64,000 bases of DNA from Acidobacteriota bacterium. GTDB taxonomy: Bacteria; Acidobacteriota; Terriglobia; Acidiferrales; UBA7541. A program made the position numbers and the translations under genes. The stretch lies in NCBI GenBank assembly GCA_003224235.1, contig QHYU01000141.1, forward strand, positions 1 through 64,000. The letters are read 5' to 3'. Under the pieces are notes generated by a model, which saw nothing but the letters and a program-made list of their open reading frames with translations, had not been told where the DNA came from and searched no databases. This document shows, piece after piece, positions 1 through 64,000 of the stretch (position 1 is its first letter; every line of letters starts with the position of its first letter).

Positions 1-1227
1 GGGAGGGGGGTTACGCGACATGGGCCAGGGCGTGGTTGCTGAGCCTCGCCAGGAGGGCTGCGAGATCCCGACGGGTGAAAGTCCAGTGGAAAGGGACGGC
101 GATTTGCTCATAGTGATGTTGAAAGGCAAGCAGACGTTCCTCGACCTCGGCCAGCGAAGAGAAATCATTGGGGATAAGGACCTTGCGCTGGACGATCGAG
201 AAGTAAATCTCGATCTGATTCAGCCAACTGGCATGCAGTGGGGTGTGCACCAGCACCACCGAAGGCCACTGGGAGCGGAGTCGGTCGGCGGCCTTCTGGC
301 CGCGGTGAGCCGAACCGTTGTCCATAATCCAGAAGACGCGACGGGCAGAGCGATAGGGCGGTTGGTCCATCACCTCGGCGACCAAGCGATCCACGGGCCC
401 GATTCCGTTTTTGGTCTCGCAGCGGCCAAATAGCTTGGCTCGGTGGACATCCCAGGCCGCGAGATAGGTCCAGGCACCGGCGCGGTGGTATTCATGCTCG
501 ACCCGCATCGGGCGAGCAGGAGAAGGAGCCAGCGAGGAGTGCTTACGGCAACGAGCTTGGATGCTGGTTTTCTCGTCGGCGCAGAGAACGAACTCGGAGG
601 CCCGCAAGGGCCTACCGTTCCAGCGTCTCTCGTACAGGTCGAGAATGCGACCTGCTTTTTCGGCGAACTGCGGGTCGCGGGGAAAGATCCAACTGCGATG
701 TCGCCAAGGGCGGAGGGCGTCGGCGCTGAGCCACCGCCACAGGGTGCTGCCGCTGATTTCGCCTACGATGCCCTGCGTGATAACCTCACGCTGGATTTCG
801 GAGAGGGACAACCGGGACAAAGGCCATCCCAGTCGATAGGGAAGTTCACAAGCGAGAGCTTTGACCTGAACGACGACGCTGGGGGGAAAAGCGGGCGGGG
901 CGCCCGCCCCGAGGTTCGTCTTCCAGACCCGGGAGCCGCGCCAGGGCGAATCGCTTGCGCCACTTGCTGACGATCTGCCGAGGGGTATCGAGGCGAGAGG
1001 CGATGACTTCGTTGGAGAGACCTTCGGCGGCCAGGAGGACGATCTTGGCCGGATGATCTCGCAATACGGTGACGTATATCTGCGCGCTCTGGATTGGAGT
1101 TGCTCGTGTTCTTCCCTGGTAAGCCTGATTCGGAATGGGCTTGATCTCGGCAAGCCTGTTACCTCCGCTGAGACCAAGTCTAGCCCAGAGCCCAATGTGA
1201 AGGCTAGAAAAATACGTCATCGTATTT
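1..1227 (-). mobile_element. IS630-family insertion sequence, left end outside window
   Basis: The segment holds one IS630-type transposase gene read leftward and ends close to an interrupted amidohydrolase gene that begins near 1228. A short inverted repeat, AAATACG (1210-1216) and CGTATTT (1221-1227), sits at the right boundary and may be part of the element's tip. The window starts 10 bases after the transposase stop, so the left terminal repeat and the TA target duplication typical of IS630 cannot be seen. Exact boundaries are inferred. Confidence 0.7.
11..1195 (-). pseudogene. IS630-family transposase with two compensating frameshifts
   Basis: The protein is a DDE transposase of the IS630/Tc1 type that would cut and paste the element at TA sites. 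The start (LTREEHEQLQ at about 1123) and the whole catalytic part (FVLCADEKTS, FWIMDNGSAH, WLNQIEIYF, carrying the D, D and E) lie in one frame. The helix-turn-helix stretch between them (KIVLLAAEGLSN to LEDEPRGGRP) is only readable in the next frame. The changes are a -1 near 1047-1052 (cgg gcc expected, cggcc found) and a +1 in the six-G run at 881-886. The long frame stays open throughout but its middle is nonsense. This is either decay, homopolymer sequencing error, or recoding at the C6 tract. The start codon is uncertain. Confidence 0.8.
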
Positions 1228-1824
1228 ATGAAACGGAGTACTAAGGCCCTCGTATCTGAGGCCCACCGCGCCGGTAAACCAGTTTTTGCACATCCCTCCA
1301 ACGGCGAGGGAATCGAAGTGGCCATTCAGAGCGGCGTGGATGTGCTGGCCCACCCCGCTACCGAAGGCAATCCCTATACTCCTTCTCTTACCCAACGCAT
1401 GAAAGCGGCGCACATAGCTCTAATCCCCACGCTCACTCTATTTGCCGTCGAAGGCAAGAAGTCTGGCGAGCCAGCTGAGGAGATCGAGAAGTGGATCAAC
1501 ATGGCCGTTCAGGAGGTAAAAACCTACTCCAATGCAGGTGGACAAATACTGTTTGGCACCGACGTGGGTTACATCGAACAGTTCGACACTTCAGAAGAGT
1601 TCACTTTGATGTTCCGTGCGGGAATGAGTTTCAAGCAAATCCTCGCTTCGCTTACCACGAATCCGGCCGAGCGCTTCGGCTACTCAGCCCATGGCGGACG
1701 CATTGCGAAAGGAATGGACGGCGATCTTGTGGTGCTACGCGCGGATCCTGCTCAGGACGTGACGGCGTTTTCCAAAGTGCGCTACACGATCCGAGGCGGC
1801 AAGGTGATTTTCTCGGACCGGTAA
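1228..1824 (+). pseudogene. amidohydrolase C-terminal fragment, truncated by the IS
   Basis: The 198 residues match the second half of a metal-dependent amidohydrolase (imidazolonepropionase/prolidase-like TIM barrel). Visible marks are VFAHPSNGEGIEVAI with a barrel His, LAHPATEG, the late-strand Asp in ILFGTDVGY, LTTNPAERFG, and the closing beta-sandwich turn GRIAKGMDGDLVVL. Full-length relatives have about 400 residues or more, so the N-terminal half, including the HxH metal motif and usually a signal peptide, is missing. The reading frame begins at the edge of the adjacent insertion element, so the insertion probably removed or separated the 5-prime half. The substrate cannot be named from this half. 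It is unlikely to be functional. Confidence 0.75.
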
Positions 1825-2153
1825 ATCCCCCTTAAATCAGTATCAATTCCGCGTTGCCACCGGAACTCAAACTAGGTCGGGAATGAAAAGTCGGCTTACC
1901 GCAAACTGAGCCAAAAAGATCCCACTGCGATACAGCCTCGTAAGAGCTGATCCGACTGGTTGGCCGCTGTAGGTTCGATCTTAGTAGAAGCTATTGCAAA
2001 AGCCGGTGATGGCTCTTTCTAACTTGACCCCACTTGGCTTGACTCCCCAAACACTCCGCCATAGAATCGCGTTCGCATCCGCGGTGGTCCGCGCGTAGCG
2101 GGTCCTGTCCCCATCGGTTCATGCAATCATACGCAGCGAAAGGAGTGCCACCC
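1825..2153. other. gene-free stretch upstream of the SnoaL-like gene
   Basis: These 329 bases have no convincing coding frame, RNA gene or strong hairpin. They must hold the promoter of the gene that starts at 2154, but no clear -35/-10 pair was found. Confidence 0.4.
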
Positions 2154-2663
2154 ATGAGAAAGCTCGTCGCGCTTTCTGTGCTGACGCTTGCCTGTGTCTC
2201 CCTCCTGTGGATGCCGAAGGCACGCACCGCCGCGAATGATGAAGCCCAAATCCGGCAACTAATAGACCGGTGGGCCAAGGCCTTCCGCGCCAAAGACCTC
2301 AACGCTATTATGTCGATCTACCAGCCGGGACAAGCACTGGTGGCGTTCGACCTCGTGCCGCCGCTGCAATACCTCGGGTCGGATGCGTATAAGAAAGACT
2401 ACCAGGACTTCCTCGCCCAGTACCAGGGTGCGATCGATGTCGAAATTCGCGACCTGAGCATCACTACGGGCGACGGTGTGGCCTTCAGCCACAGCCTCGA
2501 ACGGATTAGTGGAACCATGGCCAATGGCCAGAAATCCGATCTGTGGGTGCGCGCGATCGATTGCTACCGCAAGATCAATGGCCACTGGCTGGTCACGCAT
2601 GAGCACATCTCCGTGCCTGTCGACCTGGACAGCGGCAAAGCGGTGCTGAATCTCAAGCCGTGA
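2154..2663 (+). CDS. exported SnoaL/NTF2-like domain protein
   Basis: This is a 169-residue protein with a cleavable-looking signal peptide (MRKLVALSVLTLACVSLLW, then an A-x-A-like site near ARTAAND) and one NTF2-like fold domain of the SnoaL/DUF4440 kind. Seen: the opening helix DEAQIRQLIDRWAKAFRAKDLNAIMSIY, the middle strand pair around LSITTGDGVAFSHSLERISG, and the final strand INGHWLVTHEHISVPVD. The family includes ketosteroid-isomerase-like enzymes and many ligand-binding proteins of unknown role, so no reaction is assigned. The start at 2154 is chosen because a clear ribosome site, AAAGGAG (2139-2145), precedes it and the signal peptide begins there; an in-frame ATG at 2121 lacks one. 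It stands alone between the broken amidohydrolase and the aminopeptidase. Confidence 0.8.
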   Translation: MRKLVALSVLTLACVSLLWMPKARTAANDEAQIRQLIDRWAKAFRAKDLNAIMSIYQPGQALVAFDLVPPLQYLGSDAYKKDYQDFLAQYQGAIDVEIRDLSITTGDGVAFSHSLERISGTMANGQKSDLWVRAIDCYRKINGHWLVTHEHISVPVDLDSGKAVLNLKP

Positions 2664-2847
2664 CAAATCCTGAAGCGGCAACTTGGCTCTTCAGCTACAA
2701 TCGAGGATCAAACCAGCCCTGTGGAATTACTCCCCCGCTGTTTTTCTTGACCACCGCGGTATAATGTGGTGCAAAGCCTGCCAAGAGCTTTGCGCAAGGT
2801 GGAAGAGTTTGAGAGCGAGTGGTTCGACCGTATCCACACATCTAAGG

Positions 2848-2946
2848 CCTTTACAATCCGCACTTACCAAAAATGCGCCCGTAACCCGTTTAGGATTCGC
2901 ACTTAGCGAATCATTAGACTTAAAGTCCTTTACAATCCGCACTTAC
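2848..2946. repeat. pair of 20-bp direct repeats
   Basis: The 20-mer CCTTTACAATCCGCACTTAC occurs exactly at 2848-2867 and again at 2927-2946, 79 bases apart. A decayed third copy (GGATTCGCACTTAG, 2893-2906) lies between them. They fill the gap between the SnoaL-like gene and the aminopeptidase gene (2664-3005), where I see no gene. Function unknown. Confidence 0.75.
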
Positions 2947-3005
2947 AAAAAGGCAGGGGGGTGGGGCACCCCTACCGTCCGTCCGATTCCCAGCGAGGCT
3001 CGGGA

Positions 3006-5354
3006 ATGACGCCACGACATCGGTGCGGGCGCGCACAGAATCTCTTCTCTTCGGTTGTCTCGATTCTCTTCGTGCTGCTGGTTTTCCTCGCCTCGGCCCC
3101 GGCTGAGGCGCGCACGCGCGAGCCGTACAATGTTTATGCGGAGCGCCGCGCCAAGCTCCGCGCGCAGGTGGATGGACCGGTAGTGCTGTTCGGCTACACG
3201 GGCCGCGAAGATGCCTCGCCCTCTTACGTTTTCCATCAGGAAGAGAACTTCTACTACTTGACCGGCCACAACCAGCCCGGCGCGGCGCTGGTACTGGTCC
3301 CGGAGCAAAACAGCGAAAAGGGTGCTGACAAGGGAGGAGACAATAGCTCCGCCCAGACCGCCGGCAAGGTCAACGGCAAGAACAACGGTAAATCGAATGG
3401 CAAGTCCTGGGACGGCCCGCGCGAGATCCTGTTCCTACCGCCCCACGACACGGTTCGGGAGCGCTGGGAAGGCCCGCGGACAGGCCCCACCGATCCTGGT
3501 GTGCTCGAGAAAACCGGGTTCGCCAGCGTCGAGTCGTTTGCCGACCTGCGCGGCACGCTCGAGAAACTGGCCAAGATTTTCCCGAACGTTTACACCCTGC
3601 TGCCCACGGCCGAAGACCTGGGCTACCCGCACGCGCGGAACTGGTCGAGCTGGCTCTATCAGATTCTACCGCAGGCGTCGCAGCGCAATATCGCCGAGCG
3701 CATCGGCGCGATGCGCCAGGTGAAGTCGCCGAGCGAGCTTGAGCTGCTCGCGCGGGCCATCGAGCTTTCCGTGGACGCGCATCTCGAAGCCATGAAGATG
3801 CTTCGCCCGGGGCTTTACGAATACCAGGTCGCGGCGCGAATGGAGTATGTCTACCAGTACGGCGGCTGCGAGCGAAGCGCCTATCCGCCAATTGTCGGCG
3901 CGGGCTTCAACTCGACGGTGCTGCATTACAGCAGCCTGCGCGACCAGATCAAAGACGGCGATCTCGTGGTGCTCGACGTCGGCGGGCAGTACTCCGGCTA
4001 TTCCGCCGACATCACCCGGACGCTCCCTGCCAACGGCAAGTTCACCCCGCGGCAGCGCGAGATCTACGAAATCGTCCTGGGCGCGCAGAATGCGGCGCTG
4101 GCGGCGCTCAAGCCGGGGATGAGCTTTGCGCGCAGCGGCCCCAACAGCCTGTTTCGGATCGCCTACGACTACATCAACTCGCACGGCCAGGACAAGCAGG
4201 GCCGCCAGCTCGGCCGCTACTTCATCCATGGACTGGGCCATCACATCGGCTTGGATGTCCACGACCCGGGCCCGCCCGATCGCCCGCTGGAACCGGGCAT
4301 GGTGGTGACCATCGAGCCTGGCATTTACTTTCCAGAAGAGCACTTGGGTGTGCGAATCGAGGACGATGTGCTGATCACCGAAGCGGGCTACAAGCTGCTC
4401 ACCGCCCGCCTGCCCCGCACCATCATAGAGATCGAGAAGATCATGGCCGAGGCTGCAGAGAATAATCGCCGCGTCTCCGGCATGGCCGGCGGGAGCCGGG
4501 AGAGGTCGCGGCGCGATTCGTCAGTGCGGCGCGACCCGGTAAGTGACGATGCTGGCCCCGCGCAGCAGCCGCAGCGGCGGCCGCACTTCGTAGCTTTCCT
4601 CCAGCGCGATCAGTTCGCCCCGGGCTGTCGGCCAGACGTCGGCCCCCTCGGCCGCCCTGGGGCCAAGTTGACACAGCTCCTTACCGGTGTCCAAGCGCCA
4701 GACCAGCAGGCGCGGATCACGCCGATCGGACAAGAACAAAGCGCGCTTGAGTTTGCTGTACCGAGGCAGATGGCCCACGGCCAGGTTTCCTCGCTCGTTC
4801 ACCCGCAATATCTGCGATTCGCTGGAGTGAACGCTTTTCTCTGCGTCGCGGCGCTTGTTGCCAGTTCCGGCGTCGAGCCAGCTCAACTGGCTGCCCAACA
4901 CAAGCAAATCGCGGCCATCGCCCAGCCAAGCCATGTCCTCCGCGCCGATTTTCCGCTCCCAGAGCAGCTTGCCGTCCTCCGAGGCATACACGCGCAGCCG
5001 CGCCTTGCCCGGCCACCGCGTGGAACGCAACAACACAGCCAGGCGCGAGCCGTCCGGAGCGAGCGCCAGCTTGGTCCACCGCTCGGCGGAGTCCAGCGCG
5101 AGCGAAAGGCTGCGCAGTACCTTGCCGGTGGCTGCTTCGTAGAAGCGCACCTCGATGGGCTTCTTCGGCACAGCGTCCGCCAGGTAGGATTCCGGCGGCC
5201 AGAACACCGCCGCCATTTGGCCCTCGGCGAGCGCGGCTTTACCCGGATAGGCCTGCTTTTCCCCGTCGACGCCAATTTGGTAACGCACCTGCGCGGTCTC
5301 GGCGTCCAGCACCCAAATTGCTCCGACGCTGCGGACGGCAAACAGGCTTCCTGA
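3006..5354 (+). CDS. exported M24B Xaa-Pro aminopeptidase with a run-on C-terminus
   Basis: This is a secreted metallopeptidase of the aminopeptidase P/prolidase family, which removes N-terminal residues ahead of proline. A signal peptide (hydrophobic SSVVSILFVLLVFLASAPAEA) is followed by an AMP_N domain (YNVYAERRAKL, FHQEENFYYLTG) interrupted by a Gly/Asn/Lys-rich insert. The pita-bread domain has all five metal ligands: the Asp pair in LDVGGQYSGYSADITRT, His in HGLGHHIGLDVHD, Glu in VVTIEPGIYFP and Glu in VRIEDDVLI. Family homology ends near 4480. The frame then stays open for about 870 more bases, antisense to the next gene, making 782 residues instead of roughly 490-500. A one-base change before 4540 would expose TAA or TGA at 4540-4546. 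I start at 3006 for the signal peptide. Confidence 0.8.
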   Translation: MTPRHRCGRAQNLFSSVVSILFVLLVFLASAPAEARTREPYNVYAERRAKLRAQVDGPVVLFGYTGREDASPSYVFHQEENFYYLTGHNQPGAALVLVPEQNSEKGADKGGDNSSAQTAGKVNGKNNGKSNGKSWDGPREILFLPPHDTVRERWEGPRTGPTDPGVLEKTGFASVESFADLRGTLEKLAKIFPNVYTLLPTAEDLGYPHARNWSSWLYQILPQASQRNIAERIGAMRQVKSPSELELLARAIELSVDAHLEAMKMLRPGLYEYQVAARMEYVYQYGGCERSAYPPIVGAGFNSTVLHYSSLRDQIKDGDLVVLDVGGQYSGYSADITRTLPANGKFTPRQREIYEIVLGAQNAALAALKPGMSFARSGPNSLFRIAYDYINSHGQDKQGRQLGRYFIHGLGHHIGLDVHDPGPPDRPLEPGMVVTIEPGIYFPEEHLGVRIEDDVLITEAGYKLLTARLPRTIIEIEKIMAEAAENNRRVSGMAGGSRERSRRDSSVRRDPVSDDAGPAQQPQRRPHFVAFLQRDQFAPGCRPDVGPLGRPGAKLTQLLTGVQAPDQQARITPIGQEQSALEFAVPRQMAHGQVSSLVHPQYLRFAGVNAFLCVAALVASSGVEPAQLAAQHKQIAAIAQPSHVLRADFPLPEQLAVLRGIHAQPRLARPPRGTQQHSQARAVRSERQLGPPLGGVQRERKAAQYLAGGCFVEAHLDGLLRHSVRQVGFRRPEHRRHLALGERGFTRIGLLFPVDANLVTHLRGLGVQHPNCSDAADGKQAS

Positions 5355-5702
5355 GGGAGAAAAGATGATTTCGTGCACCTGCCATGTGACTCCGGGTGGA
5401 AGCGAAGGAGGCTCGAGCTGCACGCTGCGGTCTTCGCCTGTATCGCGGTTGCGCAGCTTCAGCTCGACACCTTGCGTCGTGTGAATGTACTGCACCAGAT
5501 AGCGGCCGTCGGGCGAAACTCCGATGGCGGTGCCGGCCGGCACCATCTCCCGCGTCGCCACCGTCAGCGCGGGACAGAGCGACATCGCCGTTTGCGGCAC
5601 GATGGTTTCCTGACCGCCGTGCGACTCGGGCCCGCCGAGGAAAAACGCACAGACTATGGGAATAGTCAGCAGCACGACGCGGAAGGGGTTCTGAATTGGC
5701 AT
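4521..5702 (-). CDS. exported WD40/beta-propeller-like protein of unknown function
   Basis: The 393-residue product begins with a signal-anchor or signal peptide (MPIQNPFRVVLLTIPIVCAFFLGG) and consists of irregular beta-propeller-type repeats. Seen are SPDGRYLVQYIHT, SPSGSLFAVRSVGAIWVLDAETAQ, APDGSRLAVLLRST, GDGRDLLVLGSQLSWLDAGTG and DPRLLVWRLDTGKELCQL, each like one blade with a Trp/Asp turn. Such proteins usually act as scaffolds or sensors in the periplasm; nothing points to an enzyme. The start at 5702 is chosen because the signal sequence begins there; upstream codons to 5837 run into the efp promoter region. Its 3-prime end is convergent with the aminopeptidase gene and lies wholly inside that gene's run-on frame. 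Confidence 0.65.
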   Translation of the reverse strand: MPIQNPFRVVLLTIPIVCAFFLGGPESHGGQETIVPQTAMSLCPALTVATREMVPAGTAIGVSPDGRYLVQYIHTTQGVELKLRNRDTGEDRSVQLEPPSLPPGVTWQVHEIIFSPSGSLFAVRSVGAIWVLDAETAQVRYQIGVDGEKQAYPGKAALAEGQMAAVFWPPESYLADAVPKKPIEVRFYEAATGKVLRSLSLALDSAERWTKLALAPDGSRLAVLLRSTRWPGKARLRVYASEDGKLLWERKIGAEDMAWLGDGRDLLVLGSQLSWLDAGTGNKRRDAEKSVHSSESQILRVNERGNLAVGHLPRYSKLKRALFLSDRRDPRLLVWRLDTGKELCQLGPRAAEGADVWPTARGELIALEESYEVRPPLRLLRGASIVTYRVAPH

Positions 5703-5720
5703 AGGCGAAACGCCGCTAGT

Positions 5721-5750
5721 TTGACCGATTCTGAAGCCCACGGCTATAAT
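5721..5750 (+). promoter_or_regulatory. sigma-70-type promoter for efp
   Basis: TTGACC (5721-5726) and a perfect TATAAT (5745-5750) are separated by 18 bases, in the 161-bp gap between the divergent WD40-like gene and efp. The predicted start of transcription is about 105 bases before the efp ATG. Confidence 0.7.
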
Positions 5751-5863
5751 GAGTTTTGGTCTGGCGCAAACCGCGCGCCAGGGAATCGCGCGACGAATCA
5801 CAAGCAGCCGGAACCCGCCGTGGCGGACCTGCCGCAAGACCTCGTGCGCGTCAGGAGCATGTC

Positions 5864-6427
5864 ATGGTGAAAGCGACGCAACTCCGCCCCGGTATGATCA
5901 TCCAGCATGAGGGCAACCTGTACACGGTGTTCAGCGTCGAACACCGCACGCCCGGCAACAAGCGCGGTTCGATGCAGACCAAGATGCGCAACCTGCGCAC
6001 CGGCTCCATTATTGATTACCGCTTCCGCGCCGAGGATTTTGTCGAGCGCGCGATTGTGGACGAGGTGGAATTTGAATACCTCTATGGCGACGGCGAGGGC
6101 TACCACTTCATGAATACGCAGACCTTCGAGCAGATCAGCTTGACTTCGGACGTCCTCGGCGAGGCGGTGTACTACCTGATCGGCAATATGCAGGTCAAAT
6201 TGGAATTCTACGAAGGCAAACCCATCGGCGTCGTGCTGCCGGACACAGTGGACCTGACTGTGGTGGAGACCGAGCCGACGGTGCAGAAGGCTACCGCCAG
6301 CGCGGTGATGAAGCCCGCCAAGCTTGAGACCGGCCTGACGATCCAAGTGCCCCCGTTCATCAGCGCCGGCGACAAAGTTCGCGTGGACACCTCCGAAGCG
6401 CGTTACGTCCAGCGGGCGCAGGGATGA
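5864..6427 (+). CDS. efp: translation elongation factor P
   Basis: The product binds stalled ribosomes between the P and E sites and helps peptide-bond formation at consecutive prolines. It is 187 residues, the usual EF-P length, with the KOW-like N-terminal domain (TQLRPGMIIQHEGNLYTVFSVEH) and two OB domains ending in GLTIQVPPFISAGDKVRVDTSEARYV. The ATG at 5864 has AGGAG nine bases upstream and gives a normal N-terminus. The domain I loop that normally carries the modified residue reads TPGNKRGSM, so the position of E. coli Lys34 is Asn32, followed by Lys33 and Arg34. No EpmA, EarP or YmfI modification gene is seen in this window. A strong promoter precedes it and a strong hairpin follows. 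Confidence 0.95.
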   Translation: MVKATQLRPGMIIQHEGNLYTVFSVEHRTPGNKRGSMQTKMRNLRTGSIIDYRFRAEDFVERAIVDEVEFEYLYGDGEGYHFMNTQTFEQISLTSDVLGEAVYYLIGNMQVKLEFYEGKPIGVVLPDTVDLTVVETEPTVQKATASAVMKPAKLETGLTIQVPPFISAGDKVRVDTSEARYVQRAQG

Positions 6428-6454
6428 CCCGGCGCGGCCCTTTAGCTGCGCCGG
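6427..6454. terminator. bidirectional hairpin between efp and the HD-GYP gene
   Basis: CCCGGCGC (6427-6434) pairs with GCGCCGGG (6447-6454), and the stem extends inward to a CCTTTA loop. It begins at the last base of efp and lies between two convergent genes, so it can end transcription from both sides. There is no long T tract. Confidence 0.6.
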
Positions 6455-6501
6455 GCCGATGGCCGCCTCACACGCTCCGAGCGAACGGTGCTTTTCGGCG
6501 C

Positions 6502-7494
6502 TCAGGCCATGCGAGTGCTGACGAGGTCCGGCGACTCTTGCAGCACGTTCTCCAGTGTATCCACCAAGCTGCCGTCCCACCAGCCGCGCCTAACTTCCTC
6601 ACGCACGATGGACAAGGCCTCCTGCGACGAGAGCGCTTTGCGGTAGGGTCGTTGGGTGGTAAGGGCGTCGTAAATGTCCACAGTTTGCAGGACGCGCGCC
6701 GACAACGGAATATGGCTGCCTTTCAAGTGGTCGGGATAACCGGTGCCGTCCATGCGCTCGTGGTGGTGGCGGATGATCGGCAGGACGAACCGGAACGATT
6801 TTAGCGGCGCGCAAATGCGCTCTCCGATCACCGGATGGTTTTCCATGATGCGCCGCTCGTCCGGGTCAAGCGGCCCTGGCTTGAGCAGAATCTGCTCAGG
6901 CACGGCCACCTTGCCGATGTCGTGGACCACGCCGGCGCGGCGCAACGCCACACGCTGCTCCTCCGGCAGGCCAAGGCGCTCCGCCAGGGCAATCGAGTAG
7001 CGCGAGAGGCGTTCGCAGTGGCCTTCGGTGTAGGGGTCTTTCGCTTCGATGCTGTGCGCCAGACTGCAGAGCACTGTCTCGGCGTTGTCCAGCTCATCGG
7101 TGAAGCGCTTCAGGCGCACAAGCGAGCGCACTCGCGCGAGCAGCTCTTCTTTCCGGATAGGCTTGTTCAGGAAATCATCGGCGCCGCTTTCGATTCCCCG
7201 GATGCGATCGTCGGCGCTCCCCAGGCCTGTTATCAGCACCACCGGAATCAGCCGCGTTTCAGGACGCGCCTTAACCGTGCGGCACACGGCAAAGCCGGTG
7301 CACCGCGGCATCATCACGTCGACCAGAGCGAGATCAATCGGCTGGCCAGCCAGCACGTCCAGCGCTTCCGCGCCATCCGCAGCGCAAACCACGCGGTAGC
7401 CTTGAACGCGCAGTATTTGGGAGAGCAGTTCACGATTATCTTCACTGTCGTCAGCGACCAGAACGGTGGCCAATGGCATTCCTTCCCCTGACAT
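6502..7494 (-). CDS. response regulator with HD-GYP domain (RpfG type)
   Basis: This cytoplasmic two-component output protein of 330 residues probably hydrolyses cyclic di-GMP when phosphorylated. The receiver domain (about 9-130) has the acidic pair in VADDSEDN, phospho-acceptor Asp59 in LALVDVMMP and the conserved Lys in FLNKPIRKEE. A short helix (LKRFTDELDNAETVL) joins it to an HD-GYP domain with HDIGKVAVPE, the second His motif IRHHHERMDGTGYP (the GYP signature) and DIYDALTTQRPYRKA. All HD-GYP metal ligands I can identify are present. No histidine kinase gene is adjacent, so its partner is elsewhere. The ATG at 7479 is an alternative start. Confidence 0.9.
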   Translation of the reverse strand: MSGEGMPLATVLVADDSEDNRELLSQILRVQGYRVVCAADGAEALDVLAGQPIDLALVDVMMPRCTGFAVCRTVKARPETRLIPVVLITGLGSADDRIRGIESGADDFLNKPIRKEELLARVRSLVRLKRFTDELDNAETVLCSLAHSIEAKDPYTEGHCERLSRYSIALAERLGLPEEQRVALRRAGVVHDIGKVAVPEQILLKPGPLDPDERRIMENHPVIGERICAPLKSFRFVLPIIRHHHERMDGTGYPDHLKGSHIPLSARVLQTVDIYDALTTQRPYRKALSSQEALSIVREEVRRGWWDGSLVDTLENVLQESPDLVSTRMA

Positions 7495-7612
7495 GGGACC
7501 CCCGAATTAGCCTGAACGGGATTCGGAGGGGCAAGCGGAATTTCCCGGCAGGTCAAATAGTGTTTGGAATTCTCGGAAGGGAATCTAATTCTGGCAACTC
7601 TCAGAGAAGCTG

Positions 7613-8944
7613 TCAAGAGTGTGACGACGATTTCCAAAGCGAAGATTTCGCGAACACGCGGGCGAAGATCGCATCCACCCAGCGAAGCTGCCGCTGCAGA
7701 TCGAAAGTGCGGTTGAGCGCCGCCGCGTTCAGGAATTTGCCGATGCGCGGATCGGTCGCGACGCACTCGCGGAAGCTGGTATCCGACTCCCAGGCGGCCA
7801 TGGCATGCTCCTGCACCCACTTGTACGCCTCTTCGCGTGGCGCGCCCGCTTCCACCAGGTCCTGCAAAAGCTGCCCGGAGAAGACCAGACCCCGGGTGGC
7901 TTCGAGATTGTGCAACATCCTTTCCGGAAAGACGCGCATTTGGGCGACGATCTCGGTCATGCGCGCCAGCATGTAGTCTACGAGGATGGTCGAATCCGGC
8001 AGGATGATGCGCTCGACCGAGCTGTGCGAGATATCGCGTTCGTGCCACAGGGCAACGTTTTCCAGCGCCGCCTGCGCGTTGGCCCGCACCACCCGCGCCA
8101 GCCCGCAAAGCTGCTCGCAACTAACCGGATTGCGTTTGTGCGGCATCGCCGAACTGCCGCGCTGCTCATCGCCGAATGGCTCCTCGACCTCGCGAACCTC
8201 GGTGCGCTGCAAGTGGCGGATTTCGAGCGCGACTTTCTCCAGCGACGCCGCAACCACCGCCAGCGTGGTCAGGTACTGCGCGTAGCGGTCGCGCTGGATC
8301 ACCTGCGACGAAATCGCCGCGACTTCCAGGCCCAGCCGCTTGCAAATCTTCTGCTCGATCTCGGGCCCCAGATGCGCGCAATTCCCCACCGCGCCGGAAA
8401 TCTTGCCCACGGCCATCTGCGTCGCCGCCAGGTCGAAGCGCTCGAGGTTACGCCGGTTCTCAGCGAACCAGTTGGCAATTTTCAGGCCAAAGGTGATGGG
8501 TTCGGCGTGCATGCCGTGCGTGCGGCCAATCTGCGGCGTGTGCTTGAACTCCTGCGCGCGCCGCTCGAGCACCTCGCCGAAACGCGCCAAGCCCTGCTCG
8601 ATCAGCCGCGAGGCGTCGCGCACCTGCCGCGCCTGCGCCGTATCGACCACGTCGCTGGAGGTCAACCCGTAGTGCAGCCAGCGCGCCGCGGCCGGGTCCC
8701 CAATCGCTTCGCCCACCGCCATGGTGAACGCGATGACGTCATGACGCACGCGCGCTTCGAGCTCACGGATGCGCCCCACGTTCACTTGGGCGCGCTCACG
8801 GATGGCAGCGGCCGCCGCGCGTGGCACCTGGCCGGCTTCAGCCAGCGTTTCGGTGGCTGCGAGCTCCACCTCGAGCCATTTCTGAAACTTGTTCTCGTCG
8901 CTCCAGACGCGGCCCATCTCCTCGCGCGTGTATCGTGGGATCAA
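7613..8944 (-). CDS. purB: adenylosuccinate lyase
   Basis: The enzyme acts twice in purine synthesis, splitting fumarate from SAICAR and from adenylosuccinate. Its 443 residues belong to the fumarase/aspartase superfamily: N-terminal IPRYTREEMGRVWSDENKF, LTSSDVVDTAQ, the catalytic-His stretch IGRTHGMHAEPITFGLK, and the signature SSAMPHKRNPVSCE carrying the active-site serine loop. I start at a TTG (8944-8942) because it gives the family's usual N-terminus and follows a GGAAAGGAA ribosome site; an ATG at 9001 would add 19 atypical residues. It is divergent from the sigma-factor operon with about 240 bases between them. Confidence 0.95.
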   Translation of the reverse strand: MIPRYTREEMGRVWSDENKFQKWLEVELAATETLAEAGQVPRAAAAAIRERAQVNVGRIRELEARVRHDVIAFTMAVGEAIGDPAAARWLHYGLTSSDVVDTAQARQVRDASRLIEQGLARFGEVLERRAQEFKHTPQIGRTHGMHAEPITFGLKIANWFAENRRNLERFDLAATQMAVGKISGAVGNCAHLGPEIEQKICKRLGLEVAAISSQVIQRDRYAQYLTTLAVVAASLEKVALEIRHLQRTEVREVEEPFGDEQRGSSAMPHKRNPVSCEQLCGLARVVRANAQAALENVALWHERDISHSSVERIILPDSTILVDYMLARMTEIVAQMRVFPERMLHNLEATRGLVFSGQLLQDLVEAGAPREEAYKWVQEHAMAAWESDTSFRECVATDPRIGKFLNAAALNRTFDLQRQLRWVDAIFARVFAKSSLWKSSSHS

Positions 8945-9155
8945 ACTCTTTTCCTTTCCGGCCGGCTCGCTCCACGCAGCAATGCGCGTTGCCGTGCACA
9001 CAGCCAGACCCTAGCCATGTGAGCTTTCTTGCCAAATGGCGGGGAAATTCCCTACGCAATCATACCTGAAGTCCCGCGCTTCTTGGGAAGGAAACGCGCG
9101 GAATCACCCTGGCTGACTTGGATCGTCAGAGGCGTTCAGTCTGCCTACCCTTCCA

Positions 9156-9168
9156 CCTAACCGTTAGG
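9156..9168. promoter_or_regulatory. perfect short palindrome before the ECF sigma gene
   Basis: CCTAAC-C-GTTAGG lies 17 bases before the sigma-factor start codon, where it could bind a regulator or form a small hairpin near the ribosome site. No binding protein is implied by sequence alone. Confidence 0.4.
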
Positions 9169-9184
9169 CCAGAATTCAAGTCTA

Positions 9185-9805
9185 ATGAGGCGAATGGACG
9201 GGAGTGATGCGGAGCGAGTAGCGCAGGCCCTGGCCGGCGATCGGGACGCGTTTCGTGTCCTGGTCGAACGCCACAGCCGCAGCATCTTCCGGCTGGCCTA
9301 TCGTATGACCGGGAACGAGCACGACGCCGAAGAAGTCGTGCAGGAAACCTTTCTGAAGGCCTATCGGCGCCTCAGCCGATTTGAGTCGCGGTCGAATTTT
9401 GGCACCTGGCTCTACCGCATCGGAGTGAACTGTTCGCTTGACCTGATGCGCAAACGCCGCCCAGACTCCGAACGGCGAGACTCCGACGCCCCCGAAGGTT
9501 CCGAAGCCGTGCGCGAATTGCCCAGTCCCGACCCGGCTCCCGACCGGCTGTTGCTCAGCGCCGAACTGGGACGCCAAGTCGCGAAGGCGCTCGGCGCGCT
9601 GAGCCCGACGGAGCGCGCTGCGTTCCTGCTAAGGCATTTCGAGGGCCAGTCGATTGAAGAAATCGGCCAGGCGTTGGGTTTGCGGGCGAGCGCGACCAAG
9701 AACAGCGTCTTTCGCGCAGTGCAGAAGCTGCGCCTCGCCCTTGAGCCCTTCGTGCAAGTAAAGCCGAATGTAGCGGCTAGTCGAGCCCCGAGCCCAAACC
9801 AATGA
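9185..9805 (+). CDS. ECF-type RNA polymerase sigma factor
   Basis: This 206-residue sigma-70 family factor of the extracytoplasmic-function class directs RNA polymerase to a stress or envelope regulon. Region 2 is clear (FRVLVERHSRSIFRLAYRMTGNEHDAEEVVQETFLKAYRRL, SNFGTWLYRIGVN), followed by an acidic linker and region 4 (LGALSPTERAAFLLRHFEGQSIEEIGQALGL, a helix-turn-helix). The extra C-terminal tail after FVQVKPN is short. Its stop overlaps the next gene by four bases (ATGA), and that gene encodes a zinc anti-sigma factor, so the pair is an obvious sigma/anti-sigma switch. An ATG at 9194 is a possible alternative start. Confidence 0.93.
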   Translation: MRRMDGSDAERVAQALAGDRDAFRVLVERHSRSIFRLAYRMTGNEHDAEEVVQETFLKAYRRLSRFESRSNFGTWLYRIGVNCSLDLMRKRRPDSERRDSDAPEGSEAVRELPSPDPAPDRLLLSAELGRQVAKALGALSPTERAAFLLRHFEGQSIEEIGQALGLRASATKNSVFRAVQKLRLALEPFVQVKPNVAASRAPSPNQ

Positions 9806-10584
9806 CGCACCCGAGTGAAGAACAACTTATCGCGTATCGCTACGGCGACGTGTCCGAAACCCAGGAGCGCGCCGCAATCGACCGCCATCTCGCCAGCTGC
9901 GATGCCTGCCGTACGAGCTATGAGGCGCTCCAGCGCGTCCTCGCTGCCGTCGAGGCTGCTCCAGTTCCCGAGCGCGACGCCTCCTACGGCAGCCGCGTGT
10001 GGCAACGAATCAGCCCGCAACTCGATCAACGGGAGCGACTCGACTGGCGCGCCTGGCTGGTGCCGCGGCGTTGGGTCGCCGTGGGCGCCATGGCTGCGCT
10101 GGTGTTTGCGGCTTTCCTGGCAGGACGCTTCTGGCCGCGGCCAACGCAGCAAGAATCGGCCGGACCGATCCCCGTCCAGGTGCGCGAACGCATTCTGTTG
10201 GTGGCGGTGGGGGATCACTTGGACCACGCGCAGATGGTGCTGGCGGAACTGGTCAATGCGGGAGCAACCGAAACGTTGACGAAGGGCGGGGTGGACATTT
10301 CCTTCGAGCAGCAGCGGGCGCAGGACCTGGTGGAAGCCAACCGGCTCTACCGGCAGACCGCTACGCGCACGGGCGATTCCACTCTAGTCAACGTCCTCGA
10401 TGAGCTCGAGCGCGTACTGGTGGAGATTGCGCACAGTCCAGCGCAACTCTCCTCGGCGCAACTGAACGAAATCCAGCAGCGCATCGAGGCGCGAGGGATC
10501 CTTTTCAAAGTGCGCGTGATCGGCTCGCAAGTGCGCGAGCGGGAGAAATCCGCGGGGCAGATTGCGCCGCGTGGCAGGTCTTAG
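9802..10584 (+). CDS. zinc-binding membrane anti-sigma factor
   Basis: The 260-residue protein should hold the upstream ECF sigma factor inactive at the inner membrane. The N-terminal ZAS domain has the metal motif His29-x3-Cys33-x2-Cys36 (HLASCDAC). A single membrane segment lies at about 91-113 (WVAVGAMAALVFAAFLAG). The periplasmic part (VRERILLVAVGDHLDHAQMVLAELVNAG and two long helices) resembles no sensor domain I can name. Start ATG overlaps the sigma stop, so translation is probably coupled and stoichiometry kept. The release signal is unknown; the two HEAT-repeat proteins encoded immediately downstream are candidates for the sensed or controlled system. Confidence 0.9.
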   Translation: MTHPSEEQLIAYRYGDVSETQERAAIDRHLASCDACRTSYEALQRVLAAVEAAPVPERDASYGSRVWQRISPQLDQRERLDWRAWLVPRRWVAVGAMAALVFAAFLAGRFWPRPTQQESAGPIPVQVRERILLVAVGDHLDHAQMVLAELVNAGATETLTKGGVDISFEQQRAQDLVEANRLYRQTATRTGDSTLVNVLDELERVLVEIAHSPAQLSSAQLNEIQQRIEARGILFKVRVIGSQVREREKSAGQIAPRGRS

Positions 10585-10602
10585 AAGGGAAGGCAACGAT
10601 AG

Positions 10603-12033
10603 ATGATCCGAAAGATGAATTGGCTTTCTCGGACGTGGCTGGTGATTCTGTTGGCCGGGATGCTCGCGGCGCCGGCTGCCGCAAGCGGGCAAGCGCCCAA
10701 AGGGGCGATCCGCGTGCCGGCTTCGAGTATTTCCGACCGTGTCGCAGATGGCATCACCGGAGAGGTGGCAGGCAGCATCCACGCGGGCGACGCGGGGGGT
10801 GACGCGCAATCGCGCGAGGAAGAGCAAAGGGAGCACGAGCAGGAAAAGCGTGACCGGGAGCAGGAGCGTCGAGACCGCGAACAGGAAAAAAAGGACCGCG
10901 AGTTGGAGAAGCGCGACCGGGAGCAGGAGCTCTACGATAACGCTCTGGAAGCGGTGGACGAGGCCCGCTGGGAGAAGGCTGCCGCGAAATTCGACAAAGT
11001 GTCCAAGGGCGGTGGACCCCGCGCGGATGCGGCTCTCTACTGGAAGGCCTACGCGTTCAACAGACTCGGCCGGCGCGACGATGCGCTGGCCACACTCGGC
11101 GAGCTCGGCCGGACCTACCCGCAGAGCCGCTGGCTGAAAGACGCGAAGGCTCTCGAAGTAGAGGTTCGTCAATCCACCGGGCAGCCGGTTCGGCCGGAGA
11201 GCGAAACAGATGAAGACCTGAAGGTCATCGCCATTAACGGCTTGCAGCACACCGATCCCGAGCGCGCGGTGCCCCTGTTGGAAAAAGTTTTGCAGGGTTC
11301 GGGTTCGCCCAAGCTGAAGCAGCGCGCTCTGTTCGTCCTGGCCCAAACCGGGTCGCCACAGGCGCGCGAGGCGATGGCCCGCATCGCGCGGGGCCAGTCG
11401 AATCCCGACTTGCAGCGGAAGGCAGTGGAGTATCTGGGCCTGTTCGGCGAGAAGGAGAGCCGCCAGGTGCTGGCGGACATCTACGCCGGGTCGAGCGACG
11501 TGGACGTCAAGCGCTCGATCCTGCGCAGCTTCATGGTGGCGGGCGATCGCGAACGCCTTCTAGCAGCGGCTCGAGGCGAAAAAGTGGTCGAACTGCGCCG
11601 CGAATCCATCCGCCAACTGGGAGTGCTGGGCGCGCAGCCCGAGCTTTGGCAGCTCTACCAAAACGAGTCATCCGTGGAAATCAAGGAACAGATTCTGCAA
11701 GCGATGTTTGTGGCCGGAAACGCCGAGAAGCTGATCGAGCTGACGCGAACGGAAAAAGTGCCGGAGTTGCGCCGCAAGGCGATCCGCAACCTGGGTCTGC
11801 TGGGCTCGCAACGCGCGGGCGAGGCACTGGTGGCGCTCTATGGCAACGAGAAAGATGCTGAGGTCCGCCGCGAGGTGCTCAACTCATTCTTCTTGCAGGG
11901 AAACGTCAAGGCGCTGATTGAAGTGGCCCGCAAGGAAACCGATCCCGGCCTCAAGAAAACCGCAGTGCAGAAACTTTCTCTGATGAACACGAAAGAGGCT
12001 ACCGATTTCCTCATGGAAATTTTAAACAAGTAG
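10603..12033 (+). CDS. exported HEAT-repeat protein with charged repeat region
   Basis: The 476-residue protein has a signal peptide (SRTWLVILLAGMLAAPAAASGQA). A highly charged helix at about 71-110 is built from near-repeats of K/R-DREQE. A TPR-like unit follows (YDNALEAVDEARWEKAAAKF, ADAALYWKAYAFNRLGRRDDAL). Repeated two-helix HEAT units at about 205-475 fall in pairs such as KLKQRALFVLAQTGS, DLQRKAVEYLGLFG, ELRRESIRQLGVLG and ELRRKAIRNLGLLG. Such proteins bind other proteins and have no catalytic residues. It starts 18 bases after the anti-sigma gene and is followed 12 bases later by another HEAT protein, so it is the third gene of a four-gene operon. The actual ligand is unknown. Confidence 0.85.
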   Translation: MIRKMNWLSRTWLVILLAGMLAAPAAASGQAPKGAIRVPASSISDRVADGITGEVAGSIHAGDAGGDAQSREEEQREHEQEKRDREQERRDREQEKKDRELEKRDREQELYDNALEAVDEARWEKAAAKFDKVSKGGGPRADAALYWKAYAFNRLGRRDDALATLGELGRTYPQSRWLKDAKALEVEVRQSTGQPVRPESETDEDLKVIAINGLQHTDPERAVPLLEKVLQGSGSPKLKQRALFVLAQTGSPQAREAMARIARGQSNPDLQRKAVEYLGLFGEKESRQVLADIYAGSSDVDVKRSILRSFMVAGDRERLLAAARGEKVVELRRESIRQLGVLGAQPELWQLYQNESSVEIKEQILQAMFVAGNAEKLIELTRTEKVPELRRKAIRNLGLLGSQRAGEALVALYGNEKDAEVRREVLNSFFLQGNVKALIEVARKETDPGLKKTAVQKLSLMNTKEATDFLMEILNK

Positions 12034-12045
12034 GCGAGGTGCGCT

Positions 12046-13182
12046 GTGCAAGGAATGACCGCGACAGCAAGGCTCGGAGTCCTCGGTGCGCTGATGCTTG
12101 CGACTGCGCTGCCCGCAACGGCACAGCAGCCGCGCGTGGTGAACGCGAAAATGCAGACGCGCCCAGCCGCTGCTGGCCTGGAAAAAGAGCTTCACGCACT
12201 CCTGAGCGCACAGGCCGAGCCGGCGTGGACCGGCTACGCCGTGCCCATGATCGCTGGGCAGCACCAAATGTGCTGCTACAGCTCGGGTGATGAGTTCGCT
12301 CACGCGAGCGGTTGCTGCGGCCCGTGCCGGCTGGAGAGCAGCCGCGGCATCAACCTCAGTACGGACGAGCACTCTGACGCAGGCAGTTTGGGAACCGTCA
12401 AACTGGAAGGCCCTAATTATCTCGTGGCGCTTTTCCGCATCGAACATAAACGCGTGGACCGGATTCGCGCGTTCTCGGAGGATTGCCAGCTCGATGCCGG
12501 CGGTCTGCCGTTCACCTGGCTGACCAACGTGCAACCCGCCGAAAGCGTGGCCTGGCTGGCTTCATTTGTAACTGCTCCTCTTTCGGATGCGGAATCGGAG
12601 ACCACGCCGAACCAGCGCCCGAGCCAGCATGCACTGACCGCGATTGCGCTGCACGCCGATCCGGCAGCGGACCGCGCGCTCGAAGGATTTGCGTCGCCCA
12701 ACCAGCCAGAATCTCTCCGCGGCCACACCGCATTCTGGTTAGGGGCGGCGCGCGGCAAACATGGACTTGCCGTGCTGAAACGTATGGCGCACGAGGACCC
12801 CAGCGACCGCGTCCGCGAAAAAGTCACCTTCGCCCTTTCGGTCAGCCACGAACCGGAGGCGGTGGAAGAGATGATCCGCATGGCCCGGAGCGACCCGGGC
12901 TCGCGCGTGCGCGGCCAGGCGCTATTTTGGCTGGGTCAGAAGGCCGGCAAAAAAGCCGCCAGCGCCATCACCGCCGCCATAGAAAATGACCCCGAAACGG
13001 AAGTGAAGAAGCGCGCCGTTTTTGCGCTGAGCCAACTCCCGAAGGACGAGGGCGTGCCGCTGCTGATCCAGGTTGCGCGGACCAACCGCAATCCAGTGGT
13101 ACGCAAGCAGGCCATGTTCTGGCTGGGGCAATCGAATGACCCTCGCGCGCTGGCCTTCTTCGAAGAAATCCTCCTGCGCTGA
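12046..13182 (+). CDS. exported HEAT-repeat protein with N-terminal cysteine cluster
   Basis: The 378-residue protein has a signal peptide (RLGVLGALMLATALPATAQQ). Next comes an unusual domain at about 45-190 containing Cys76, Cys77, Cys90, Cys91 and Cys94 (MCCYSSG and SGCCGPCR), then HEAT repeats from about 200 (RGHTAFWLGAARG, RVREKVTFALSVS, RVRGQALFWLGQKAG, EVKKRAVFALSQL, VVRKQAMFWLGQS). The cysteines could form disulfides or hold a metal in the periplasm. I use GTG 12046, which has GAGG upstream; ATG 12055 is possible. It is the last gene of the sigma-factor operon and converges on the SIR2-like gene. Confidence 0.8.
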   Translation: MQGMTATARLGVLGALMLATALPATAQQPRVVNAKMQTRPAAAGLEKELHALLSAQAEPAWTGYAVPMIAGQHQMCCYSSGDEFAHASGCCGPCRLESSRGINLSTDEHSDAGSLGTVKLEGPNYLVALFRIEHKRVDRIRAFSEDCQLDAGGLPFTWLTNVQPAESVAWLASFVTAPLSDAESETTPNQRPSQHALTAIALHADPAADRALEGFASPNQPESLRGHTAFWLGAARGKHGLAVLKRMAHEDPSDRVREKVTFALSVSHEPEAVEEMIRMARSDPGSRVRGQALFWLGQKAGKKAASAITAAIENDPETEVKKRAVFALSQLPKDEGVPLLIQVARTNRNPVVRKQAMFWLGQSNDPRALAFFEEILLR

Positions 13183-13229
13183 GCGACCCTCCTCCGCTCG
13201 CCGCAACTCCCAGTCAACCGCAGCAAATA

Positions 13230-14447
13230 TCAAAAGTTCTCGCCTTTTACGAGTCTCGGCATGGGGCACAGCCGGTAGGGATGAAAGAATGTCGGGATGG
13301 GCGATCTCTTACGTTTGTTGAATCTTTCGAGCACCCCGGCTCTTCCCGACCAGTAAGCGATTTCGATTGGATTATTGCAGCGTCGCATTTGTTCTAGTTG
13401 CTTTAGTGTTTCCCCGTGTTCGTTCTCAAAATCCCTCTTCTTCTTAGTCCCTAGGTTGGTGGAAGTAAGTATGGACTCGAGCTCGTGTAACAATCCATCT
13501 TGGTACATCGCTGAAGAAAGTCTACCGTCAGACGTTTGACCCATTTTCAAGTGGGTGGACACGATACGATGACGCTCGCGCTGCAGGAATCGGAGGAACT
13601 GTTCCGAGGGGACCAATTCTTCCTTTTCGAGTCGCTCCCTAAGCGTCCGAATAAACATTATGTCCGTAGCCCTAAAGATTTGGATTCCAAGATCCCCCCA
13701 GAATGAAACTTGGTCGGCGGTTGCATTTGAATCAAGTGCATAAGGCAAGTGAGCAAAGTGACCGAGGGAGCCGTTTATCAGATCCCACACCTTCTTGAAG
13801 TCAGCATCACGCATGCTATATCCGGCGAAGAGAAAGGTCTTGGTCGCCATTAAGTCTTTCATCTTATTAAAAATGAGCGGATTTCGACCCATACACTCGT
13901 CATAGTCGCCTTGCGTAGCGACGATTGAATATGGGCGTGTGATGCATCCGTGAATCTTTAGCACTTGACGCTTGTTGTCGTCCCAAAATGCTAAGTCACG
14001 GTCCTCTACCATCGGTACTAGCACATCCAGGGATCTCTCAAGAAAAGGGTCCCAGTTCGTCGTTACGAATCTATTGAAATAAGGAATCTCGGCGAGCGAA
14101 TCCGTGAACATCGTTGCGGTGTGATTGTCCTCACCCCGAACGCAAAAGATTTCTATCCTCGAAAGCGCCTCTCGAATCAGACGGTTGTGGTGTCCACCGT
14201 CCATCCGGTCACAAAAATACTGCATCAATTCAGGGAATGAAGGACTGCCTCCAGAGAACTGGGCAATCTCCTTTATGTGCTCGTAATACGTCTTCCGGCC
14301 ATGACTAGGGCGCTCGGTCGTACTCCCAGCCCCAAGGAACACCACACAACCTTCCTTCAGGATATCGTCGTAAATCCGTGAGACTAGCTCTTTCGCAATC
14401 GCGTGAGGGTCTTGAGCCGCTTTAACGGCAGCTCTACCTTTTGGCAT
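13230..14447 (-). CDS. SIR2-like (SIR2_2) domain protein, probable defence NADase
   Basis: The 405-residue protein has the nucleotide-binding marks of the SIR2 fold: VVFLGAGS (about 35-42), VTTNWDPFLE (128-137, with the conserved Asn), LKIHGC (163-168, with the catalytic-type His166) and FLFAGYSMRDADF (about 208-220). This is the pattern of bacterial SIR2-like antiviral NADases rather than protein deacetylases, which carry a four-Cys zinc module that is absent here. Residues from about 250 to the end match nothing I recognise and may sense the trigger. The gene and its flanks are visibly poorer in G and C than the neighbours, which suggests recent transfer. No HerA, Argonaute, TIR or other partner gene adjoins it. 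Confidence 0.8.
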   Translation of the reverse strand: MPKGRAAVKAAQDPHAIAKELVSRIYDDILKEGCVVFLGAGSTTERPSHGRKTYYEHIKEIAQFSGGSPSFPELMQYFCDRMDGGHHNRLIREALSRIEIFCVRGEDNHTATMFTDSLAEIPYFNRFVTTNWDPFLERSLDVLVPMVEDRDLAFWDDNKRQVLKIHGCITRPYSIVATQGDYDECMGRNPLIFNKMKDLMATKTFLFAGYSMRDADFKKVWDLINGSLGHFAHLPYALDSNATADQVSFWGDLGIQIFRATDIMFIRTLRERLEKEELVPSEQFLRFLQRERHRIVSTHLKMGQTSDGRLSSAMYQDGLLHELESILTSTNLGTKKKRDFENEHGETLKQLEQMRRCNNPIEIAYWSGRAGVLERFNKRKRSPIPTFFHPYRLCPMPRLVKGENF

Positions 14448-14620
14448 CGCACCGGACCTGTTCAGATGATGTAACTAGCAAGTTAATCTGATCCACTTCG
14501 ATGGTTAATCCTCAAGCACCTCACTACACCTATCACTAGTACACCTTGACGGATGCGAAACCGCAGCTTATTCATGAGAAACGCCCTTCCCGAACAGTGG
14601 CCACATACCCGTAGGTTTTG

Positions 14621-15502
14621 CTACAGGACGAGAGGGCCTAGCGGGACGCGCTGCGAGGCCACGAGCAACTCCCCGCGAAAAGCGGTTGGGGCCGGGCGGC
14701 GCCCCAGGGCTTCTTCGGCACAGATGCGGGCAACGTCGGGGTTGTTATTGTTCTCCGAGAGATGGGCCAGCACCAGGTAGCGCGGGGCCGCATCGAAGCC
14801 TTCGGGGTCGGCGAGGAACTCGCTGACGCAATGATTGGAGAGGTGCCCCGTGCGGCTCATCACCCGTTGCTTGACGTACCACGGATAGGGACCCACCTTG
14901 AGCATTTCGAGGTCGTGATTCGATTCCAGGATCAGGCAATCGGAGTCGCGCAAGTGGTGCTTAACCAGCTCGGGCAGATAGCCGAGGTCGGTCACGAGCG
15001 CCACCTTGGCGCCGTTGGCGCGGAAGGTGAAGCCCACCGGGTCAGCCGCGTCGTGCGGAATCGAAAACGCAGCCACTTCAATATCGCCGATGGGGAAGCG
15101 CTGCCCGGCGCGAATGTACTGGACGCGGTTGATGCGTTTGGCTGAGCCCTCGGGCAGGAGACGCCGCGCTTCTTCGTGGGTCGGCTCGGTCAGATAGACC
15201 GCCGTGCGCCACTGGGCCAGGACCTGCGGCAGGCCGCCAATGTGGTCGGCGTGCTCGTGGGAAATGAGAATACCGTCGAGCCGGTCAACGCGCTTTTCGA
15301 CTGCGGCCAAGCGCCGCAGCGTTTCCCTTTTCCCCAGACCAGCGTCGATTAGCAGGCGCGTCTGGGTAGTTTCGAGCAAGGTGATGTTGCCCGAGCTGCC
15401 CGACGCCAGTATCGAAACTCGAAACGTGGTCCGCGCCCCCAGTCCCGCAACCGCTGCCACACAGGTTTTTAGGATAATCGCAAAGCGCAGCGGCGGCGTC
15501 AA
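14621..15502 (-). CDS. MBL-fold metallohydrolase (YycJ/WalJ-like)
   Basis: This metallo-beta-lactamase-fold enzyme has the opening strand VSILASGSSGN typical of the YycJ group and the zinc motif ISHEHADHIGGL. Later ligands lie in FSIPHDAADPVGF, VTDLGYL and RTGHLSNH. Relatives act on nucleic acids or are linked to cell-wall and DNA-damage responses; the substrate here is not known. At 293 residues it carries about 28 residues before the normal start (FRVSILASG), so the true start may lie inside, for example a GTG near 15460. It sits between the SIR2-like gene and the M16 protease, all on the minus strand. Confidence 0.85.
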   Translation of the reverse strand: MTPPLRFAIILKTCVAAVAGLGARTTFRVSILASGSSGNITLLETTQTRLLIDAGLGKRETLRRLAAVEKRVDRLDGILISHEHADHIGGLPQVLAQWRTAVYLTEPTHEEARRLLPEGSAKRINRVQYIRAGQRFPIGDIEVAAFSIPHDAADPVGFTFRANGAKVALVTDLGYLPELVKHHLRDSDCLILESNHDLEMLKVGPYPWYVKQRVMSRTGHLSNHCVSEFLADPEGFDAAPRYLVLAHLSENNNNPDVARICAEEALGRRPAPTAFRGELLVASQRVPLGPLVL

Positions 15503-15582
15503 TGGTTTTGAGGCGCCAGACTGACCCGAGGTAGAGATTCGCTGACAAGATCCACCGGCGCTGGCCAGAGGGTTGTGGGAGC

Positions 15583-16860
15583 TTAGCAGGCGAGGTGATC
15601 GCGGGTGAGGTGGAAGCCGTCCAGATTGCCCAGCACGGTAACGCCAATCTGTTCCGGAATGAAAAATTCCTGCGCAAGCTGCTGCACATCCTCGCGGCTC
15701 ACGCCCTCGATCGAGGCGAGGATTTCGTCCAAGGTGAAGAATCGGCCGAAGTACATCTCTTGACGGGCCAAGTGGGACATGCGCGAGCCGGTGGATTCGA
15801 GCGAAAGCATCAGGGAACCCTTCAGGTGGTCTTTGGCGCGGCGCAGCTCTTCCGCACCAACCGGTTCCTGCCTAAGGCTGCGGAATTCTTTGATCACCAA
15901 GCGAACTACATCCCCGGCAGTCTCCCGCGCGGTGCCAGCATAGACGGAGAGCAGGCCGGTATCGCGATAGGGACTCAGCTCGCTGAAGACGGCATAAGCC
16001 AAGCCCTGCTTCTCCCGGATGTTCTGGAACAGCCGGGAAGACATCCCGCCGCCCAGGATGTTGTTGAGGATCGCGGCAGCGAACCGCCGTTCGTGCGCCA
16101 GCGGGTACGACGGGACGCCCAAGCAGATGTGCACCTGTTCGAGTTCACCCTTCGTCCTGGTGGTGATGCGCGCGTGGGTGCGCGGTGGCGCGTCAGCTCC
16201 GTCCGCTGCGGCGGGCTTGAATCCGGCGAACTCGCGCTCGGCCATTTCCACCAGGCGCGCGTGATCCAGGTGACCGGCTGCGGTGATCACCGTGTTGTTG
16301 GGCGCGTACCACGGCCGGAAACAAGCAAAGAGCGACTCGCGGGTGAATCCTCTGACGGTTTCGCGCGTGCCCAGGATGGGTTGACCCAACGAGTGGCCGC
16401 GCCAGAAATTCTGCGTGAAGATCTCATGGACCAGATAATCGGGGTCATCCTGATCCATTTTGATCTCTTCCAGCACGACCTGTTTTTCCTTAGCGATGTC
16501 CTCCTCAGCGAAGCGCGGGCGCAAGACCAGATCGGAGATCACGTCGAAGGCAATGGGTAGATGCTCGTCGAGCACGCGGGCGTTGAAGCAGACCAATTCC
16601 TTGGCGGTGAAAGCATCCAGCATGCCTCCCACCGAGTCCATCGAGCGGGCAATCTCTTCCGCGGTGCGCCGCTCGGTGCCCTTGAACACCATATGCTCGA
16701 TGAAATGCGAGATGCCATTCAGTTCCGAGGGCTCGCGGCGCGATCCGGTGCGGATCCAGATGCCGACTGAGACCGAGCGGACGTGCGGCATCGTCTCGGT
16801 GATCACCACCAGGCCGTTGGGCAGCACCCGCTTCTGAATGTCGCGTAGATCGTCGCCCAT
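15583..16860 (-). CDS. M16-family zinc peptidase (YmxG/mitochondrial processing peptidase type)
   Basis: This 425-residue inverzincin-type peptidase carries the motif His52-x-x-Glu55-His56 (HFIEHMVFKG), with the distal Glu in the helix KEKQVVLEEIKMDQDDP. The second half has the substrate-binding Arg/Tyr region (SSRLFQNIREKQGLAYAVFSELSPY). The length fits single-domain-pair members that pair with themselves. The start at 16860 gives MGDDLRDIQKRVLPNGLVV, the family's usual opening; an upstream ATG at 16983 would add 41 unlikely residues. Role in protein or peptide turnover is inferred from the family. It is followed closely by the MBL gene. Confidence 0.9.
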   Translation of the reverse strand: MGDDLRDIQKRVLPNGLVVITETMPHVRSVSVGIWIRTGSRREPSELNGISHFIEHMVFKGTERRTAEEIARSMDSVGGMLDAFTAKELVCFNARVLDEHLPIAFDVISDLVLRPRFAEEDIAKEKQVVLEEIKMDQDDPDYLVHEIFTQNFWRGHSLGQPILGTRETVRGFTRESLFACFRPWYAPNNTVITAAGHLDHARLVEMAEREFAGFKPAAADGADAPPRTHARITTRTKGELEQVHICLGVPSYPLAHERRFAAAILNNILGGGMSSRLFQNIREKQGLAYAVFSELSPYRDTGLLSVYAGTARETAGDVVRLVIKEFRSLRQEPVGAEELRRAKDHLKGSLMLSLESTGSRMSHLARQEMYFGRFFTLDEILASIEGVSREDVQQLAQEFFIPEQIGVTVLGNLDGFHLTRDHLAC

Positions 16861-17177
16861 AATCCGATTCTGGCACACGGAACGCGAGAATGCCAACTGG
16901 GACGAGTGACGCATACGACGCAACTGTGGCCCCTTGAAAGTGAAATTTGCCGGCATCCGGACTTTCCATGCATGGCAGGACATGACAGAGGGCCAGAGAT
17001 TCCTTGCCTGTCACGGCGGGCTCGGAATGGCAGAGCGGTTGCGGAGTTCGCCCCACCGTGCCGGTGTACGGGCACGGCATCCCGAGGCTTTCGCTCGGGA
17101 CAGGTGCCAAAGGTCGAGATCCTGTGCTACTTCGGATGCCGGGACGGCGCGAGTGGCTACCGCCGGCGAGACCGGCG
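16861..17177. repeat. intergenic hairpin cluster
   Basis: This gap of about 317 bases holds three GC-rich hairpins: CGTGCC/GGCACG at 17057-17076, TCCCGAG/CTCGGGA at 17080-17100, and GCCGG/CCGGC at 17163-17177. The last lies directly against the stop of the cysteine dioxygenase gene. They look like mobile REP-type elements or terminators; no coding frame is convincing here. Confidence 0.5.
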
Positions 17178-17759
17178 CTACAACAGCTTTTCCTCCGGAT
17201 TGAGTCTCCCGTACTCGCTGGTGTAGTGCAGCGAGACGTCGAAATAGGTGCCCTTCTCGCGCGAATAGATCTCACAACTATCGAACGGTTTGGAGTAAAC
17301 GTGAACGCTGACGGCGCGCTGGTTGAACTCGAGCAGGTTGAGCACCTGGTGGACCGGCTCGAGGGGATTGACGGCGGCGGCGTGGTCGGGGTCCATGTCA
17401 AAGGCGTCGGTGGGCACAAGCCGGCAAGCGCCCTTTGTGGCGTCGCGATTCTCGACGCGAAAATTCTGCACGCGGAGCCGGCCGACGGGCGTAGCCATCC
17501 AGCAGTTTTGCCCCCGATGATTGTGGATTCGGCTGGCCTGGCCGACCTCCCAGCAGATTCCCATGCACTCGAACAGGTCGTTCTTGAAGATCAGATTGCG
17601 AGTGTAGTTCCCCTTGGAAAAGAAGAGGTAGGGTTCGAGCGTTTCCGGCTTGACGCCGTGGGCGGCCAGGAATGCTTGCACGCGCTCGAGCGTGAACTCC
17701 CGCGCCGGAATCGCGGCCAGCCGCTCCACCCAATCGTCAATCGACAGCATCTGCGCCAT
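17178..17759 (-). CDS. cysteine dioxygenase (type I family)
   Basis: This cupin-fold iron enzyme oxidises cysteine to cysteine sulfinate. Its 193 residues show the iron ligands His79 and His81 (SRIHNHRGQNCW) and His137 (VHQVLNLL), the substrate-binding Arg54 (YTRNLIF) and the conserved Ser151-His153-Tyr155 triad (VSVHVYSKPFDSC). Cys86 falls at the place of mammalian Cys93, so the Cys-Tyr crosslink known from animal enzymes could form; many bacterial members lack that Cys. It is divergent from rlmN. The TauE/SafE-type exporters at 26.4 kb, which in some bacteria export sulfite or sulfonates, are not adjacent. Confidence 0.9.
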   Translation of the reverse strand: MAQMLSIDDWVERLAAIPAREFTLERVQAFLAAHGVKPETLEPYLFFSKGNYTRNLIFKNDLFECMGICWEVGQASRIHNHRGQNCWMATPVGRLRVQNFRVENRDATKGACRLVPTDAFDMDPDHAAAVNPLEPVHQVLNLLEFNQRAVSVHVYSKPFDSCEIYSREKGTYFDVSLHYTSEYGRLNPEEKLL

Positions 17760-17879
17760 AGCTCCTCCCTGCGCCTTCCATCCCCTTGGCTTAGAAGCGA
17801 CGGCCAGATTATAGCCTCACGATTGTTTGGGGAGTCAAATTTGCGCTGAAGAGCAACGTGTTATGATGGAATCTCATCG

Positions 17880-18977
17880 ATGGGTAAGACGATGCGGGTC
17901 GAATTGTTAGGAAAATCGGGAGAGGAATTGCGCGCGCTGATGGTGTCGCTGGGCGAGCGGGCCTATCGCGGCGCGCAAATCTATCATGCGCTGTACGCGG
18001 AGCGCCGATTCGACTTCACCACGATGAGCAACTTGCCCGCGGCGCTGCGCGCACGCTTGGCCGCGGAAGCATCCATCACACTGCCACGCATCACGAAGCG
18101 GTACCACTCGACGGACGGATCCGTGCGCTACCTGCTGGCGCTGGAAGGAGCCGCTTCCTCACCGGCAGCGGCACCCACCAGCATCGAAACCGTTTACATG
18201 CCCGAAGCGACCCGCCAGACGATTTGCATCTCGACACAGGCGGGCTGCCCGGTGAATTGCCACTTCTGCCTGACGGCGCAGCTGGGACTCGTCCGCAACC
18301 TCAGCGCCGGTGAAATCGTCGGCCAGGTGCTGGTGGCGCTCGAAGACAATCGCGCGAAGCTCGCTCCGCAGACCAACGTGGTGCTGATGGGACAGGGCGA
18401 GCCACTGCTGAACTATGAACCGGTGATTGCGGCGCTACGGCTGCTGCTTGACCCAAATGGCGTGGGGCTTTCGCCCAAGCACGTCACGCTATCGACCAGC
18501 GGCATCGTGCCGGGAATCGAACGGCTGGCCGCGGAGAAGGTGCGGCCCAAGCTCGCCGTCTCGCTCAACGCCTCCTCGGACGAGCAGCGCAACGCCATCA
18601 TGCCCATCAACCGCAAGTATCCGCTCAGCGTGCTGCTGGATGCCTGCCGGCGCTATCCACTGCGACCGTGGGAGCACCTGACCTTCGAGTACGTGCTGCT
18701 CGGCGGGTTCAACGACCGGGGTGATGACGCCCGGCGCGTGGTGAAGCTAATCGCAAGCCTGCGCGCAAAGGCGAACCTGATTCCCTGGAATCCGGGCGAG
18801 CTGCCCTACCAACCGCCCCAGCCCGAGCGCATCGAAGAGTTTCGGCGTATCCTGACCGAGAAAGGTGTTCCGGCGTTTGTCCGCTACTCGCGCGGGCAGG
18901 ACATCATGGCCGCCTGCGGCCAACTCGCCCTGCTCGAAACGCCTGCACTGCTGCAGCCCTCACGAGCGTCCGCATAG
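17880..18977 (+). CDS. rlmN: dual-specificity RNA methyltransferase RlmN
   Basis: This radical-SAM enzyme methylates C2 of adenine 2503 in 23S rRNA and A37 in some tRNAs. Its 365 residues show the cluster motif CPVNCHFC, the glycine-rich VLMGQGEPLLNY, the SAM-binding LSTSGIVPGI, SLNASSDEQRN and the acceptor-cysteine end segment SRGQDIMAACGQL. All elements needed for activity are visible. The ATG at 17880 is used; ATG at 17892 is in frame as well. It faces pgeF with a hairpin between them. Confidence 0.95.
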   Translation: MGKTMRVELLGKSGEELRALMVSLGERAYRGAQIYHALYAERRFDFTTMSNLPAALRARLAAEASITLPRITKRYHSTDGSVRYLLALEGAASSPAAAPTSIETVYMPEATRQTICISTQAGCPVNCHFCLTAQLGLVRNLSAGEIVGQVLVALEDNRAKLAPQTNVVLMGQGEPLLNYEPVIAALRLLLDPNGVGLSPKHVTLSTSGIVPGIERLAAEKVRPKLAVSLNASSDEQRNAIMPINRKYPLSVLLDACRRYPLRPWEHLTFEYVLLGGFNDRGDDARRVVKLIASLRAKANLIPWNPGELPYQPPQPERIEEFRRILTEKGVPAFVRYSRGQDIMAACGQLALLETPALLQPSRASA

Positions 18978-19078
18978 CTTAAGCCCCCGTGGTGCCATTG
19001 TGAGTGGACTTCGCCGCGAACGGCTGCAGGGGCGTATAGCTATGCGGCCCTACAAATGCACGCCAAGCATCACCGGCT

Positions 19079-19120
19079 GAGATCCTTCGCCCCGACAAAC
19101 GCTTCGGGGCTCAGCATGAC
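19079..19120. repeat. REP-like palindromic intergenic element or terminator
   Basis: GCCCCGA (19089-19095) pairs with TCGGGGC (19104-19110) around an eight-base loop. The flanks (GAGATCCTTC on the left, CTCAGCATGAC on the right) resemble a repeat family I associate with acidobacterial intergenic DNA. It lies between the convergent rlmN and pgeF genes and could terminate both. Confidence 0.5.
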
Positions 19121-19131
19121 AAGGAGCGCGC

Positions 19132-20154
19132 TTACTTCTCTCGCAGGCCGATGATGGCCATCAGCCGGCCGGTGCGGGCATGCTCGCGGCGATAACTGAA
19201 GAGAAGGTCAGTGCGGCAGGACGTGCACAGCTCGCTCGAAATGATGTTCGACGCTTTCACACCTGCGTCAAGCAACTGCCAGCGGTTGGCTGCGCGCAAG
19301 TCGAGCCGGACGCGCGGCGGCGGGGGGTCGTGACCCGGCGGGGCCATCGAGAGCCACTTGAGCGGGTTTGGTTCCTCGCCGGTGGCCAACTGATCGAACG
19401 GCCCGTCAAACCATTCGCGGGCTTGCGCAAACTGCCCCGCATAAGCCTGCGCCACCTCCGGGCCCACTTCATAACAGCACCGGCCGATGGCCGGGCCCAG
19501 CACGGTTACCACGTCCTCGGGACGCGTGCCGAATGCCATCTGCATCCGCCCCAGCGTTTTCGCAGCGATCCGCCGCAGCGTGCCACGCCACCCCGCGTGC
19601 ACCGCAGCCACGGCGTGCTGCTTGGTGTCCGCCATCAAAATGGGCACGCAATCGGCTGTCTGCACGCCGAGCAGCCATCCCGAGGCGCGCGTGATTACCG
19701 CATCACCGCTCAGCGCGCTAGGGGGGTCTGGGGGCAGGCCGCCCGGCGCAGCAAGGTGGGCGGGCGGCAAGCCGCGCTGGACGCCGTCCAGGAAAGCGTC
19801 GAGAACATGGACAACATCCGAGTGAATCTGCCGCAAAGTTACCAGCTTCATCCGCTCAGCAGGCAGAGCAGAGAGCAGCTTGGCACGGTTGGCCAGAACG
19901 TCTTCGCGAGTGTCCCAGCCGGTAAAGCCCAGATTCAACACGCCCTGCCCATCGGGCAAGCCTTCAAGACGACTCTTCCCGCCGGTCCGCGTCGAGAAAC
20001 CATGCACGAGCCAAGGCAACTTCGCCAGCGCCGTGGCCTGGATAATTTGCAATTCGCCAGAGCGGAGCGTGGCCCATGCCTGGCTGGCGCGACGCCGTCG
20101 GATCGCCGCCCGCCCTCCGATCGAACTTATTTGGTCGTTTCTCCCTGGGGCCAC
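19132..20154 (-). CDS. pgeF: peptidoglycan editing factor / multicopper-type laccase-domain protein
   Basis: The product is a purine-nucleoside-phosphorylase-like enzyme of the YfiH family that removes miscoupled UDP-MurNAc products. Marks are WLVHGFSTRTGG, LRQIHSDVVHVLD, the SGDAVITR segment, VQTADCVPILM with the metal Cys, VHAGWRGTLRRIAAKTL with the metal His, and GPAIGRCCYEVGPEV. A Pro/Gly-rich insert (DGVQRGLPPAHLAAPGG) lies before the DAVIT strand. The frame starts at 20154, but homology begins about 36 residues in (LQIIQATAL), so a TTG inside may be the true start. The gene converges on rlmN. Confidence 0.9.
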   Translation of the reverse strand: MAPGRNDQISSIGGRAAIRRRRASQAWATLRSGELQIIQATALAKLPWLVHGFSTRTGGKSRLEGLPDGQGVLNLGFTGWDTREDVLANRAKLLSALPAERMKLVTLRQIHSDVVHVLDAFLDGVQRGLPPAHLAAPGGLPPDPPSALSGDAVITRASGWLLGVQTADCVPILMADTKQHAVAAVHAGWRGTLRRIAAKTLGRMQMAFGTRPEDVVTVLGPAIGRCCYEVGPEVAQAYAGQFAQAREWFDGPFDQLATGEEPNPLKWLSMAPPGHDPPPPRVRLDLRAANRWQLLDAGVKASNIISSELCTSCRTDLLFSYRREHARTGRLMAIIGLREK

Positions 20155-20220
20155 TTCACTTGGCCTCTCTGAAGCTAACCGACCGATACTCTAGCTCATT
20201 GCAGGCCTTCTGTGGCTCAC

Positions 20221-20270
20221 GTCTTCAGAGGTGGGGATTTCTAGGGCCTAGACTCCCCCCGTCTGAAGAC
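20221..20270. repeat. nested inverted repeat, 50 bp
   Basis: GTCTTCAGA (20221-20229) pairs with TCTGAAGAC (20262-20270). Inside it GGGGA faces TCCCC, and the tip is the palindrome TCTAGG-G-CCTAGA (20240-20252). Three nested arms make a long hairpin in the gap between pgeF and acpS, like a mobile palindromic repeat unit. Confidence 0.65.
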
Positions 20271-20306
20271 GCGGGCTACATAGCGTTTTGGGGAGCACAC
20301 CGGCGT

Positions 20307-20312
20307 TATAAT
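20307..20312 (+). promoter_or_regulatory. possible -10 box for acpS
   Basis: A perfect TATAAT lies 102 bases before the acpS start. No good -35 hexamer was found at the right spacing, so this is tentative. Confidence 0.3.
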
Positions 20313-20413
20313 CCCCCTGCGGCGCATGAGTCCCCTGAATCGGGGCGAAACGGTGCGGCCTAGCGAACCGCGAATCATACCGTGCAAGCGCTGCTGGAGC
20401 GGCCGAGGGGCGC

Positions 20414-20791
20414 GTGATCGTCGGACTGGGCATTGACATCGCCGAAGTGGACCGCGTGCGAACAGCGATCGAGCGTCATGGCGAGGCCTTTCTCAAGCGC
20501 GTGTTCACGCCGGAGGAGATCGACTATTGCAAGCGCCACCGCAACCGATTCGAGCGCTACGCGGGGCGGTTTGCCGCCAAGGAAGCAGCGATGAAGGCGC
20601 TGGGAACAGGCTGGCGAAGCGGGGTGCGCTGGGTGGACATCGAGGTTGTGCGCCTCCGGAGCGGCAAGCCAACGTTGCAGCTTCGCGGTGCGGCACGGGA
20701 ATTTGCCGACCGCCTCCAAGTCAAGAATATCTCCCTGACCATCACCCACAGCGGAAATACCGCGCTCGCGCAGGTCATCTTCGAGGGCTGA
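20414..20791 (+). CDS. acpS: holo-[acyl-carrier-protein] synthase
   Basis: This enzyme moves 4'-phosphopantetheine from CoA to a serine of acyl carrier protein, activating it for fatty-acid synthesis. It has 125 residues, the normal size, with the magnesium motif GLGIDIAEVDRV, the second motif RFAAKEAAMKALGTGW and the closing ISLTITHSGNTALAQVIFEG. The start is a GTG at 20414. It converges with mtaB, leaving about 56 bases between stops. Confidence 0.95.
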   Translation: MIVGLGIDIAEVDRVRTAIERHGEAFLKRVFTPEEIDYCKRHRNRFERYAGRFAAKEAAMKALGTGWRSGVRWVDIEVVRLRSGKPTLQLRGAAREFADRLQVKNISLTITHSGNTALAQVIFEG

Positions 20792-20847
20792 AAGACCGAA
20801 AAGCAACACGGATACCGTGTTTCGTTTTTGCATTTGTTCCTGCGCGT

Positions 20848-22362
20848 CTAGCGGATGGCGTCGAGCGCCTGGCCGATCAGATGTGACCCGTTCAAGGCGG
20901 TGACACGGACGTCGAGGATACGGTTGGCAGGCCAGGAGCCTGCCACGCGCACGTCGAGGTAATTACTGCTCAGTGCGCCGGTCCAGGCGCCGGTCGAGTG
21001 TCCTGTGGAACCGTCAACGGCACTTACTTCACCAAACCGCCCTTCGCTTGAGCGATTTAGAGTCAGAACGCGGAGCGTGCATCCGAGCTGCGCGGCGCGA
21101 AATGCAGCAGCCCTTTCCGCAGCCAGCGCGTGTAATTCCCTGCTGCGCCGCTTGATAACCTCCGGCGGCACCTCACCGGACATCTCGGCGGCCCTCGTCT
21201 CAGGACGCTTGGAAAAAGAGAAAACGTGCAGGTAGGTGAGTGGCAATTGCCTGATGAGCGCTAGTGTCGCCTGGTGGTCGGTCTCGGTTTCGGCTGGGAA
21301 GCCGGCGATGATGTCCGCGCCGATGCCGGCATTGGGCAGTAGCTCGCGGATCAGTTCTACCCGGCGCGCATAGTGCGCGGTGCGGTACCAGCGATGCATT
21401 GCCGCGAGGATACGGTCGGAGCCGGACTGCAGCGGGATATGGAAGTGCTGTGCAATGCGGTCGGTCGACGCAAATAGTGCGATCAGATCTTGCGTCACGT
21501 CCATTGGCTCAATCGAGCTGATGCGCAGCCGCTCCAGCGATGTTTCCTCCAAAACGCGCAGCAGCAGCTCGCCAAACTCGACACGGGGATTTAAGTCGCG
21601 GCCATAACTGCCCAGGTTGATCCCGCTCAAGACGACTTCCCGGTAGCCCGCGGCCGAAAGCCGACGAATCTCTTCCACCACCTGCGCGGGAGGCAGGCTG
21701 CGGCTGCGCCCACGCACAAACGGGATCACGCAGTAGGCGCAGCGGTTGTTGCAGCCGTCCTGAATTTTCAGCACCGGGCGCGTGTGGCCGCCCTCGCCGC
21801 CCAGGATCGGCCCGACCAGCACGCCGGACTGCTCAAAGATGTTGCCGGTCAGGATTTTTGCCGGAGCCCGCGCAAGCGACATCGGGTCGGCGCCGTTCCC
21901 ATCCCGGATTCCTCCGCGCGAGGCATCGATCTGCTCGAGCGGGACAAATCCAGCCGAGACTCTTGGTTCCTGCCCCTCTGACGCCAAGCCTTGCTCGGCG
22001 CTACTCCAGCCGGAACTCTGCGCCGCCATGTGGTCAATCAGCCGCGGAATTTCCGGCTTGTGCGAATTGCCGACCACCCACACCACGCCTTCCAGGCCGG
22101 CCAGCTCTTCGGGAGCGCGCTGAGCGTAGCACCCGGTGACCACAATGCGAGCGGCAGGGTTCTCGCGGTGGATCGCGCGGATGGCCTGGCGAGCCCGCGT
22201 GTCGGCCGAAGCCGCCACCGTGCACGCGTTTACCACGACCACGTCGGCTTGCGCGGCCCCGCGCGAGCCCAGGAACCCGCGCTCCAGCAATTGCCGCTCG
22301 ATTGCGGCAGCATCGGCCTGCGTGGCGCGGCAACCGAAGTGCTCGATGTGAAAGGTAGCCAT
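20848..22362 (-). CDS. mtaB: tRNA N6-threonylcarbamoyladenosine 2-methylthiotransferase
   Basis: This radical-SAM methylthiotransferase turns t6A37 into ms2t6A in ANN-decoding tRNAs. The N-terminal UPF0004 domain supplies three cluster cysteines (FGCRATQAD, NACTVAASAD, VTGCYAQR). The radical-SAM motif is CNNRCAYC, followed by EVVLSGINLGSYG and IPLQSGSDRILAAMHR. A C-terminal TRAM-like segment ends the 504-residue protein. An insert of about 45 residues after LIDHMAAQSS is longer than in most relatives. The ATG at 22362 gives the family's usual N-terminus. Confidence 0.93.
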   Translation of the reverse strand: MATFHIEHFGCRATQADAAAIERQLLERGFLGSRGAAQADVVVVNACTVAASADTRARQAIRAIHRENPAARIVVTGCYAQRAPEELAGLEGVVWVVGNSHKPEIPRLIDHMAAQSSGWSSAEQGLASEGQEPRVSAGFVPLEQIDASRGGIRDGNGADPMSLARAPAKILTGNIFEQSGVLVGPILGGEGGHTRPVLKIQDGCNNRCAYCVIPFVRGRSRSLPPAQVVEEIRRLSAAGYREVVLSGINLGSYGRDLNPRVEFGELLLRVLEETSLERLRISSIEPMDVTQDLIALFASTDRIAQHFHIPLQSGSDRILAAMHRWYRTAHYARRVELIRELLPNAGIGADIIAGFPAETETDHQATLALIRQLPLTYLHVFSFSKRPETRAAEMSGEVPPEVIKRRSRELHALAAERAAAFRAAQLGCTLRVLTLNRSSEGRFGEVSAVDGSTGHSTGAWTGALSSNYLDVRVAGSWPANRILDVRVTALNGSHLIGQALDAIR

Positions 22363-22570
22363 CAGCTATCAGCGGCTGGTGGTCAGCCAACAGCAGGGAG
22401 GACCAGCAGCAGGCCATTATAGCAACCGCGCCGCTCGCTAGTGCTAGCAGCCGGAGGATCGGTCTCCGCAACGGTCATAGCTGCAGAAAAACGATTGACC
22501 GGAGAAAGAAAAAGCGGCAGTAATGGCGGGCTGATTCTGCGCCAGAGAGCAAGGAAGCAGGGAGGCGAAG

Positions 22571-23953
22571 ATGGTTCGTCGTTGGGGAATGAGCAGGTTT
22601 TTGATCGCAATCCTTTTGGTGTTGTCGCAGTGGCCGGGGATTGCAGCGACGGCCGAGCAGCCCGCGGCGCAAACGCCGCCCAAGCCGCTGCCATCGCTGC
22701 GCGAGCAGGCCGCCATCCGCCAGGAGTGGCTGAAGGTGCGGCTGGAGCGCGTGCTGCCGCCGTTGATGCGCAAGCACGGCGTGCAGATGTGGCTGGTGAT
22801 TTGCCGCGAGTACGACGAAGACCCAGTGTTCTATTCACTGGTTTCGCCAACCGTCTTTGCGGCGCGCCGGCGGACCATCTACGTTTTCTTCGACCGCGGC
22901 GAAGAAAAGGGAATCGAGCGGGTGGCGCTGGGCGGTGGAAGCAACGGCGGGCTCTACACCGTGTATCGCGACCCGGAGGTGGAGAACCGCGAGCTCTGGG
23001 GCCAGGGGCAATGGGCGCTGCTGCGCAAGCTCATCGAAGAGCGCAACCCTGCTACCATCGCCATCGACATTTCGCGCACGCACGCGTTTTCCGACGGCCT
23101 CTCGGCAGGCGAGCGCGAGGCGCTGGAAGACGCGCTGGGGCCGAAGTGGATCTCGCGGTTCGTGCGCGCAGAGAATCTCGCGCTCGAATACGTCTCGATC
23201 CGCCCGCCGGAGATGCTTCCCACCTACCGGCAGTTGATGGAGACGGCGCACTATCTCATCGAGCGCGCGTTTTCAAGCGAAGTCATCCATCCCGGCGTCA
23301 CCACGAATACCGACTTGGTGTGGTGGCTTCGGCAACAGTTGAACGACCGCGGCCTGGGCACGTGGTTTCATCCCACTGTGGACGTGCAGCGCCCGGGGCT
23401 GAAGCACGACTCCGTGCTCGCCGACCAGGACAACCTGGTGATCCAGCGCGGCGACGTTCTTCACGTGGACTTCGGCATCAAGGCAATGGGCTTGGCTACC
23501 GATACGCAGCACATGGGCTACGTGCTGCGCGAGGGCGAGCGCGAACCTCCCGCCGGGATCCAGAAGGCGCTGGCCACCAGCAACCGGCTGCAGGATCTGC
23601 TGATGGAACGTATGCGGCCCGGCCGCTCGGGCAACGAAATCCTGGCCGAAACACTGGCCGCGATGAAGGCCGCGGGCATCAAAGGCTCGATTTATTCCCA
23701 TCCGATTGGCGACCACGGGCACGGCGCGGGGCCGCTGATCGGGCTGTGGGACCGCCAGCAAGGCGTACCGGGACGCGGCGACGTGCTAATGCTGCCGAAC
23801 ACCTGGTTTTCCATCGAGCTCGCTGCGAGCACACCTGTGCCCGAGTGGAACAGCCAGGAACTCTGGGTCGGCCAGGAAGAGGATGCCGCGCTCGACGGCG
23901 ACAAGATTGGCTGGGTGCTTCCACGCCAGATGAAATATCACCTGATCCGGTAG
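22571..23953 (+). CDS. exported M24-family peptidase
   Basis: The 460-residue protein has a signal peptide (SRFLIAILLVLSQWPGIAATA), an AMP_N-like domain (HGVQMWLVICREYDEDPVFYSLV) and a pita-bread catalytic domain. Likely metal ligands are the Asp pair in HVDFGIKAMGLATDTQH, His in IGDHGHGAGP, Glu in WFSIELAA and Glu in GQEEDAAL. All five positions can be filled, so activity on Xaa-Pro or similar peptides in the periplasm is likely. The spacing after the His differs from the aminopeptidase at 3.0 kb, placing it in another M24 branch. GGGAGG lies six bases before the ATG at 22571; an in-frame ATG follows at 22589. It is divergent from mtaB. Confidence 0.87.
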   Translation: MVRRWGMSRFLIAILLVLSQWPGIAATAEQPAAQTPPKPLPSLREQAAIRQEWLKVRLERVLPPLMRKHGVQMWLVICREYDEDPVFYSLVSPTVFAARRRTIYVFFDRGEEKGIERVALGGGSNGGLYTVYRDPEVENRELWGQGQWALLRKLIEERNPATIAIDISRTHAFSDGLSAGEREALEDALGPKWISRFVRAENLALEYVSIRPPEMLPTYRQLMETAHYLIERAFSSEVIHPGVTTNTDLVWWLRQQLNDRGLGTWFHPTVDVQRPGLKHDSVLADQDNLVIQRGDVLHVDFGIKAMGLATDTQHMGYVLREGEREPPAGIQKALATSNRLQDLLMERMRPGRSGNEILAETLAAMKAAGIKGSIYSHPIGDHGHGAGPLIGLWDRQQGVPGRGDVLMLPNTWFSIELAASTPVPEWNSQELWVGQEEDAALDGDKIGWVLPRQMKYHLIR

Positions 23954-23986
23954 CCGCGAGTTTGCTCGGGAGAATAGAATTTATTC

Positions 23987-24151
23987 ATGAACTCAAAACT
24001 GATCCAGCGAATCGTTCGCGGGGCCGCGGCCGTAATATTGCTGGGCGCGGCTGCGCACGAGTATACGCATGCCGGCTTCACGATGACGGCCGTCTTAGCA
24101 GGTGTTGCAGGGCTTATGTTCGGGTGGATGGCGGCTACCGGCCAGGGTTGA
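23987..24151 (+). CDS. small hydrophobic protein, 54 residues
   Basis: This short frame starts 33 bases after the M24 gene and reads MNSKLIQRIVRGAAAVILLG, then a second hydrophobic stretch MTAVLAGVAGLMFGWMAA. It would be a two-segment membrane miniprotein with a charged N-terminus. A weak GGGAG lies 18 bases upstream. I recognise no family. It may be co-transcribed with the M24 gene. Confidence 0.45.
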   Translation: MNSKLIQRIVRGAAAVILLGAAAHEYTHAGFTMTAVLAGVAGLMFGWMAATGQG

Positions 24152-24183
24152 TAGGTGCCTTCCCGCTTCCGCGTTGCGGAGCT

Positions 24184-24954
24184 TCAGAGGTCGGGCCGGC
24201 CGGCGGCGCGCATCTTGCGCGGCTCGAATTCGGCGCGGATGGAAATCGAGTCCGGCCGACCAGGGCGCGCGGTCTTTGCGGTGGCCTTACAGTGAAACAC
24301 TACTCGATCGGCGTCCGGGCTCACCGTCGGCCGCCCTTCGATCTGACGCAGAAAGTGAAACTCCACGAAGTCTTCTCCCGCCTTCACTCCCTCGACGAAA
24401 CGGGCGTCGGAGACATCGAGCGATAGCCCTCCAGGCACTTCCAGGAAGACTGTCTCGCGCAAATTTTCAGTGGAGTCGCTGAGAATACGCAGCGCTTCCG
24501 TGCCCTCAACGATGAGCACGAAGTCCTTCAGCTCATCCGCTCGCAGCGGCTCCCGCAGCGCTGCGGGGTCGCGCAACTGGCGCAAACGCTGCTGCGCCAG
24601 GCGCACCGTCTTCGCCGACCACCACAGCACGGGCACCTCGGATTTAGGCTGTCGCCCAAATTGCGCGCGCTCCACCGCGGTGGCCCGGTTTGCGTTGGGC
24701 AATTCGACCCGGCGGTTGGTGAGCGGATCGATGTAGCGCTTTTCAAAAGTCAGTTCGACAGCGGTTTTCGCCGGGCTCCAGGGCGAGTCGCTCAGGATTT
24801 GGTAGGTCTCGGCCAGGTTCCACTGCTGGGGCCGCTTGTCCCAGGGCTCCCCGGCGAGGCTGCTGATGGCCAGGACGAAAACTGCCAGCCAGATTAACCG
24901 TTTCAGACCTGCGCTTCGTGTTCGAGCGCTCTGCCTGAAGTCCGATATTGCCAT
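24184..24954 (-). CDS. exported GWxTD-region-like protein of unknown function
   Basis: The 256-residue protein begins with a signal peptide (LKRLIWLAVFVLAISSLAG). Its opening, EPWDKRPQQWNLAETYQILSDSPW, resembles a group of acidobacterial exported proteins related to GWxTD-domain proteins. The remainder is beta-rich with no catalytic motif (ELKDFVLIVEGTEALRILSD, DFVEFHFLRQIEGRPTVSPDADRVVFHC). Its role is unknown. The ATG at 24954 is used. The gene converges on the M24 gene and small membrane frame. Confidence 0.7.
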   Translation of the reverse strand: MAISDFRQSARTRSAGLKRLIWLAVFVLAISSLAGEPWDKRPQQWNLAETYQILSDSPWSPAKTAVELTFEKRYIDPLTNRRVELPNANRATAVERAQFGRQPKSEVPVLWWSAKTVRLAQQRLRQLRDPAALREPLRADELKDFVLIVEGTEALRILSDSTENLRETVFLEVPGGLSLDVSDARFVEGVKAGEDFVEFHFLRQIEGRPTVSPDADRVVFHCKATAKTARPGRPDSISIRAEFEPRKMRAAGRPDL

Positions 24955-25119
24955 ATGAAACAAGATCGCAGCCCCTACTCTTCAAATCCCATACTAGGAT
25001 TGCTAATCGGTTGCGTCAATAGCGGAGCCGCAGCGTGGCACTTCGTTCCTGCTGTCGCAATTCCGTATGATTGCGGGCTCCGGGCCACCGCTGCTTTCGC
25101 CGTGTTCCGCCAGGTTCAC

Positions 25120-26109
25120 TCAACGCGGCAGGTAGCGCTTCGGCATCTTCACAACCACCGCGTAGTTCGGATCGACCATATTGGCCACGCGGATCTGAGT
25201 GAGTTGCGAGACCGTCTGGTAAGCCTCCCACTTGTCAAATTTGTAGTCTGCCTCGAGCCACTCTACCATTTCCACCGCAGCAATACGCAGGGCATCGGAC
25301 AGGGGTCGCACGCTGCCGATCGTCATAATGAATTCGCTCGTTTCGATGCGCGGCCAGGCGAGCTTGCGTCCTTTGATCACGTCGAACTGGAAAATGACTT
25401 CCATGGTGGTCTCCAGCCCCGAGCCGCAGAGTTCGCCATCGCCTTGCAGGGCGTGGCCATCGCCGAAATAGAAGTAAGCGCCATCGTGGAAGATAGGGAG
25501 ATAGAGGGTCGCGCCCTCTGCGACGTCGCTCACGTCCATGTTTCCGCCGAAATTGCCCGGCCACAGCCCGGCCCAAGCTTGTTCGCCTTCCGGTGCGACG
25601 GCCACGCGGCCCAGCATCGGGCTGAGAGGAACCTCCAGGCGCTTCTTGCTCTCCGGCAAGTCGAGTACGCCGAGCGTGCCGTTCTTCTCGAGCCGCCAGA
25701 CGTAGCGCCGCGCGGGAATGGGCGGGTTGAGCATACGGGTGTAGCGGTCGCTGGCGATGGCGCTGATGAAACCCGGAGTATGGGTGGAAACAGCGTGATC
25801 ACGGTTCGGGTGCAGTCGCAAGATCTTCACCGCCAGCGTGTCGTTCGTCGTGGCGCCCTCGATGTAGAAGGGTCCCACCTCGCCCGGCCACTCGCCGCCG
25901 GCCCGGGCATAGTAGCCGCCGTAGAGCGTCTCGGTTTCGACGATATCGCCGGGGTTCAACCGCAGCACCGGCTCGCGAACGGCGAACGTTTGCACGCCAG
26001 TAGTGGGCTTGAAGCGCTTGGTCTCCGCTCCCAGGTGCGTGGAAAGTGCCAGCAGCAGTCCGGCAGCGGCTGTCAGTGATTTTCCAAGCGATTTACGCCG
26101 ATGAAGCAT
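25120..26109 (-). CDS. exported acetamidase/formamidase family protein
   Basis: The 329-residue protein of the FmdA/AmdA family hydrolyses short amides to acid and ammonia in characterised members. It has a signal peptide (KSLTAAAGLLLALSTHLGAE), unusual for an enzyme known mostly from the cytoplasm. Family marks are VLRLNPGDIVETETLYGG, GPFYIEGATTNDTLAVKILRL, PGNFGGNMDVSDVAEGATLYLPIFHDGAYFYFGDGHALQGDGE and EVIFQFDVIKG. These include the His/Asp/Glu metal and catalytic region. GGGGAGGT precedes the ATG at 26109, fixing the start. Substrate in this periplasmic form is unknown. Confidence 0.88.
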   Translation of the reverse strand: MLHRRKSLGKSLTAAAGLLLALSTHLGAETKRFKPTTGVQTFAVREPVLRLNPGDIVETETLYGGYYARAGGEWPGEVGPFYIEGATTNDTLAVKILRLHPNRDHAVSTHTPGFISAIASDRYTRMLNPPIPARRYVWRLEKNGTLGVLDLPESKKRLEVPLSPMLGRVAVAPEGEQAWAGLWPGNFGGNMDVSDVAEGATLYLPIFHDGAYFYFGDGHALQGDGELCGSGLETTMEVIFQFDVIKGRKLAWPRIETSEFIMTIGSVRPLSDALRIAAVEMVEWLEADYKFDKWEAYQTVSQLTQIRVANMVDPNYAVVVKMPKRYLPR

Positions 26110-26423
26110 CGCAGACCTCCCCGCAGTGTGGGTGCGAAAACAGAAAGCTGCGCAGTCTATCATGCCGGCGGGCACATGCGCAGGCGCGTGCGGCACACGC
26201 CGGCCCGATCTGCGGCTTTGCAGATCAGCAGAGGACGATTTTGTGGTGCTGGCGGGTGACTGCGCGGCCTCGACGATCGCCGGGTAACTGAACTGAAGCA
26301 GGAATCGCCAAAGAGAATAAGAAGCGCGGCAGCGCCCGCGTTCGGCCCCGCAAATCCTGTTGCCCGCTGTTTCGATCTGAAGGAAGATGGCGGGCTCACG
26401 GGTTGGACACCGAGCGAGGAACT
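26110..26423. other. divergent promoter region, no gene seen
   Basis: This gap of about 314 bases separates the amidase from the TauE/SafE pair, which are read away from each other. No coding frame, RNA gene or strong hairpin stands out. Promoters for both directions are expected here. Confidence 0.4.
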
Positions 26424-26813
26424 ATGTGGATCGATATCATGGTACTGGGATTGGGGGTAGGGATCCTGGTGGGCTTGATGGGCATCGGTGGGGGAATAGT
26501 GTTGGTGCCGGCAATGGTGTACCTGCTTGGAATGGACCAGCACTTGGCGCAGGGAACGTCGCTATTCCTGCAATTGCCGCCGATCGGGGCGGGAGCGCTT
26601 TACCACTACTGGAAAGAGGGCCACGTGAACTGGCGCGCGGGAGTGGCATGCGCTACGGGCTTTCTCGTTGGGGGATATTTCGGCAGCGTTATAGCCATCC
26701 GAATTCCATCGAAGCATCTCCGCGGGATGTTCGGAGTCTTCTTGATGGTTTCAGCAGTAATGCTCTGGCCGAGGAGCAGTGGGCTAGAAACAGTGGGGAA
26801 AGCGAATGGCTGA
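26424..26813 (+). CDS. half-length TauE/SafE-type membrane permease (first of two)
   Basis: The 129-residue membrane protein equals one half of a TauE/SafE sulfite- or organosulfonate-exporter fold. The typical glycine-rich first segment is VLGLGVGILVGLMGIGGGIVLVPAMVYLLG, and the HLAQGTSLF motif follows. Four membrane segments can be drawn. GAGG lies seven bases before the ATG at 26424. Its end overlaps the next gene, a paralogue of the same size, by eight bases. Standard members have both halves in one chain of about 250 residues, so the two products probably assemble together. Confidence 0.82.
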   Translation: MWIDIMVLGLGVGILVGLMGIGGGIVLVPAMVYLLGMDQHLAQGTSLFLQLPPIGAGALYHYWKEGHVNWRAGVACATGFLVGGYFGSVIAIRIPSKHLRGMFGVFLMVSAVMLWPRSSGLETVGKANG

Positions 26814-27189
26814 CCGGCGCACCCTCCTGTGGGGGGTGTTTGCCCTAGCCAGTGGCGTGGGCGCGCTGGCCGGGCTTTTCGGTGTCGGTGGAGGCGCATT
26901 CTTCGTGCCCCTGCTAGTGCTGCTGTTCGGGTTTGAACAGCACGAGGCCCAAGGCACGAGCTTGTTCGCGTTGGTAGCGCCGACGGGCCTGCTGGCCTTC
27001 CTCACCTATTGGCAGGCAGGAAAAGTAGATTGGAAAGTCGGCTTGCTACTCATGCCCGGCGTCTTCCTGGGCGGGATGTTGGGCAGCCGATTGGCGCAGA
27101 GACTTACCCCGCGACGCATGCGGCATGTGTTTGCCGTGCTGCTTTTCATCCTGGGGGCCTGGCAAGCCCTATCCTCCTGGCTCCGTTAG
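26806..27189 (+). CDS. half-length TauE/SafE-type membrane permease (second of two)
   Basis: The 127-residue paralogue of the preceding gene has the same order of motifs: GALAGLFGVGGGAFFVPLLVLLFGFEQ, then HEAQGTSLF, WQAGKVDWKVGLLLMPGVFLGGMLG and a closing membrane helix. It starts inside the end of its partner, so the two are translated together. The substrate of such exporters ranges over sulfite, sulfonates and sulfolactate; it cannot be chosen here. The next operon (FadR regulator) starts about 170 bases later. Confidence 0.82.
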   Translation: MADRRTLLWGVFALASGVGALAGLFGVGGGAFFVPLLVLLFGFEQHEAQGTSLFALVAPTGLLAFLTYWQAGKVDWKVGLLLMPGVFLGGMLGSRLAQRLTPRRMRHVFAVLLFILGAWQALSSWLR

Positions 27190-27360
27190 AAAATGAGCTG
27201 TTTTCTGCGAGAGTAACCTAGGAATCTCCTCTTCTTTCAATTGCTTAGCTAACTCGCTTTATAAGACTGACTCCGGACACGCCAGAGCGGACCTTAATAT
27301 ATTTGCCTGGTGCACCCAGGTCCGCCGGATTTCGCTCCCTGCCTGCAACCAAGAAAGCTC

Positions 27361-27390
27361 TTGACAAGCACCCTCGGGCGTTGATATGAA
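27361..27390 (+). promoter_or_regulatory. sigma-70-type promoter of the oxalate locus
   Basis: A perfect TTGACA (27361-27366) and TATGAA (27385-27390) are 18 bases apart. Transcription would begin near 27397, inside the palindrome that follows, which is the classic layout of a repressed promoter. Confidence 0.65.
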
Positions 27391-28149
27391 GTGCGCCAGT
27401 GGTCTGATAACCAGACCAGTGGCCCGGGGAGAACGCACCTGGTAGCAACGGTAAAAGCCGAATTTGAGGCGGTCCGGAAGACCAAACTCTACGAAGAGGT
27501 TGCCAAGCAGATCCAACGACAGATTATTGAAGGGTCGCTGAAGCCCGGCGACAAGCTGCCCCCCGAGCGCGAACTGGCGGAAAAGTTCGAGGTCAGCCGA
27601 AGTTCTGTACGGGATGCCATTCGAGCCCTGGAATTGATCGGCTTGGTGGAGCCGCGCCAGGGGGATGGCACAGTCGTTTGCGACCTTTCGGCAGACTCGC
27701 TGGTGAATCCTCTGGCCACCATGCTGCTTCGCAAGCGTGAATTGGTGGGCGAACTCCTGGACGTGCGCAAAATGATTGAGCCGCCACTGGCGGCGCGCGC
27801 GGCTACCCACGCTGCCCCTGAGGAGATTGCCTACCTGGAAGCCATCCTGCGAAGGCAAAGAGAGAAGGTGCGCAGTGGGGAGTTGGCCATCGAAGAGGAC
27901 TCTGAGTTCCATTACACCATCGCACGGGCCGCCAAGAACAGCGTGGTGCTCAAAGTCTTAGACGTTTTGATGGACCTGCTGCGTGAGAGCCGGGCGCGCT
28001 CGCTGCAAGTGGAAGGGCGCCTACAGAGGTCCCTGGCAGGCCATCAGCGGATCTTGAACGCTATCAAGCGGCGCGACGCGGCCGGCGCCGAGGCTGCCAT
28101 GTATCAACACGTAGAAGAAATCGAGGAGATCGTACTGAAGAAGTTCTAG
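27391..28149 (+). CDS. GntR-family transcriptional regulator, FadR subfamily
   Basis: This DNA-binding regulator has an N-terminal winged helix (KLYEEVAKQIQRQIIEG, GDKLPPERELAEKFEVSRSSVRDAIRALELIGLVEPRQGDGTVV) and a helical FCD effector domain. The FCD metal-site residues are likely the Asp/His set in LLDVRKMIEPPLAARAA, SEFHYTIARAA and AGHQRILNAI. The GTG at 27391 is only nominal. It lies at the -10 box before the predicted transcript start, and GGGGAG at 27426-27431 is followed by a non-standard CTG at 27439, so the real start is likely near there. It precedes the oxidoreductase genes by 17 bases, forming one operon. Carboxylate ligands such as oxalate are plausible for this family. Confidence 0.88.
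   Translation: MRQWSDNQTSGPGRTHLVATVKAEFEAVRKTKLYEEVAKQIQRQIIEGSLKPGDKLPPERELAEKFEVSRSSVRDAIRALELIGLVEPRQGDGTVVCDLSADSLVNPLATMLLRKRELVGELLDVRKMIEPPLAARAATHAAPEEIAYLEAILRRQREKVRSGELAIEEDSEFHYTIARAAKNSVVLKVLDVLMDLLRESRARSLQVEGRLQRSLAGHQRILNAIKRRDAAGAEAAMYQHVEEIEEIVLKKF
27396..27422. promoter_or_regulatory. 27-bp palindromic operator, likely for the FadR-type regulator
   Basis: CCAGTGGTCTG (27396-27406) and CAGACCAGTGG (27412-27422) flank ATAAC. Ten of eleven arm bases match as an inverted repeat. It contains the TGGT/ACCA core common in sites of FadR-subfamily GntR regulators and overlaps the expected start of transcription, so autorepression is likely. Confidence 0.65.
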
Positions 28150-28166
28150 AGAACTGGAGGTTCCAG

Positions 28167-29345
28167 ATGGGCCGGCTATTCGCGGTGGAGATTGTTTATC
28201 GAGGAATTTTCCAGAAGACACTGGCCAAGAACATCAGCCGGGCGATCGTTCTGGCGGCGCACCAGGAAGGCAAGCCTGGCATCTCCTTCGGGCGTTACGG
28301 CGACAGCCCGGAGCGCAACGGGGTTCCGGCAAAAAACTTCGCCATCGTGGCCACCGACGACCAGACGCTCGAAGAGGGGATGGCCAAGTACGAGCCCAAG
28401 GAAGTGGACATCAGCATCGCCGTGGACGACACGCTGTGCAAGGGCGTAGAGTCGTGGGCGTGGTACGGGCTGCAGCCCATCAACCGGCTGCTGAAGCCAG
28501 GCGGCACGTTGATCGTGACCTCGCGCGAGGAGCCGGAAGCCCTCATCGAGATGTGCCACCGCAAGGAATACCCCTACCAACTGGCGATCGTGAAGGGCAT
28601 TCCCAGCTTCTCCGGCCTGTGGGTGTACAAGGAAGACCACAGCGACGTGCGCATCCTCGGCGCGATCGCCAAGGTCCTGCCGGAACTGTTCAGCCTGGAG
28701 TCGGTTCAGAAAGCCATCCGCGCCGAGTGGAAGGATGAGCTGAAGGCCACCTCGGCAGCGCGCTCCTACGAGCGCATCACCACGGTCACCGTGCCCCCGA
28801 ACCAGGGGAATCCCGAAGAGCCCTTTAAGTTTGAATTGCCAAAGTGGTCGGAGATGCGGGAAGGCGTCACCATTCCCGCCATTCCTCGGGGCCACGCCAT
28901 GGAGAATACGGCGACCCAGCAGGTCGGCGGCTGGCAGCCGGAGCGCAACCCGACCTTCAAGAAGTTCAGCACGCGCACTATGCGACCGGTCGTGGACTTC
29001 GATACCTGCATCAAGTGCACGCTGTGCTGGCTACAATGCCCGGACTCCTGCTTCGACGTCACCCCAGACGGCCTGTACGACGCGAATATGCAAGCGTGTT
29101 GCGGCTGTGGCGTCTGCGAGGCGGTCTGCCCGGTGCAGAAATGCGTCACCATGGTCAACGAGACGCAGTTCCGCGACAACGACAGCCAGTGGGAGATGTG
29201 GAACAAGGACAAGGAAGGCTACAAGAAGTGGCTGCTGGAGAAAATCGAGCACGGCCCAGGCCCGCAACGGTCGCACGGCTTCCGTTACCGCGGGCAATAT
29301 GAAGAGCAGGTCCCGGAAATGCTGGAGATCGCTCGCGAAGGCTAG
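28167..29345 (+). CDS. oxalate-type 2-oxoacid:ferredoxin oxidoreductase, fused gamma-delta subunit
   Basis: The 392-residue subunit joins the gamma domain (residues 1 to about 190, VEIVYRGIFQKTLAKNISRAIVLAA, RYGDSPERNGVPAKNF) to a ferredoxin-like delta domain. The two [4Fe-4S] motifs are Cys281-x2-Cys284-x2-Cys287-x3-Cys291-Pro and Cys311-x2-Cys314-x2-Cys317-x3-Cys321-Pro. It passes electrons from the TPP centre to ferredoxin. The gamma-delta fusion, combined with separate alpha and beta genes, is the subunit plan of Moorella oxalate oxidoreductase. A linker of roughly 80 residues (about 195-272) makes this chain longer than I expect. The start has GGAGG at a good distance. It is the first enzyme gene after the FadR regulator. 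Confidence 0.87.
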   Translation: MGRLFAVEIVYRGIFQKTLAKNISRAIVLAAHQEGKPGISFGRYGDSPERNGVPAKNFAIVATDDQTLEEGMAKYEPKEVDISIAVDDTLCKGVESWAWYGLQPINRLLKPGGTLIVTSREEPEALIEMCHRKEYPYQLAIVKGIPSFSGLWVYKEDHSDVRILGAIAKVLPELFSLESVQKAIRAEWKDELKATSAARSYERITTVTVPPNQGNPEEPFKFELPKWSEMREGVTIPAIPRGHAMENTATQQVGGWQPERNPTFKKFSTRTMRPVVDFDTCIKCTLCWLQCPDSCFDVTPDGLYDANMQACCGCGVCEAVCPVQKCVTMVNETQFRDNDSQWEMWNKDKEGYKKWLLEKIEHGPGPQRSHGFRYRGQYEEQVPEMLEIAREG

Positions 29346-29369
29346 AATCCGTCAAGGGGGAGAATTGTC

Positions 29370-30593
29370 ATGGCGCAGGCGGTAGCAAGTCTCGAGCAAC
29401 AGGCTGACAAGACAGCCCTGATCACCGGGAGCGAAGCCATTGCGGTGGCCTGCAAGCTGGCCGACGTGGACGTGATCACGGCCTACCCGATTCGTCCCTA
29501 CGATACGGTGATGCAATACGTGGCCAAGCTGGTGGCCAACGGGGAGCTGGATTGCGAATACATCGTCGCGGAAAGCGAACACTCACAGTTTGAGATCGTG
29601 AAACACGCCTCGGCGGTGGGGGCGCGCGTGTTCTGCGGCAGCAGCGGCGTGGGCTGGATGTACGCTTTCGAGGCGCTGACTGTGACCCCGGGTTTGCGTA
29701 TCCCCATGGTGGCCATGGTAGGCAACCGGGCCCTGGACGACCCCGGGGCCTTCGGCGTGGAGCACAACGACGCGCTGGCGGTGCGCGACCTGGGCTGGCA
29801 GCTCGTGTGGGTAGACAACCCACAGGAGGCGCTGGACACTGCGCTGATCGCCTATCGCGTGGCCGAGGACCGGCGCGTCTTCTTGCCCTGTGCCATCAGT
29901 TGCGACGGCGCCTTTCTGACCCACTCGCAGGCGCTGGTCAAGATCCCGTCGCAGGAGAAGGTGGACGCGTTCCTGCCCCCATATAATCGGGGCGATCTGC
30001 TGCTGCATCCCGACAACCCCATCACCGTGGCCCCTCAGGTCAACGAAGACTGGCTGATGGAGATCCGCCGTCAGACCGCGGCGGCCATGGAGCGGGCCTA
30101 CACCGTCATCCGCGAAGCTTACGCAGAGTTCGAGCAGATCTTCGGCCGCCGTTATGGAAACCCGTTCTTCGAGGAATACCAGACCGAGGACGCGGAGATC
30201 GTCCTGGTGGGCATGGGAACGCTCTCGACGCCGGTGAAAGTGGCCATCCGCGAAATGCGCAAGGAAGGGAAGAAAGTCGGCTTTGTGCGCGTGCGCTGGT
30301 TCCGGCCGTTTGCGGCCGAGGAGCTGGCCAAGACGCTCGGGCGCTTTTCCGCCGTGGGGATCATCGACCGCGATTTCTCCCTCGGCTCGCCGTACTTGAG
30401 CGGCGTGCTGGCCACTGAGGTGCGCGCGGCGATGTACCCGGCCGCGAAGCGGCCGCCGATGCTCGACTTCATCTGCGGCCTGGGCGGACGCGAGGTCACC
30501 TTGCCCGACGTGAAGAAGATGAGCGACATTGTTTATCATGCGGCGGAGGGCAAGCCGCAACCGTTAACCCAGTGGATCGGGTTGCGCGAATAG
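29370..30593 (+). CDS. oxalate-type 2-oxoacid:ferredoxin oxidoreductase, alpha subunit
   Basis: The 407-residue alpha subunit has the pyrimidine-binding PF domain I and the domain II (VRWFRPFAAEELAKTL). The motif that is YPITPSS in pyruvate enzymes is here YPIRPYD, with Tyr39 and Arg42, and Arg120 lies in MVGNRALDD. In Moorella oxalate oxidoreductase the residues Tyr28, Arg31 and Arg109 contact oxalate. All three here fall at a constant offset of 11, which is strong support for oxalate as substrate. The Glu in VAESEHSQFE fits the TPP-activating glutamate. GGGGGAG precedes the ATG. The Moorella residue numbers are from memory of the published structure. Confidence 0.85.
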   Translation: MAQAVASLEQQADKTALITGSEAIAVACKLADVDVITAYPIRPYDTVMQYVAKLVANGELDCEYIVAESEHSQFEIVKHASAVGARVFCGSSGVGWMYAFEALTVTPGLRIPMVAMVGNRALDDPGAFGVEHNDALAVRDLGWQLVWVDNPQEALDTALIAYRVAEDRRVFLPCAISCDGAFLTHSQALVKIPSQEKVDAFLPPYNRGDLLLHPDNPITVAPQVNEDWLMEIRRQTAAAMERAYTVIREAYAEFEQIFGRRYGNPFFEEYQTEDAEIVLVGMGTLSTPVKVAIREMRKEGKKVGFVRVRWFRPFAAEELAKTLGRFSAVGIIDRDFSLGSPYLSGVLATEVRAAMYPAAKRPPMLDFICGLGGREVTLPDVKKMSDIVYHAAEGKPQPLTQWIGLRE

Positions 30594-30642
30594 CGGGCCA
30601 GTCCGATCGCCTGACTCGTTTCAACCGCTAGGGAGGAAAGAG

Positions 30643-31668
30643 ATGGCCACTTTCGTAGACATTCAGCCCACGCAGCAACTGGACCCCATCAAAGGGGTCA
30701 AGAAGATGCCGCTCGAGGAGTTCTTCACCTCGGGCCACCGGACCTGCCAGGGCTGCGAATCGGCCCTGGTGATGAAGCTGATGGCCAAGGCGGCGGGGCC
30801 CCGGACTGTCGTGCTGGGCAGCACGGGGTGCATGTATGTGGCGAACACCACGTATTACAGCACGTCCTGGGTCGTGCCCTGGATGCACACGCAACTGGGC
30901 AGCAGCGGCTCGGCCGCGATGGGAGCGGCGTCGGGTCTGAAGGCATTGATGCGCAAGGGCAAGATCAAGGACGAGCCCATCAATGTGATCGCCTTCTGCG
31001 GCGATGGCGGCGGCGCGGACATGGGCCTGTCGGCGATCTCCGCGGCGCTGACGCATCCCGACTACAACCTCCTCATCCTGATGTACGACAATGAGTCCTA
31101 CGCCAACACCGATATTCAGCTTTCCGGCAGCACACCCTACGGCGCCCACACCACCTTCAGCCCTCCGGGCAAGATGAAGCGCATCATGCACCATCGCTGG
31201 AAGAAGAACATGGCGGGGATGCTGGCGGCGGGCCACCCCACATGCAAATACATCGCCACGGTGTGCATGTCCTATCCTCTGCAGGCGATGAACAGCGTGC
31301 GCAAAGCGCTCTCCATCGGCGGACCCACGTTCATTCACTCCCTCGACCCGTGCCCCAAGGGCTGGGACTACGATCCCATGCAATCGCACGAGATGGGCGA
31401 GTTGGCGGTGACGACGGGAGTCTGGCCGCTCTACGAGGTGGAAGAGGGCGTGATCAGACTGTACGGCAAGACGAAGGAGATCGCCGAAGGGCGCTACAAG
31501 CGGTTCCCGGTGCGCGACTACCTGCTCAGGCAGGGTCGCTTCGCGCACTTCACTGACGACGACATTGATTACTTCCAGAGCAAAGTGGACCAGATGTGGG
31601 ACAAGTGGTTGGTTCCCGGCGTGATCCCGTTCCTGAAAGAGGTGGAAACCGATCATCCGCCCAAGTAG
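30643..31668 (+). CDS. oxalate-type 2-oxoacid:ferredoxin oxidoreductase, beta subunit (TPP-binding)
   Basis: The 341-residue subunit binds thiamine diphosphate and one iron-sulfur cluster. The TPP motif runs from Gly120-Asp121-Gly122 (FCGDGGGADMG) to Asn150 (MYDNESYANTD). Cysteines Cys35 and Cys38 (RTCQGCESAL), Cys63 (GSTGCMY) and probably Cys208 (IATVCMSYP) are the expected cluster ligands. With the alpha and gamma-delta chains it would split oxalate into two CO2, reducing ferredoxin without CoA. GGAGG precedes the ATG. It is 49 bases after the alpha gene and is followed by a carrier gene 134 bases on. Confidence 0.87.
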   Translation: MATFVDIQPTQQLDPIKGVKKMPLEEFFTSGHRTCQGCESALVMKLMAKAAGPRTVVLGSTGCMYVANTTYYSTSWVVPWMHTQLGSSGSAAMGAASGLKALMRKGKIKDEPINVIAFCGDGGGADMGLSAISAALTHPDYNLLILMYDNESYANTDIQLSGSTPYGAHTTFSPPGKMKRIMHHRWKKNMAGMLAAGHPTCKYIATVCMSYPLQAMNSVRKALSIGGPTFIHSLDPCPKGWDYDPMQSHEMGELAVTTGVWPLYEVEEGVIRLYGKTKEIAEGRYKRFPVRDYLLRQGRFAHFTDDDIDYFQSKVDQMWDKWLVPGVIPFLKEVETDHPPK

Positions 31669-31679
31669 AACACGGGCGG

Positions 31680-31733
31680 GACCCTGCCGCTCGACCTTGC
31701 TTCGTGCTTCTTCCTCAAGTAAGGAGCAGGGTC
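31680..31733 (+). other. stem-loop between the beta-subunit and carrier genes
   Basis: GACCCTGC (31680-31687) and GCAGGGTC (31726-31733) form a perfect eight-base stem around a 38-base loop. It could lower transcript flow into the carrier gene or protect the upstream message end; there is no T tract. Confidence 0.4.
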
Positions 31734-31802
31734 AGGGGGAAATAGTAGAGTCAGAGTAATGCTTGCGTATCCATGGGGCCCTTAAGCCTAGGAGGTGCAA
31801 AC

Positions 31803-33401
31803 ATGGCCGCAATTCCGGCGGATCGAAAGACAGGGATACAGGCTCTCCTCGACAACCGTTGGCTCATCCTCTTTTTCAGCGTGCTCAGCATGGTGGCGGT
31901 GGCGAACTTCCAGTACGGTTGGACGCTTTTCGTGCCGCCGCTGATGAAGCACCTGCGGCAGGAGCTGGCCCTCATCCAGGTCACCTTCACCGTCTTCGTT
32001 CTCCTTGAGACCTGGCTCGTCCCCTTCGAGGGCTGGCTGGTGGACAAGTTCGGACCCAAGCTCCTCGTGATGCTCGGGGGCGTCCTGGCGGGGCTCGGCT
32101 GGGTTGGAAGCGGAAGAGCGGAGTCGCTAACCGCTCTTTATGCCTCCTACGCGTTCGCTGGACTGGGCGCGGGCGTGGTATACGGCACCGCGATCGGCAG
32201 CGCCTTGAAATGGTTCCCCGACCACCGCGGGCTCACGGCGGGACTGACGGCTGCAGGCTTCGGCGCCGGCTCCGCGTTCACCGTGGTGCCCATCGCCAAC
32301 ATGATCAACACGGCGGGATACCAGCACGCCTTCATCTACTGGGGCATCATCCAGGGTGTCGTCGTCATCATCGCGGCACTGTTTCTCAAGTCCCCGCCCG
32401 CCGGCTGGCTGCCGGGGTCCTGGACACAAGCAGCGCGCGGCGAGGAGGTGAAGAAGCGCCAGTCCGCGCTGGACTTCACTTCCGGCCAGATGGCCGCCAC
32501 GCCGCAGTTCTGGCTGATGTACTTGATGATGACGCTCGTTGCTACGGGTGGCTTGATGGCCGTCGCCCAGCTCAACCCGATGGCGATCGACTTCAAGGTC
32601 GACAAGATCCCTGTCAGCCTCCTCTTTATTACCCTGCCGGCGCTCCAGTTTGCCCTCTCCGCGGACCGGCTGGTGAACGGGCTCTGTCGCCCGTTCTGGG
32701 GCTGGGTCTCCGACCACATCGGCCGCGAGAAGACGATGGCCATCGCCTTCGGCCTGGAAGGACTGGCGATCTTTGCGCTCATTCAGTTCGCCCGCAATCC
32801 CTTGCTCTTCGTCGTCTTCAGCGCCTTCACCTTCTTCGGCTGGGGCGAGATCTTCTCGCTGTTTCCGGCTACCTGCGGGGACTTCTTCGGCCGCAAGCAC
32901 GCCACCGCGAACTACGGCTTTCTCTATACGGCCAAGGGAACTGCCTCCGTCTTCGTGCCAATCGGGTCCGCGCTGGCCGCCGGTAGAGCTTTCGACTTTC
33001 GCGCCGACATCCTGCTTCTGCTGGGTGGCGCTCTAGTGCTGTTCGCGCTCTTCCTCGCTCCCACCGCGCTTGGCCTGGAGCTGGGTCGAAAGACCAAGAG
33101 CATTCTGCTCGCGGTGGCCGGCGCGCTGGTCACCTACGGCATTGTCCTGACAGTGGTACCCAAGGTTTGGACCCCCTTCGGCGCTAGGTTCACGCTGCCG
33201 AAGATCGGCTGGGCGGGCGTCTTCGGCATCGCCATCGCCTTCGACCTGACCGCGGCCGTGCTCGCCTTCTTCGTCCTGCGGCGGATGAAGGTGCCGGTCG
33301 CCAGCGCGGGGCCTGCCATCGCGCTTGCGCAGGGCATGGCGGCCGGCACGGAAACGTCTGTAAAGGCGAAGGGCGCCGTCGCCGGAGGCAGCGGCCGGTA
33401 G
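31803..33401 (+). CDS. MFS carrier of the oxalate:formate antiporter family
   Basis: The 532-residue inner-membrane carrier resembles OxlT-type (OFA family) transporters, with about 12 membrane segments. It shows the opening NFQYGWTLFVPPLMKHLRQ, the MFS loop EGWLVDKFGPKLLVML, GLGAGVVYGTAIGSALKWFPDHRGLTAGLTAAGFGAG and a long closing tail. Members exchange oxalate for formate or import oxalate. Here no formate-making enzyme is seen, so uptake is more likely than antiport. The ATG at 31803 is used because TAGGAGGT lies seven bases ahead; an in-frame ATG at 31773 lacks such a site. Position next to the oxidoreductase supports oxalate as its cargo. Confidence 0.87.
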   Translation: MAAIPADRKTGIQALLDNRWLILFFSVLSMVAVANFQYGWTLFVPPLMKHLRQELALIQVTFTVFVLLETWLVPFEGWLVDKFGPKLLVMLGGVLAGLGWVGSGRAESLTALYASYAFAGLGAGVVYGTAIGSALKWFPDHRGLTAGLTAAGFGAGSAFTVVPIANMINTAGYQHAFIYWGIIQGVVVIIAALFLKSPPAGWLPGSWTQAARGEEVKKRQSALDFTSGQMAATPQFWLMYLMMTLVATGGLMAVAQLNPMAIDFKVDKIPVSLLFITLPALQFALSADRLVNGLCRPFWGWVSDHIGREKTMAIAFGLEGLAIFALIQFARNPLLFVVFSAFTFFGWGEIFSLFPATCGDFFGRKHATANYGFLYTAKGTASVFVPIGSALAAGRAFDFRADILLLLGGALVLFALFLAPTALGLELGRKTKSILLAVAGALVTYGIVLTVVPKVWTPFGARFTLPKIGWAGVFGIAIAFDLTAAVLAFFVLRRMKVPVASAGPAIALAQGMAAGTETSVKAKGAVAGGSGR

Positions 33402-33723
33402 AGGAAGCGCCGTCCTATATAGTTTGGGTGTGACAACCTTGATTTTCCACAGCTTGTATTTTCTGTAGAACCGCGGATGTTCTTGCGCTTTAACAGGGGT
33501 GAGGAACGCGCAGGCATGTGGAATTGATTTTTGAGCTGACCGCACATACTTCTGTTCCGCTGTCTTTTTACTTCTCCGGCAACCGCACTGGGGGCCGGTT
33601 GCTTGAGCCTCGGCCGATCCTACGGCCGCAGTAGACAACTCGATTGCAAGCTTGACGTAGTGCTCCTGCGTGTCTGGAGCCGGACACTTTGATTCGGCCA
33701 AATCCTTCTGGGAGAGGAAAAAC
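33402..33723. other. gap between carrier and porin genes, with hairpin
   Basis: GCAACCG (33579-33585) pairs with CGGTTGC (33596-33602), followed by a repeated CGGCCG. This may end the carrier transcript, with a separate promoter for the porin beyond it. No gene was found in this stretch of about 322 bases. Confidence 0.4.
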
Positions 33724-35220
33724 ATGCGCTCGCTAACAACACGTTTTGCGCTTCTGGTATTGTTTTTCGTCGCGCCAGGTTCGCTCGCCCACGCCCAAGG
33801 GGTGGATTCGGCTCCCGCGGGCGCAACCAAGGAAGAAGTCGAGCAGTTGCGCCGCGAAGTGGCGGAGCTGAAGGCAATCATTCAACGACTGGTCCAGGTT
33901 AACCAGCAGGCGGCCGGCGTTCCTCGCCTGGTGAAGACCGGCGCCATACAGCCCGAGGACACGGCCGGATCCGCACAGGCCGCTCCCGCAGCCAAGCAGG
34001 CTGCTCCTAAGAAGGAGGGCGAAGGTCTGCAGGCAGGATGGAACGGGGAGCACTTCTTCATGAAGAGCTCAGACGGCAATTTTGTGATGCAGCCGTACGG
34101 ATATGTGCAGACGGATTTCCGCGCCTACAACGGCGACGGCCATCCCCCGAACACGTTTACCCTTCGGCGTGGCCGGTTCGGTTTTCAGGGCAGCTTGGGC
34201 AAGCACTACGAATTCGCGCTTCTCGCCGACTTTGCTGACACCAGCAGCACCCTGCTGCGCGACTTTTTCATCAACGTCAACTACCATCCCGCATTCCAGG
34301 TGACCTTTGGCCAGTTCAAGGAGCCTTTCGCCGCGGAAGAACTGACCGGCATCACCAATATCGATACTGTAGAACGCTCGCTGACCTCCCTTCTGTACCC
34401 GTCCCCGACGTCGTTTCGCAGCCCCGGCGTCATGCTTCACGGCGATCTGAGAGGTGGCGTCGCCCAGTACTGGGTCGGAGCATTCAACGGCAAGGGCACA
34501 CTGGGAGCCAACACGACGAACGAGCCGGAAGTGGTAGGAAGGCTTAAGTTCTATCCTTGGAAGAAGAGTACAAATGAGATGTTGAAGGGATTTACGATCG
34601 CAGGATCGATCGCCCACGGCCGTACCAGGGGCCTATCCAATGAACTGAGCTTTAATGGCCAACTCCCGGACAATGCCTTCACGTTCTTCCCCAGGTTTGC
34701 GATCAATGGCCCAGTCGAGCGCTATGAAGGCGATGTCACCTGGGTTAAGGGCCCTTGGGCAGTGCGCGCCGAGTACGATCAATTGGACCAGTTCCGCCGC
34801 GCACTTAGCTCCTTCGCAGGAGGCACGGGGCAGAATGACCTGCCCGGTGTCGTAGCCAAGGCCTACTATGCGGGAGCAACGTACCTCCTGACCGGCGAAA
34901 GGCGGCCGGAAAACGGAGCCATCAAGCCCAAGCGTCCGTTCTTTGCGCCCGAGGGAGGACACGGAATCGGGGCTTGGGAAGTCAAGTTCCGGTACGCCAA
35001 GATACAGGCAAAAACGCCGGACACGCTGTTTTCGACGGGAGTATTGCCCGGGGCGGAGGCTCACACGGACCAGTTCACCACCGGGTTCAATTGGTATCCC
35101 TCCTATCTTGTTCGGTACTCGGTTGACTTCAACGTGGACCGGGCGAAGGATCCGACTGTCGGCGGCGTTCGGCCGCAGACATTCTTTGTGGTGCTGCAGC
35201 GGTTGCAGTTTCGATTCTAA
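33724..35220 (+). CDS. outer-membrane porin, OprO/OprP-like
   Basis: The 498-residue protein has a signal peptide (TTRFALLVLFFVAPGSLAHAQ), a short coiled coil (KEEVEQLRREVAELKAIIQRLVQV) that would trimerise or contact peptidoglycan, an Ala/Pro-rich link, and a barrel of alternating strands. The barrel starts at NFVMQPYGYVQTDFRAY and has RRGRFGFQGSLGKHYEFALLADFAD and VTFGQFKEPFAAEELTG. The last residues LQRLQFRF end in Phe, as expected for BAM-inserted barrels. The family passes phosphate, polyphosphate or other anions. Next to an oxalate carrier it may admit oxalate, which is inference. AGAGGAA lies close before the ATG at 33724. Confidence 0.87.
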   Translation: MRSLTTRFALLVLFFVAPGSLAHAQGVDSAPAGATKEEVEQLRREVAELKAIIQRLVQVNQQAAGVPRLVKTGAIQPEDTAGSAQAAPAAKQAAPKKEGEGLQAGWNGEHFFMKSSDGNFVMQPYGYVQTDFRAYNGDGHPPNTFTLRRGRFGFQGSLGKHYEFALLADFADTSSTLLRDFFINVNYHPAFQVTFGQFKEPFAAEELTGITNIDTVERSLTSLLYPSPTSFRSPGVMLHGDLRGGVAQYWVGAFNGKGTLGANTTNEPEVVGRLKFYPWKKSTNEMLKGFTIAGSIAHGRTRGLSNELSFNGQLPDNAFTFFPRFAINGPVERYEGDVTWVKGPWAVRAEYDQLDQFRRALSSFAGGTGQNDLPGVVAKAYYAGATYLLTGERRPENGAIKPKRPFFAPEGGHGIGAWEVKFRYAKIQAKTPDTLFSTGVLPGAEAHTDQFTTGFNWYPSYLVRYSVDFNVDRAKDPTVGGVRPQTFFVVLQRLQFRF

Positions 35221-35282
35221 GAAGGCCAGTCCGGCGCATCTTATGCGGCGGCGAGTTCGCTGGTTTTATACGGGGGGCCGGC

Positions 35283-35326
35283 ACAAGGCTATAAGGGTGC
35301 GCTGCGCAGTGCGGGCGCAGCCTTGT
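35283..35326 (+). terminator. stem-loop downstream of the porin gene
   Basis: ACAAGGCT (35283-35290) and AGCCTTGT (35319-35326) form a perfect eight-base stem around a GC-rich, itself partly palindromic loop (GCGCTGCGCAGTGCG). It lies 62 bases after the porin stop and 43 before the next gene, so it may end the porin message or structure the next leader. Confidence 0.45.
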
Positions 35327-35369
35327 AACAGGGACCGGTAATGCAGGAAAAATCGCAGGAGGTTACTCC

Positions 35370-36740
35370 ATGAGATCGGAAATGCTGCTTGTAATCGCCC
35401 TGCTATTGGGGATCGCGTTGTTCCCGAGCGGCTGCGGGAATGTTCAGGGTTGTCCGCTCTGCGGCACAACGAAGAATGACGGCGTCGCGATCATTGACGT
35501 CATGGGAGTGCCGGGGGCTGCGGGGCCCGGCGGAACCGCATTCACCGTGTTCGACCTCGGCCTCGTGGACTCGGCCAACCACAGGTATTACGTGACGGAC
35601 CGGTCCCAGGATGCCGTCCTTGTTTACGACACGCTGACCGACACGCCGACAGGGCCTGCTTCTGCGGGGCAAATTGGCTCGGGTTCGTTTACCGGAGCCA
35701 TTTGCTGTGCACAGAATCGCGCCGCCAACTTTAACCCCCTGACTGGCCCCAACGGGGTCATCATAACGCCGGGCGGCACCACCAAGTTTGGGATTGCCTG
35801 GGTTTCGGACGGCGATAGCACCATGAAAGTGTTTGACGCGAGCACGGGTCTCTCAGTCGGTTTGGTCGTCACAGGCGTCTCTGCCGACTTTTCGTCGAGC
35901 ACCGCTATCGAGAGCTGCATCCGGGCCGGAATAGGCTGTGGGGACTTTCGCGCCGACGAGACGTCCTGGGATCCGAAGGATAATATTCTGCTGGTGACCA
36001 ATGGCGACCCCGGTGTTCCCTTTGCCACTTTGATCGACACAACAAGTCCAGCGTGCCTGAATAATTCCTGTGTCAAGGCCCAGATATTCTTCGATGGGCT
36101 GTCGGGCTCCGCTTGCCCCGCCGGTACCGGCGTCCTCGGCGCCCGCGGTCAGATCGTCCCATGTGCACACGCTCCCGGCGGCCAGGGTGGGCTAGGTGGT
36201 TCCGCGTTTAATCCCAACACGGGGAGATTCTTGGTTGCGAACACGCAGAACACCTCCAATCCGGCCGATTCAGAGATCACGGAGATTGATCCAAAGACCG
36301 GCAGGGTAACGAATAGCTTCCAGCTGGCGGGCCTCGGGTGTCAGCCCTCCTTTATCGTTATTGGCCCAGCCCCGAATGTTCTGGTGGCTTGCGAGAACTT
36401 CACCGGCTCGATCAATTTTCCGCCGAACGAGATCGTTATAAATGGGAGCACGGGCAAAATCGTCACCATCATCGATAAGGTGGGAGGTGTTGACCAGGCG
36501 GCGTTCAACCCGACCGACAACCGCTATTACGTGGCCGCAAGAGATATGCCCGGCGGGCCGGTCCTCGGCGTCATTGATGCCATCACGAACACCTGGCTTC
36601 AAAACGTCCCCTCAGGAGCCAATGCCCACAGCGTGGCTGCCGATCCCATCACGAATCACGTCTTTGTGCCTCTTCAGCCAAGTGCGTCGTGCAGGGCCTT
36701 CGCCAATTTCGGTTGCATTGCTGTCTATGCGCAGCAATAA
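35370..36740 (+). CDS. exported beta-propeller-like lipoprotein, unknown function
   Basis: The 456-residue protein has a signal sequence ending in FPSGCGN, close to a lipobox, so Cys at about residue 22 may be lipidated. The body is built of blade-like repeats similar to NHL/YVTN propellers (NHRYYVTDRSQDAVLVYDTLT, NPNTGRFLVANTQNTS, NPTDNRYYVAARDMPGGPVLGVIDAITNTWLQNVPSG). There are many Cys residues (for example CPLC, ICCAQ, SCIRAGIGCGDF), suggesting disulfides outside the cytoplasm. GGAGG lies ten bases before the ATG. It follows the porin and may serve it or bind a ligand; no known role. Confidence 0.75.
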   Translation: MRSEMLLVIALLLGIALFPSGCGNVQGCPLCGTTKNDGVAIIDVMGVPGAAGPGGTAFTVFDLGLVDSANHRYYVTDRSQDAVLVYDTLTDTPTGPASAGQIGSGSFTGAICCAQNRAANFNPLTGPNGVIITPGGTTKFGIAWVSDGDSTMKVFDASTGLSVGLVVTGVSADFSSSTAIESCIRAGIGCGDFRADETSWDPKDNILLVTNGDPGVPFATLIDTTSPACLNNSCVKAQIFFDGLSGSACPAGTGVLGARGQIVPCAHAPGGQGGLGGSAFNPNTGRFLVANTQNTSNPADSEITEIDPKTGRVTNSFQLAGLGCQPSFIVIGPAPNVLVACENFTGSINFPPNEIVINGSTGKIVTIIDKVGGVDQAAFNPTDNRYYVAARDMPGGPVLGVIDAITNTWLQNVPSGANAHSVAADPITNHVFVPLQPSASCRAFANFGCIAVYAQQ

Positions 36741-37197
36741 GAGAGAAGGACCATAGTGCGTCGAGAGCCCGGCCCCGAGATTACGGGTCCGGGCTCCCGT
36801 CGGTTCTGCGCGCCCGCCCGTTTTCTCGGGTTGGATTTCACCGGTCAAGAGCGTAGGCAGTAGCAATCTTTGGATACGACTCCGGAAGGGCAGTCTTCCC
36901 AGGCCCAATCCCGCTACGCAACTGGTTGTTGGCCGAGGCCGCGCGGCACATTTCCGTTTTTGTGGCCGTGGGGCGAGCGCCGCGCCGGGCCGGGTGTCCT
37001 TGTAGTATCGCATCTGGTCTCTTGCTTGCTATGGAGTACCTCGGCGATCTAGCTATAACCCGATTCCTGAGTGGTTTGTGGGCGGGGGAAGCAGGTTCGT
37101 CCGAGGAATGGGGCAAGAACAAGTTCCAGACTGGCACTGTGCAGGGGTTCTTTCCGGAATTGAACTGTGCCGCTTGCCCCGGCGGTGATGGCAGCAG
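36741..37197. other. boundary gap between the oxalate and EPS regions, with a terminator-like hairpin
   Basis: GAGCCCGG (36765-36772) pairs with CCGGGCTC (36789-36796) just after the lipoprotein stop and probably ends that transcript. The remaining 400 bases show no convincing gene; short frames here lack ribosome sites. Confidence 0.5.
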
Positions 37198-38544
37198 ATG
37201 TCCTTCAGCACAACTCAACCCGTGGCAGAACGTCGCACTCAAACAGAGAGACGCTGGGCGTATCTGATTTTCCGGGCCGGCATCTCGCTGGCATTGCTGT
37301 ACAGCATCTATTTGGTGGCGGTGCAGGCCATCGCCGGTTGGCATTTGAACCGGGGTTCCCCGGAAGAAATCCGCAAGGCCACGGCATGGGATCCTGACAA
37401 CGCCGAACTTTGTGCGGCGCGTGCGCACAGCCTGCAGCTTTCGTTCGATGGGACAGACGTCAACCAAGTCATCGGCCTTTACGAAACGGCGACGCGCTTG
37501 AGTCCGAACAGGGCGCAGTACTGGGCTGAGTTGGGTGGCAGCTATGAGTGGGCCGGGAGGGCGGAGGAAGCCCGGCGCACCTATGCGCGCGCCCAGGAGT
37601 TATTCCCCAACTCGCCCGAGATCAATTGGAAGCTGGGCAATTTCTACATTCGCGCCGGGAAGACCCACGAGGCCCTGAGCGCGTTCCACAAGACGTTGCT
37701 GGGTGACCCGCAGATGCGGGCGCCGGTCTTCGATCTGGCGTGGCGCGCGGGCATCGACCAACTGGATATCCTTCGGGAGATGATCCCGGCCGACACAGCT
37801 TCCTTGCTGGCCTATCTGGATTTCCTGGCCGCCACAGAGCGTCTCGACGAGGCGAGCCAGACCTGGGCACGCTTGCTCAGGAGCGGAGCGCGAATCGGGC
37901 CGCAGGCTGTATTTCCTTATCTGGATGCGCTGATCCGGCACGATCGCGTGGAAGAGCTAGAAGCCGCCTGGGCCGCTGTGCTGGAGCGCAGCCACAGTGG
38001 GCTTCGCCACCGTTCTTTTGACCCCAACCGCATCACCAACGGCAGCTTTGAGGACGATATCCTGGCTGGAGGATTGGATTGGCGCGTTCTTCCGGCTGAA
38101 GGAGTCATCGTAGACGTGGACAGCAGGGCGTTCTTCGATGGTGTGCGCTCGCTGCGGATTCGCTTCGATGGCAAACACAACGTGAGTTACTCACACGTGC
38201 TGCAATATGTGCCCGTGAAGCCGAACTCCGTTTACCGTTTCATCGGTTATGTCCGCGCCCAGGGCCTCACAACCGATTCCGGACCACGGTTCCAGATCTG
38301 CGATGCGAAGGATGCTTCCCGACTGTCGGTCGAAAGCGAACCCGTGACGGGCACGCGAAACTGGTCGCCGCGGCAACTTGAATTCAGAACCGGGCCCAAG
38401 ACGCGGCTCGCGGTCGTCCGGGTGGCCCGCCCACCGAGCCGCATGTTCGACAACCGCATCTCCGGCACGCTGTGGATTGACCGGGTCAGTCTAATCGCCG
38501 TTGAAGGGCAAGCATGGAAAGCTTCAGCGGCTATGCCGCGCTGA
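37198..38544 (+). CDS. membrane-anchored TPR protein with a C-terminal carbohydrate-binding-like domain
   Basis: The 448-residue protein has one N-terminal membrane segment (ISLALLYSIYLVAVQAIAG) and TPR units at about 55-160 (DPDNAELCAARAHSLQL, NRAQYWAELGGSYEWAGRAEEARRTYARAQELFP, PEINWKLGNFYIRAGKTHEALSAFHKTL). A beta-sandwich region from about 278 (ITNGSFEDDILAGGLDWRV, SLRIRFDGKHNVSYSHVLQYV, WIDRVSLIAV) resembles CBM-type modules. It could hold polysaccharide-assembly partners at the periplasmic face. It is the only plus-strand gene of the EPS region and converges on the polymerase-like gene, with ends overlapping by 14 bases. The start at 37198 lacks a strong ribosome site. Confidence 0.75.
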   Translation: MSFSTTQPVAERRTQTERRWAYLIFRAGISLALLYSIYLVAVQAIAGWHLNRGSPEEIRKATAWDPDNAELCAARAHSLQLSFDGTDVNQVIGLYETATRLSPNRAQYWAELGGSYEWAGRAEEARRTYARAQELFPNSPEINWKLGNFYIRAGKTHEALSAFHKTLLGDPQMRAPVFDLAWRAGIDQLDILREMIPADTASLLAYLDFLAATERLDEASQTWARLLRSGARIGPQAVFPYLDALIRHDRVEELEAAWAAVLERSHSGLRHRSFDPNRITNGSFEDDILAGGLDWRVLPAEGVIVDVDSRAFFDGVRSLRIRFDGKHNVSYSHVLQYVPVKPNSVYRFIGYVRAQGLTTDSGPRFQICDAKDASRLSVESEPVTGTRNWSPRQLEFRTGPKTRLAVVRVARPPSRMFDNRISGTLWIDRVSLIAVEGQAWKASAAMPR

Positions 38545-39841
38545 TTTGCTTCTCCTCCATCGTCCCCCCAGTGCTGCTCACGCTCGCCGAATGCGCCAAA
38601 CCGAGAATGGACGCAAACACCAAGGCGTTTGCGGGAATCTGCAGATTGAAGTCGGTGACGCTGTGAAGCAGCAGAGCGAGGATGCCGCCGCAGCTTCCCA
38701 GCGCGAGGAATCGCTGGTTGGGGTGCGATCTCCGAAAGCAGGCCGAAGCCGCCCGGAACAGCACCAGCAGGATCAGCCCGATCAGCAGCCCTGCTCCTGC
38801 CAGACCCCACTCCGTGGCCATCTCGAGATAGTCGTTGTGGGCATGGTCCACCCTGCCGGTGAGCAAAACGGATTGCACGCGGGTGTATACGTTGGCGAAC
38901 GAACCCAATCCGCTACCCCACAGCGGATGCGCCCGGATCAGCGCCAACGAATCCTTCCAAACGCCAAGCCGGGACAAGTAATCCTCGCGAATGGTTTCGT
39001 AGCGTTCCACCACCGGCCCCAGTCCAATCCACACGCCGAACAAGCCAGCCCCGACGAGCAGGCACAATAGCACCAGAGCGGCCGCGGGGCGCTGGCCAGT
39101 CGAGCTCAGCCAGACAAGCCCCACGGCCGCCAACGACACGCAGGCGCTGAAAATGCCGGCCCGCGAGCGCGAGAAAACGATACCTGCAGACAGGAGCAGC
39201 GTCGAGAAGAGGTAGAAGATGAGCGCCGCGGCGCCTTCTCCCTTGAAAAAACTGCTCATGAGTCCCTGCGGATGGGGCGCATTCCGGCTCAGGCGCTCGA
39301 ACCAGGAAAGCGCCGAGGCAAATGACAAAGGCAAGATCATTTCCAGCAGCCCGGCAAAATGGTTGGGATTGATGTAGGTGCCGGTGGCCATGGAGGTGTA
39401 AAAGAACTTTTTATAAGCAAAGATCTGCTGCCAGCCACTAACGTACTGCACCAATCCGTACAGCGCCTCGATAAGACCTAGAGCGAGCAGTCCGCGGAGC
39501 AAGAAGGCGCGGGATTTTTGATCGCGCGAGACAACCGCGGCGAGATAGAAACTGCATAGATAGACCAGGAGCCGGAGGATCTGCTCGCGGACTAAGTAGG
39601 CCTCGGGACGAATAACGGCGGTCTGTAGGCCCACATAAGCCAGCAGCAGCGCTGGTCCTTTCCAAGGCAACCGCGAGCAGGCCTGCTCGGCCCACAAAAT
39701 CAATCCGCACAGCAGGAAGGCCACCAGTTGCACCGCCGCCCAGGAAAGAGGCTCGGTCCCGCCAAAGCCCAGTGCCGCTCCGAAGAGACATATCACCAGG
39801 CCTCCGGCAAGCACCTCAATTCGCTTCGACATGGGTATCAA
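38531..39841 (-). CDS. O-antigen ligase/polymerase-like membrane protein
   Basis: The 436-residue membrane protein with about 10-12 segments has a large periplasmic loop (YVSGWQQIFAYKKFFYTSMATGTYINPNHFAGLLEMILP) and the Wzy_C-type region with SRSRAGIFSACVSLA and SGLGSFANVYTRVQ. It either joins repeat units (Wzy-like) or transfers chains to an acceptor (WaaL-like); sequence alone does not decide. The TTG at 39841 has GAGGAG five bases ahead; the ATG at 39832 is the alternative. It is the last gene of the minus-strand EPS run. Confidence 0.83.
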   Translation of the reverse strand: MIPMSKRIEVLAGGLVICLFGAALGFGGTEPLSWAAVQLVAFLLCGLILWAEQACSRLPWKGPALLLAYVGLQTAVIRPEAYLVREQILRLLVYLCSFYLAAVVSRDQKSRAFLLRGLLALGLIEALYGLVQYVSGWQQIFAYKKFFYTSMATGTYINPNHFAGLLEMILPLSFASALSWFERLSRNAPHPQGLMSSFFKGEGAAALIFYLFSTLLLSAGIVFSRSRAGIFSACVSLAAVGLVWLSSTGQRPAAALVLLCLLVGAGLFGVWIGLGPVVERYETIREDYLSRLGVWKDSLALIRAHPLWGSGLGSFANVYTRVQSVLLTGRVDHAHNDYLEMATEWGLAGAGLLIGLILLVLFRAASACFRRSHPNQRFLALGSCGGILALLLHSVTDFNLQIPANALVFASILGLAHSASVSSTGGTMEEKQISAA

Positions 39842-39878
39842 CCCGTCTCCTCAAGCGGCTCAGGGCTCTTTCAGTGAC

Positions 39879-41195
39879 TCAGGTCAGCCCCTCTGCTTCG
39901 CGTTTCTTCTCCGCGAACGAGAGAAAAGTGGTCTCCAAGCGATTCAGAATGCGATCGCCCGCGTAGTGCGTTTCGGCATAGCTTCGGCCCTGCTGACCCA
40001 GGCGCACCGCAAGCTCCCGCTCCGCATGCAGGCGGCAGATGGCCTGGGCCAGCGCGGCAGGGTCTTCCGGCGGGACCACCACTCCGCACCCAGCGCGGCG
40101 GATACACGCGGCTGCTTCACTCGACGGCGCGACAGCGGCGATCACCGGGCGGCCAGCGGCCATGTAGGTCAGCAATTTGGAAGGGATAACCATGTCCACG
40201 ACTTGCGCCGACTGATTCAGCAGCAGCACATCGGCAGCGGCAAACATCCCCGGGGTCGCCTCGCGAGGCTGCAAAGGCAGGAACTGGACGTTCGAGAGTG
40301 CCATGCTCCGGGCGTAGGCCTCCAAGCGGGCTTTCTCCGCACCGTCGCCGACAAGAAGAAACCGGATGTTGGACGACGCGCGAAGCAGGGCCGCGGCCTC
40401 GAGAACGTTCTCCAGCTTCTGCTTGGTGCCCATGTTGCCGCTATGGAGACCCAGGAAGCACGATTCGTCCAGCTCGTAAGCTTCGCGAAAACCGTTTTTC
40501 GAAGCGTCGGGGCGGATCGCGCAGGTGTCCACCCAGTTGGGGATCATGAGGATTTTTGATTCCGGCACGCCTTTGGAGATTAGGTTGGCTCGAAATCCTT
40601 CGCCGATCACCAGAATCGCGTCGGCATGACGATAAACGTATTCCTCCAGCGCGCGCGCCAGCCGGATCGCCCACCGATTGCGCAACATCCCCAGAGCGAT
40701 GGCCAAGTCCGGAACCAAGTCCTGAACCTGGAACAGCAGCGGCGCACCCTTGAGCCGCGCCAGCAAATGCCCGGCCAGTCCGGCCTGCAACGGGGGTGAA
40801 ACACCCAAAATCAAATCCACATCGCGAATCGGTAGACCACGAACTGCTGCTGCAAGGCCGATCGAAGAATCGTAAAGGATGCGGCGCACAAGGGTTCGCT
40901 TGGCAGGAACATAGATGTAACTCCGATAGACCGTCACACCGCCAAAAGTTTCTCGGTGCCACAATTTTCCGCGATATTCCGGTGGCACTCTCCACTCCGG
41001 GTAATGCGGCAGGCCCGTCACGACGGAGACCTGATGGCCGCAGGACGCCAGGTACTCGCACAGCTCCGTATTGAGCGGAGCGATGCCGGTTCGGTCGGGC
41101 GCGTAGCAGCCAGTCACCACCAAGATGTGCATGCGGCGTTTCGGCCAGGCATCCGGCGAGCCATGGTGCGCGCGAAGAGTTTCCGCCCGGATCAT
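39879..41195 (-). CDS. glycosyltransferase family 4, WcaI/WbuB-like
   Basis: This 438-residue retaining glycosyltransferase of GT-B fold should add one sugar to the lipid-linked repeat on the cytoplasmic face. The N-terminal domain is MHILVVTGCYAPDRTGIAPLNTEL, with YPEWRVPPEYRGKLW. The C-terminal donor domain has LGLHSGNMGTKQKLENVLEAA, VGDGAEKARLEAYA and PSKLLTYMAAGRPVIAAV. Its ATG at 41195 overlaps the stop of the methyltransferase gene as ATGA, which supports this start over the internal Met at 41132. Donor and acceptor sugars are not predictable. Confidence 0.87.
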   Translation of the reverse strand: MIRAETLRAHHGSPDAWPKRRMHILVVTGCYAPDRTGIAPLNTELCEYLASCGHQVSVVTGLPHYPEWRVPPEYRGKLWHRETFGGVTVYRSYIYVPAKRTLVRRILYDSSIGLAAAVRGLPIRDVDLILGVSPPLQAGLAGHLLARLKGAPLLFQVQDLVPDLAIALGMLRNRWAIRLARALEEYVYRHADAILVIGEGFRANLISKGVPESKILMIPNWVDTCAIRPDASKNGFREAYELDESCFLGLHSGNMGTKQKLENVLEAAALLRASSNIRFLLVGDGAEKARLEAYARSMALSNVQFLPLQPREATPGMFAAADVLLLNQSAQVVDMVIPSKLLTYMAAGRPVIAAVAPSSEAAACIRRAGCGVVVPPEDPAALAQAICRLHAERELAVRLGQQGRSYAETHYAGDRILNRLETTFLSFAEKKREAEGLT

Positions 41196-42052
41196 GGTGA
41201 GCCCGACGGAGGAGACCCAACTTCGTCAGGCGTTTCGGATTTCCAGGCCACAGCGCGCAGAGAGTTTCCCCAGCGGCCTAGCAGGAGGTTTGCCAAGTGG
41301 AAGCCGGCCCGAAAAAGCCAAAAAAGCGGTGGGCTATCACACCACCGATAGGCGCGGAAGGTCCAGGGCTGGTAATAGATCAAGTTTCGCCGGAATCTCC
41401 ACCGACGCAGGCCGCAGTCGCGGAACACCTCGATCAGTTTTCCCTTCCGCAACCGGTAGACATAGTTGCCGGCCTCTTCGTACTTGCCGGAGATGCCCAG
41501 CTTGATCGCCAGGCGCGTCAGCGCCGCGTCCGCGGGCTCGGCTATCACCACCGCCCGACGCGCCACGCGCGCCATTTCGCGCACCCCCCGGTAAGCGTCC
41601 CGCAGATGGTGCAAGCCATCGTGTACAAAGGCGAAGTCCACTGCGCCGGGGCGGAATGGTAGATTTTCCGCATCGCCTACGACCAGATCCCATCGCAGGC
41701 CGTACCGACGCGCGCGTTCGCGGGCTCGCAGCACGGCATCGAACGAGAGATCGAGCGCGATTACGTGCCGGCCGGTGCGCGCCATCATCTCCGATTCCAT
41801 CCCCGACCCGCAGCACACAACCAGGGTCTTTTCCTCCCCCTTACAAGCAGCAGTGGTGTCGCCGTTGAGCATCTGCCAGGCAGTGCGAATCTTGAAGTCC
41901 AGCAAGTATTGCACCGGCCGGGGATAGCATCGCGGGCGACTGATCTCTTCTTCAGGGTCGACCGACTCACCATAGAATCGGATTTGTTTCTCTCGCTCTC
42001 CAAGCGGATTCATTTCCTGCTGATGCGGCACCTGCGAACTCTGACCTTTCAT
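41192..42052 (-). CDS. class I SAM-dependent methyltransferase
   Basis: The 286-residue protein has a Rossmann methyltransferase core: LVVCCGSGMESEMMARTGRHVIALDLSFDAVLRARERA, GDAENLPFRPGAVDFAFVHDGLHHL, then a hydrophobic C-terminal region (FRAYRWCDSPPLFWLFRAGFHLANLLLGRWG) that may touch the membrane. In this setting it may methylate a sugar or a lipid-linked intermediate; unproven. AGGAAAAG lies just ahead of the ATG at 42052, favouring it over the upstream ATG at 42109. The stop is coupled to the next glycosyltransferase. Confidence 0.8.
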   Translation of the reverse strand: MKGQSSQVPHQQEMNPLGEREKQIRFYGESVDPEEEISRPRCYPRPVQYLLDFKIRTAWQMLNGDTTAACKGEEKTLVVCCGSGMESEMMARTGRHVIALDLSFDAVLRARERARRYGLRWDLVVGDAENLPFRPGAVDFAFVHDGLHHLRDAYRGVREMARVARRAVVIAEPADAALTRLAIKLGISGKYEEAGNYVYRLRKGKLIEVFRDCGLRRWRFRRNLIYYQPWTFRAYRWCDSPPLFWLFRAGFHLANLLLGRWGNSLRAVAWKSETPDEVGSPPSGSP

Positions 42053-42134
42053 CACTTTTCCTATTCCGCAGCGCTGGCCCATACCCGTGACACAGCGCGC
42101 GTTGCCCACACGCCGATTCCCCGCAAGGTTCTTG

Positions 42135-43364
42135 CTAAGAAGCTTGCGTCACTCGAGCGGCACTCTCCAGCATCTCCTGATATACCTCGACCATTTGCTC
42201 TCCGACCTTTCTCCAGGTCATTTTCTCTGCGACCAGCCGACCGCCGCGCTGGCCCATCTCTTTGCCCCGGGCGGGATTGTCCAAAAGCGCCAGAAGGGCT
42301 TGCGCCGTTTCTTTCGGGTCACAGCGAACCACCAGCCCGGCGCCGGCTTGGGCCACCTCCGGCCAGATATTCACCTGATCGGAAATCACAACCGGCACAG
42401 CGCAGGCCATAGCTTCTGCAACTGCGGTGCCAAAATTCTCAGTATACGACGGCAAGACAAACACCTCTGCCGCATGCATCAGCGCGAACCGGTCCTCGCC
42501 GGCCAGCGGCCCCGTGTACGTCGCCTTTTCCAGCACTCCGCCTTCTTTCAACCATCCCCTGACCTTATGGCCGTATCCCTCGCTATCCGGTCCAGCCAGC
42601 ACCAAATGCACATCTTCTCGCGCACTTCCTACTCGCGCAAAGGCACGAGCCAGAATGTCGAGTCCCTTTTTGAAATTGAGCCGCCCAAAAAAGACTACCA
42701 ACCGACGCTCACTCAGTTGCGGGAACTTTCTCATCAACCTCTCGCACGCAGCGGGGTTGGCTTCCTCAAACCATTCGTCTTCGACTCCGACATAAGCAAC
42801 AGATTTCTTGGGTGCGCTCCGCCCGTTAGTGGCCGGCGAGTTCAGGCCGGGCCAGTCTGCGGCCAAGCGCATTTCTTCGCTGGAGTTGAACAGGATAGCG
42901 CTCGCATGGCGAAAACTGCGCCGCAACAACAGCTTTGTGTAGAGCCATTTCCGAAATTGGTGCCGCCGGCGGAGATAGGGGTCCAGGGACCCGTGTGGAT
43001 GAAGAAGATAGGGACGACCATGGATCCTGCAAAAATGAGTTGCCGCCGCAGTCGGGAAGCCATACACGGAATAGATGTGGGCCAAATCAAAGGATTGGGT
43101 CTTCTCGCGCAACGCACGCCACAGCGGCAGGGACAGCTTGTACTCGCGAGGCTGGATCCAGCCCGGGAAGTAGCGGATCTCGACGCCTTTTTCGAAGATA
43201 GGCTGGCCGAGGGGAACGTCCAGCAGCCTGTCTCCGTCCACGTTGGTGGTGTAGATGGCGACTTCGTGCCCCCGTCGCACCAGTTCCCGGCACAGCGCCG
43301 GACACGCCACCGACGGGCCTCCATACCGCGGCGCAAGACTTTCGACGACGTGCAGGATACGCAT
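42135..43364 (-). CDS. glycosyltransferase family 4
   Basis: This GT-B glycosyltransferase of 409 residues opens with MRILHVVESLAPRYGGPS, a common GT4 start with the acceptor-side glycines. The donor domain includes VVFFGRLNFKKGLDILARAFARV, LVLAGPDSEGYGHKV and the E-x7-E segment PSYTENFGTAVAEAMACAVPVVISD. I begin at 43364, where the family homology starts; an ATG at 43418 would add 18 residues and overlap the next gene. Specificity unknown. Confidence 0.87.
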   Translation of the reverse strand: MRILHVVESLAPRYGGPSVACPALCRELVRRGHEVAIYTTNVDGDRLLDVPLGQPIFEKGVEIRYFPGWIQPREYKLSLPLWRALREKTQSFDLAHIYSVYGFPTAAATHFCRIHGRPYLLHPHGSLDPYLRRRHQFRKWLYTKLLLRRSFRHASAILFNSSEEMRLAADWPGLNSPATNGRSAPKKSVAYVGVEDEWFEEANPAACERLMRKFPQLSERRLVVFFGRLNFKKGLDILARAFARVGSAREDVHLVLAGPDSEGYGHKVRGWLKEGGVLEKATYTGPLAGEDRFALMHAAEVFVLPSYTENFGTAVAEAMACAVPVVISDQVNIWPEVAQAGAGLVVRCDPKETAQALLALLDNPARGKEMGQRGGRLVAEKMTWRKVGEQMVEVYQEMLESAARVTQAS

Positions 43365-43408
43365 CCACCACCAACCTTCTTTTTCCAGTGCCTGTGGCTC
43401 GGGATCGA

Positions 43409-44539
43409 CTACACCCACCGCTGGACCACACTACGGTAGGCCTCAGCCACCGCCTGTGCATGCGCCTCCCACGTAAACTTCTGCGCCGCCAACTTCCCGT
43501 GCTGCACCAGTTCCTCGCGTAGGTCCTTCGAGGCCGTGATTTGCAGGATCTGATTGGTCATCCCGTCCACATCCTCCGGATCAAAAAGAGAATTGGGATG
43601 CTGCACAACCTCGGGAATTGCGCCTCGATTGGAAGCGACCACAGGAGTACCAGAGGCCATCGCCTCCGCCACCGGGCGTCCCATTCCCTCGTGGAATGAT
43701 GGGTAGAGCAGTACATCACAGGCCCGGTAGACGTGAGCGATCTCTTCGTCCGACAACTCGCCAAGGTGCCGAACGGCTTCCTGCAAACCCATCGTCTGTA
43801 TGGCCTGTGTCTCCCGGGGTCCGAATGCCGATCCCACCTTGACCAGACAGACATCCTTCTTGTGCCTTTGCTTGAGCGCAGCCACGACCCGAAAAACAGT
43901 TCCCAGGTTCTTTCGCGGATCATTGCTCCCCACATGCAGAATGTGGAGCCACCCGGGTTGAATCCTGTGGTGAGCTTTGAAAGATTCCACTGCGCCCGCG
44001 CCGTTGTTGGACAGGAATCGGGCAGCCACACCGTGATACCCCACGAACAAACGGTCTCTCTTAATGCCTAGGTAATCTCTGCACTCCGCCAGTGTGTGCT
44101 GGGAGATAGCGACGATGGCGGCCGCTTTGCGCAGCAAAGAGACCCGGAGAGCGGAGGCAGCCATCGCCACCCGGCCCTGGCTTCCGGTGAACCTTACGCG
44201 ACCCAGAGCAACGGCCACCGGGTAGAGGTCGTGGCAGGTCACCACGGTCTGGCTCCCGGGTAGGGTCAACAGGAGCTGCGCATTGCTGTGGTCAGCGATA
44301 TGAAATAGGTCTCCCGAAAGACGACCGCACCAGCGGACATATTCAACGTATCGGACCCAGCGACTCCTCAGCCATCCGGCCGATGGCTCTGCGCCAAAGG
44401 GGGGCCATTCGACACGGACAAGGACATCGGAGATCCCGTGAAGCCCCTGGACCAACTCATCGGTGTAATGACTCATGCTCATGCCGGCATGAACCGGCAA
44501 CGTTGGGAAAATCGAAACACCGATCTTAGTCACAGCCAC
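43409..44539 (-). CDS. glycosyltransferase family 4 (mannosyltransferase-like)
   Basis: The 376-residue protein has a GT4 donor domain with LHILHVGSNDPRKNLGTVFRVVAALKQ, HLGELSDEEIAHVYRACDVLLYPSFHEGMGRPVAEAMASGTPVVASNRGAIPEVV, which carries the E-x7-E pattern. N-terminal: KIGVSIFPTLPVHAGMSMSHYTDELVQGL. Relatives are annotated as mannosyl- or rhamnosyltransferases, but the donor here is not known. About 70 bases separate it from the epimerase gene upstream. Confidence 0.85.
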   Translation of the reverse strand: MAVTKIGVSIFPTLPVHAGMSMSHYTDELVQGLHGISDVLVRVEWPPFGAEPSAGWLRSRWVRYVEYVRWCGRLSGDLFHIADHSNAQLLLTLPGSQTVVTCHDLYPVAVALGRVRFTGSQGRVAMAASALRVSLLRKAAAIVAISQHTLAECRDYLGIKRDRLFVGYHGVAARFLSNNGAGAVESFKAHHRIQPGWLHILHVGSNDPRKNLGTVFRVVAALKQRHKKDVCLVKVGSAFGPRETQAIQTMGLQEAVRHLGELSDEEIAHVYRACDVLLYPSFHEGMGRPVAEAMASGTPVVASNRGAIPEVVQHPNSLFDPEDVDGMTNQILQITASKDLREELVQHGKLAAQKFTWEAHAQAVAEAYRSVVQRWV

Positions 44540-44609
44540 CGCACCTCAAGCCCTTTGCTCCGCCGAGACGAAAAATCCATTTTCCCCGCTCCGCGTCACA
44601 CGCCCCGGT

Positions 44610-45590
44610 TCAAGCGCCCCGCACCATCGCCGGCTCAATTCCCCACGGCGACGGGCGGACACTGTCCAGCCGTTGCTTCCAGTGAGCGATGCAGAGACGC
44701 AGACCCTCCTCTAAGTTCACCCGGGGCCGCCAGCCCAGGATCTTTTCCGCTTGGCTGGAGTCACCAATCATTCTGTCAATGTCCAACGGCCGCCGGGGAA
44801 TGGTGTCCCAGGCCACCTCCCCAACGAAGCCGGTCAAGCTTGCCAGTAAGCCGACTAACTCGCTCACGCTCACTCCGCGCCCCGTTGAGAAATTAAAGAT
44901 TCCGCCGATCGCCTTCTCATTTCCCAAACAACTCAGATAAGCGTTCACGTGGTCGTCCACATAGAGCAAGTCCCGAACCGGGCTGGGTGCGCCGAGCCGA
45001 ACGGTATGCCCGCGCAGCATCTGGACAATCGTCCGCTCGACAACAAAGTCGGCGTTGTCTTTGCGCCCATAGGTGTTGAACAGCCGGAGCACCGTCGCTG
45101 GCAATCGGTAAGCGTCCCGTAGGTACAAGACATACTTTTCTGCGGCCAACTTGCTGACCGAATAGGGGCTGTTCGGGTTCTGCGGCATCTCCTCGGTCTT
45201 GGGCACTGGCCCCTTCCCGTACGTTTCCGAGGAGGAAGCAAAAAGGAACTGGCGAAATTGCGGAACCTCGCGCAGGCATGCTTCAGCGAGATTCACGGTG
45301 CCGATCAGATTTGCTTCCAGAATCTCGTTCGGATGGTTATAGCTGTAGGACACGGGGCTAATCGCCGCGAGGTGGATGACTGCTTCAGGCTGGACATCGC
45401 GCACCACTTGGCGAACCGCGAAGTGATCTCTGAGATCGCAGAAGACCGGACGACCAGCCGTCGACGCACCCAGCGGCTCTCGCCAACTCCTATGACGCTC
45501 CAGGGAGAAGACCTCGTGCTCCCTCTCAATCAACGGCGCCAGCATATGACAGCCCACGAAACCTGTCGCCCCCGTAATCAGGATCCGCAT
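44610..45590 (-). CDS. NAD-dependent epimerase/dehydratase (GDP-mannose dehydratase/reductase-like)
   Basis: This 326-residue extended short-chain dehydrogenase has the NAD motif GATGFVGCHML, the catalytic Ser in FASSSETYGKG and Tyr-x3-Lys in SPYSVSKLAAEKYV. RLFNTYGRKDNADFVV and RDLLYVDDHVNAY are typical of sugar-nucleotide enzymes close to GDP-6-deoxy-mannose reductase and GDP-mannose dehydratase. It probably makes an activated sugar for the EPS, possibly a GDP-sugar, which would match a GDP-heptose theme in this cluster. GGGGGG lies just before the ATG. Confidence 0.83.
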   Translation of the reverse strand: MRILITGATGFVGCHMLAPLIEREHEVFSLERHRSWREPLGASTAGRPVFCDLRDHFAVRQVVRDVQPEAVIHLAAISPVSYSYNHPNEILEANLIGTVNLAEACLREVPQFRQFLFASSSETYGKGPVPKTEEMPQNPNSPYSVSKLAAEKYVLYLRDAYRLPATVLRLFNTYGRKDNADFVVERTIVQMLRGHTVRLGAPSPVRDLLYVDDHVNAYLSCLGNEKAIGGIFNFSTGRGVSVSELVGLLASLTGFVGEVAWDTIPRRPLDIDRMIGDSSQAEKILGWRPRVNLEEGLRLCIAHWKQRLDSVRPSPWGIEPAMVRGA

Positions 45591-45755
45591 ACACCCCCCG
45601 TTCCGATCCAGAGCGATGGCACGGCAACTTGCCGGGCTGAGTTCCCTGGCCGGGGTCCGTCATCCTCGTGCCGAAGGCACGATCCGGTGTTCTTCCCGGA
45701 GCGTCGCTTCGCCCGAACGCGGTGACACGGTCCACGCGCACCTGTCCAGGGCGTT

Positions 45756-46529
45756 TCATCGTTGCGGCCCTTCCCACGGGGCACGCTGGGGCTTCCGCGC
45801 CACGGCGATGAGGTTTTGGGTCAGGACGTGGCCCCGGATTCGGCCCGTCTCCACGGCCATATAAAGCAACAGGAGCAAGCAGATGCCCTTCCACGCGAGC
45901 CACCGTGCTGCACTGATCAGTCCATGCACGCGGGGACCTTCCGGGTAGACTTCGACACGCTCGAATCCCGAGGCCGCCAAAACCTGTCGTATGCTCAAAG
46001 GCGTGAAGGCCTGCTCGTGAGTGAAATCGGAATACAAAATCTTTCCCCCGAACGGGCCATCAGCATTGGGCGCCTTGACGATGAGCAGGCCGCCCGGCCT
46101 GAGCGCGGAGTGGGCCGCGTGCAAAAGCGAGAGGCTTTCTTCTTTGGCAAGATGCTCGAGCAAATCGAGTGCAGTGAGGCAGTCAAACTCCTGCCGGCGG
46201 CTCTCCAGAAACTTCCAGGAGTCGTCCTGCACGACGTTGGGGATCCCTAGCTTCCGCGCCGAATCCACCTGCTCAGCGCTGATGTCCACGCCGGCAATAT
46301 TTCGGTAACCCTCTTCGTGGAGGAAATACAGAAAGCTGCCGTAACCGCAGCCCAGGTCCGCGATGCGCGCGGCCTTGTTAGCCGGCAACAGCGGGCCGAA
46401 ATAGTCCCGCCAGACGCGCCGTTCCCTCTCAAGCGAGGCTGCAGATGGATGGTGGATGCCGCCGAAATGCGTGCTCAGATAGTGATCGTAGAGGTGTCGC
46501 CGATAGTTCGTTTCCAGGTTCAGTGGCAT
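45756..46529 (-). CDS. class I SAM-dependent methyltransferase
   Basis: The 257-residue methyltransferase has the SAM motif ARIADLGCGYGSFLYFLHEEGY, the acidic VDISAEQVDSARKLG, and FDCLTALDLLEHLAKEESLSLL. A hydrophobic segment near the C-terminus (WLAWKGICLLLLLYMAVETG) suggests a membrane contact, as in enzymes acting on polyprenyl-linked glycans. I start at 46529 (MPLNLETNYRRH), where homology starts; the frame is open further upstream into the next gene. About 165 bases without a gene follow it. Confidence 0.82.
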   Translation of the reverse strand: MPLNLETNYRRHLYDHYLSTHFGGIHHPSAASLERERRVWRDYFGPLLPANKAARIADLGCGYGSFLYFLHEEGYRNIAGVDISAEQVDSARKLGIPNVVQDDSWKFLESRRQEFDCLTALDLLEHLAKEESLSLLHAAHSALRPGGLLIVKAPNADGPFGGKILYSDFTHEQAFTPLSIRQVLAASGFERVEVYPEGPRVHGLISAARWLAWKGICLLLLLYMAVETGRIRGHVLTQNLIAVARKPQRAPWEGPQR

Positions 46530-46542
46530 GACCAAGTACGCC

Positions 46543-47766
46543 TCATGGGTGGTATGCCCGATTGGATTCCGCCACGGCTGTCTCGCGGCTCTGACCGGAT
46601 CTGGCCGTGGCGTGCAGGCTTTTTGCCTGCTCGAAAACCGACAGGTAGCGGTCCGCAATGCCGGCGATTGTGTAGTGCCTCAGGGCAAACTCGCGCGCAC
46701 GCGCTCCCAGCTCTCGGCGGCAACGGGCGAAACTGAACAACATCTGCAGTGCCTCGCGCAAGCTTTCCTCCTTGCCTTCCTCAAAGATCAACCCGCCGGG
46801 CCCGACCACCTCTGGGATGGCCCCGCAAGAGGAGACGACGGAGGGAATCCCGAGCATCATCGCCTGCGCCAGAGTCAGTCCGAATTGCTCCTTCCAGTGG
46901 GCCACCGCATACGAGGCTAAGACAAAGACATCGAGGCACCGCAGGTAGCGCGGGACTTCCTGGTGCAGAACGGCGCGCACGTGCACGATCCTTCCGGGGA
47001 ATCGGGCGATCCAGTGCTCGTGAATCTCCTGCTCGAGTGGCCCCGAACCCACCAGCACAAGCTTCCACGGATACTGGCTCAGCTTCTCCAATGCTGCCAG
47101 CAACAGCAAGATGCCCTTCTCCGGCACCATGCGCCCCATATAGCCCACAACGATGCTTCCGGCTAGCTCAAGCTGTATCCTTAGTTCGGGTTCCGTTCCG
47201 GCCGTATGGTCGCTGGGATCCAGGCCAAACTGGGGAAGGACCACGGTGTACCTCTTGTGGGCTTCCTGCATGCGCAGAAGGCGTTCGGCGTCGCGATTCC
47301 CACACACCACAGCCGCGGCGCGGCGCAGGGTGTAGGAGCGCAGTTTTCTCTTCAAGGCACCGAGAGGAAACCGTCGTGACCGGTGCAGGTTGTCCCAAGT
47401 GAACAGAGTTATCGCCGCTTGCGGCAAAAGCGCGTCTCGGAGGCACGTCGTAGCGACCGTCACCCCCGCGTGCGGTTCCTCCTCCACATGAATCACTTCG
47501 GGACGAAACTGCCGGAGAATCCAGGCCATCCGCACTGGATCCAGGACGTAGGTCATATGTGACTGCGAGAAGACCGAAGCCAGTGCAACCACCTCCTCGG
47601 AGTTCAACTCCGGGTGGACCTCCCATCGGAAGGTGCCAAAGGGATGCCGGTTCTGTTTCGGGACCACAATCCGAAGCTGAAGGGAAGGATCGATCCGCTT
47701 CATAGCCACATACTTCTTCTGGTTGTAGGCGACGACCAATGGATGGCCCACCACCAGTAACCTCAC
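46543..47766 (-). CDS. glycosyltransferase family 4
   Basis: The 407-residue GT-B enzyme opens with MRLLVVGHPLVVAYNQKKYVAM. The donor domain has SIVVGYMGRMVPEKGILLLLAALEKL, LVLVGSGPLEQEIHEHW and FGLTLAQAMMLGIPSVVSSCGAIPEVVG. The first Glu of the usual E-x7-E pair is replaced by the sequence HWKEQFGLTLAQAM, so its active site differs in detail from its neighbours. The ATG overlaps the stop of the polymerase-like gene (47763-47766), showing coupling. Confidence 0.85.
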   Translation of the reverse strand: MRLLVVGHPLVVAYNQKKYVAMKRIDPSLQLRIVVPKQNRHPFGTFRWEVHPELNSEEVVALASVFSQSHMTYVLDPVRMAWILRQFRPEVIHVEEEPHAGVTVATTCLRDALLPQAAITLFTWDNLHRSRRFPLGALKRKLRSYTLRRAAAVVCGNRDAERLLRMQEAHKRYTVVLPQFGLDPSDHTAGTEPELRIQLELAGSIVVGYMGRMVPEKGILLLLAALEKLSQYPWKLVLVGSGPLEQEIHEHWIARFPGRIVHVRAVLHQEVPRYLRCLDVFVLASYAVAHWKEQFGLTLAQAMMLGIPSVVSSCGAIPEVVGPGGLIFEEGKEESLREALQMLFSFARCRRELGARAREFALRHYTIAGIADRYLSVFEQAKSLHATARSGQSRETAVAESNRAYHP

Positions 47767-49274
47767 TGCGACTCCTCCGTCGGCGTGCGGCTCAACTCAC
47801 CGGGGCGCGAGTCCAGGTAAGGGAGCTTCGCCAGCACGCCCGAAAACACCCAAAAGTAGACGTTGATCGGGTCCAGGTCCACCAACCATCCCTTGAAGCT
47901 GTTCAGCGCCATCGTGATCAAAAAGGCCAGAAGCGCAGCCGAGCAAGCGTGCAGCCCGGAATCGCGAAGCCGCCGGCGCACCTGGAAGCCGCGCCAAATC
48001 AGCACCCCAAACAGGCCCCAAATGATCAATAGCCCGGGGATGCCCAGCTCATACGCTGCCTTTGCATAGTAATTTTCGAGGACGACAAACTTCGACGGGT
48101 CCGAAAATGCGTAACGCGCCGCACCTGTATTCGTGCCCGTGCCCATCCCCAGCGGCGCGGAGGCTAGGGCCTGCGCCAGTCCGCCATAGGCGGTGTCGCG
48201 GGCATAGCCACCGAACAGCTCGGAAACGTGTTGGAACAGATCGAGGGCAGCAATTCGCGAGATTGCTAGGGCACCGAGAATCACTCCCGCGATGTACGGA
48301 CCTACACGCACCACGCCGGAGAATCCGCGGTCCAGTGCATACGTCAGCGCCAGCACCATAGGAACGAAAAGAAACGCGGCCCGGGCGCCAGATAAGAAGG
48401 AAGCAACCGCCGCGACCCCCAACATCCACTTCCCCAGACGGCGCCAGCGGGGGGAGGGATCCATACGCCAGAGCGCATAGCAGGGCACCAGCATGGCGAG
48501 CGTATAAGCGAAGAATTGCGTCACGAAGGAGAACGTGGAGGGAATTCTGAGCAGCAGCCCACCGCCCACCTCAAAATAGACGAATCCCTGGGTGGCTAGC
48601 ATGGCCACATCCCCGTAAACTGATTCCATCAACTCCCGGTAGCCCAAAAATTGGGCCAGAACATACTCCACAATGCCGACCGCGCACGGGATGGCCGTGA
48701 GCACAACCAGGAATCGCAGGAGGAAAACCAGATCTCGACGCGAAGCAACCAGCGCGGTCGTGAGCACATACAAAGGAAGATAGAGCAGCCAGACCTTGGC
48801 CCCGATCAGGCCGCTAAGCAGGTTGGGAACCCCGGGGTTGGCCATCTGTGCAAGGACCAGCACGCTGAAGGCGAGAAGCAGGACCGATGGGAGACCCCCG
48901 AAGCTTAGGGTACGCTCGCGACGCAAAACCATCGCAGCAAGAAACCCGAGGTAGGCAGGAACCACGAAAAGCCAGTCCTTACACAGAACGGGATTGAATA
49001 CCGCCGGACCCTCCCACGGGTACAGTGCTAGTGTCACCACTCCAGCGAACGGGAGATAGCCGAGGAGTCCATAAACGCCGCGCTGCCAGCGGGCTAGAAT
49101 TCCGAGATAGAAAACAAGGAGTACGAAGCCGCCGCTCGCAACCAAGCCATGCCCGCGCAGGATTAGAAAGCCGAGAGTCACGGTTACCAGGACCACTGCA
49201 ACGAGCAGACCACTGCTCGCCAGCCGCGGCCGGTAGCCCAGCACCGGAAAATCCCCAGCTCTGCTTTCGAGCAT
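47763..49274 (-). CDS. second O-antigen polymerase/ligase-like membrane protein
   Basis: The 503-residue multi-spanning protein (about 12 segments) has a central region SGARAAFLFVPMVLALTYAL and a loop APLGMGTGTNTGAARYAFSD that resembles the Wzy/WaaL signature region. With the gene at 38.5 kb the cluster has two candidates for polymerisation, so one may polymerise and the other ligate or act on another glycan. GGGGAG lies five bases before the ATG at 49274. It sits between glycosyltransferase genes. Confidence 0.78.
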   Translation of the reverse strand: MLESRAGDFPVLGYRPRLASSGLLVAVVLVTVTLGFLILRGHGLVASGGFVLLVFYLGILARWQRGVYGLLGYLPFAGVVTLALYPWEGPAVFNPVLCKDWLFVVPAYLGFLAAMVLRRERTLSFGGLPSVLLLAFSVLVLAQMANPGVPNLLSGLIGAKVWLLYLPLYVLTTALVASRRDLVFLLRFLVVLTAIPCAVGIVEYVLAQFLGYRELMESVYGDVAMLATQGFVYFEVGGGLLLRIPSTFSFVTQFFAYTLAMLVPCYALWRMDPSPRWRRLGKWMLGVAAVASFLSGARAAFLFVPMVLALTYALDRGFSGVVRVGPYIAGVILGALAISRIAALDLFQHVSELFGGYARDTAYGGLAQALASAPLGMGTGTNTGAARYAFSDPSKFVVLENYYAKAAYELGIPGLLIIWGLFGVLIWRGFQVRRRLRDSGLHACSAALLAFLITMALNSFKGWLVDLDPINVYFWVFSGVLAKLPYLDSRPGELSRTPTEESQ

Positions 49275-49289
49275 GTTCTCCCCTTCGGC

Positions 49290-50567
49290 TTATCCTTTCG
49301 CAGCCAGTAGATTCAGAAGGATGCTCCCGAGTCGCTGCCGATAGGCTGCCCAGGTAAACTCCTCCGCCCGCAACCGCGCCCTGCGGCTCATTTCCTGGCG
49401 GAGTTCGCGGTTCTCGTACAGCAGAAGAATTTTTTCCTTGAGCCGCTCCACGTCGCGGATCGGCACGATATAACCCTGGATGCCATCCTGGACCATTGAC
49501 CCGCTGTTGGGCGTAGTGATTATTGGCAAGCCGCAGGCCAACGCCTCGTAGATGGCCAGAGCGGAGCCCTCGTGCAGCGACGGATAGACGAAGACGTCGG
49601 CCCGCTCGAACCAGTGGTGCACCTCCGCGCGCGGCACGTTGGGAATGTGTTGGAACATGTCCCGGTAGCGCAGCAAGCCTTTGCCGCTGCCCGCCACATT
49701 GCCCACCAGGACTAGCTCCGCGCTGGGTAGGCGCAAATTCCGGAAGGCTTCCAGGAGATACTTGATTCCTTTGCGCTGGCTGAGCTGGCCGACAAACAAT
49801 ACGCGAAATGTTTTCTCCGTACGCTCCGGGCCAGGTTGAAACCGTTCTGGATCTACGCCGAATGGCAACGCAGCGATGCGAGCCGGTTCAACGCCGTTCG
49901 CGATCAGGCTGTGCCGCACATACTCGGAAGGCGAGAGAACGCAGTCCGCTAGGAGTGCTTCCTGGCTGCACCGCTCGATCAGCCACTCCGGGACCTTCGT
50001 CGGGAGGCTGTCGGCAAAATCCGGATGGAGCTTCGCCTCTTCGCGCAACAGCTGGAGACCTGTGCAGATGTGTCCGATGCTCTGATCCAAGACGCAGAGG
50101 GTCCCAAGCGACTTTGCCCCCTCAAACGTCCGCTGGGCGCACGAGTCATAGCACACCACCGCCTTTGGTCTTTCCCGAGCAATCCTTTTCGCCACCCAAC
50201 CGTCGAAGCACTTGTTCCGCCAGCGCAGGATAGCCTCCGAGAACGGCCGCAAAGGCCGCAGTCGGCTCGAGACGACATAGATCAGCTCGGCTGCGGGATA
50301 GGTCCTAACGTTCTGGGGAGCCAGCTCCGGCTTGAATCGCCGACGAAACTCCCGTTCAAGCTCCGTTCCCCGCCCGTTCGGCAACAAGCGGAGGGCGCGC
50401 CCCAGGCTATTTTCGGGTTTAAAGTAGAAGCCGGTCATGTAACACTGCAGCAGTCCTGCCTCCTGCAGCGCGAACGCGGTTTCATAGGAATACTGTGTGC
50501 CCGGATGGGCGAGGATGACACCCCTTTCCGCGCGCGGATCGAGCGAATGCACAGGCGTTCGCATCAT
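49290..50567 (-). CDS. glycosyltransferase family 4
   Basis: The 425-residue GT-B enzyme begins with RGVILAHPGTQYSYETAFALQEAGLLQCYMTG. The donor domain contains FRVLFVGQLSQRKGIKYLLEAFRNL, ELVLVGNVAGSGKGLLRY and PSLHEGSALAIYEALACGLPIITTPNSGSMV, the last with the E-x7-E pair. The first half also has CYDSCAQRTFEGAK and GHICTGLQLLREE, shared with a subgroup of EPS transferases. The ATG at 50567 overlaps the methyltransferase stop (ATGATG), so that start is used although the frame is open far upstream. Confidence 0.86.
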   Translation of the reverse strand: MMRTPVHSLDPRAERGVILAHPGTQYSYETAFALQEAGLLQCYMTGFYFKPENSLGRALRLLPNGRGTELEREFRRRFKPELAPQNVRTYPAAELIYVVSSRLRPLRPFSEAILRWRNKCFDGWVAKRIARERPKAVVCYDSCAQRTFEGAKSLGTLCVLDQSIGHICTGLQLLREEAKLHPDFADSLPTKVPEWLIERCSQEALLADCVLSPSEYVRHSLIANGVEPARIAALPFGVDPERFQPGPERTEKTFRVLFVGQLSQRKGIKYLLEAFRNLRLPSAELVLVGNVAGSGKGLLRYRDMFQHIPNVPRAEVHHWFERADVFVYPSLHEGSALAIYEALACGLPIITTPNSGSMVQDGIQGYIVPIRDVERLKEKILLLYENRELRQEMSRRARLRAEEFTWAAYRQRLGSILLNLLAAKG

Positions 50568-51367
50568 CGTTTTGTTCCGATTCCCACAAGAAAGAAGCCG
50601 TATCGATGGCCGTAGGCGGCAAACAACCTCCGCGGCAAGAGCTGCTGAAACAGCCAGGCCACAAACGCCAGAGCCTTGAATCCGGTGTATCCACCAAACG
50701 AAAGATGCGGCGCAAAACCCTCGACCCGAACATCGGTAAGGCCGGCTTCTTCCATCCGTTGTCGGAGTTCTTCGCTGGTGAACGCCTTCTCCGGCGGCAC
50801 GGAAGGGTCCATTGCAGATAGCTTGGCAATCCGAGTGCGGTACAGGTGGTTCTTTTGATTTGGCACGAACACCATGACCTTGCCTCCGACTTTCGTCGCC
50901 TTCGCGAGGAGGCGGAGAATCTCCACCCGCTCCGCGTCCTCGAACCAATGCTCGAGAACACCTTCGTTGAAGGTGACGTCGAAGCAGTTCTCGAAGGCGA
51001 GGTCTTCGAAGCCCGCCTGAACGAAGTGAACCCTCGAGACCAACTCGGGATGGTTTACTGACAATCGTTCGACCACCCTCTTCGCGCTGGCGAGCGCGCG
51101 CGGCGAATAGTCCAGCAGAGTCACCTGGCACCCTACTAGAAGAGCTTCAGCGATTCCTGATTTGCCGATTCCGCAACCTGCTTGTAGCAAGGTCGTTCCT
51201 TCGCCAATCCCGAGGCTGGAAAACCACTTGCGTCGCAGGTTGTTATAGGTCCATGGCCCACGCTTCAGAATCCAACGGACTGCTTCCTGCACGCCCTGTT
51301 CCTCAACCGTTCGGGGAATACTTTCGTAGTGTGCGGCCCACAATTGCTTGACATCGGTTATCGCCAT
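50564..51367 (-). CDS. class I SAM-dependent methyltransferase
   Basis: The 267-residue protein has TTLLQAGCGIGKSGIAEALL with LLDYSPRALASAKRVVERL, the acidic motif, and a post-core NEGVLEHWFEDAERVEILRLLAKA. The region KVMVFVPNQKNHLYRTRIAKL and the hydrophobic FVAWLFQQLLPRRLF tail resemble methyltransferases of EPS clusters. It is coupled to the glycosyltransferase after it. AGGAG lies 10 bases before the ATG. It is the third methyltransferase in this cluster. Confidence 0.83.
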   Translation of the reverse strand: MAITDVKQLWAAHYESIPRTVEEQGVQEAVRWILKRGPWTYNNLRRKWFSSLGIGEGTTLLQAGCGIGKSGIAEALLVGCQVTLLDYSPRALASAKRVVERLSVNHPELVSRVHFVQAGFEDLAFENCFDVTFNEGVLEHWFEDAERVEILRLLAKATKVGGKVMVFVPNQKNHLYRTRIAKLSAMDPSVPPEKAFTSEELRQRMEEAGLTDVRVEGFAPHLSFGGYTGFKALAFVAWLFQQLLPRRLFAAYGHRYGFFLVGIGTKR

Positions 51368-51414
51368 CTCGCTGTTCTCCTACCTCGACAGAGTCAGCCA
51401 TGAAGGCCGGCACC

Positions 51415-53031
51415 CTAGGTCCGGCCGAGGACAAAATCGTGTAACTTGCTTGCAATATTTCTTCCTTGCCAGAACAGGTAGTCTCGCCCCTCGATAACCT
51501 CCGGGATCTCCCATCCCAGCGCGACGCCGAAGAAAACTCCGCAGAAGGTGCCGCTGCCAACGGCCAGCCCTTCGGCAGCCGCAAACCCGACAGAAAAATC
51601 CCGCGAGCCGCCGACACCCAGCGAGAGCACCGCGACCCGTTGCGCCAGCCAGGCCGACAGCAGGGCAAGCAGAAAGATCCGAACGGCAAACAGGACTAAT
51701 GGCCCCAGGCTCAAGGCCCGGTACCGCAGCGACAGCCAGAGAGCCAAGCCACCGGCGATAAGCCACACCAGCGAGCTGTAAAACAGTGCCAACCGGTCAG
51801 CGCCAGAAGAAACCGTGAGGACCGGCGCGAAGAGCGTCAGAAGAAGTGCAGTGGCCAACTGATAGCAGGCGGGGATCCACGTGTTCTGCGCCGCGTAAGT
51901 GATTTTTTCCATGTACGCCAACGCAACCGCTGCCGGTGCACCGATCACCAAGAGCCCAAACAGCCGCGCAACCGTTTCAGATGCTTCGGCCGAAAAAGCC
52001 CCCCGCTCGAACAGCAGCACGACCACCTGACTGCGCAAGGCGTAGAGCAAGCAGGCGAGCGGGATGGCAATGAAAAGTGCCATGCGCATTGCCCGCATGC
52101 AAATCCCGCGAAACTCTTCGCCGGGAAGCGACTGATGCGTCTCCGCAAAACGTGGAAACAGCACTATGGCCAGAGCCAGCGGCGCCACTGAGACCACCAG
52201 GCACAACTTCCAGGCATAGCCGAACAGCGCGAGGCTCCCCGGGGGCAGTTCTGAAAGAACCCGATTGATCACGATTGCCGCCCATTGCCCCAGCAACACG
52301 GTTCCCAGCAGCGGCAAAGCCAGCGTCAACATCCTGCGCACACCGGGGTGCGTCGGATCGAGCTTCCAGGGGAACAAGGCCCCCGCCTGGCGCACGAGCG
52401 GAATGCACTTGACCAAGTACAGCATGGCGCTTATAACCGCGGAGATCATCACACCGAGGACGAGGCTGGCGGCTCCGAGCGTCCTTCCCAGGCTCAGAAT
52501 CGATAGCACGATCGCCACGTTTCCTGCCAACTGAGTCGCTGGAGGCAGCCAAAAAACTCTGTGCGCGTACAGCACCCCCGCCGCCACTCCGTTCCAAACC
52601 AGCAGGGAAGCGGCGGGCACGAACCAGCGGACGAACACAGCAGCCGTCTCCCTGGCCTCTCCCGCCAGTCCTGGGGCAAGAAGACCAACGATGGGTTCTG
52701 GATGGAAAAACACTAAAACAGAAAACAGGATTGCCGGAACCAAGAGGAGATTAGCTACCGAGAGCGCTACGTGCCACGCCTCCTTCTCCTGCCCACGCCC
52801 CCGATATTCGGCGAACACCGGAACCACCGCGTGGGGCAGGATTTGAATCACAAACAACTGCTGGCCAAACACTAAAAGCAGCATCCCAATCCGAAACGCA
52901 TCGACGGTAGGCGAAGCACCGAATCGCCAAGCCAAAGCGATCTCCACGGCCAGCCCCGCCAGCGGGCTCAGTACCGCCAGCCCGCTCAGGGTAGCGGCAG
53001 CGCGCGCTGTCGCGTAGTGATTCCTGCTCAT
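51415..53031 (-). CDS. MurJ/MviN-type lipid-linked oligosaccharide flippase
   Basis: This 538-residue MOP-superfamily membrane protein (about 13-14 segments) matches MurJ: the start AATLSGLAVLSPLAGLAVEIALAWRFGAS, the amphipathic TVDAFRIGMLLLVFG, and later FSAEASETVARLFGLLVIGAPAAVALAYMEKITYAAQNTW. Within this cluster it most likely flips the completed EPS repeat on its lipid, as no Wzx gene is seen. Its start overlaps the gmhB stop (53028-53031). Confidence 0.85.
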   Translation of the reverse strand: MSRNHYATARAAATLSGLAVLSPLAGLAVEIALAWRFGASPTVDAFRIGMLLLVFGQQLFVIQILPHAVVPVFAEYRGRGQEKEAWHVALSVANLLLVPAILFSVLVFFHPEPIVGLLAPGLAGEARETAAVFVRWFVPAASLLVWNGVAAGVLYAHRVFWLPPATQLAGNVAIVLSILSLGRTLGAASLVLGVMISAVISAMLYLVKCIPLVRQAGALFPWKLDPTHPGVRRMLTLALPLLGTVLLGQWAAIVINRVLSELPPGSLALFGYAWKLCLVVSVAPLALAIVLFPRFAETHQSLPGEEFRGICMRAMRMALFIAIPLACLLYALRSQVVVLLFERGAFSAEASETVARLFGLLVIGAPAAVALAYMEKITYAAQNTWIPACYQLATALLLTLFAPVLTVSSGADRLALFYSSLVWLIAGGLALWLSLRYRALSLGPLVLFAVRIFLLALLSAWLAQRVAVLSLGVGGSRDFSVGFAAAEGLAVGSGTFCGVFFGVALGWEIPEVIEGRDYLFWQGRNIASKLHDFVLGRT

Positions 53032-53657
53032 AGCTCGATTGCGTTATCCGCCCCGCGTGCCAACGCCGCCGCGGTACCCTTGGGTTTTGGTGCCCGCCCT
53101 TGGCTGCCAGCGCGCGTTTCGCGGCGCCTTTCCAGCTCCCCCAGAATAATTTCTGCGGCCGCAGGGAGATCCGGCACCATAAAATCCGCCGCCACTCCAA
53201 CTGGGACACCCAGCGTCGCGGCGACCTGAATCGTCGCGCAGCCCGCCGCCTTGCCCGCCGCAATATCTTTCCAGGTGTCACCGACCAGGAATGACGTCTC
53301 GAGATGAATGTTCCAATCCAAGCTGGCGCGGCGGAGCAACCCAGGATTCGGCTTCCGGCAGGTACAGCCGTTACGATCGTCGTGTGGGCAGGCGTAGATG
53401 GCATCAATGGGAACGGCTTTGAGCAAACGGTCATGCATGCGCTCGAGCTCGGCCGGAGCCAGCGCACCGCGGGCCAGATCGGGCTGGTTGGTCACCACAA
53501 TCACCAACAGCGAAGCGCGCTGCAAGGCTGCCACCGCGGGGCGCACTCCCGGCAGCAGCGCAAACTCTGCCAGCCTGCGCGGCGACACGCTTTGGCCATC
53601 GCGCGCGACCAGCCGGTTCAGCACGCCGTCCCTATCGAGGAACACGGCCCGCCGCAT
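53028..53657 (-). CDS. gmhB: D-glycero-D-manno-heptose 1,7-bisphosphate 7-phosphatase
   Basis: This HAD-superfamily phosphatase removes the 7-phosphate from heptose 1,7-bisphosphate. It has 209 residues, with the nucleophile motif VFLDRDGVLNRLV, VVTNQPDLARG, the zinc-type cysteine/His loop (YACPHDDRNGCTCRKPNPGLL) and SFLVGDTWKDIAAGKAAGC. The last 25 or so residues (SQGRAPKPKGTAAALARGADNAIEL) are a variable tail. It overlaps gmhA by 26 bases and the flippase by four. Confidence 0.9.
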   Translation of the reverse strand: MRRAVFLDRDGVLNRLVARDGQSVSPRRLAEFALLPGVRPAVAALQRASLLVIVVTNQPDLARGALAPAELERMHDRLLKAVPIDAIYACPHDDRNGCTCRKPNPGLLRRASLDWNIHLETSFLVGDTWKDIAAGKAAGCATIQVAATLGVPVGVAADFMVPDLPAAAEIILGELERRRETRAGSQGRAPKPKGTAAALARGADNAIEL

Positions 53658-54273
53658 GAGTAGCCTTCTGCTCCGCGCTGGCGCGAATCCGGTCGGCCAG
53701 GCAAAACGTCACCAAGTGATGGAGCACAACGTGGAACGATTCCACGTGCGGCGTGGTGTTGTAGGGCACCACCACGCAGACATCGGCCAGGTCCTTCATC
53801 GCGCCGCCGTCGAACCCCGAAAAGCCTAAGGCATAGCCGCCGCGGTCCCGGGCATACTGCATGGCACGGAGCAGGTTCTGCGACCACAGCCCAGCTTTGT
53901 CGCGCCCGCTGCCGCCGTGCACGCTGATGCCGACCACAACGTCACCAGCGTGGAACAGCGATTTCAACTGCTCGACGTATACGTTTTCCCAGCCATCGTC
54001 GTTGGTCAGCGCGCTCAGCAAGGGAATGTTATCCACCAAGCTCATCGCACGCAGCCGGGGCTGGTTCGGGACAATCGTGCACTTGCATAGGTCCGCCGCG
54101 AGGTGGGAGGCTGTACCCGCCGAGCCACCGTTCCCGCAGGTGAAGATCGTGTTGCCACGCTGCCAAGCGCCCCAGACCATCTCAACCGCGCGGCCAATGG
54201 CTTCCCGATCGATGGTCTCGGCAATTTTCTTGATACCGTCGAGATAACCCTCGATCCAGCCCTGGTTCACCAT
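53632..54273 (-). CDS. gmhA: sedoheptulose 7-phosphate isomerase
   Basis: The SIS-domain enzyme turns sedoheptulose 7-phosphate into D-glycero-D-manno-heptose 7-phosphate, the first heptose step. The 213 residues show FTCGNGGSAGTASHLAADL, the phosphate-binding ISVHGGSGRDKAGLW (where typical members have ISTSGNSxN) and HVVLHHLVTFC. GGGGAG precedes the ATG at 54273. The first 90 or so bases overlap the end of the Gfo/Idh gene in another frame. The altered serine loop (HGGSGRD) puts it in a divergent GmhA branch. Confidence 0.88.
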   Translation of the reverse strand: MVNQGWIEGYLDGIKKIAETIDREAIGRAVEMVWGAWQRGNTIFTCGNGGSAGTASHLAADLCKCTIVPNQPRLRAMSLVDNIPLLSALTNDDGWENVYVEQLKSLFHAGDVVVGISVHGGSGRDKAGLWSQNLLRAMQYARDRGGYALGFSGFDGGAMKDLADVCVVVPYNTTPHVESFHVVLHHLVTFCLADRIRASAEQKATHAAGRVPR

Positions 54274-55297
54274 GCTCCCCTCCGGTCAGTGAAACTGCAC
54301 ACCGCTTCTCTGCGGATTCATATGCCGCAGCGACCAGCCGCAGCGCTTGCCAGCCATCAAACCCGTCCGCCAGCGGTTGGCGATCTTCGCGCAGGGCCGA
54401 AACAAACTCCTCCCACTCGCGGGCCCAGGAACCGTCATCGCCGTCGTATTCGATCAGCTCCTCGGCCGGGGGGCCGAACGTTGCTGCGCGGTGTCCAACC
54501 ACCAGGCGTTCCCGGCCGTAATGTCCGCCCAAGCCTTCGACGATCAGGTAACCCTGCTCGCCAAAAACCTCGAACGAGAAAAGGTTCTTCCACTGCGTCC
54601 AACTGGCGTGCAGGCTGGCCACCTGCCCATCGGCTGTGCGCAGGGTGCAGAACGCGTTGTCTTCCACCGGCGTGTGCCAGAACGAGCTTCCCAACACCGC
54701 AAACACCTCGCTGAATTCACCGAGAAACCAGCGAAACAAATCCAAAGCGTGAATACCCTGGTCGAGCAGCTCGCCGCCGCCACTCTGAGCGCGGTTGGCG
54801 CGCCACTCCTGCTCATAGCCGGCGCGGCCGCCGTGGCCGTAGCGGCAGCGGAGAAACATCAGCCGGCCGATGCAGCCGGTTCGGGCCAGCGCGTGCGCTT
54901 CCCGCAGCGCCGGGTGGTGTCGGTGATTGAAGCCGGTTTTGAGCTTCGCGCCATTGCGCGCCGCGGCCGCAACCAAGCGTTCCGCCTCCGCCGCGGTGAT
55001 TGCCAGCGGCTTCTCGCACAGTACGTGCTTCCGCGCTTCGAGCGCTACAAGGCTGATGGGAGCAAGCCAGTTGTGCGGGGTGGCCACAACGACGGCATCG
55101 ATGTCCCGCGCGGTGACCAACGCTTCCCAGTTGGTGCCCGCGCGACACCCGTACGCCTGGGCCAGTGTCTCGGCGCGCTCGTGATCCTGGTCCACAATTG
55201 CCACCAGCCGCGTTTGCGAGCAGTGCGCCATCGCGCGGGCGCGCTTTGCTCCCATGCGCCCGGCCCCGACAATTCCCACTCGCAACACCGCGTTCAC
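54182..55297 (-). CDS. Gfo/Idh/MocA-family oxidoreductase
   Basis: The 371-residue NAD(P)-dependent sugar oxidoreductase has the Rossmann start VGIVGAGRMGAKRARAM, the EKPL motif in HVLCEKPLAITAAEAE and the catalytic region SGGGELLDQGIHALDLFRWFLGEFSE, with the Asp/His pair. The substrate is probably a nucleotide- or phospho-sugar of the EPS pathway. The normal C-terminus (LRLVAAAYESAEKRCAVSL) is followed by about 35 more residues that overlap gmhA by 92 bases in another frame. A frameshift or lost stop near 54290 may explain that tail. Confidence 0.87.
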   Translation of the reverse strand: MNAVLRVGIVGAGRMGAKRARAMAHCSQTRLVAIVDQDHERAETLAQAYGCRAGTNWEALVTARDIDAVVVATPHNWLAPISLVALEARKHVLCEKPLAITAAEAERLVAAAARNGAKLKTGFNHRHHPALREAHALARTGCIGRLMFLRCRYGHGGRAGYEQEWRANRAQSGGGELLDQGIHALDLFRWFLGEFSEVFAVLGSSFWHTPVEDNAFCTLRTADGQVASLHASWTQWKNLFSFEVFGEQGYLIVEGLGGHYGRERLVVGHRAATFGPPAEELIEYDGDDGSWAREWEEFVSALREDRQPLADGFDGWQALRLVAAAYESAEKRCAVSLTGGEHGEPGLDRGLSRRYQENCRDHRSGSHWPRG

Positions 55298-56145
55298 CTG
55301 CGAACCTCCGCGAACTGCCGCCCGTCGATGCGCCGGAGTGTGAACATTGCCGAGCGCTTGAGTTCTTGTGCCTGGTTGGGCAGCGACTTCCAGTCATCCC
55401 AAACGGCGCTGATGAGCCGGCCGGTGATCCCAGCGGCCGCTGGCGAGGCCAAAAAAACCGCCAGTTCGGCAGCCAGTTCGGGCGGGGTGCCGCCATTGGC
55501 TTTTTGCTCCAGCGCCTTGGCGTAAAATTCTTTGCCTGCCCGATCCTGCGCCGCGAGAATCTGGTCGAGCAGACGCGTGTTCACCGCGCCCGGCGCAATC
55601 GCGTTGATGCGCACGCCGGAGTCTTTTACCTCTTCGGCCACGGTTTCGGTAAGACGTACCACCGCTGCCTTTGAAGCGCTATAAGCGCTGAAGCGGGGAA
55701 AAGGCGCCACCGCGCCTCCCCCCGAAAAATTGATGACCACTCCTTTGCCGCGCGCGAGCATGTGCGGCAGGCAGGCATGCATGCAAAACACCGCGCCCAG
55801 CAGATTGATCTGCACCGCCTGCACCCATTCTTCCAGGTCGTTCTCGACTAGCGGACCGATGGGCCCGTAGATGCCCGCCGCATTGACCAAGACATCGATC
55901 CGGCCGAACTTCTCCAGCGCAGCGGCCATGATCCGTTCCACTTCCGACCGCCGGGATACATCCCCGCTCAGGGCAACCGACGTCACTCCCAGCGCCGCGG
56001 TCTGTCGGGCCACCTGCTCGATCTCTGCCTGCGTGCGCGAGAGCAACACCAAGTTGGACCCCGCACGCGCAAAGGCATGCGCAATGGCCTCGCCAATCCC
56101 GCGGCCCGCGCCAGTAATCACAGCGGTCTCGCAGTCGAGTCTCAT
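55294..56145 (-). CDS. short-chain dehydrogenase/reductase
   Basis: The 283-residue classical SDR has the cofactor motif TGAGRGIGEAI, NAAGIYGP, the catalytic Ser in INFSGGGA, and Tyr-x3-Lys in SAYSASKAAVVRL, then NAIAPGAVNTR. A few extra residues close the chain. In this sugar cluster it may reduce or oxidise a keto group of a modified heptose, together with the flanking oxidoreductases; no substrate can be fixed. Both ends overlap neighbours by four bases, as in the rest of the operon. Confidence 0.86.
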   Translation of the reverse strand: MRLDCETAVITGAGRGIGEAIAHAFARAGSNLVLLSRTQAEIEQVARQTAALGVTSVALSGDVSRRSEVERIMAAALEKFGRIDVLVNAAGIYGPIGPLVENDLEEWVQAVQINLLGAVFCMHACLPHMLARGKGVVINFSGGGAVAPFPRFSAYSASKAAVVRLTETVAEEVKDSGVRINAIAPGAVNTRLLDQILAAQDRAGKEFYAKALEQKANGGTPPELAAELAVFLASPAAAGITGRLISAVWDDWKSLPNQAQELKRSAMFTLRRIDGRQFAEVRR

Positions 56146-57476
56146 TGCGCTACTCCTACTGCATTACGTTCCTCAAACTGGTCGGGGATGCCGACCCCGC
56201 TATACTGGAACCCAGCGCGGCGCGCCGCGCGGTCGTCGAGGCAGTTGTGCGCATCAATTAGCACACCCTGTCGCATCGCTCGGCGTAGCCGAGTCAGGTC
56301 TAGCTTCTGGAACTCTGGCCAGGGCGTCATGATCACCATTGCGTCCGCAGACTCCGCGGCTTGGTAGGCATCAGCACACAGCGTGATTCCGTGAGTCTCT
56401 GGCCGCGGTTGGGTCACGCATGGATCAAAGGCCTGCACGTGCGCGCCGGCTGACAGCAGCAGACGAGCCAGCTCGATCGCATGCGAGCGGCGCAGGGTGT
56501 TTGTGCCGGGTTTGTAGGTGAGGCCCAGCAGACCCACGCAGATTCCTTGCAAGCCGCCGCAGGCGCGGCGAATTTTCTCGCGCAACGCGGGCAGGCGTTC
56601 CGCATTCACCGCCAGGGTGGCGTCCAGTTGCAGGGTTTTCCGACCAGACCGCTCGCCCAGGTGCCGCAGCGATTGAACGTCTCGTCCCAAGGTGCCGCCA
56701 CTGAAGCCGGGCCCCGGGCTCAGAAAAGCGCGCGGGCCGATTCGCCGATCGTGCCGCAACGCGCGAACCACATCCCGCACATCAGCGCCGCAAGTTTCGG
56801 CCAGGCTGGCCAGTTCGTTTACAAAACTGATCGAAGTGGCCAAGTACGCATTGAGCGCATGCTTGGTCATCTCTGCGCTGCGGATGCTCATGGTTAGGCA
56901 GGGCGCGGCCACGCCGGAGTAAAGCCCCAGCAGGCGTTCCGCAGCGGCAGGGTCGTCGGCACCCACGAGCAGAAAATCGGGCTGGAGAAAGGTTTCCAGA
57001 GCCTCGCCCAGGCGCAAATTTTCGGGGTGGTAGACAAGGCTGAAGGAAAGCTGCGGCGCTCGGGCGCACAGTTGTTCGGCCAGTTCATGGCACGTTCCCA
57101 CGGGCACCTGGCTCATCACCACAATCTCTACGGCACCGCGCGCTTCGGCAATGGCCTCAAACGCCGCGAGGATGGGCGACAAATCACTCTGATCTTTTTC
57201 GCTGACCGGCGTATCGAAGGTGATAAAGATGAAGTCCGCTCCCGCGAAGGCTTCCTGGCAAGAGGGGAGAAAATCCAAGCGGCCGTTCCCCATCTGCTCG
57301 TCAATCAGTTCGGCCAGCCCCGGCTCGTACACCGGCAGGACCCCGCGCAGCAGACTGCCGAGCGTTCCGGCATCGAAATCGGTGGCGCGCACGGTGTGGC
57401 CGAGCCGGGCCAGCGACGCTGCAGCCACACATCCGAGATGCCACAGCCCCACGACCGCTATGCGTGCGCATGCCAT
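56142..57476 (-). CDS. UDP-glucose/GDP-mannose dehydrogenase-like protein lacking the catalytic Cys
   Basis: The 444-residue protein has all three parts of the family: the NAD domain (VVGLWHLGCVAAASLARLGH), the central helix (AEMTKHALNAYLATSISFVNELA, with Lys205 and Asn209) and the UDP-binding domain (LLGLTYKPGTNTLRRSHAIEL). The active-site motif, usually GGxCxxKD, reads GGTLGRD: Leu263 stands where the thioester-forming Cys should be and Arg265 replaces Lys. The normal four-electron oxidation to a uronic acid is then not expected. It may stop at an aldehyde, act in the reverse direction, or be a scaffold. It sits between the heptose kinase and an SDR, and overlaps hddA-like by 19 bases. Confidence 0.85.
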   Translation of the reverse strand: MACARIAVVGLWHLGCVAAASLARLGHTVRATDFDAGTLGSLLRGVLPVYEPGLAELIDEQMGNGRLDFLPSCQEAFAGADFIFITFDTPVSEKDQSDLSPILAAFEAIAEARGAVEIVVMSQVPVGTCHELAEQLCARAPQLSFSLVYHPENLRLGEALETFLQPDFLLVGADDPAAAERLLGLYSGVAAPCLTMSIRSAEMTKHALNAYLATSISFVNELASLAETCGADVRDVVRALRHDRRIGPRAFLSPGPGFSGGTLGRDVQSLRHLGERSGRKTLQLDATLAVNAERLPALREKIRRACGGLQGICVGLLGLTYKPGTNTLRRSHAIELARLLLSAGAHVQAFDPCVTQPRPETHGITLCADAYQAAESADAMVIMTPWPEFQKLDLTRLRRAMRQGVLIDAHNCLDDRAARRAGFQYSGVGIPDQFEERNAVGVAQ

Positions 57477-58495
57477 GCCAGACTCCTCTGCCCATGCACC
57501 GTGCCGTCGGTCAGGTTTGCCATGACCTTGGTGCCTTCGAAATCAAACCGGTAGCGCATTTCCCGCAGCCCGGCGGCACACAGGGCTCTGCGCAACTGGT
57601 GGTGCCGGGTCTCGGCATAAAATACGAAGAATCCTCCGCCGCCGGCTCCGGAGATCTTTCCGCCCAGCGCTCCGTTTTGTTTGGCGAGTTCATAGAGCTG
57701 GTCGAAGCGCGGATTGGTAACCCGCGCGGAAAGTTTTTTCTTGGCTTGCCAATGCTTGTCGAGCGCCAAGCCAAAATCGGTCAGGTTGCCCCGCTCGATC
57801 ATTTCCAGGATCTGGTAGCCCATCTCTTTGATCGCGTGCAGGCTGTCAACCACCGCGTGCTGCGACGTGGACACGCCGCGGCTTTGCTCGGAGAGAATGT
57901 CGAGGCTGGAACGCTCGGTGCCGGTATAAAAAACCAGCAGGTTGCGCTGCAGCTCGTCCACAACGGAATCAGAGACATCGGCGGTGGTAACCTCGACGGC
58001 GCCATCGCGAGCGATTTCCAGCACCGTCAGCCCGCCGAACGCCGCCAGGTACTGGTCCTGCTTGCCGATCGGCTTGCGGAGAATCTCGATCTCCAACCGG
58101 CAGGCTTCCTCAGCCAGTTCTTGGAATCCGACCGGCTGGCGTTTCATGGTGTGCAAGGCGTTGAGCAAACCCACCGCATAGCAGCTCGAGGAACCCAGCC
58201 CAGTCCCGGCCGGCACATCCGCCATCGAGACAATCTCCAGGCCGCGTTCCATCCCGATCAGGCGCATTGCTTCCCGCGCAATCTCGTGCTTCAACTGGTC
58301 CCGGTGGCTGACCAGTTCCGACTGCGTGTACTTCACGCGGACGAGATCATCGACAATGGGGCGGTTGACGCTGATGAACATGTATTTGTCCAGCGCCGCG
58401 GCAAAGATGAACCCGCCGTACTGCGAGTAATACGCCGGCAGGTCGGTGCCGCCACCGCCCAACGTGATTCGAAATGGAGTGCGGGTGATGATCAT
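57458..58495 (-). CDS. hddA: D-glycero-D-manno-heptose 7-phosphate kinase-like GHMP kinase
   Basis: This 345-residue GHMP kinase probably phosphorylates heptose 7-phosphate at C1. Motif 1 is TRTPFRITLGGGGTDLPAYY, motif 2 is DVPAGTGLGSSSCYAVGLLNAL and motif 3 is GALGGKISGAGGGGFFVFY. The IGKQDQYLAAFGG segment is typical of the HddA/FkP kinase group. Close cousins act on fucose, so fucokinase-like activity is an alternative, but gmhA and gmhB in the same operon favour the heptose. GGAGG lies near the ATG at 58495. Confidence 0.82.
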   Translation of the reverse strand: MIITRTPFRITLGGGGTDLPAYYSQYGGFIFAAALDKYMFISVNRPIVDDLVRVKYTQSELVSHRDQLKHEIAREAMRLIGMERGLEIVSMADVPAGTGLGSSSCYAVGLLNALHTMKRQPVGFQELAEEACRLEIEILRKPIGKQDQYLAAFGGLTVLEIARDGAVEVTTADVSDSVVDELQRNLLVFYTGTERSSLDILSEQSRGVSTSQHAVVDSLHAIKEMGYQILEMIERGNLTDFGLALDKHWQAKKKLSARVTNPRFDQLYELAKQNGALGGKISGAGGGGFFVFYAETRHHQLRRALCAAGLREMRYRFDFEGTKVMANLTDGTVHGQRSLAWHAHA

Positions 58496-58513
58496 CTGCC
58501 TCAGCCTCCTGGT

Positions 58514-59635
58514 TCAGGCGTGCACCGCCGCGACACGCAAAACTCCGTGTTGCTTCATCTCCGCAGCGGCCTGATCGGAGTTGTCTGGAAGCTCTCGCTG
58601 CTGGCGGACCCATTCCACATAGTCCGCCACAATTTGCTCCACCGAAAAGCGCGGCATCCAACCCAGCCGGCACAGCTTCGAGGAATCCGAAACGGTGTGC
58701 CGGGCGTCGCCGACCCGGAATTCGCCGCGGAGGACCGGAGCAAGACCGGTGCCGCATCGCGCCGCAACTATATGCGCGAATTCCAACACGGTGACGCCCT
58801 GGGTCCCACCCACATTAAAGACTTCGAAGTTGCATTCCGGCCGCTCGAGCGCCAGCAAGTGCGCCGCAGCAACGTCGCGCACGTGGACGTAGTCCCGAAG
58901 CTGTCTTCCGTCTTCGTAAACGACCGGAGGTTTGCGATTCAGCAACCGCTGCGTAAAGGTGCGGCAAATACCTGAGTAGGCGTTGTAGAGCGAGTTCCGC
59001 GGGCCCTGCACAATCGAATAACGCAGTGCCACAGTTGGGATGGCGTAGCGGCGGCCCAATTCGATTCCCACCAGCTCAGCCGCATACTTCGAAATGCCAT
59101 AGGCCGTGTGTGGGCGAACGACGGATTCATCAAACGGCACCGGGGCCAAGCTCCGGCCACAACGCCGGCAGGCATGTTCCCAGTTGCCGCACTGTAACTG
59201 CTTGAGCGGCCGTGGGTCAGGATGAAACACGCCGTGTTCGGCACAAACGTATTGGCCTTCGCCATACACCGCCTGCGAAGAGGCCAGCACGACCTTTTCG
59301 ATTGCGAGGCGCTTTTCGACGATCAGCTCGAACAGCAGCGCGGTGCTGCAGGCATTGACCGCGATAAAGGTGCTGAAATCCGGCAGGTAGTCCTGGTAAG
59401 CAGCCAGATGAAAAACGTGCCGCACCCCTTCCAGCGCGCGCTCCCAAGCTGAGCGGTCCCGCACATCGCCTTGGACGAACTCCACCTGCGCGGAAAGGTA
59501 AGAGGGACGCCCGCGCGGGTGCACACGAGGTTGCAGGCAATCCAACACGCGCACTTCGTAGTTGCGCGCCAGCAAGGCATCACAAGTGTGCGAGCCGATA
59601 AAGCCCGCCCCGCCAGTCACCAGGACTCGACTCAC
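58514..59635 (-). CDS. NAD-dependent epimerase with Cys insert, dTDP-L-rhamnose 4-epimerase-like
   Basis: The 373-residue extended SDR opens with SRVLVTGGAGFIGSH. It has Tyr-x3-Lys in YGISKYAAELVG, VVLASSQAVYGEGQY and LRDYVHVRDVAAAH. Between the two last-named regions lies an insert at about 131-165 holding CAEHG and later HACRRCG, with Cys131, Cys149, Cys156 and Cys159 as possible zinc ligands. This insert is known to me from enzymes annotated as dTDP-L-rhamnose 4-epimerase. A GTG start at 59635 is chosen because AGGAGG lies seven bases ahead; the frame extends to 59659. Confidence 0.82.
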   Translation of the reverse strand: MSRVLVTGGAGFIGSHTCDALLARNYEVRVLDCLQPRVHPRGRPSYLSAQVEFVQGDVRDRSAWERALEGVRHVFHLAAYQDYLPDFSTFIAVNACSTALLFELIVEKRLAIEKVVLASSQAVYGEGQYVCAEHGVFHPDPRPLKQLQCGNWEHACRRCGRSLAPVPFDESVVRPHTAYGISKYAAELVGIELGRRYAIPTVALRYSIVQGPRNSLYNAYSGICRTFTQRLLNRKPPVVYEDGRQLRDYVHVRDVAAAHLLALERPECNFEVFNVGGTQGVTVLEFAHIVAARCGTGLAPVLRGEFRVGDARHTVSDSSKLCRLGWMPRFSVEQIVADYVEWVRQQRELPDNSDQAAAEMKQHGVLRVAAVHA

Positions 59636-59645
59636 CGCCCCCCTC

Positions 59646-61106
59646 CTAATACGCGCCACGGCCTCGCAGGACCACCGGCACCGTTTTCAGCAGGATCTTC
59701 AGGTCCAGCCAAAGCGAGGCCTTCTGGATGTACTCGAGATCGAGTTGCGCCCACTGGTCGAAGTTGTGAATGTGGTTTCGTCCGTTGACCTGCCACAAGC
59801 AAGTAATTCCCGGCTTGATGCTCAGCTTCCGCCGCTGCCAAAATTCATAGCGGTCCGCCTCTTCCTGGAACGGCGGCCGCGGCCCCACCAAGCTCATATC
59901 TCCCTTCAAAACGCTATAGAACTGGGGCAACTCGTCGAGGCTGTATTTGCGGAGGAAGCGCCCGAGCGGGGTGATCCGAGGATCATCGCGCATCTTGAAC
60001 GCCGGCCCGACCATCTCGTTCCGCCCCAGAATTTGAGGCTTCAACTCCTCAGCGTTGGGCACCATGGTACGAAACTTGTAACTGACAAACGGCTTCTTGT
60101 TCACACCCAGCACCTTCCAGCGGTAGAACACCGGGCCATGGGGTGAAGTGAGCTTCACAAGAATGGCAAGCAGCGCAAGCAGCGGCGCAAGCAGGAGCAG
60201 CAGCAAAGCGGAGATCGCAATGTCCATCACACGCTTCACAAACAGATAGCTGCTGTGCCGAGGCACACTCGAAAGCGCCGCCACAGGCCGCCCGAAGAAG
60301 GAATCGATCCGTACCTGCTGCTGATCTACGGTGTAGCCCAGGCGCTGAACGTAAAAGTCGGGGAGCACCACAACTCGCAAGCCCAATTCCAGCGCCGCGT
60401 CCATCAAGTCTTTGGCCTCCGGTACACGCTCCGGGGGCATCGCAAAGACCACGATGTCAACCGGGTGGGCAAACAGGTAGCAACGCAGAATCTTTGTCGA
60501 GCCGACGACCCGAACCCCTTCGACCTCCCGGGGAGCCTGGGCGGCCTCCGGCTCGAAACACCCCAGCACTTCGTAATGGCCTTCCTCGGCTTGGCGAGCC
60601 TGCCGGATGAACTCCCGGGCCCGCTCGCGCGTGCCAATCACCAGGATGCGCGCGATGTTGTAGATGTGCGAACGATGCGCCTCCAGAACCGAAAGAAAGA
60701 GCCAGCGGGTAGCAATCGAAATCGGCACCAGCAACACGCAGAACCCGAAGATAATCAGCCGGCTCACGGTCTGCAGCTTGAAGGCAAAAATCAGCGCAGA
60801 CAGTGCCCCCAGGCCGAACAACTGCAAGCGCACCGTGCGCGCGATGACTGCTCGCCAAGACAGCCGCGTGGCGGAGTTGAGACCGAGAGCTTCCAGCAGC
60901 AGGTACCAGAGCGGAAAGATTAGCAGCAGCAGCCAGGCATGCGCGGCAAAGGGCCCGGGAGCAAACGCTCCGGCGCGCAGATAGTGCCGGTAGTTCGGAA
61001 GCAGGCGATAGGAGAGAAAGAAGCTCGACGAAATGGAAAAGGCATGGCTCAGCAGCAACACCCGGCGCCCGCTCCAGTCTCCAGTGGGATGGCACGTGGT
61101 AGTCAA
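59646..61106 (-). CDS. polyprenyl glycosylphosphotransferase (WbaP/WcaJ type)
   Basis: The 486-residue enzyme transfers a sugar phosphate from a nucleotide sugar to undecaprenyl phosphate and so starts the EPS repeat. The order is several N-terminal membrane helices, a CoA-binding-like cytosolic domain (ILVIGTRERAREFIRQARQAEEG) and a membrane anchor (RVMDIAISALLLLLLAPLLALLAILV). The catalytic domain has KFRTMVPNAEELKP, DDPRITPLGRFLRKYSLDELPQFYSVLKGDMSLVGPRPPF and KPGITCLWQVNGRN. A TTG at 61106 is the likely start, with GGGGAG ahead. It lies just after the aldolase gene. Confidence 0.92.
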   Translation of the reverse strand: MTTTCHPTGDWSGRRVLLLSHAFSISSSFFLSYRLLPNYRHYLRAGAFAPGPFAAHAWLLLLIFPLWYLLLEALGLNSATRLSWRAVIARTVRLQLFGLGALSALIFAFKLQTVSRLIIFGFCVLLVPISIATRWLFLSVLEAHRSHIYNIARILVIGTRERAREFIRQARQAEEGHYEVLGCFEPEAAQAPREVEGVRVVGSTKILRCYLFAHPVDIVVFAMPPERVPEAKDLMDAALELGLRVVVLPDFYVQRLGYTVDQQQVRIDSFFGRPVAALSSVPRHSSYLFVKRVMDIAISALLLLLLAPLLALLAILVKLTSPHGPVFYRWKVLGVNKKPFVSYKFRTMVPNAEELKPQILGRNEMVGPAFKMRDDPRITPLGRFLRKYSLDELPQFYSVLKGDMSLVGPRPPFQEEADRYEFWQRRKLSIKPGITCLWQVNGRNHIHNFDQWAQLDLEYIQKASLWLDLKILLKTVPVVLRGRGAY

Positions 61107-61136
61107 CAGCAGATCTCCCCGACCGACTCGAGCACG

Positions 61137-61829
61137 TTACTGAGCCGCGGTCTTGTACTGGCTGATCTGCGCCAGCGCCTTTTCGGCATCCTGATTGAAC
61201 TGCCGCACGGTTTCCCGGCTGTACTTGTGGTCCACCATCTTGGACAAAAACTGCGGCGGAATGGTGACGATATGCGCGCCAGCCAGCGCGGCGCTCTGGA
61301 CATCGATCACTGCGCGGATGCTCCCCACCAGGACCTTGGCCGGGTAGCCCCATTCCTCCAGCCAATGCCGCACGCCGCGAATGATGCTGGCAGGGTCGTT
61401 CCCTTCGTCGCTCACGCGCCCCGCGAAAATGCTCAGGTAGGTCGCGCCGGCCTTGGCCGCCAGGATGGCCTGATTAAAGGAGAGAATCGCAGTGGTATTG
61501 ACAGGAACTCCTTCACGGCTGAGGGTATGAATCACGCCCAGGCAGGAGTCACCGCATTCGTTGACCACCGGAATCTTCACCACGACATTGGGTGCCCAGC
61601 GGGCAAACGTGCGGCCCTGCTCGAGCATTCCCTTAGCGTCGTTCGTGGTTACCTCGACGCTTACGGGGCGATTCCCCAGCAACGTGCACAACCGCCGCGC
61701 ACCTTCTTCAAGGCCATAGACGCCATCCTTGAGCATGATGCTGGGATTGGTCGTCACCCCATCCACCACGCCCTGGCGGAGCCAGTGCTCAATCTCGCGG
61801 AAGTTGGCTGAATCGAGAAAGATTTCCAT
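61137..61829 (-). CDS. fructose-6-phosphate aldolase/transaldolase-like protein (TalC/MipB type)
   Basis: The 230-residue single-domain aldolase has the short-transaldolase pattern: MEIFLDSANFREIEHWL, DGVTTNPSIMLKD, the Schiff-base Lys in VVVKIPVVNECGDS, and LSIFAGRVSDEGND. Length and motifs fit the FSA/TalC group, which cleaves fructose 6-phosphate or transfers dihydroxyacetone. As a transaldolase-type enzyme it could shift carbon among sedoheptulose 7-phosphate and C6/C3 sugars, the input to GmhA. AGGAGGT lies before the ATG. Confidence 0.87.
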   Translation of the reverse strand: MEIFLDSANFREIEHWLRQGVVDGVTTNPSIMLKDGVYGLEEGARRLCTLLGNRPVSVEVTTNDAKGMLEQGRTFARWAPNVVVKIPVVNECGDSCLGVIHTLSREGVPVNTTAILSFNQAILAAKAGATYLSIFAGRVSDEGNDPASIIRGVRHWLEEWGYPAKVLVGSIRAVIDVQSAALAGAHIVTIPPQFLSKMVDHKYSRETVRQFNQDAEKALAQISQYKTAAQ

Positions 61830-61870
61830 CTGCGACCTCCTGAGAAAACATGACCGGTTCGGCTTCGCGT

Positions 61871-64000
61871 TCAGCCTTTGCTGTCTCCGCTGGGATGCTC
61901 GTCGGAGCCGTAGTAGTTATAGTGATAATATCTATAGTAGTAGTCATCGCCCCCGCGCAGATCGAGATTGTTCAGGACAACGCCGATCAGATTGGCGCCG
62001 ACACCCCGGGCATATGCCCCGGCCCGCTGCGCCAGCTCTCGCGGCGTCTCACCACCCTTGACCACCAGAACGATGCCCTCGACCAGCGTGGCCAAGATAC
62101 GGCTGTCGGCCACATTGAGTAGCGGCGGAGAATCCACCACGACAAAGTGGTACTCGACTTTGGCTTCGCGCAGCAGGGTGCGCATGCGTTCGGAAGAAAG
62201 CAGCTCAGCCGGGTTTGGGGGCACGGGGCCGCAAACCAGCGCGTCGAGGCTTTCGAGCCCGGTGGGCCGGACGGCTGCGCGCCAGTCCTGCTGGCCGGTC
62301 AGGTAGCTCACCAGACCTAGCGAGTTGTCGATGTCAAAAGCCTTCCGCACACTCGGGCGTCGCATGTCACCGTCAATCAGCAGCACGCGCTGGCCAAGCT
62401 GGGCAAGCGAAATGGCCAGGTTGATGGAGACGGTGGTTTTCCCTTCGCTCGGCTGCGAACTACTCACGAGCAAAGTGCGCGGCGGCCGGTCCGCAGTGGA
62501 AAGCAGAACCGAGGTGCGCAAGCTTCGAAACGATTCCGCCAGCGCGGACTGCTGGGTTGCCTCGGCATCGATCCGGTACCACCGCGGTGTCGTCGACGGC
62601 AGGGCCAAGGTTCGCGGCTTTCCATTGGCGAGCGGTTTGCTCCCACCATACAGGCGATACACGCCTCTTCGACGGCCATTGAGCGACTCCACCGCAGGGA
62701 TCAGCGCCAGCGCCGGCAGGCCCAGGAACCGCTCGACGTCCTCGGAGGTCTTCAAGCTGTTATCTACATGCTCTTGCAGAAAAGCTGCGCCCACACCCAG
62801 GCCGGTTCCCAAAAGCACCGCGAGAACCAGATTGAGCGGCAGGTTCGGGCGAGCGGGTTTCTTCGGTGGCTCGGCTGCGTCCACAATGCGGATGTTGCTG
62901 GCCTTCAGGCCCGCTGAGACACCAGCCTCCTTGAGCCTTTGCAGCAGGCCTTCGTAGAGCTGTTGGTTGGTTTCTACTTCGCGCTTGAGAATATTGTACT
63001 GCACAGATCGGCCAGCAATCAGGTTGGCCTGCTTCTGCTGCTCGGCAAAAGCCTGCGCAACCAAGTTCTCCCGGCGCACCGCGGCCAGATAGTCGTTGAT
63101 GATGCGCCCGGCCACGCGGCCACGCTCCCGCGCGAGCGTCGCGTCCAGTTCGTTAATCTGGCTTTGGATTTGCCGGACCTTGGGGTAGTCGGCGGTAAAG
63201 GTGGTCGCGAGCTGTGCCTGTTCGCGCTGCAGGTCGGCCAGGCGGACGGCGAGGTCGGCGACCAGCTTGTTCTCTGCCATGCCGGGCAGTGAGGCATAGT
63301 CGGCGGCCTGGACCAGCCGGTAGAGCGATTCTTTCTCGTAGCGCGCAGCCTGCGCGCGGGTGAGTTCCTCCTGGAGTTGGCGCAGCCGTTCGTTGACGAT
63401 ATTCTCCGGAACGCCCTTCTCTCTTTCGAGGAAGAGCAGGCCGTTCTCACGGGCATAGCTTTGCAGTTCGTTCTCGGACTTCTCCAGCCGTGCCTTCAGC
63501 TCCAGCAATTGCTGTGAGAGCCATTCGGAAGCTTTCTGCGTGGCTTCCCAGCGCACCTCCAAGCTCTGCTCGATGTAGTGGGAGGCTAGGGCATTGAGCA
63601 CCCGAGCCGCCAGTTCGGCATCCCGCGACTCGAAGCTGATTTCGACCAGGCGGCTGCGTTTGATCGGGTCCACGCTCAACCGGTCGCGGAACCTTTTGAG
63701 CGCGGTCTGGTAGGCTCGGGGATCGCGCTCCGTGTCTCCGGCAGTAAACGACTGCGGTGCCGCGGCGTTTTGCGGCTTGGCGTCGCCCAGCTGAGACGCT
63801 CGCGGGTTGAACTCCTCGAGCATGTCCAGACGAAGCCCCTCAATCACCCGCCGGGCTAGCGTGTCGCTTTGCAGGATCTTGAACTGCGTTTCGAGGTAAG
63901 TGTCAGAAACGGTGTCGAGCGCGAACAGCTCCTGCACGGTCAGGATATTGGGGTTTTCCTTGGCCACCTCGAGCAGGGCCTTGGCGCGGTAGATTGGCTT
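61871..64000 (-). CDS. polysaccharide co-polymerase/tyrosine autokinase (Wzc type), 5-prime end cut
   Basis: This inner-membrane Wzc-like protein controls EPS chain length and export. The window holds 709 codons; the frame stays open at the right edge (KPIYRAKALLEV), so the first residues of the Wzz domain lie outside. Visible in order are the Wzz part, a long periplasmic coiled coil (AQAARYEKESLYRLVQAA, VRQIQSQINELDATLARE), the Pro-rich Wzz end (PPKKPARPNLPLNLVLAVLL) with a membrane segment, and the kinase with Walker A (SSQPSEGKTTVSINLA), VLLIDGDMRRPS (Walker A') and VVVDSPPLL (Walker B). The C-terminal tyrosine cluster DDYYYRYYHYNYYG has eight Tyr that would be autophosphorylated. Confidence 0.92.
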   Translation of the reverse strand, partial: KPIYRAKALLEVAKENPNILTVQELFALDTVSDTYLETQFKILQSDTLARRVIEGLRLDMLEEFNPRASQLGDAKPQNAAAPQSFTAGDTERDPRAYQTALKRFRDRLSVDPIKRSRLVEISFESRDAELAARVLNALASHYIEQSLEVRWEATQKASEWLSQQLLELKARLEKSENELQSYARENGLLFLEREKGVPENIVNERLRQLQEELTRAQAARYEKESLYRLVQAADYASLPGMAENKLVADLAVRLADLQREQAQLATTFTADYPKVRQIQSQINELDATLARERGRVAGRIINDYLAAVRRENLVAQAFAEQQKQANLIAGRSVQYNILKREVETNQQLYEGLLQRLKEAGVSAGLKASNIRIVDAAEPPKKPARPNLPLNLVLAVLLGTGLGVGAAFLQEHVDNSLKTSEDVERFLGLPALALIPAVESLNGRRRGVYRLYGGSKPLANGKPRTLALPSTTPRWYRIDAEATQQSALAESFRSLRTSVLLSTADRPPRTLLVSSSQPSEGKTTVSINLAISLAQLGQRVLLIDGDMRRPSVRKAFDIDNSLGLVSYLTGQQDWRAAVRPTGLESLDALVCGPVPPNPAELLSSERMRTLLREAKVEYHFVVVDSPPLLNVADSRILATLVEGIVLVVKGGETPRELAQRAGAYARGVGANLIGVVLNNLDLRGGDDYYYRYYHYNYYGSDEHPSGDSKG

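Follow-up and report, generated by a model that had tools for sequence, protein, structure and literature searches.

The window, by which we mean the whole 64,000-nucleotide stretch of DNA analysed, carries a compact operon on the minus strand (51415-63967) in which genes for heptose synthesis surround a member of the UDP-glucose 6-dehydrogenase (UGDH) family. In the order of the operon, the products are a transaldolase or fructose-6-phosphate-aldolase-like protein that is a probable source of sedoheptulose-7-phosphate (61137-61829), a polyprenyl-phosphate sugar-phosphate transferase for chain initiation (59646-61106), an extended short-chain dehydrogenase/reductase (SDR) of the NDP-sugar epimerase/dehydratase type (58514-59659), an HddA-like GHMP kinase (heptose-7-phosphate 1-kinase; 57458-58495), the UGDH-family protein, which lacks the catalytic Cys (56142-57476), an SDR oxidoreductase (55294-56145), a Gfo/Idh/MocA oxidoreductase (54182-55297), a GmhA-like SIS isomerase (sedoheptulose-7-phosphate isomerase; 53632-54273), a GmhB-like HAD phosphatase (heptose-1,7-bisphosphate phosphatase; 53028-53657) and, at the operon end, a MurJ/MATE-type flippase (51415-53031). 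GmhA, HddA and GmhB occur together in the window (53028-54273 and 57458-58495), with NCBIfam scores under the equivalog cut-offs; the kinase, for instance, matches NF049969 with 170 bits, under the model's cut-off of 600 bits. The preliminary description had placed a UGDH-family gene inside a heptose operon, and the flanking HddA-like kinase, SDR, Gfo/Idh/MocA, GmhA and GmhB genes confirm this.

The extended SDR has a Cys/His-rich insertion after YGEG (CxxHG ... CxxC) that is conserved at loci L139-L141, L185 and L186, and is possibly the zinc site of an NDP-sugar epimerase. No nucleotidyltransferase was found in the window operon or in the DNA read from its closest relatives, L139-L141, which have the same gene order (L139 and L140 end at contig ends). 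A nucleotidyltransferase elsewhere on the contig or in the genome was considered and set aside, the five NTP_transferase proteins of this genome being weak candidates only, with 20-28% identity to the nucleotidyltransferases linked to the family at other loci.

A UGDH fold with an exchanged active site

The reading frame of the UGDH-family protein is intact (444 aa) and overlaps the following SDR gene by 4 bases. The protein matches PF03721, PF00984 and PF03720, the UDPG_MGDP_dh domains, above the Pfam cut-offs, as do all 67 of 67 family members described below, and it passes the cut-off of the NCBIfam subfamily model TIGR03026 while matching no equivalog. An AlphaFold model (mean pLDDT 95.2, pTM 0.90) retrieved only UGDHs as top structures in Foldseek, namely BceC, UgdG and the P. 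gingivalis and human enzymes, with TM scores of about 0.9. By domains and fold, this is a member of the UDP-glucose/GDP-mannose dehydrogenase superfamily.

We aligned the catalytic motif against 4a7p, 3gg2 and 3vtf. The canonical GGSCFPKD aligns with SGGTLGRD, so that codons 260-266 (GGTLGRD; 56679-56699, minus strand, computed from the gene start) place Thr262 at the position of Cys260, Arg265 at that of Lys263 and Asp266 at that of Asp264. The same residue is reached by counting four positions back from the conserved Asp. The preliminary description had named Leu263 as the replacement of the catalytic Cys, which is off by one; Leu263 stands for the Phe that follows the Cys. Its other readings of this site hold, in that the catalytic Cys is absent with no other Cys at the catalytic place, Arg265 replaces the motif Lys, and Lys205 and Asn209 are kept, to which Asp266 can be added. 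Its list of changes was incomplete, and omitted Trp12, His13, Gln123 and Leu156. The first two of these lie in codons 10-15 (57432-57449, minus strand, likewise computed from the gene start), where GLWHLG replaces GxGYVG, with Trp12 at Gly9 and His13 at Tyr10. A second Cys acting as a stand-in was also considered and rejected, since none is conserved near the site; the sole near-invariant one, Cys226, is placed towards the end of the long central helix, and ordinary UGDHs have an equivalent of it.

These exchanges are fixed across the family. In a joint alignment of 86 sequences (50 from the family, 36 canonical UGDHs), all 50 family members have Thr in the Cys260 column and all 36 canonical enzymes have Cys. 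Every one of the 50 members has His at Tyr10, Gln at Thr118 (Gln123 here) and Arg at Lys263, and 49 have Leu at Glu145 (Leu156 here); at Gly9, the second Gly of GxGxxG, Trp is found in 49 members and Tyr in one. Lys204 and Asn208 are kept in 50/50 and Asp264 in 49/50, Glu141, Arg244, Lys320, Arg327 and Thr83 are kept in all, and Asp29 nearly always. The window protein itself retains Asp33 (NAD ribose) and Thr89, and the substrate-binding Lys322, Arg245 and Arg329. A wider family alignment has Thr262 in 66 of its 67 rows, the single exception being the archaeal L019 with His, and chance can therefore be excluded for the loss of the Cys. Gene decay or sequencing error can likewise be rejected, given the fixed motif of the family, which relatives at 59-60% identity keep; the earlier view that the gene is not decayed agrees with this and with its full-length open frame.

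The functions of these residues in canonical enzymes have been described. The first oxidation relies on Asp264, Lys204 and Asn208; for the second, a thiohemiacetal is formed by Cys260; Tyr10 is the catalyst of thioester hydrolysis, and Thr118 holds a water at the NAD ribose (PMC4794789). Among 229 NDP-sugar dehydrogenases, Cys260 and Thr118 are invariant and Tyr10 is 98% conserved (PMC4794789). Judged by the alignments, the hallmarks of a four-electron NDP-sugar dehydrogenase, Cys260, Tyr10 and Thr118, are missing from the window protein and Lys204, Asn208 and Asp264 are present; the family has thus exchanged the residues of the second half-reaction and retained those of the first.

A widespread family

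When one genome per species was scanned, 78 loci were recovered, and every locus that includes this part of the gene has the GGTLARD-type site, so the loss of the Cys is not a one-off mutation. They come from at least 14 bacterial phyla, including Chloroflexota, Acidobacteriota, Pseudomonadota, Planctomycetota, Verrucomicrobiota, Kiritimatiellota, Vulcanimicrobiota, Elusimicrobiota, Bacteroidota, Myxococcota, Actinomycetota, Rokuibacteriota, Nitrospirota, and lineages related to cyanobacteria; two archaea are represented as well (L019, Sigynarchaeum; L030, Methanoperedens), though single taxon assignments may be wrong because most are metagenome bins. Within 297 genomes of the window's phylum, 7 carry the family with scores of at least 467 bits, and the next matches start at 405 bits, all of those with the motif read having Cys. 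The window's own taxonomic family accounts for 4 of the sampled genomes with the gene, and its order for one more. A tree of the 86 sequences separates the family from canonical UGDHs by a single branch (SH-aLRT 99). On these grounds we regard the family as a widespread and so far unnamed branch of enzymes that otherwise convert NDP-sugars to sugar acids. Searches of the open literature turned up nothing on the motif or on a UGDH without Cys beside heptose genes.

Several members merit individual mention. L095 (locus L148, G148:C34, 6305-7705) is divergent, with GGTLGRE (Asp266 to Glu) and PEFLRLG, and its cassette holds a second UGDH gene adjoining it at 3020-4405; it is possible that L095 is intermediate between the family and canonical enzymes. 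At locus L007, a second UGDH-like gene (9580-11061) near the family member encodes GGPCFPRD, in which the Cys is kept and the Lys replaced by Arg, on a very long tree branch. The contigs of both archaea (5341-11118 in L019) bear the heptose cassette; L019 is without Gfo/Idh/MocA and reads GGHLARD, with His at the Cys position.

Linkage to heptose genes

Linkage was counted within 10 kb of the gene at the 31 loci whose flanks each extend for 7.5 kb or more. HddA, the SDR and the extended SDR each accompany the gene at 29 of the 31 loci and Gfo/Idh/MocA at 30, followed by the transaldolase (26/31), GmhA and a nucleotidyltransferase (25/31 each) and GmhB (24/31). For the two loci that lack HddA within this distance, the genome encodes it at another place. 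The expectation that homologues with this motif would sit beside gmhA, hddA and gmhB is strongly supported by these counts. By comparison, HddA, GmhA, GmhB, the transaldolase and Gfo/Idh/MocA were found in 0 of 20 neighbourhoods of ordinary UGDHs, by which we reject the idea of an ordinary UGDH placed near heptose genes by chance. For HddA, the difference gives a Fisher p = 3e-12, a value that overstates independence since family loci are related by descent, yet the contrast is still total.

The catalytic motifs of the partner enzymes are intact. Across the family, the SDR has retained the catalytic Ser and YxxxK, and it has an Arg after beta-2, which in SDRs usually means NADP(H) and suggests that the cassette SDR uses this cofactor. 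Gfo/Idh/MocA keeps the Lys of EKP and the DQGxH motif, and the motifs of the kinase and the transaldolase are preserved as well, the transaldolase of L034 passing the TIGR02134 cut-off. The linked nucleotidyltransferase belongs to PF00483, and its nearest models are MurU, HddC or mannose-1-phosphate guanylyltransferase, which point to no single nucleotide.

Operons with HddA but without the UGDH-family gene also exist (L184-L186, and L183, which ends at a contig end), and the gene is therefore best seen as adding a modification to the heptose and not as required for its synthesis. One of these, L185 (G312:C7:95000-114000, 2802-11035), is from the same taxonomic family as the window and contains HddA, GmhA, the SDR, Gfo/Idh/MocA and the Cys-rich extended SDR. 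It is a natural comparison for what the UGDH-family protein contributes.

Proposed reaction and alternatives

The residue exchanges, their conservation, the family itself and the gene linkage are observed; from them we infer which substrate is used, that two electrons are transferred, and where and in which direction the reaction runs. We suspect that the protein is a working NAD+-dependent dehydrogenase of UGDH fold that halts after one two-electron oxidation of a nucleotide-activated heptose, and we give this reading a probability of about one half. The best inference is a two-electron outcome, as the protein has other residues in place of Cys, Tyr10 and Thr118 but keeps those of the first half-reaction. 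In this scenario, the transaldolase, GmhA, HddA, GmhB and, in most relatives, the linked nucleotidyltransferase would make the NDP-heptose substrate, and the first hydride transfer would depend on Lys205, Asn209, Asp266 and Glu152, just as in UGDH. The likeliest reacting position may be C6 of the heptose, with oxidation of C7 to an aldehyde as the second choice. Since C6 is a secondary alcohol, its oxidation would give a ketone from which no carboxylate can form, and a thiol would be useless; this is the simplest reason that we can offer for the fixed loss of the Cys. The carbonyl product may then be reduced or rearranged by the SDR, probably with NADPH, and by Gfo/Idh/MocA, giving a modified heptose of an exopolysaccharide. 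The NAD-ribose Asp of the dehydrogenase and the Arg of the SDR would fit oxidation with NAD+ by the former and reduction with NADPH by the latter. More tentatively, and less likely than not in this full form, a UGDH-fold enzyme could have turned into a two-electron oxidase of the C6 secondary alcohol of NDP-heptose, and the resulting pathway, common to some archaea and at least 14 bacterial phyla, could lead to a modified, as yet undescribed heptose in surface polysaccharides. The preliminary description had suggested a changed reaction, such as two-electron oxidation to an aldehyde or the reduction of a keto sugar, possibly on a heptose; conservation and linkage give good support to a changed reaction on a heptose, whereas C6 oxidation, C7 oxidation and reduction of a keto sugar are not separable here.

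Two-electron dehydrogenation of GDP-heptose has a precedent in Cj1427, which is from another family and acts at C4 (PMC10680097). UDP-4-keto-xylose in human UGDH (9dh0) was considered as a precedent for oxidation of a secondary alcohol and rejected, being a product of E. coli ArnA that co-purifies (PMC11713868). Removal of the thiol does not by itself produce a good aldehyde-forming enzyme, because the C276A variant of human UGDH, when given UDP-glucose, fails to complete the reaction (PMC3184952). Stereochemistry also has to be accommodated. UGDH takes the pro-R hydrogen first (PMC4794789), and by our own CIP derivation the pro-R position at C6 of a D-glycero-heptose (6R) is occupied by C7, so that oxidation at C6 would need an altered pose or an L-glycero substrate. 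Such a pose might resemble that of the second (pro-S) step, with C7 in place of the Cys sulphur. Three further observations count against the proposed reading: Trp in place of Gly9 is unusual in an NAD-binding site, a heptose cassette with the SDR and Gfo/Idh/MocA occurs without the protein (L185), and the window operon is without a nucleotidyltransferase.

The unusual Rossmann loop is one reason to consider that the protein is instead a C6 epimerase or isomerase, which would oxidize and re-reduce the heptose on a firmly held NAD with no net redox change, as HldD and GalE do. The exchange of Gly9 for Trp could reflect altered nucleotide release, the loss of the second-half residues would fit, and a C6 epimerase for NDP-heptose is a known need of heptose pathways. 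However, the SDR and Gfo/Idh/MocA nearly always accompany the protein, suggesting that a redox product is released, and we know of no epimerase with a UGDH fold; we consider this unlikely. Slightly less probable again is a reductase acting on a keto- or aldehydo-heptose supplied by the SDR, Gfo/Idh/MocA or the epimerase-like enzyme. The residues of the first half-reaction serve both directions and several other dehydrogenases are present in the cassette, but Asp33 points to NAD over NADP, which usually favours oxidation, and it is the SDR that has the NADP(H)-type Arg.

A catalytically dead subunit that organizes or regulates the other heptose enzymes would account for the lost Cys and the atypical GLWHLG loop. 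Dead copies normally drift at the Lys, Asn, Asp, Glu and NAD-ribose residues, though, and here they are nearly invariant across at least 14 phyla, which makes this improbable. We hold it most doubtful of all that the protein is still a four-electron enzyme, forming a uronic acid from a heptose or hexose through the hydrated aldehyde with no covalent catalysis. The fold and the substrate-binding Lys322, Arg245 and Arg329 are kept, and human C276A is able to oxidize added aldehyde (PMC3184952); against this, every member has lost Tyr10 and Thr118 as well as the Cys, and the Cys is invariant in the 229 dehydrogenases surveyed before (PMC4794789).

From the perspective of annotation, the labels 'nucleotide sugar dehydrogenase' and UDP-glucose dehydrogenase that are assigned automatically predict uronic acids that are probably absent. 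The family is a marker of a conserved set of genes for a modified heptose, carried by bacteria and some archaea that are known mostly from metagenomes. It also represents a natural experiment on the UGDH mechanism, in which the second half-reaction has apparently been removed and the first kept, and through which the roles of Cys260, Tyr10 and Thr118 become directly testable.

Comparison with known systems

The three-domain fold is shared over its full length with the UDP-glucose 6-dehydrogenases BceC (2y0c-e), UgdG (4a7p), that of P. gingivalis (3gg2) and human UGDH, and identity to the bacterial enzymes is 34-37%. Equivalents of Lys204, Asn208, Asp264, Glu141, Arg244 and Lys320 are common to both, as are the NAD-ribose Asp and Thr. 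Unlike these enzymes, the window protein has Thr for Cys260, His for Tyr10, Gln for Thr118, Leu for Glu145, Trp for Gly9 and Arg for Lys263, with GG-x-C changed to [A/S]GG-T, one residue inserted before the motif, and linkage to heptose genes.

6-Phosphogluconate and beta-hydroxyacid dehydrogenases have a related fold with a catalytic Lys and Asn, and oxidize secondary alcohols by two electrons without a Cys. They serve only as a model of how the protein might work, from which it differs in the NDP-binding C-terminal domain and the UGDH sequence; the corresponding NAD_binding_2 model is matched by 1 of 67 family members, and weakly (6e-7). HldD, the ADP-glyceromanno-heptose 6-epimerase, performs redox chemistry at C6 of an NDP-heptose and is an extended SDR, which the window protein is not.

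The closest parallel in pathway logic is the heptose pathway of C. jejuni, in which GmhA, HddA, GmhB and HddC are followed by the C4-dehydrogenase Cj1427 and C4-reductases (PMC10680097). The precursor enzymes GmhA, HddA and GmhB are common to both, most relatives of the window protein have an HddC-like nucleotidyltransferase, and a dehydrogenase is again paired with a probable reductase. No cupin C3/C5-epimerase or C4,6-dehydratase was recognized in the cassette described here. In contrast to C. jejuni, the dehydrogenase has a UGDH fold, and the cassette adds a transaldolase, a Gfo/Idh/MocA oxidoreductase and a classical SDR.
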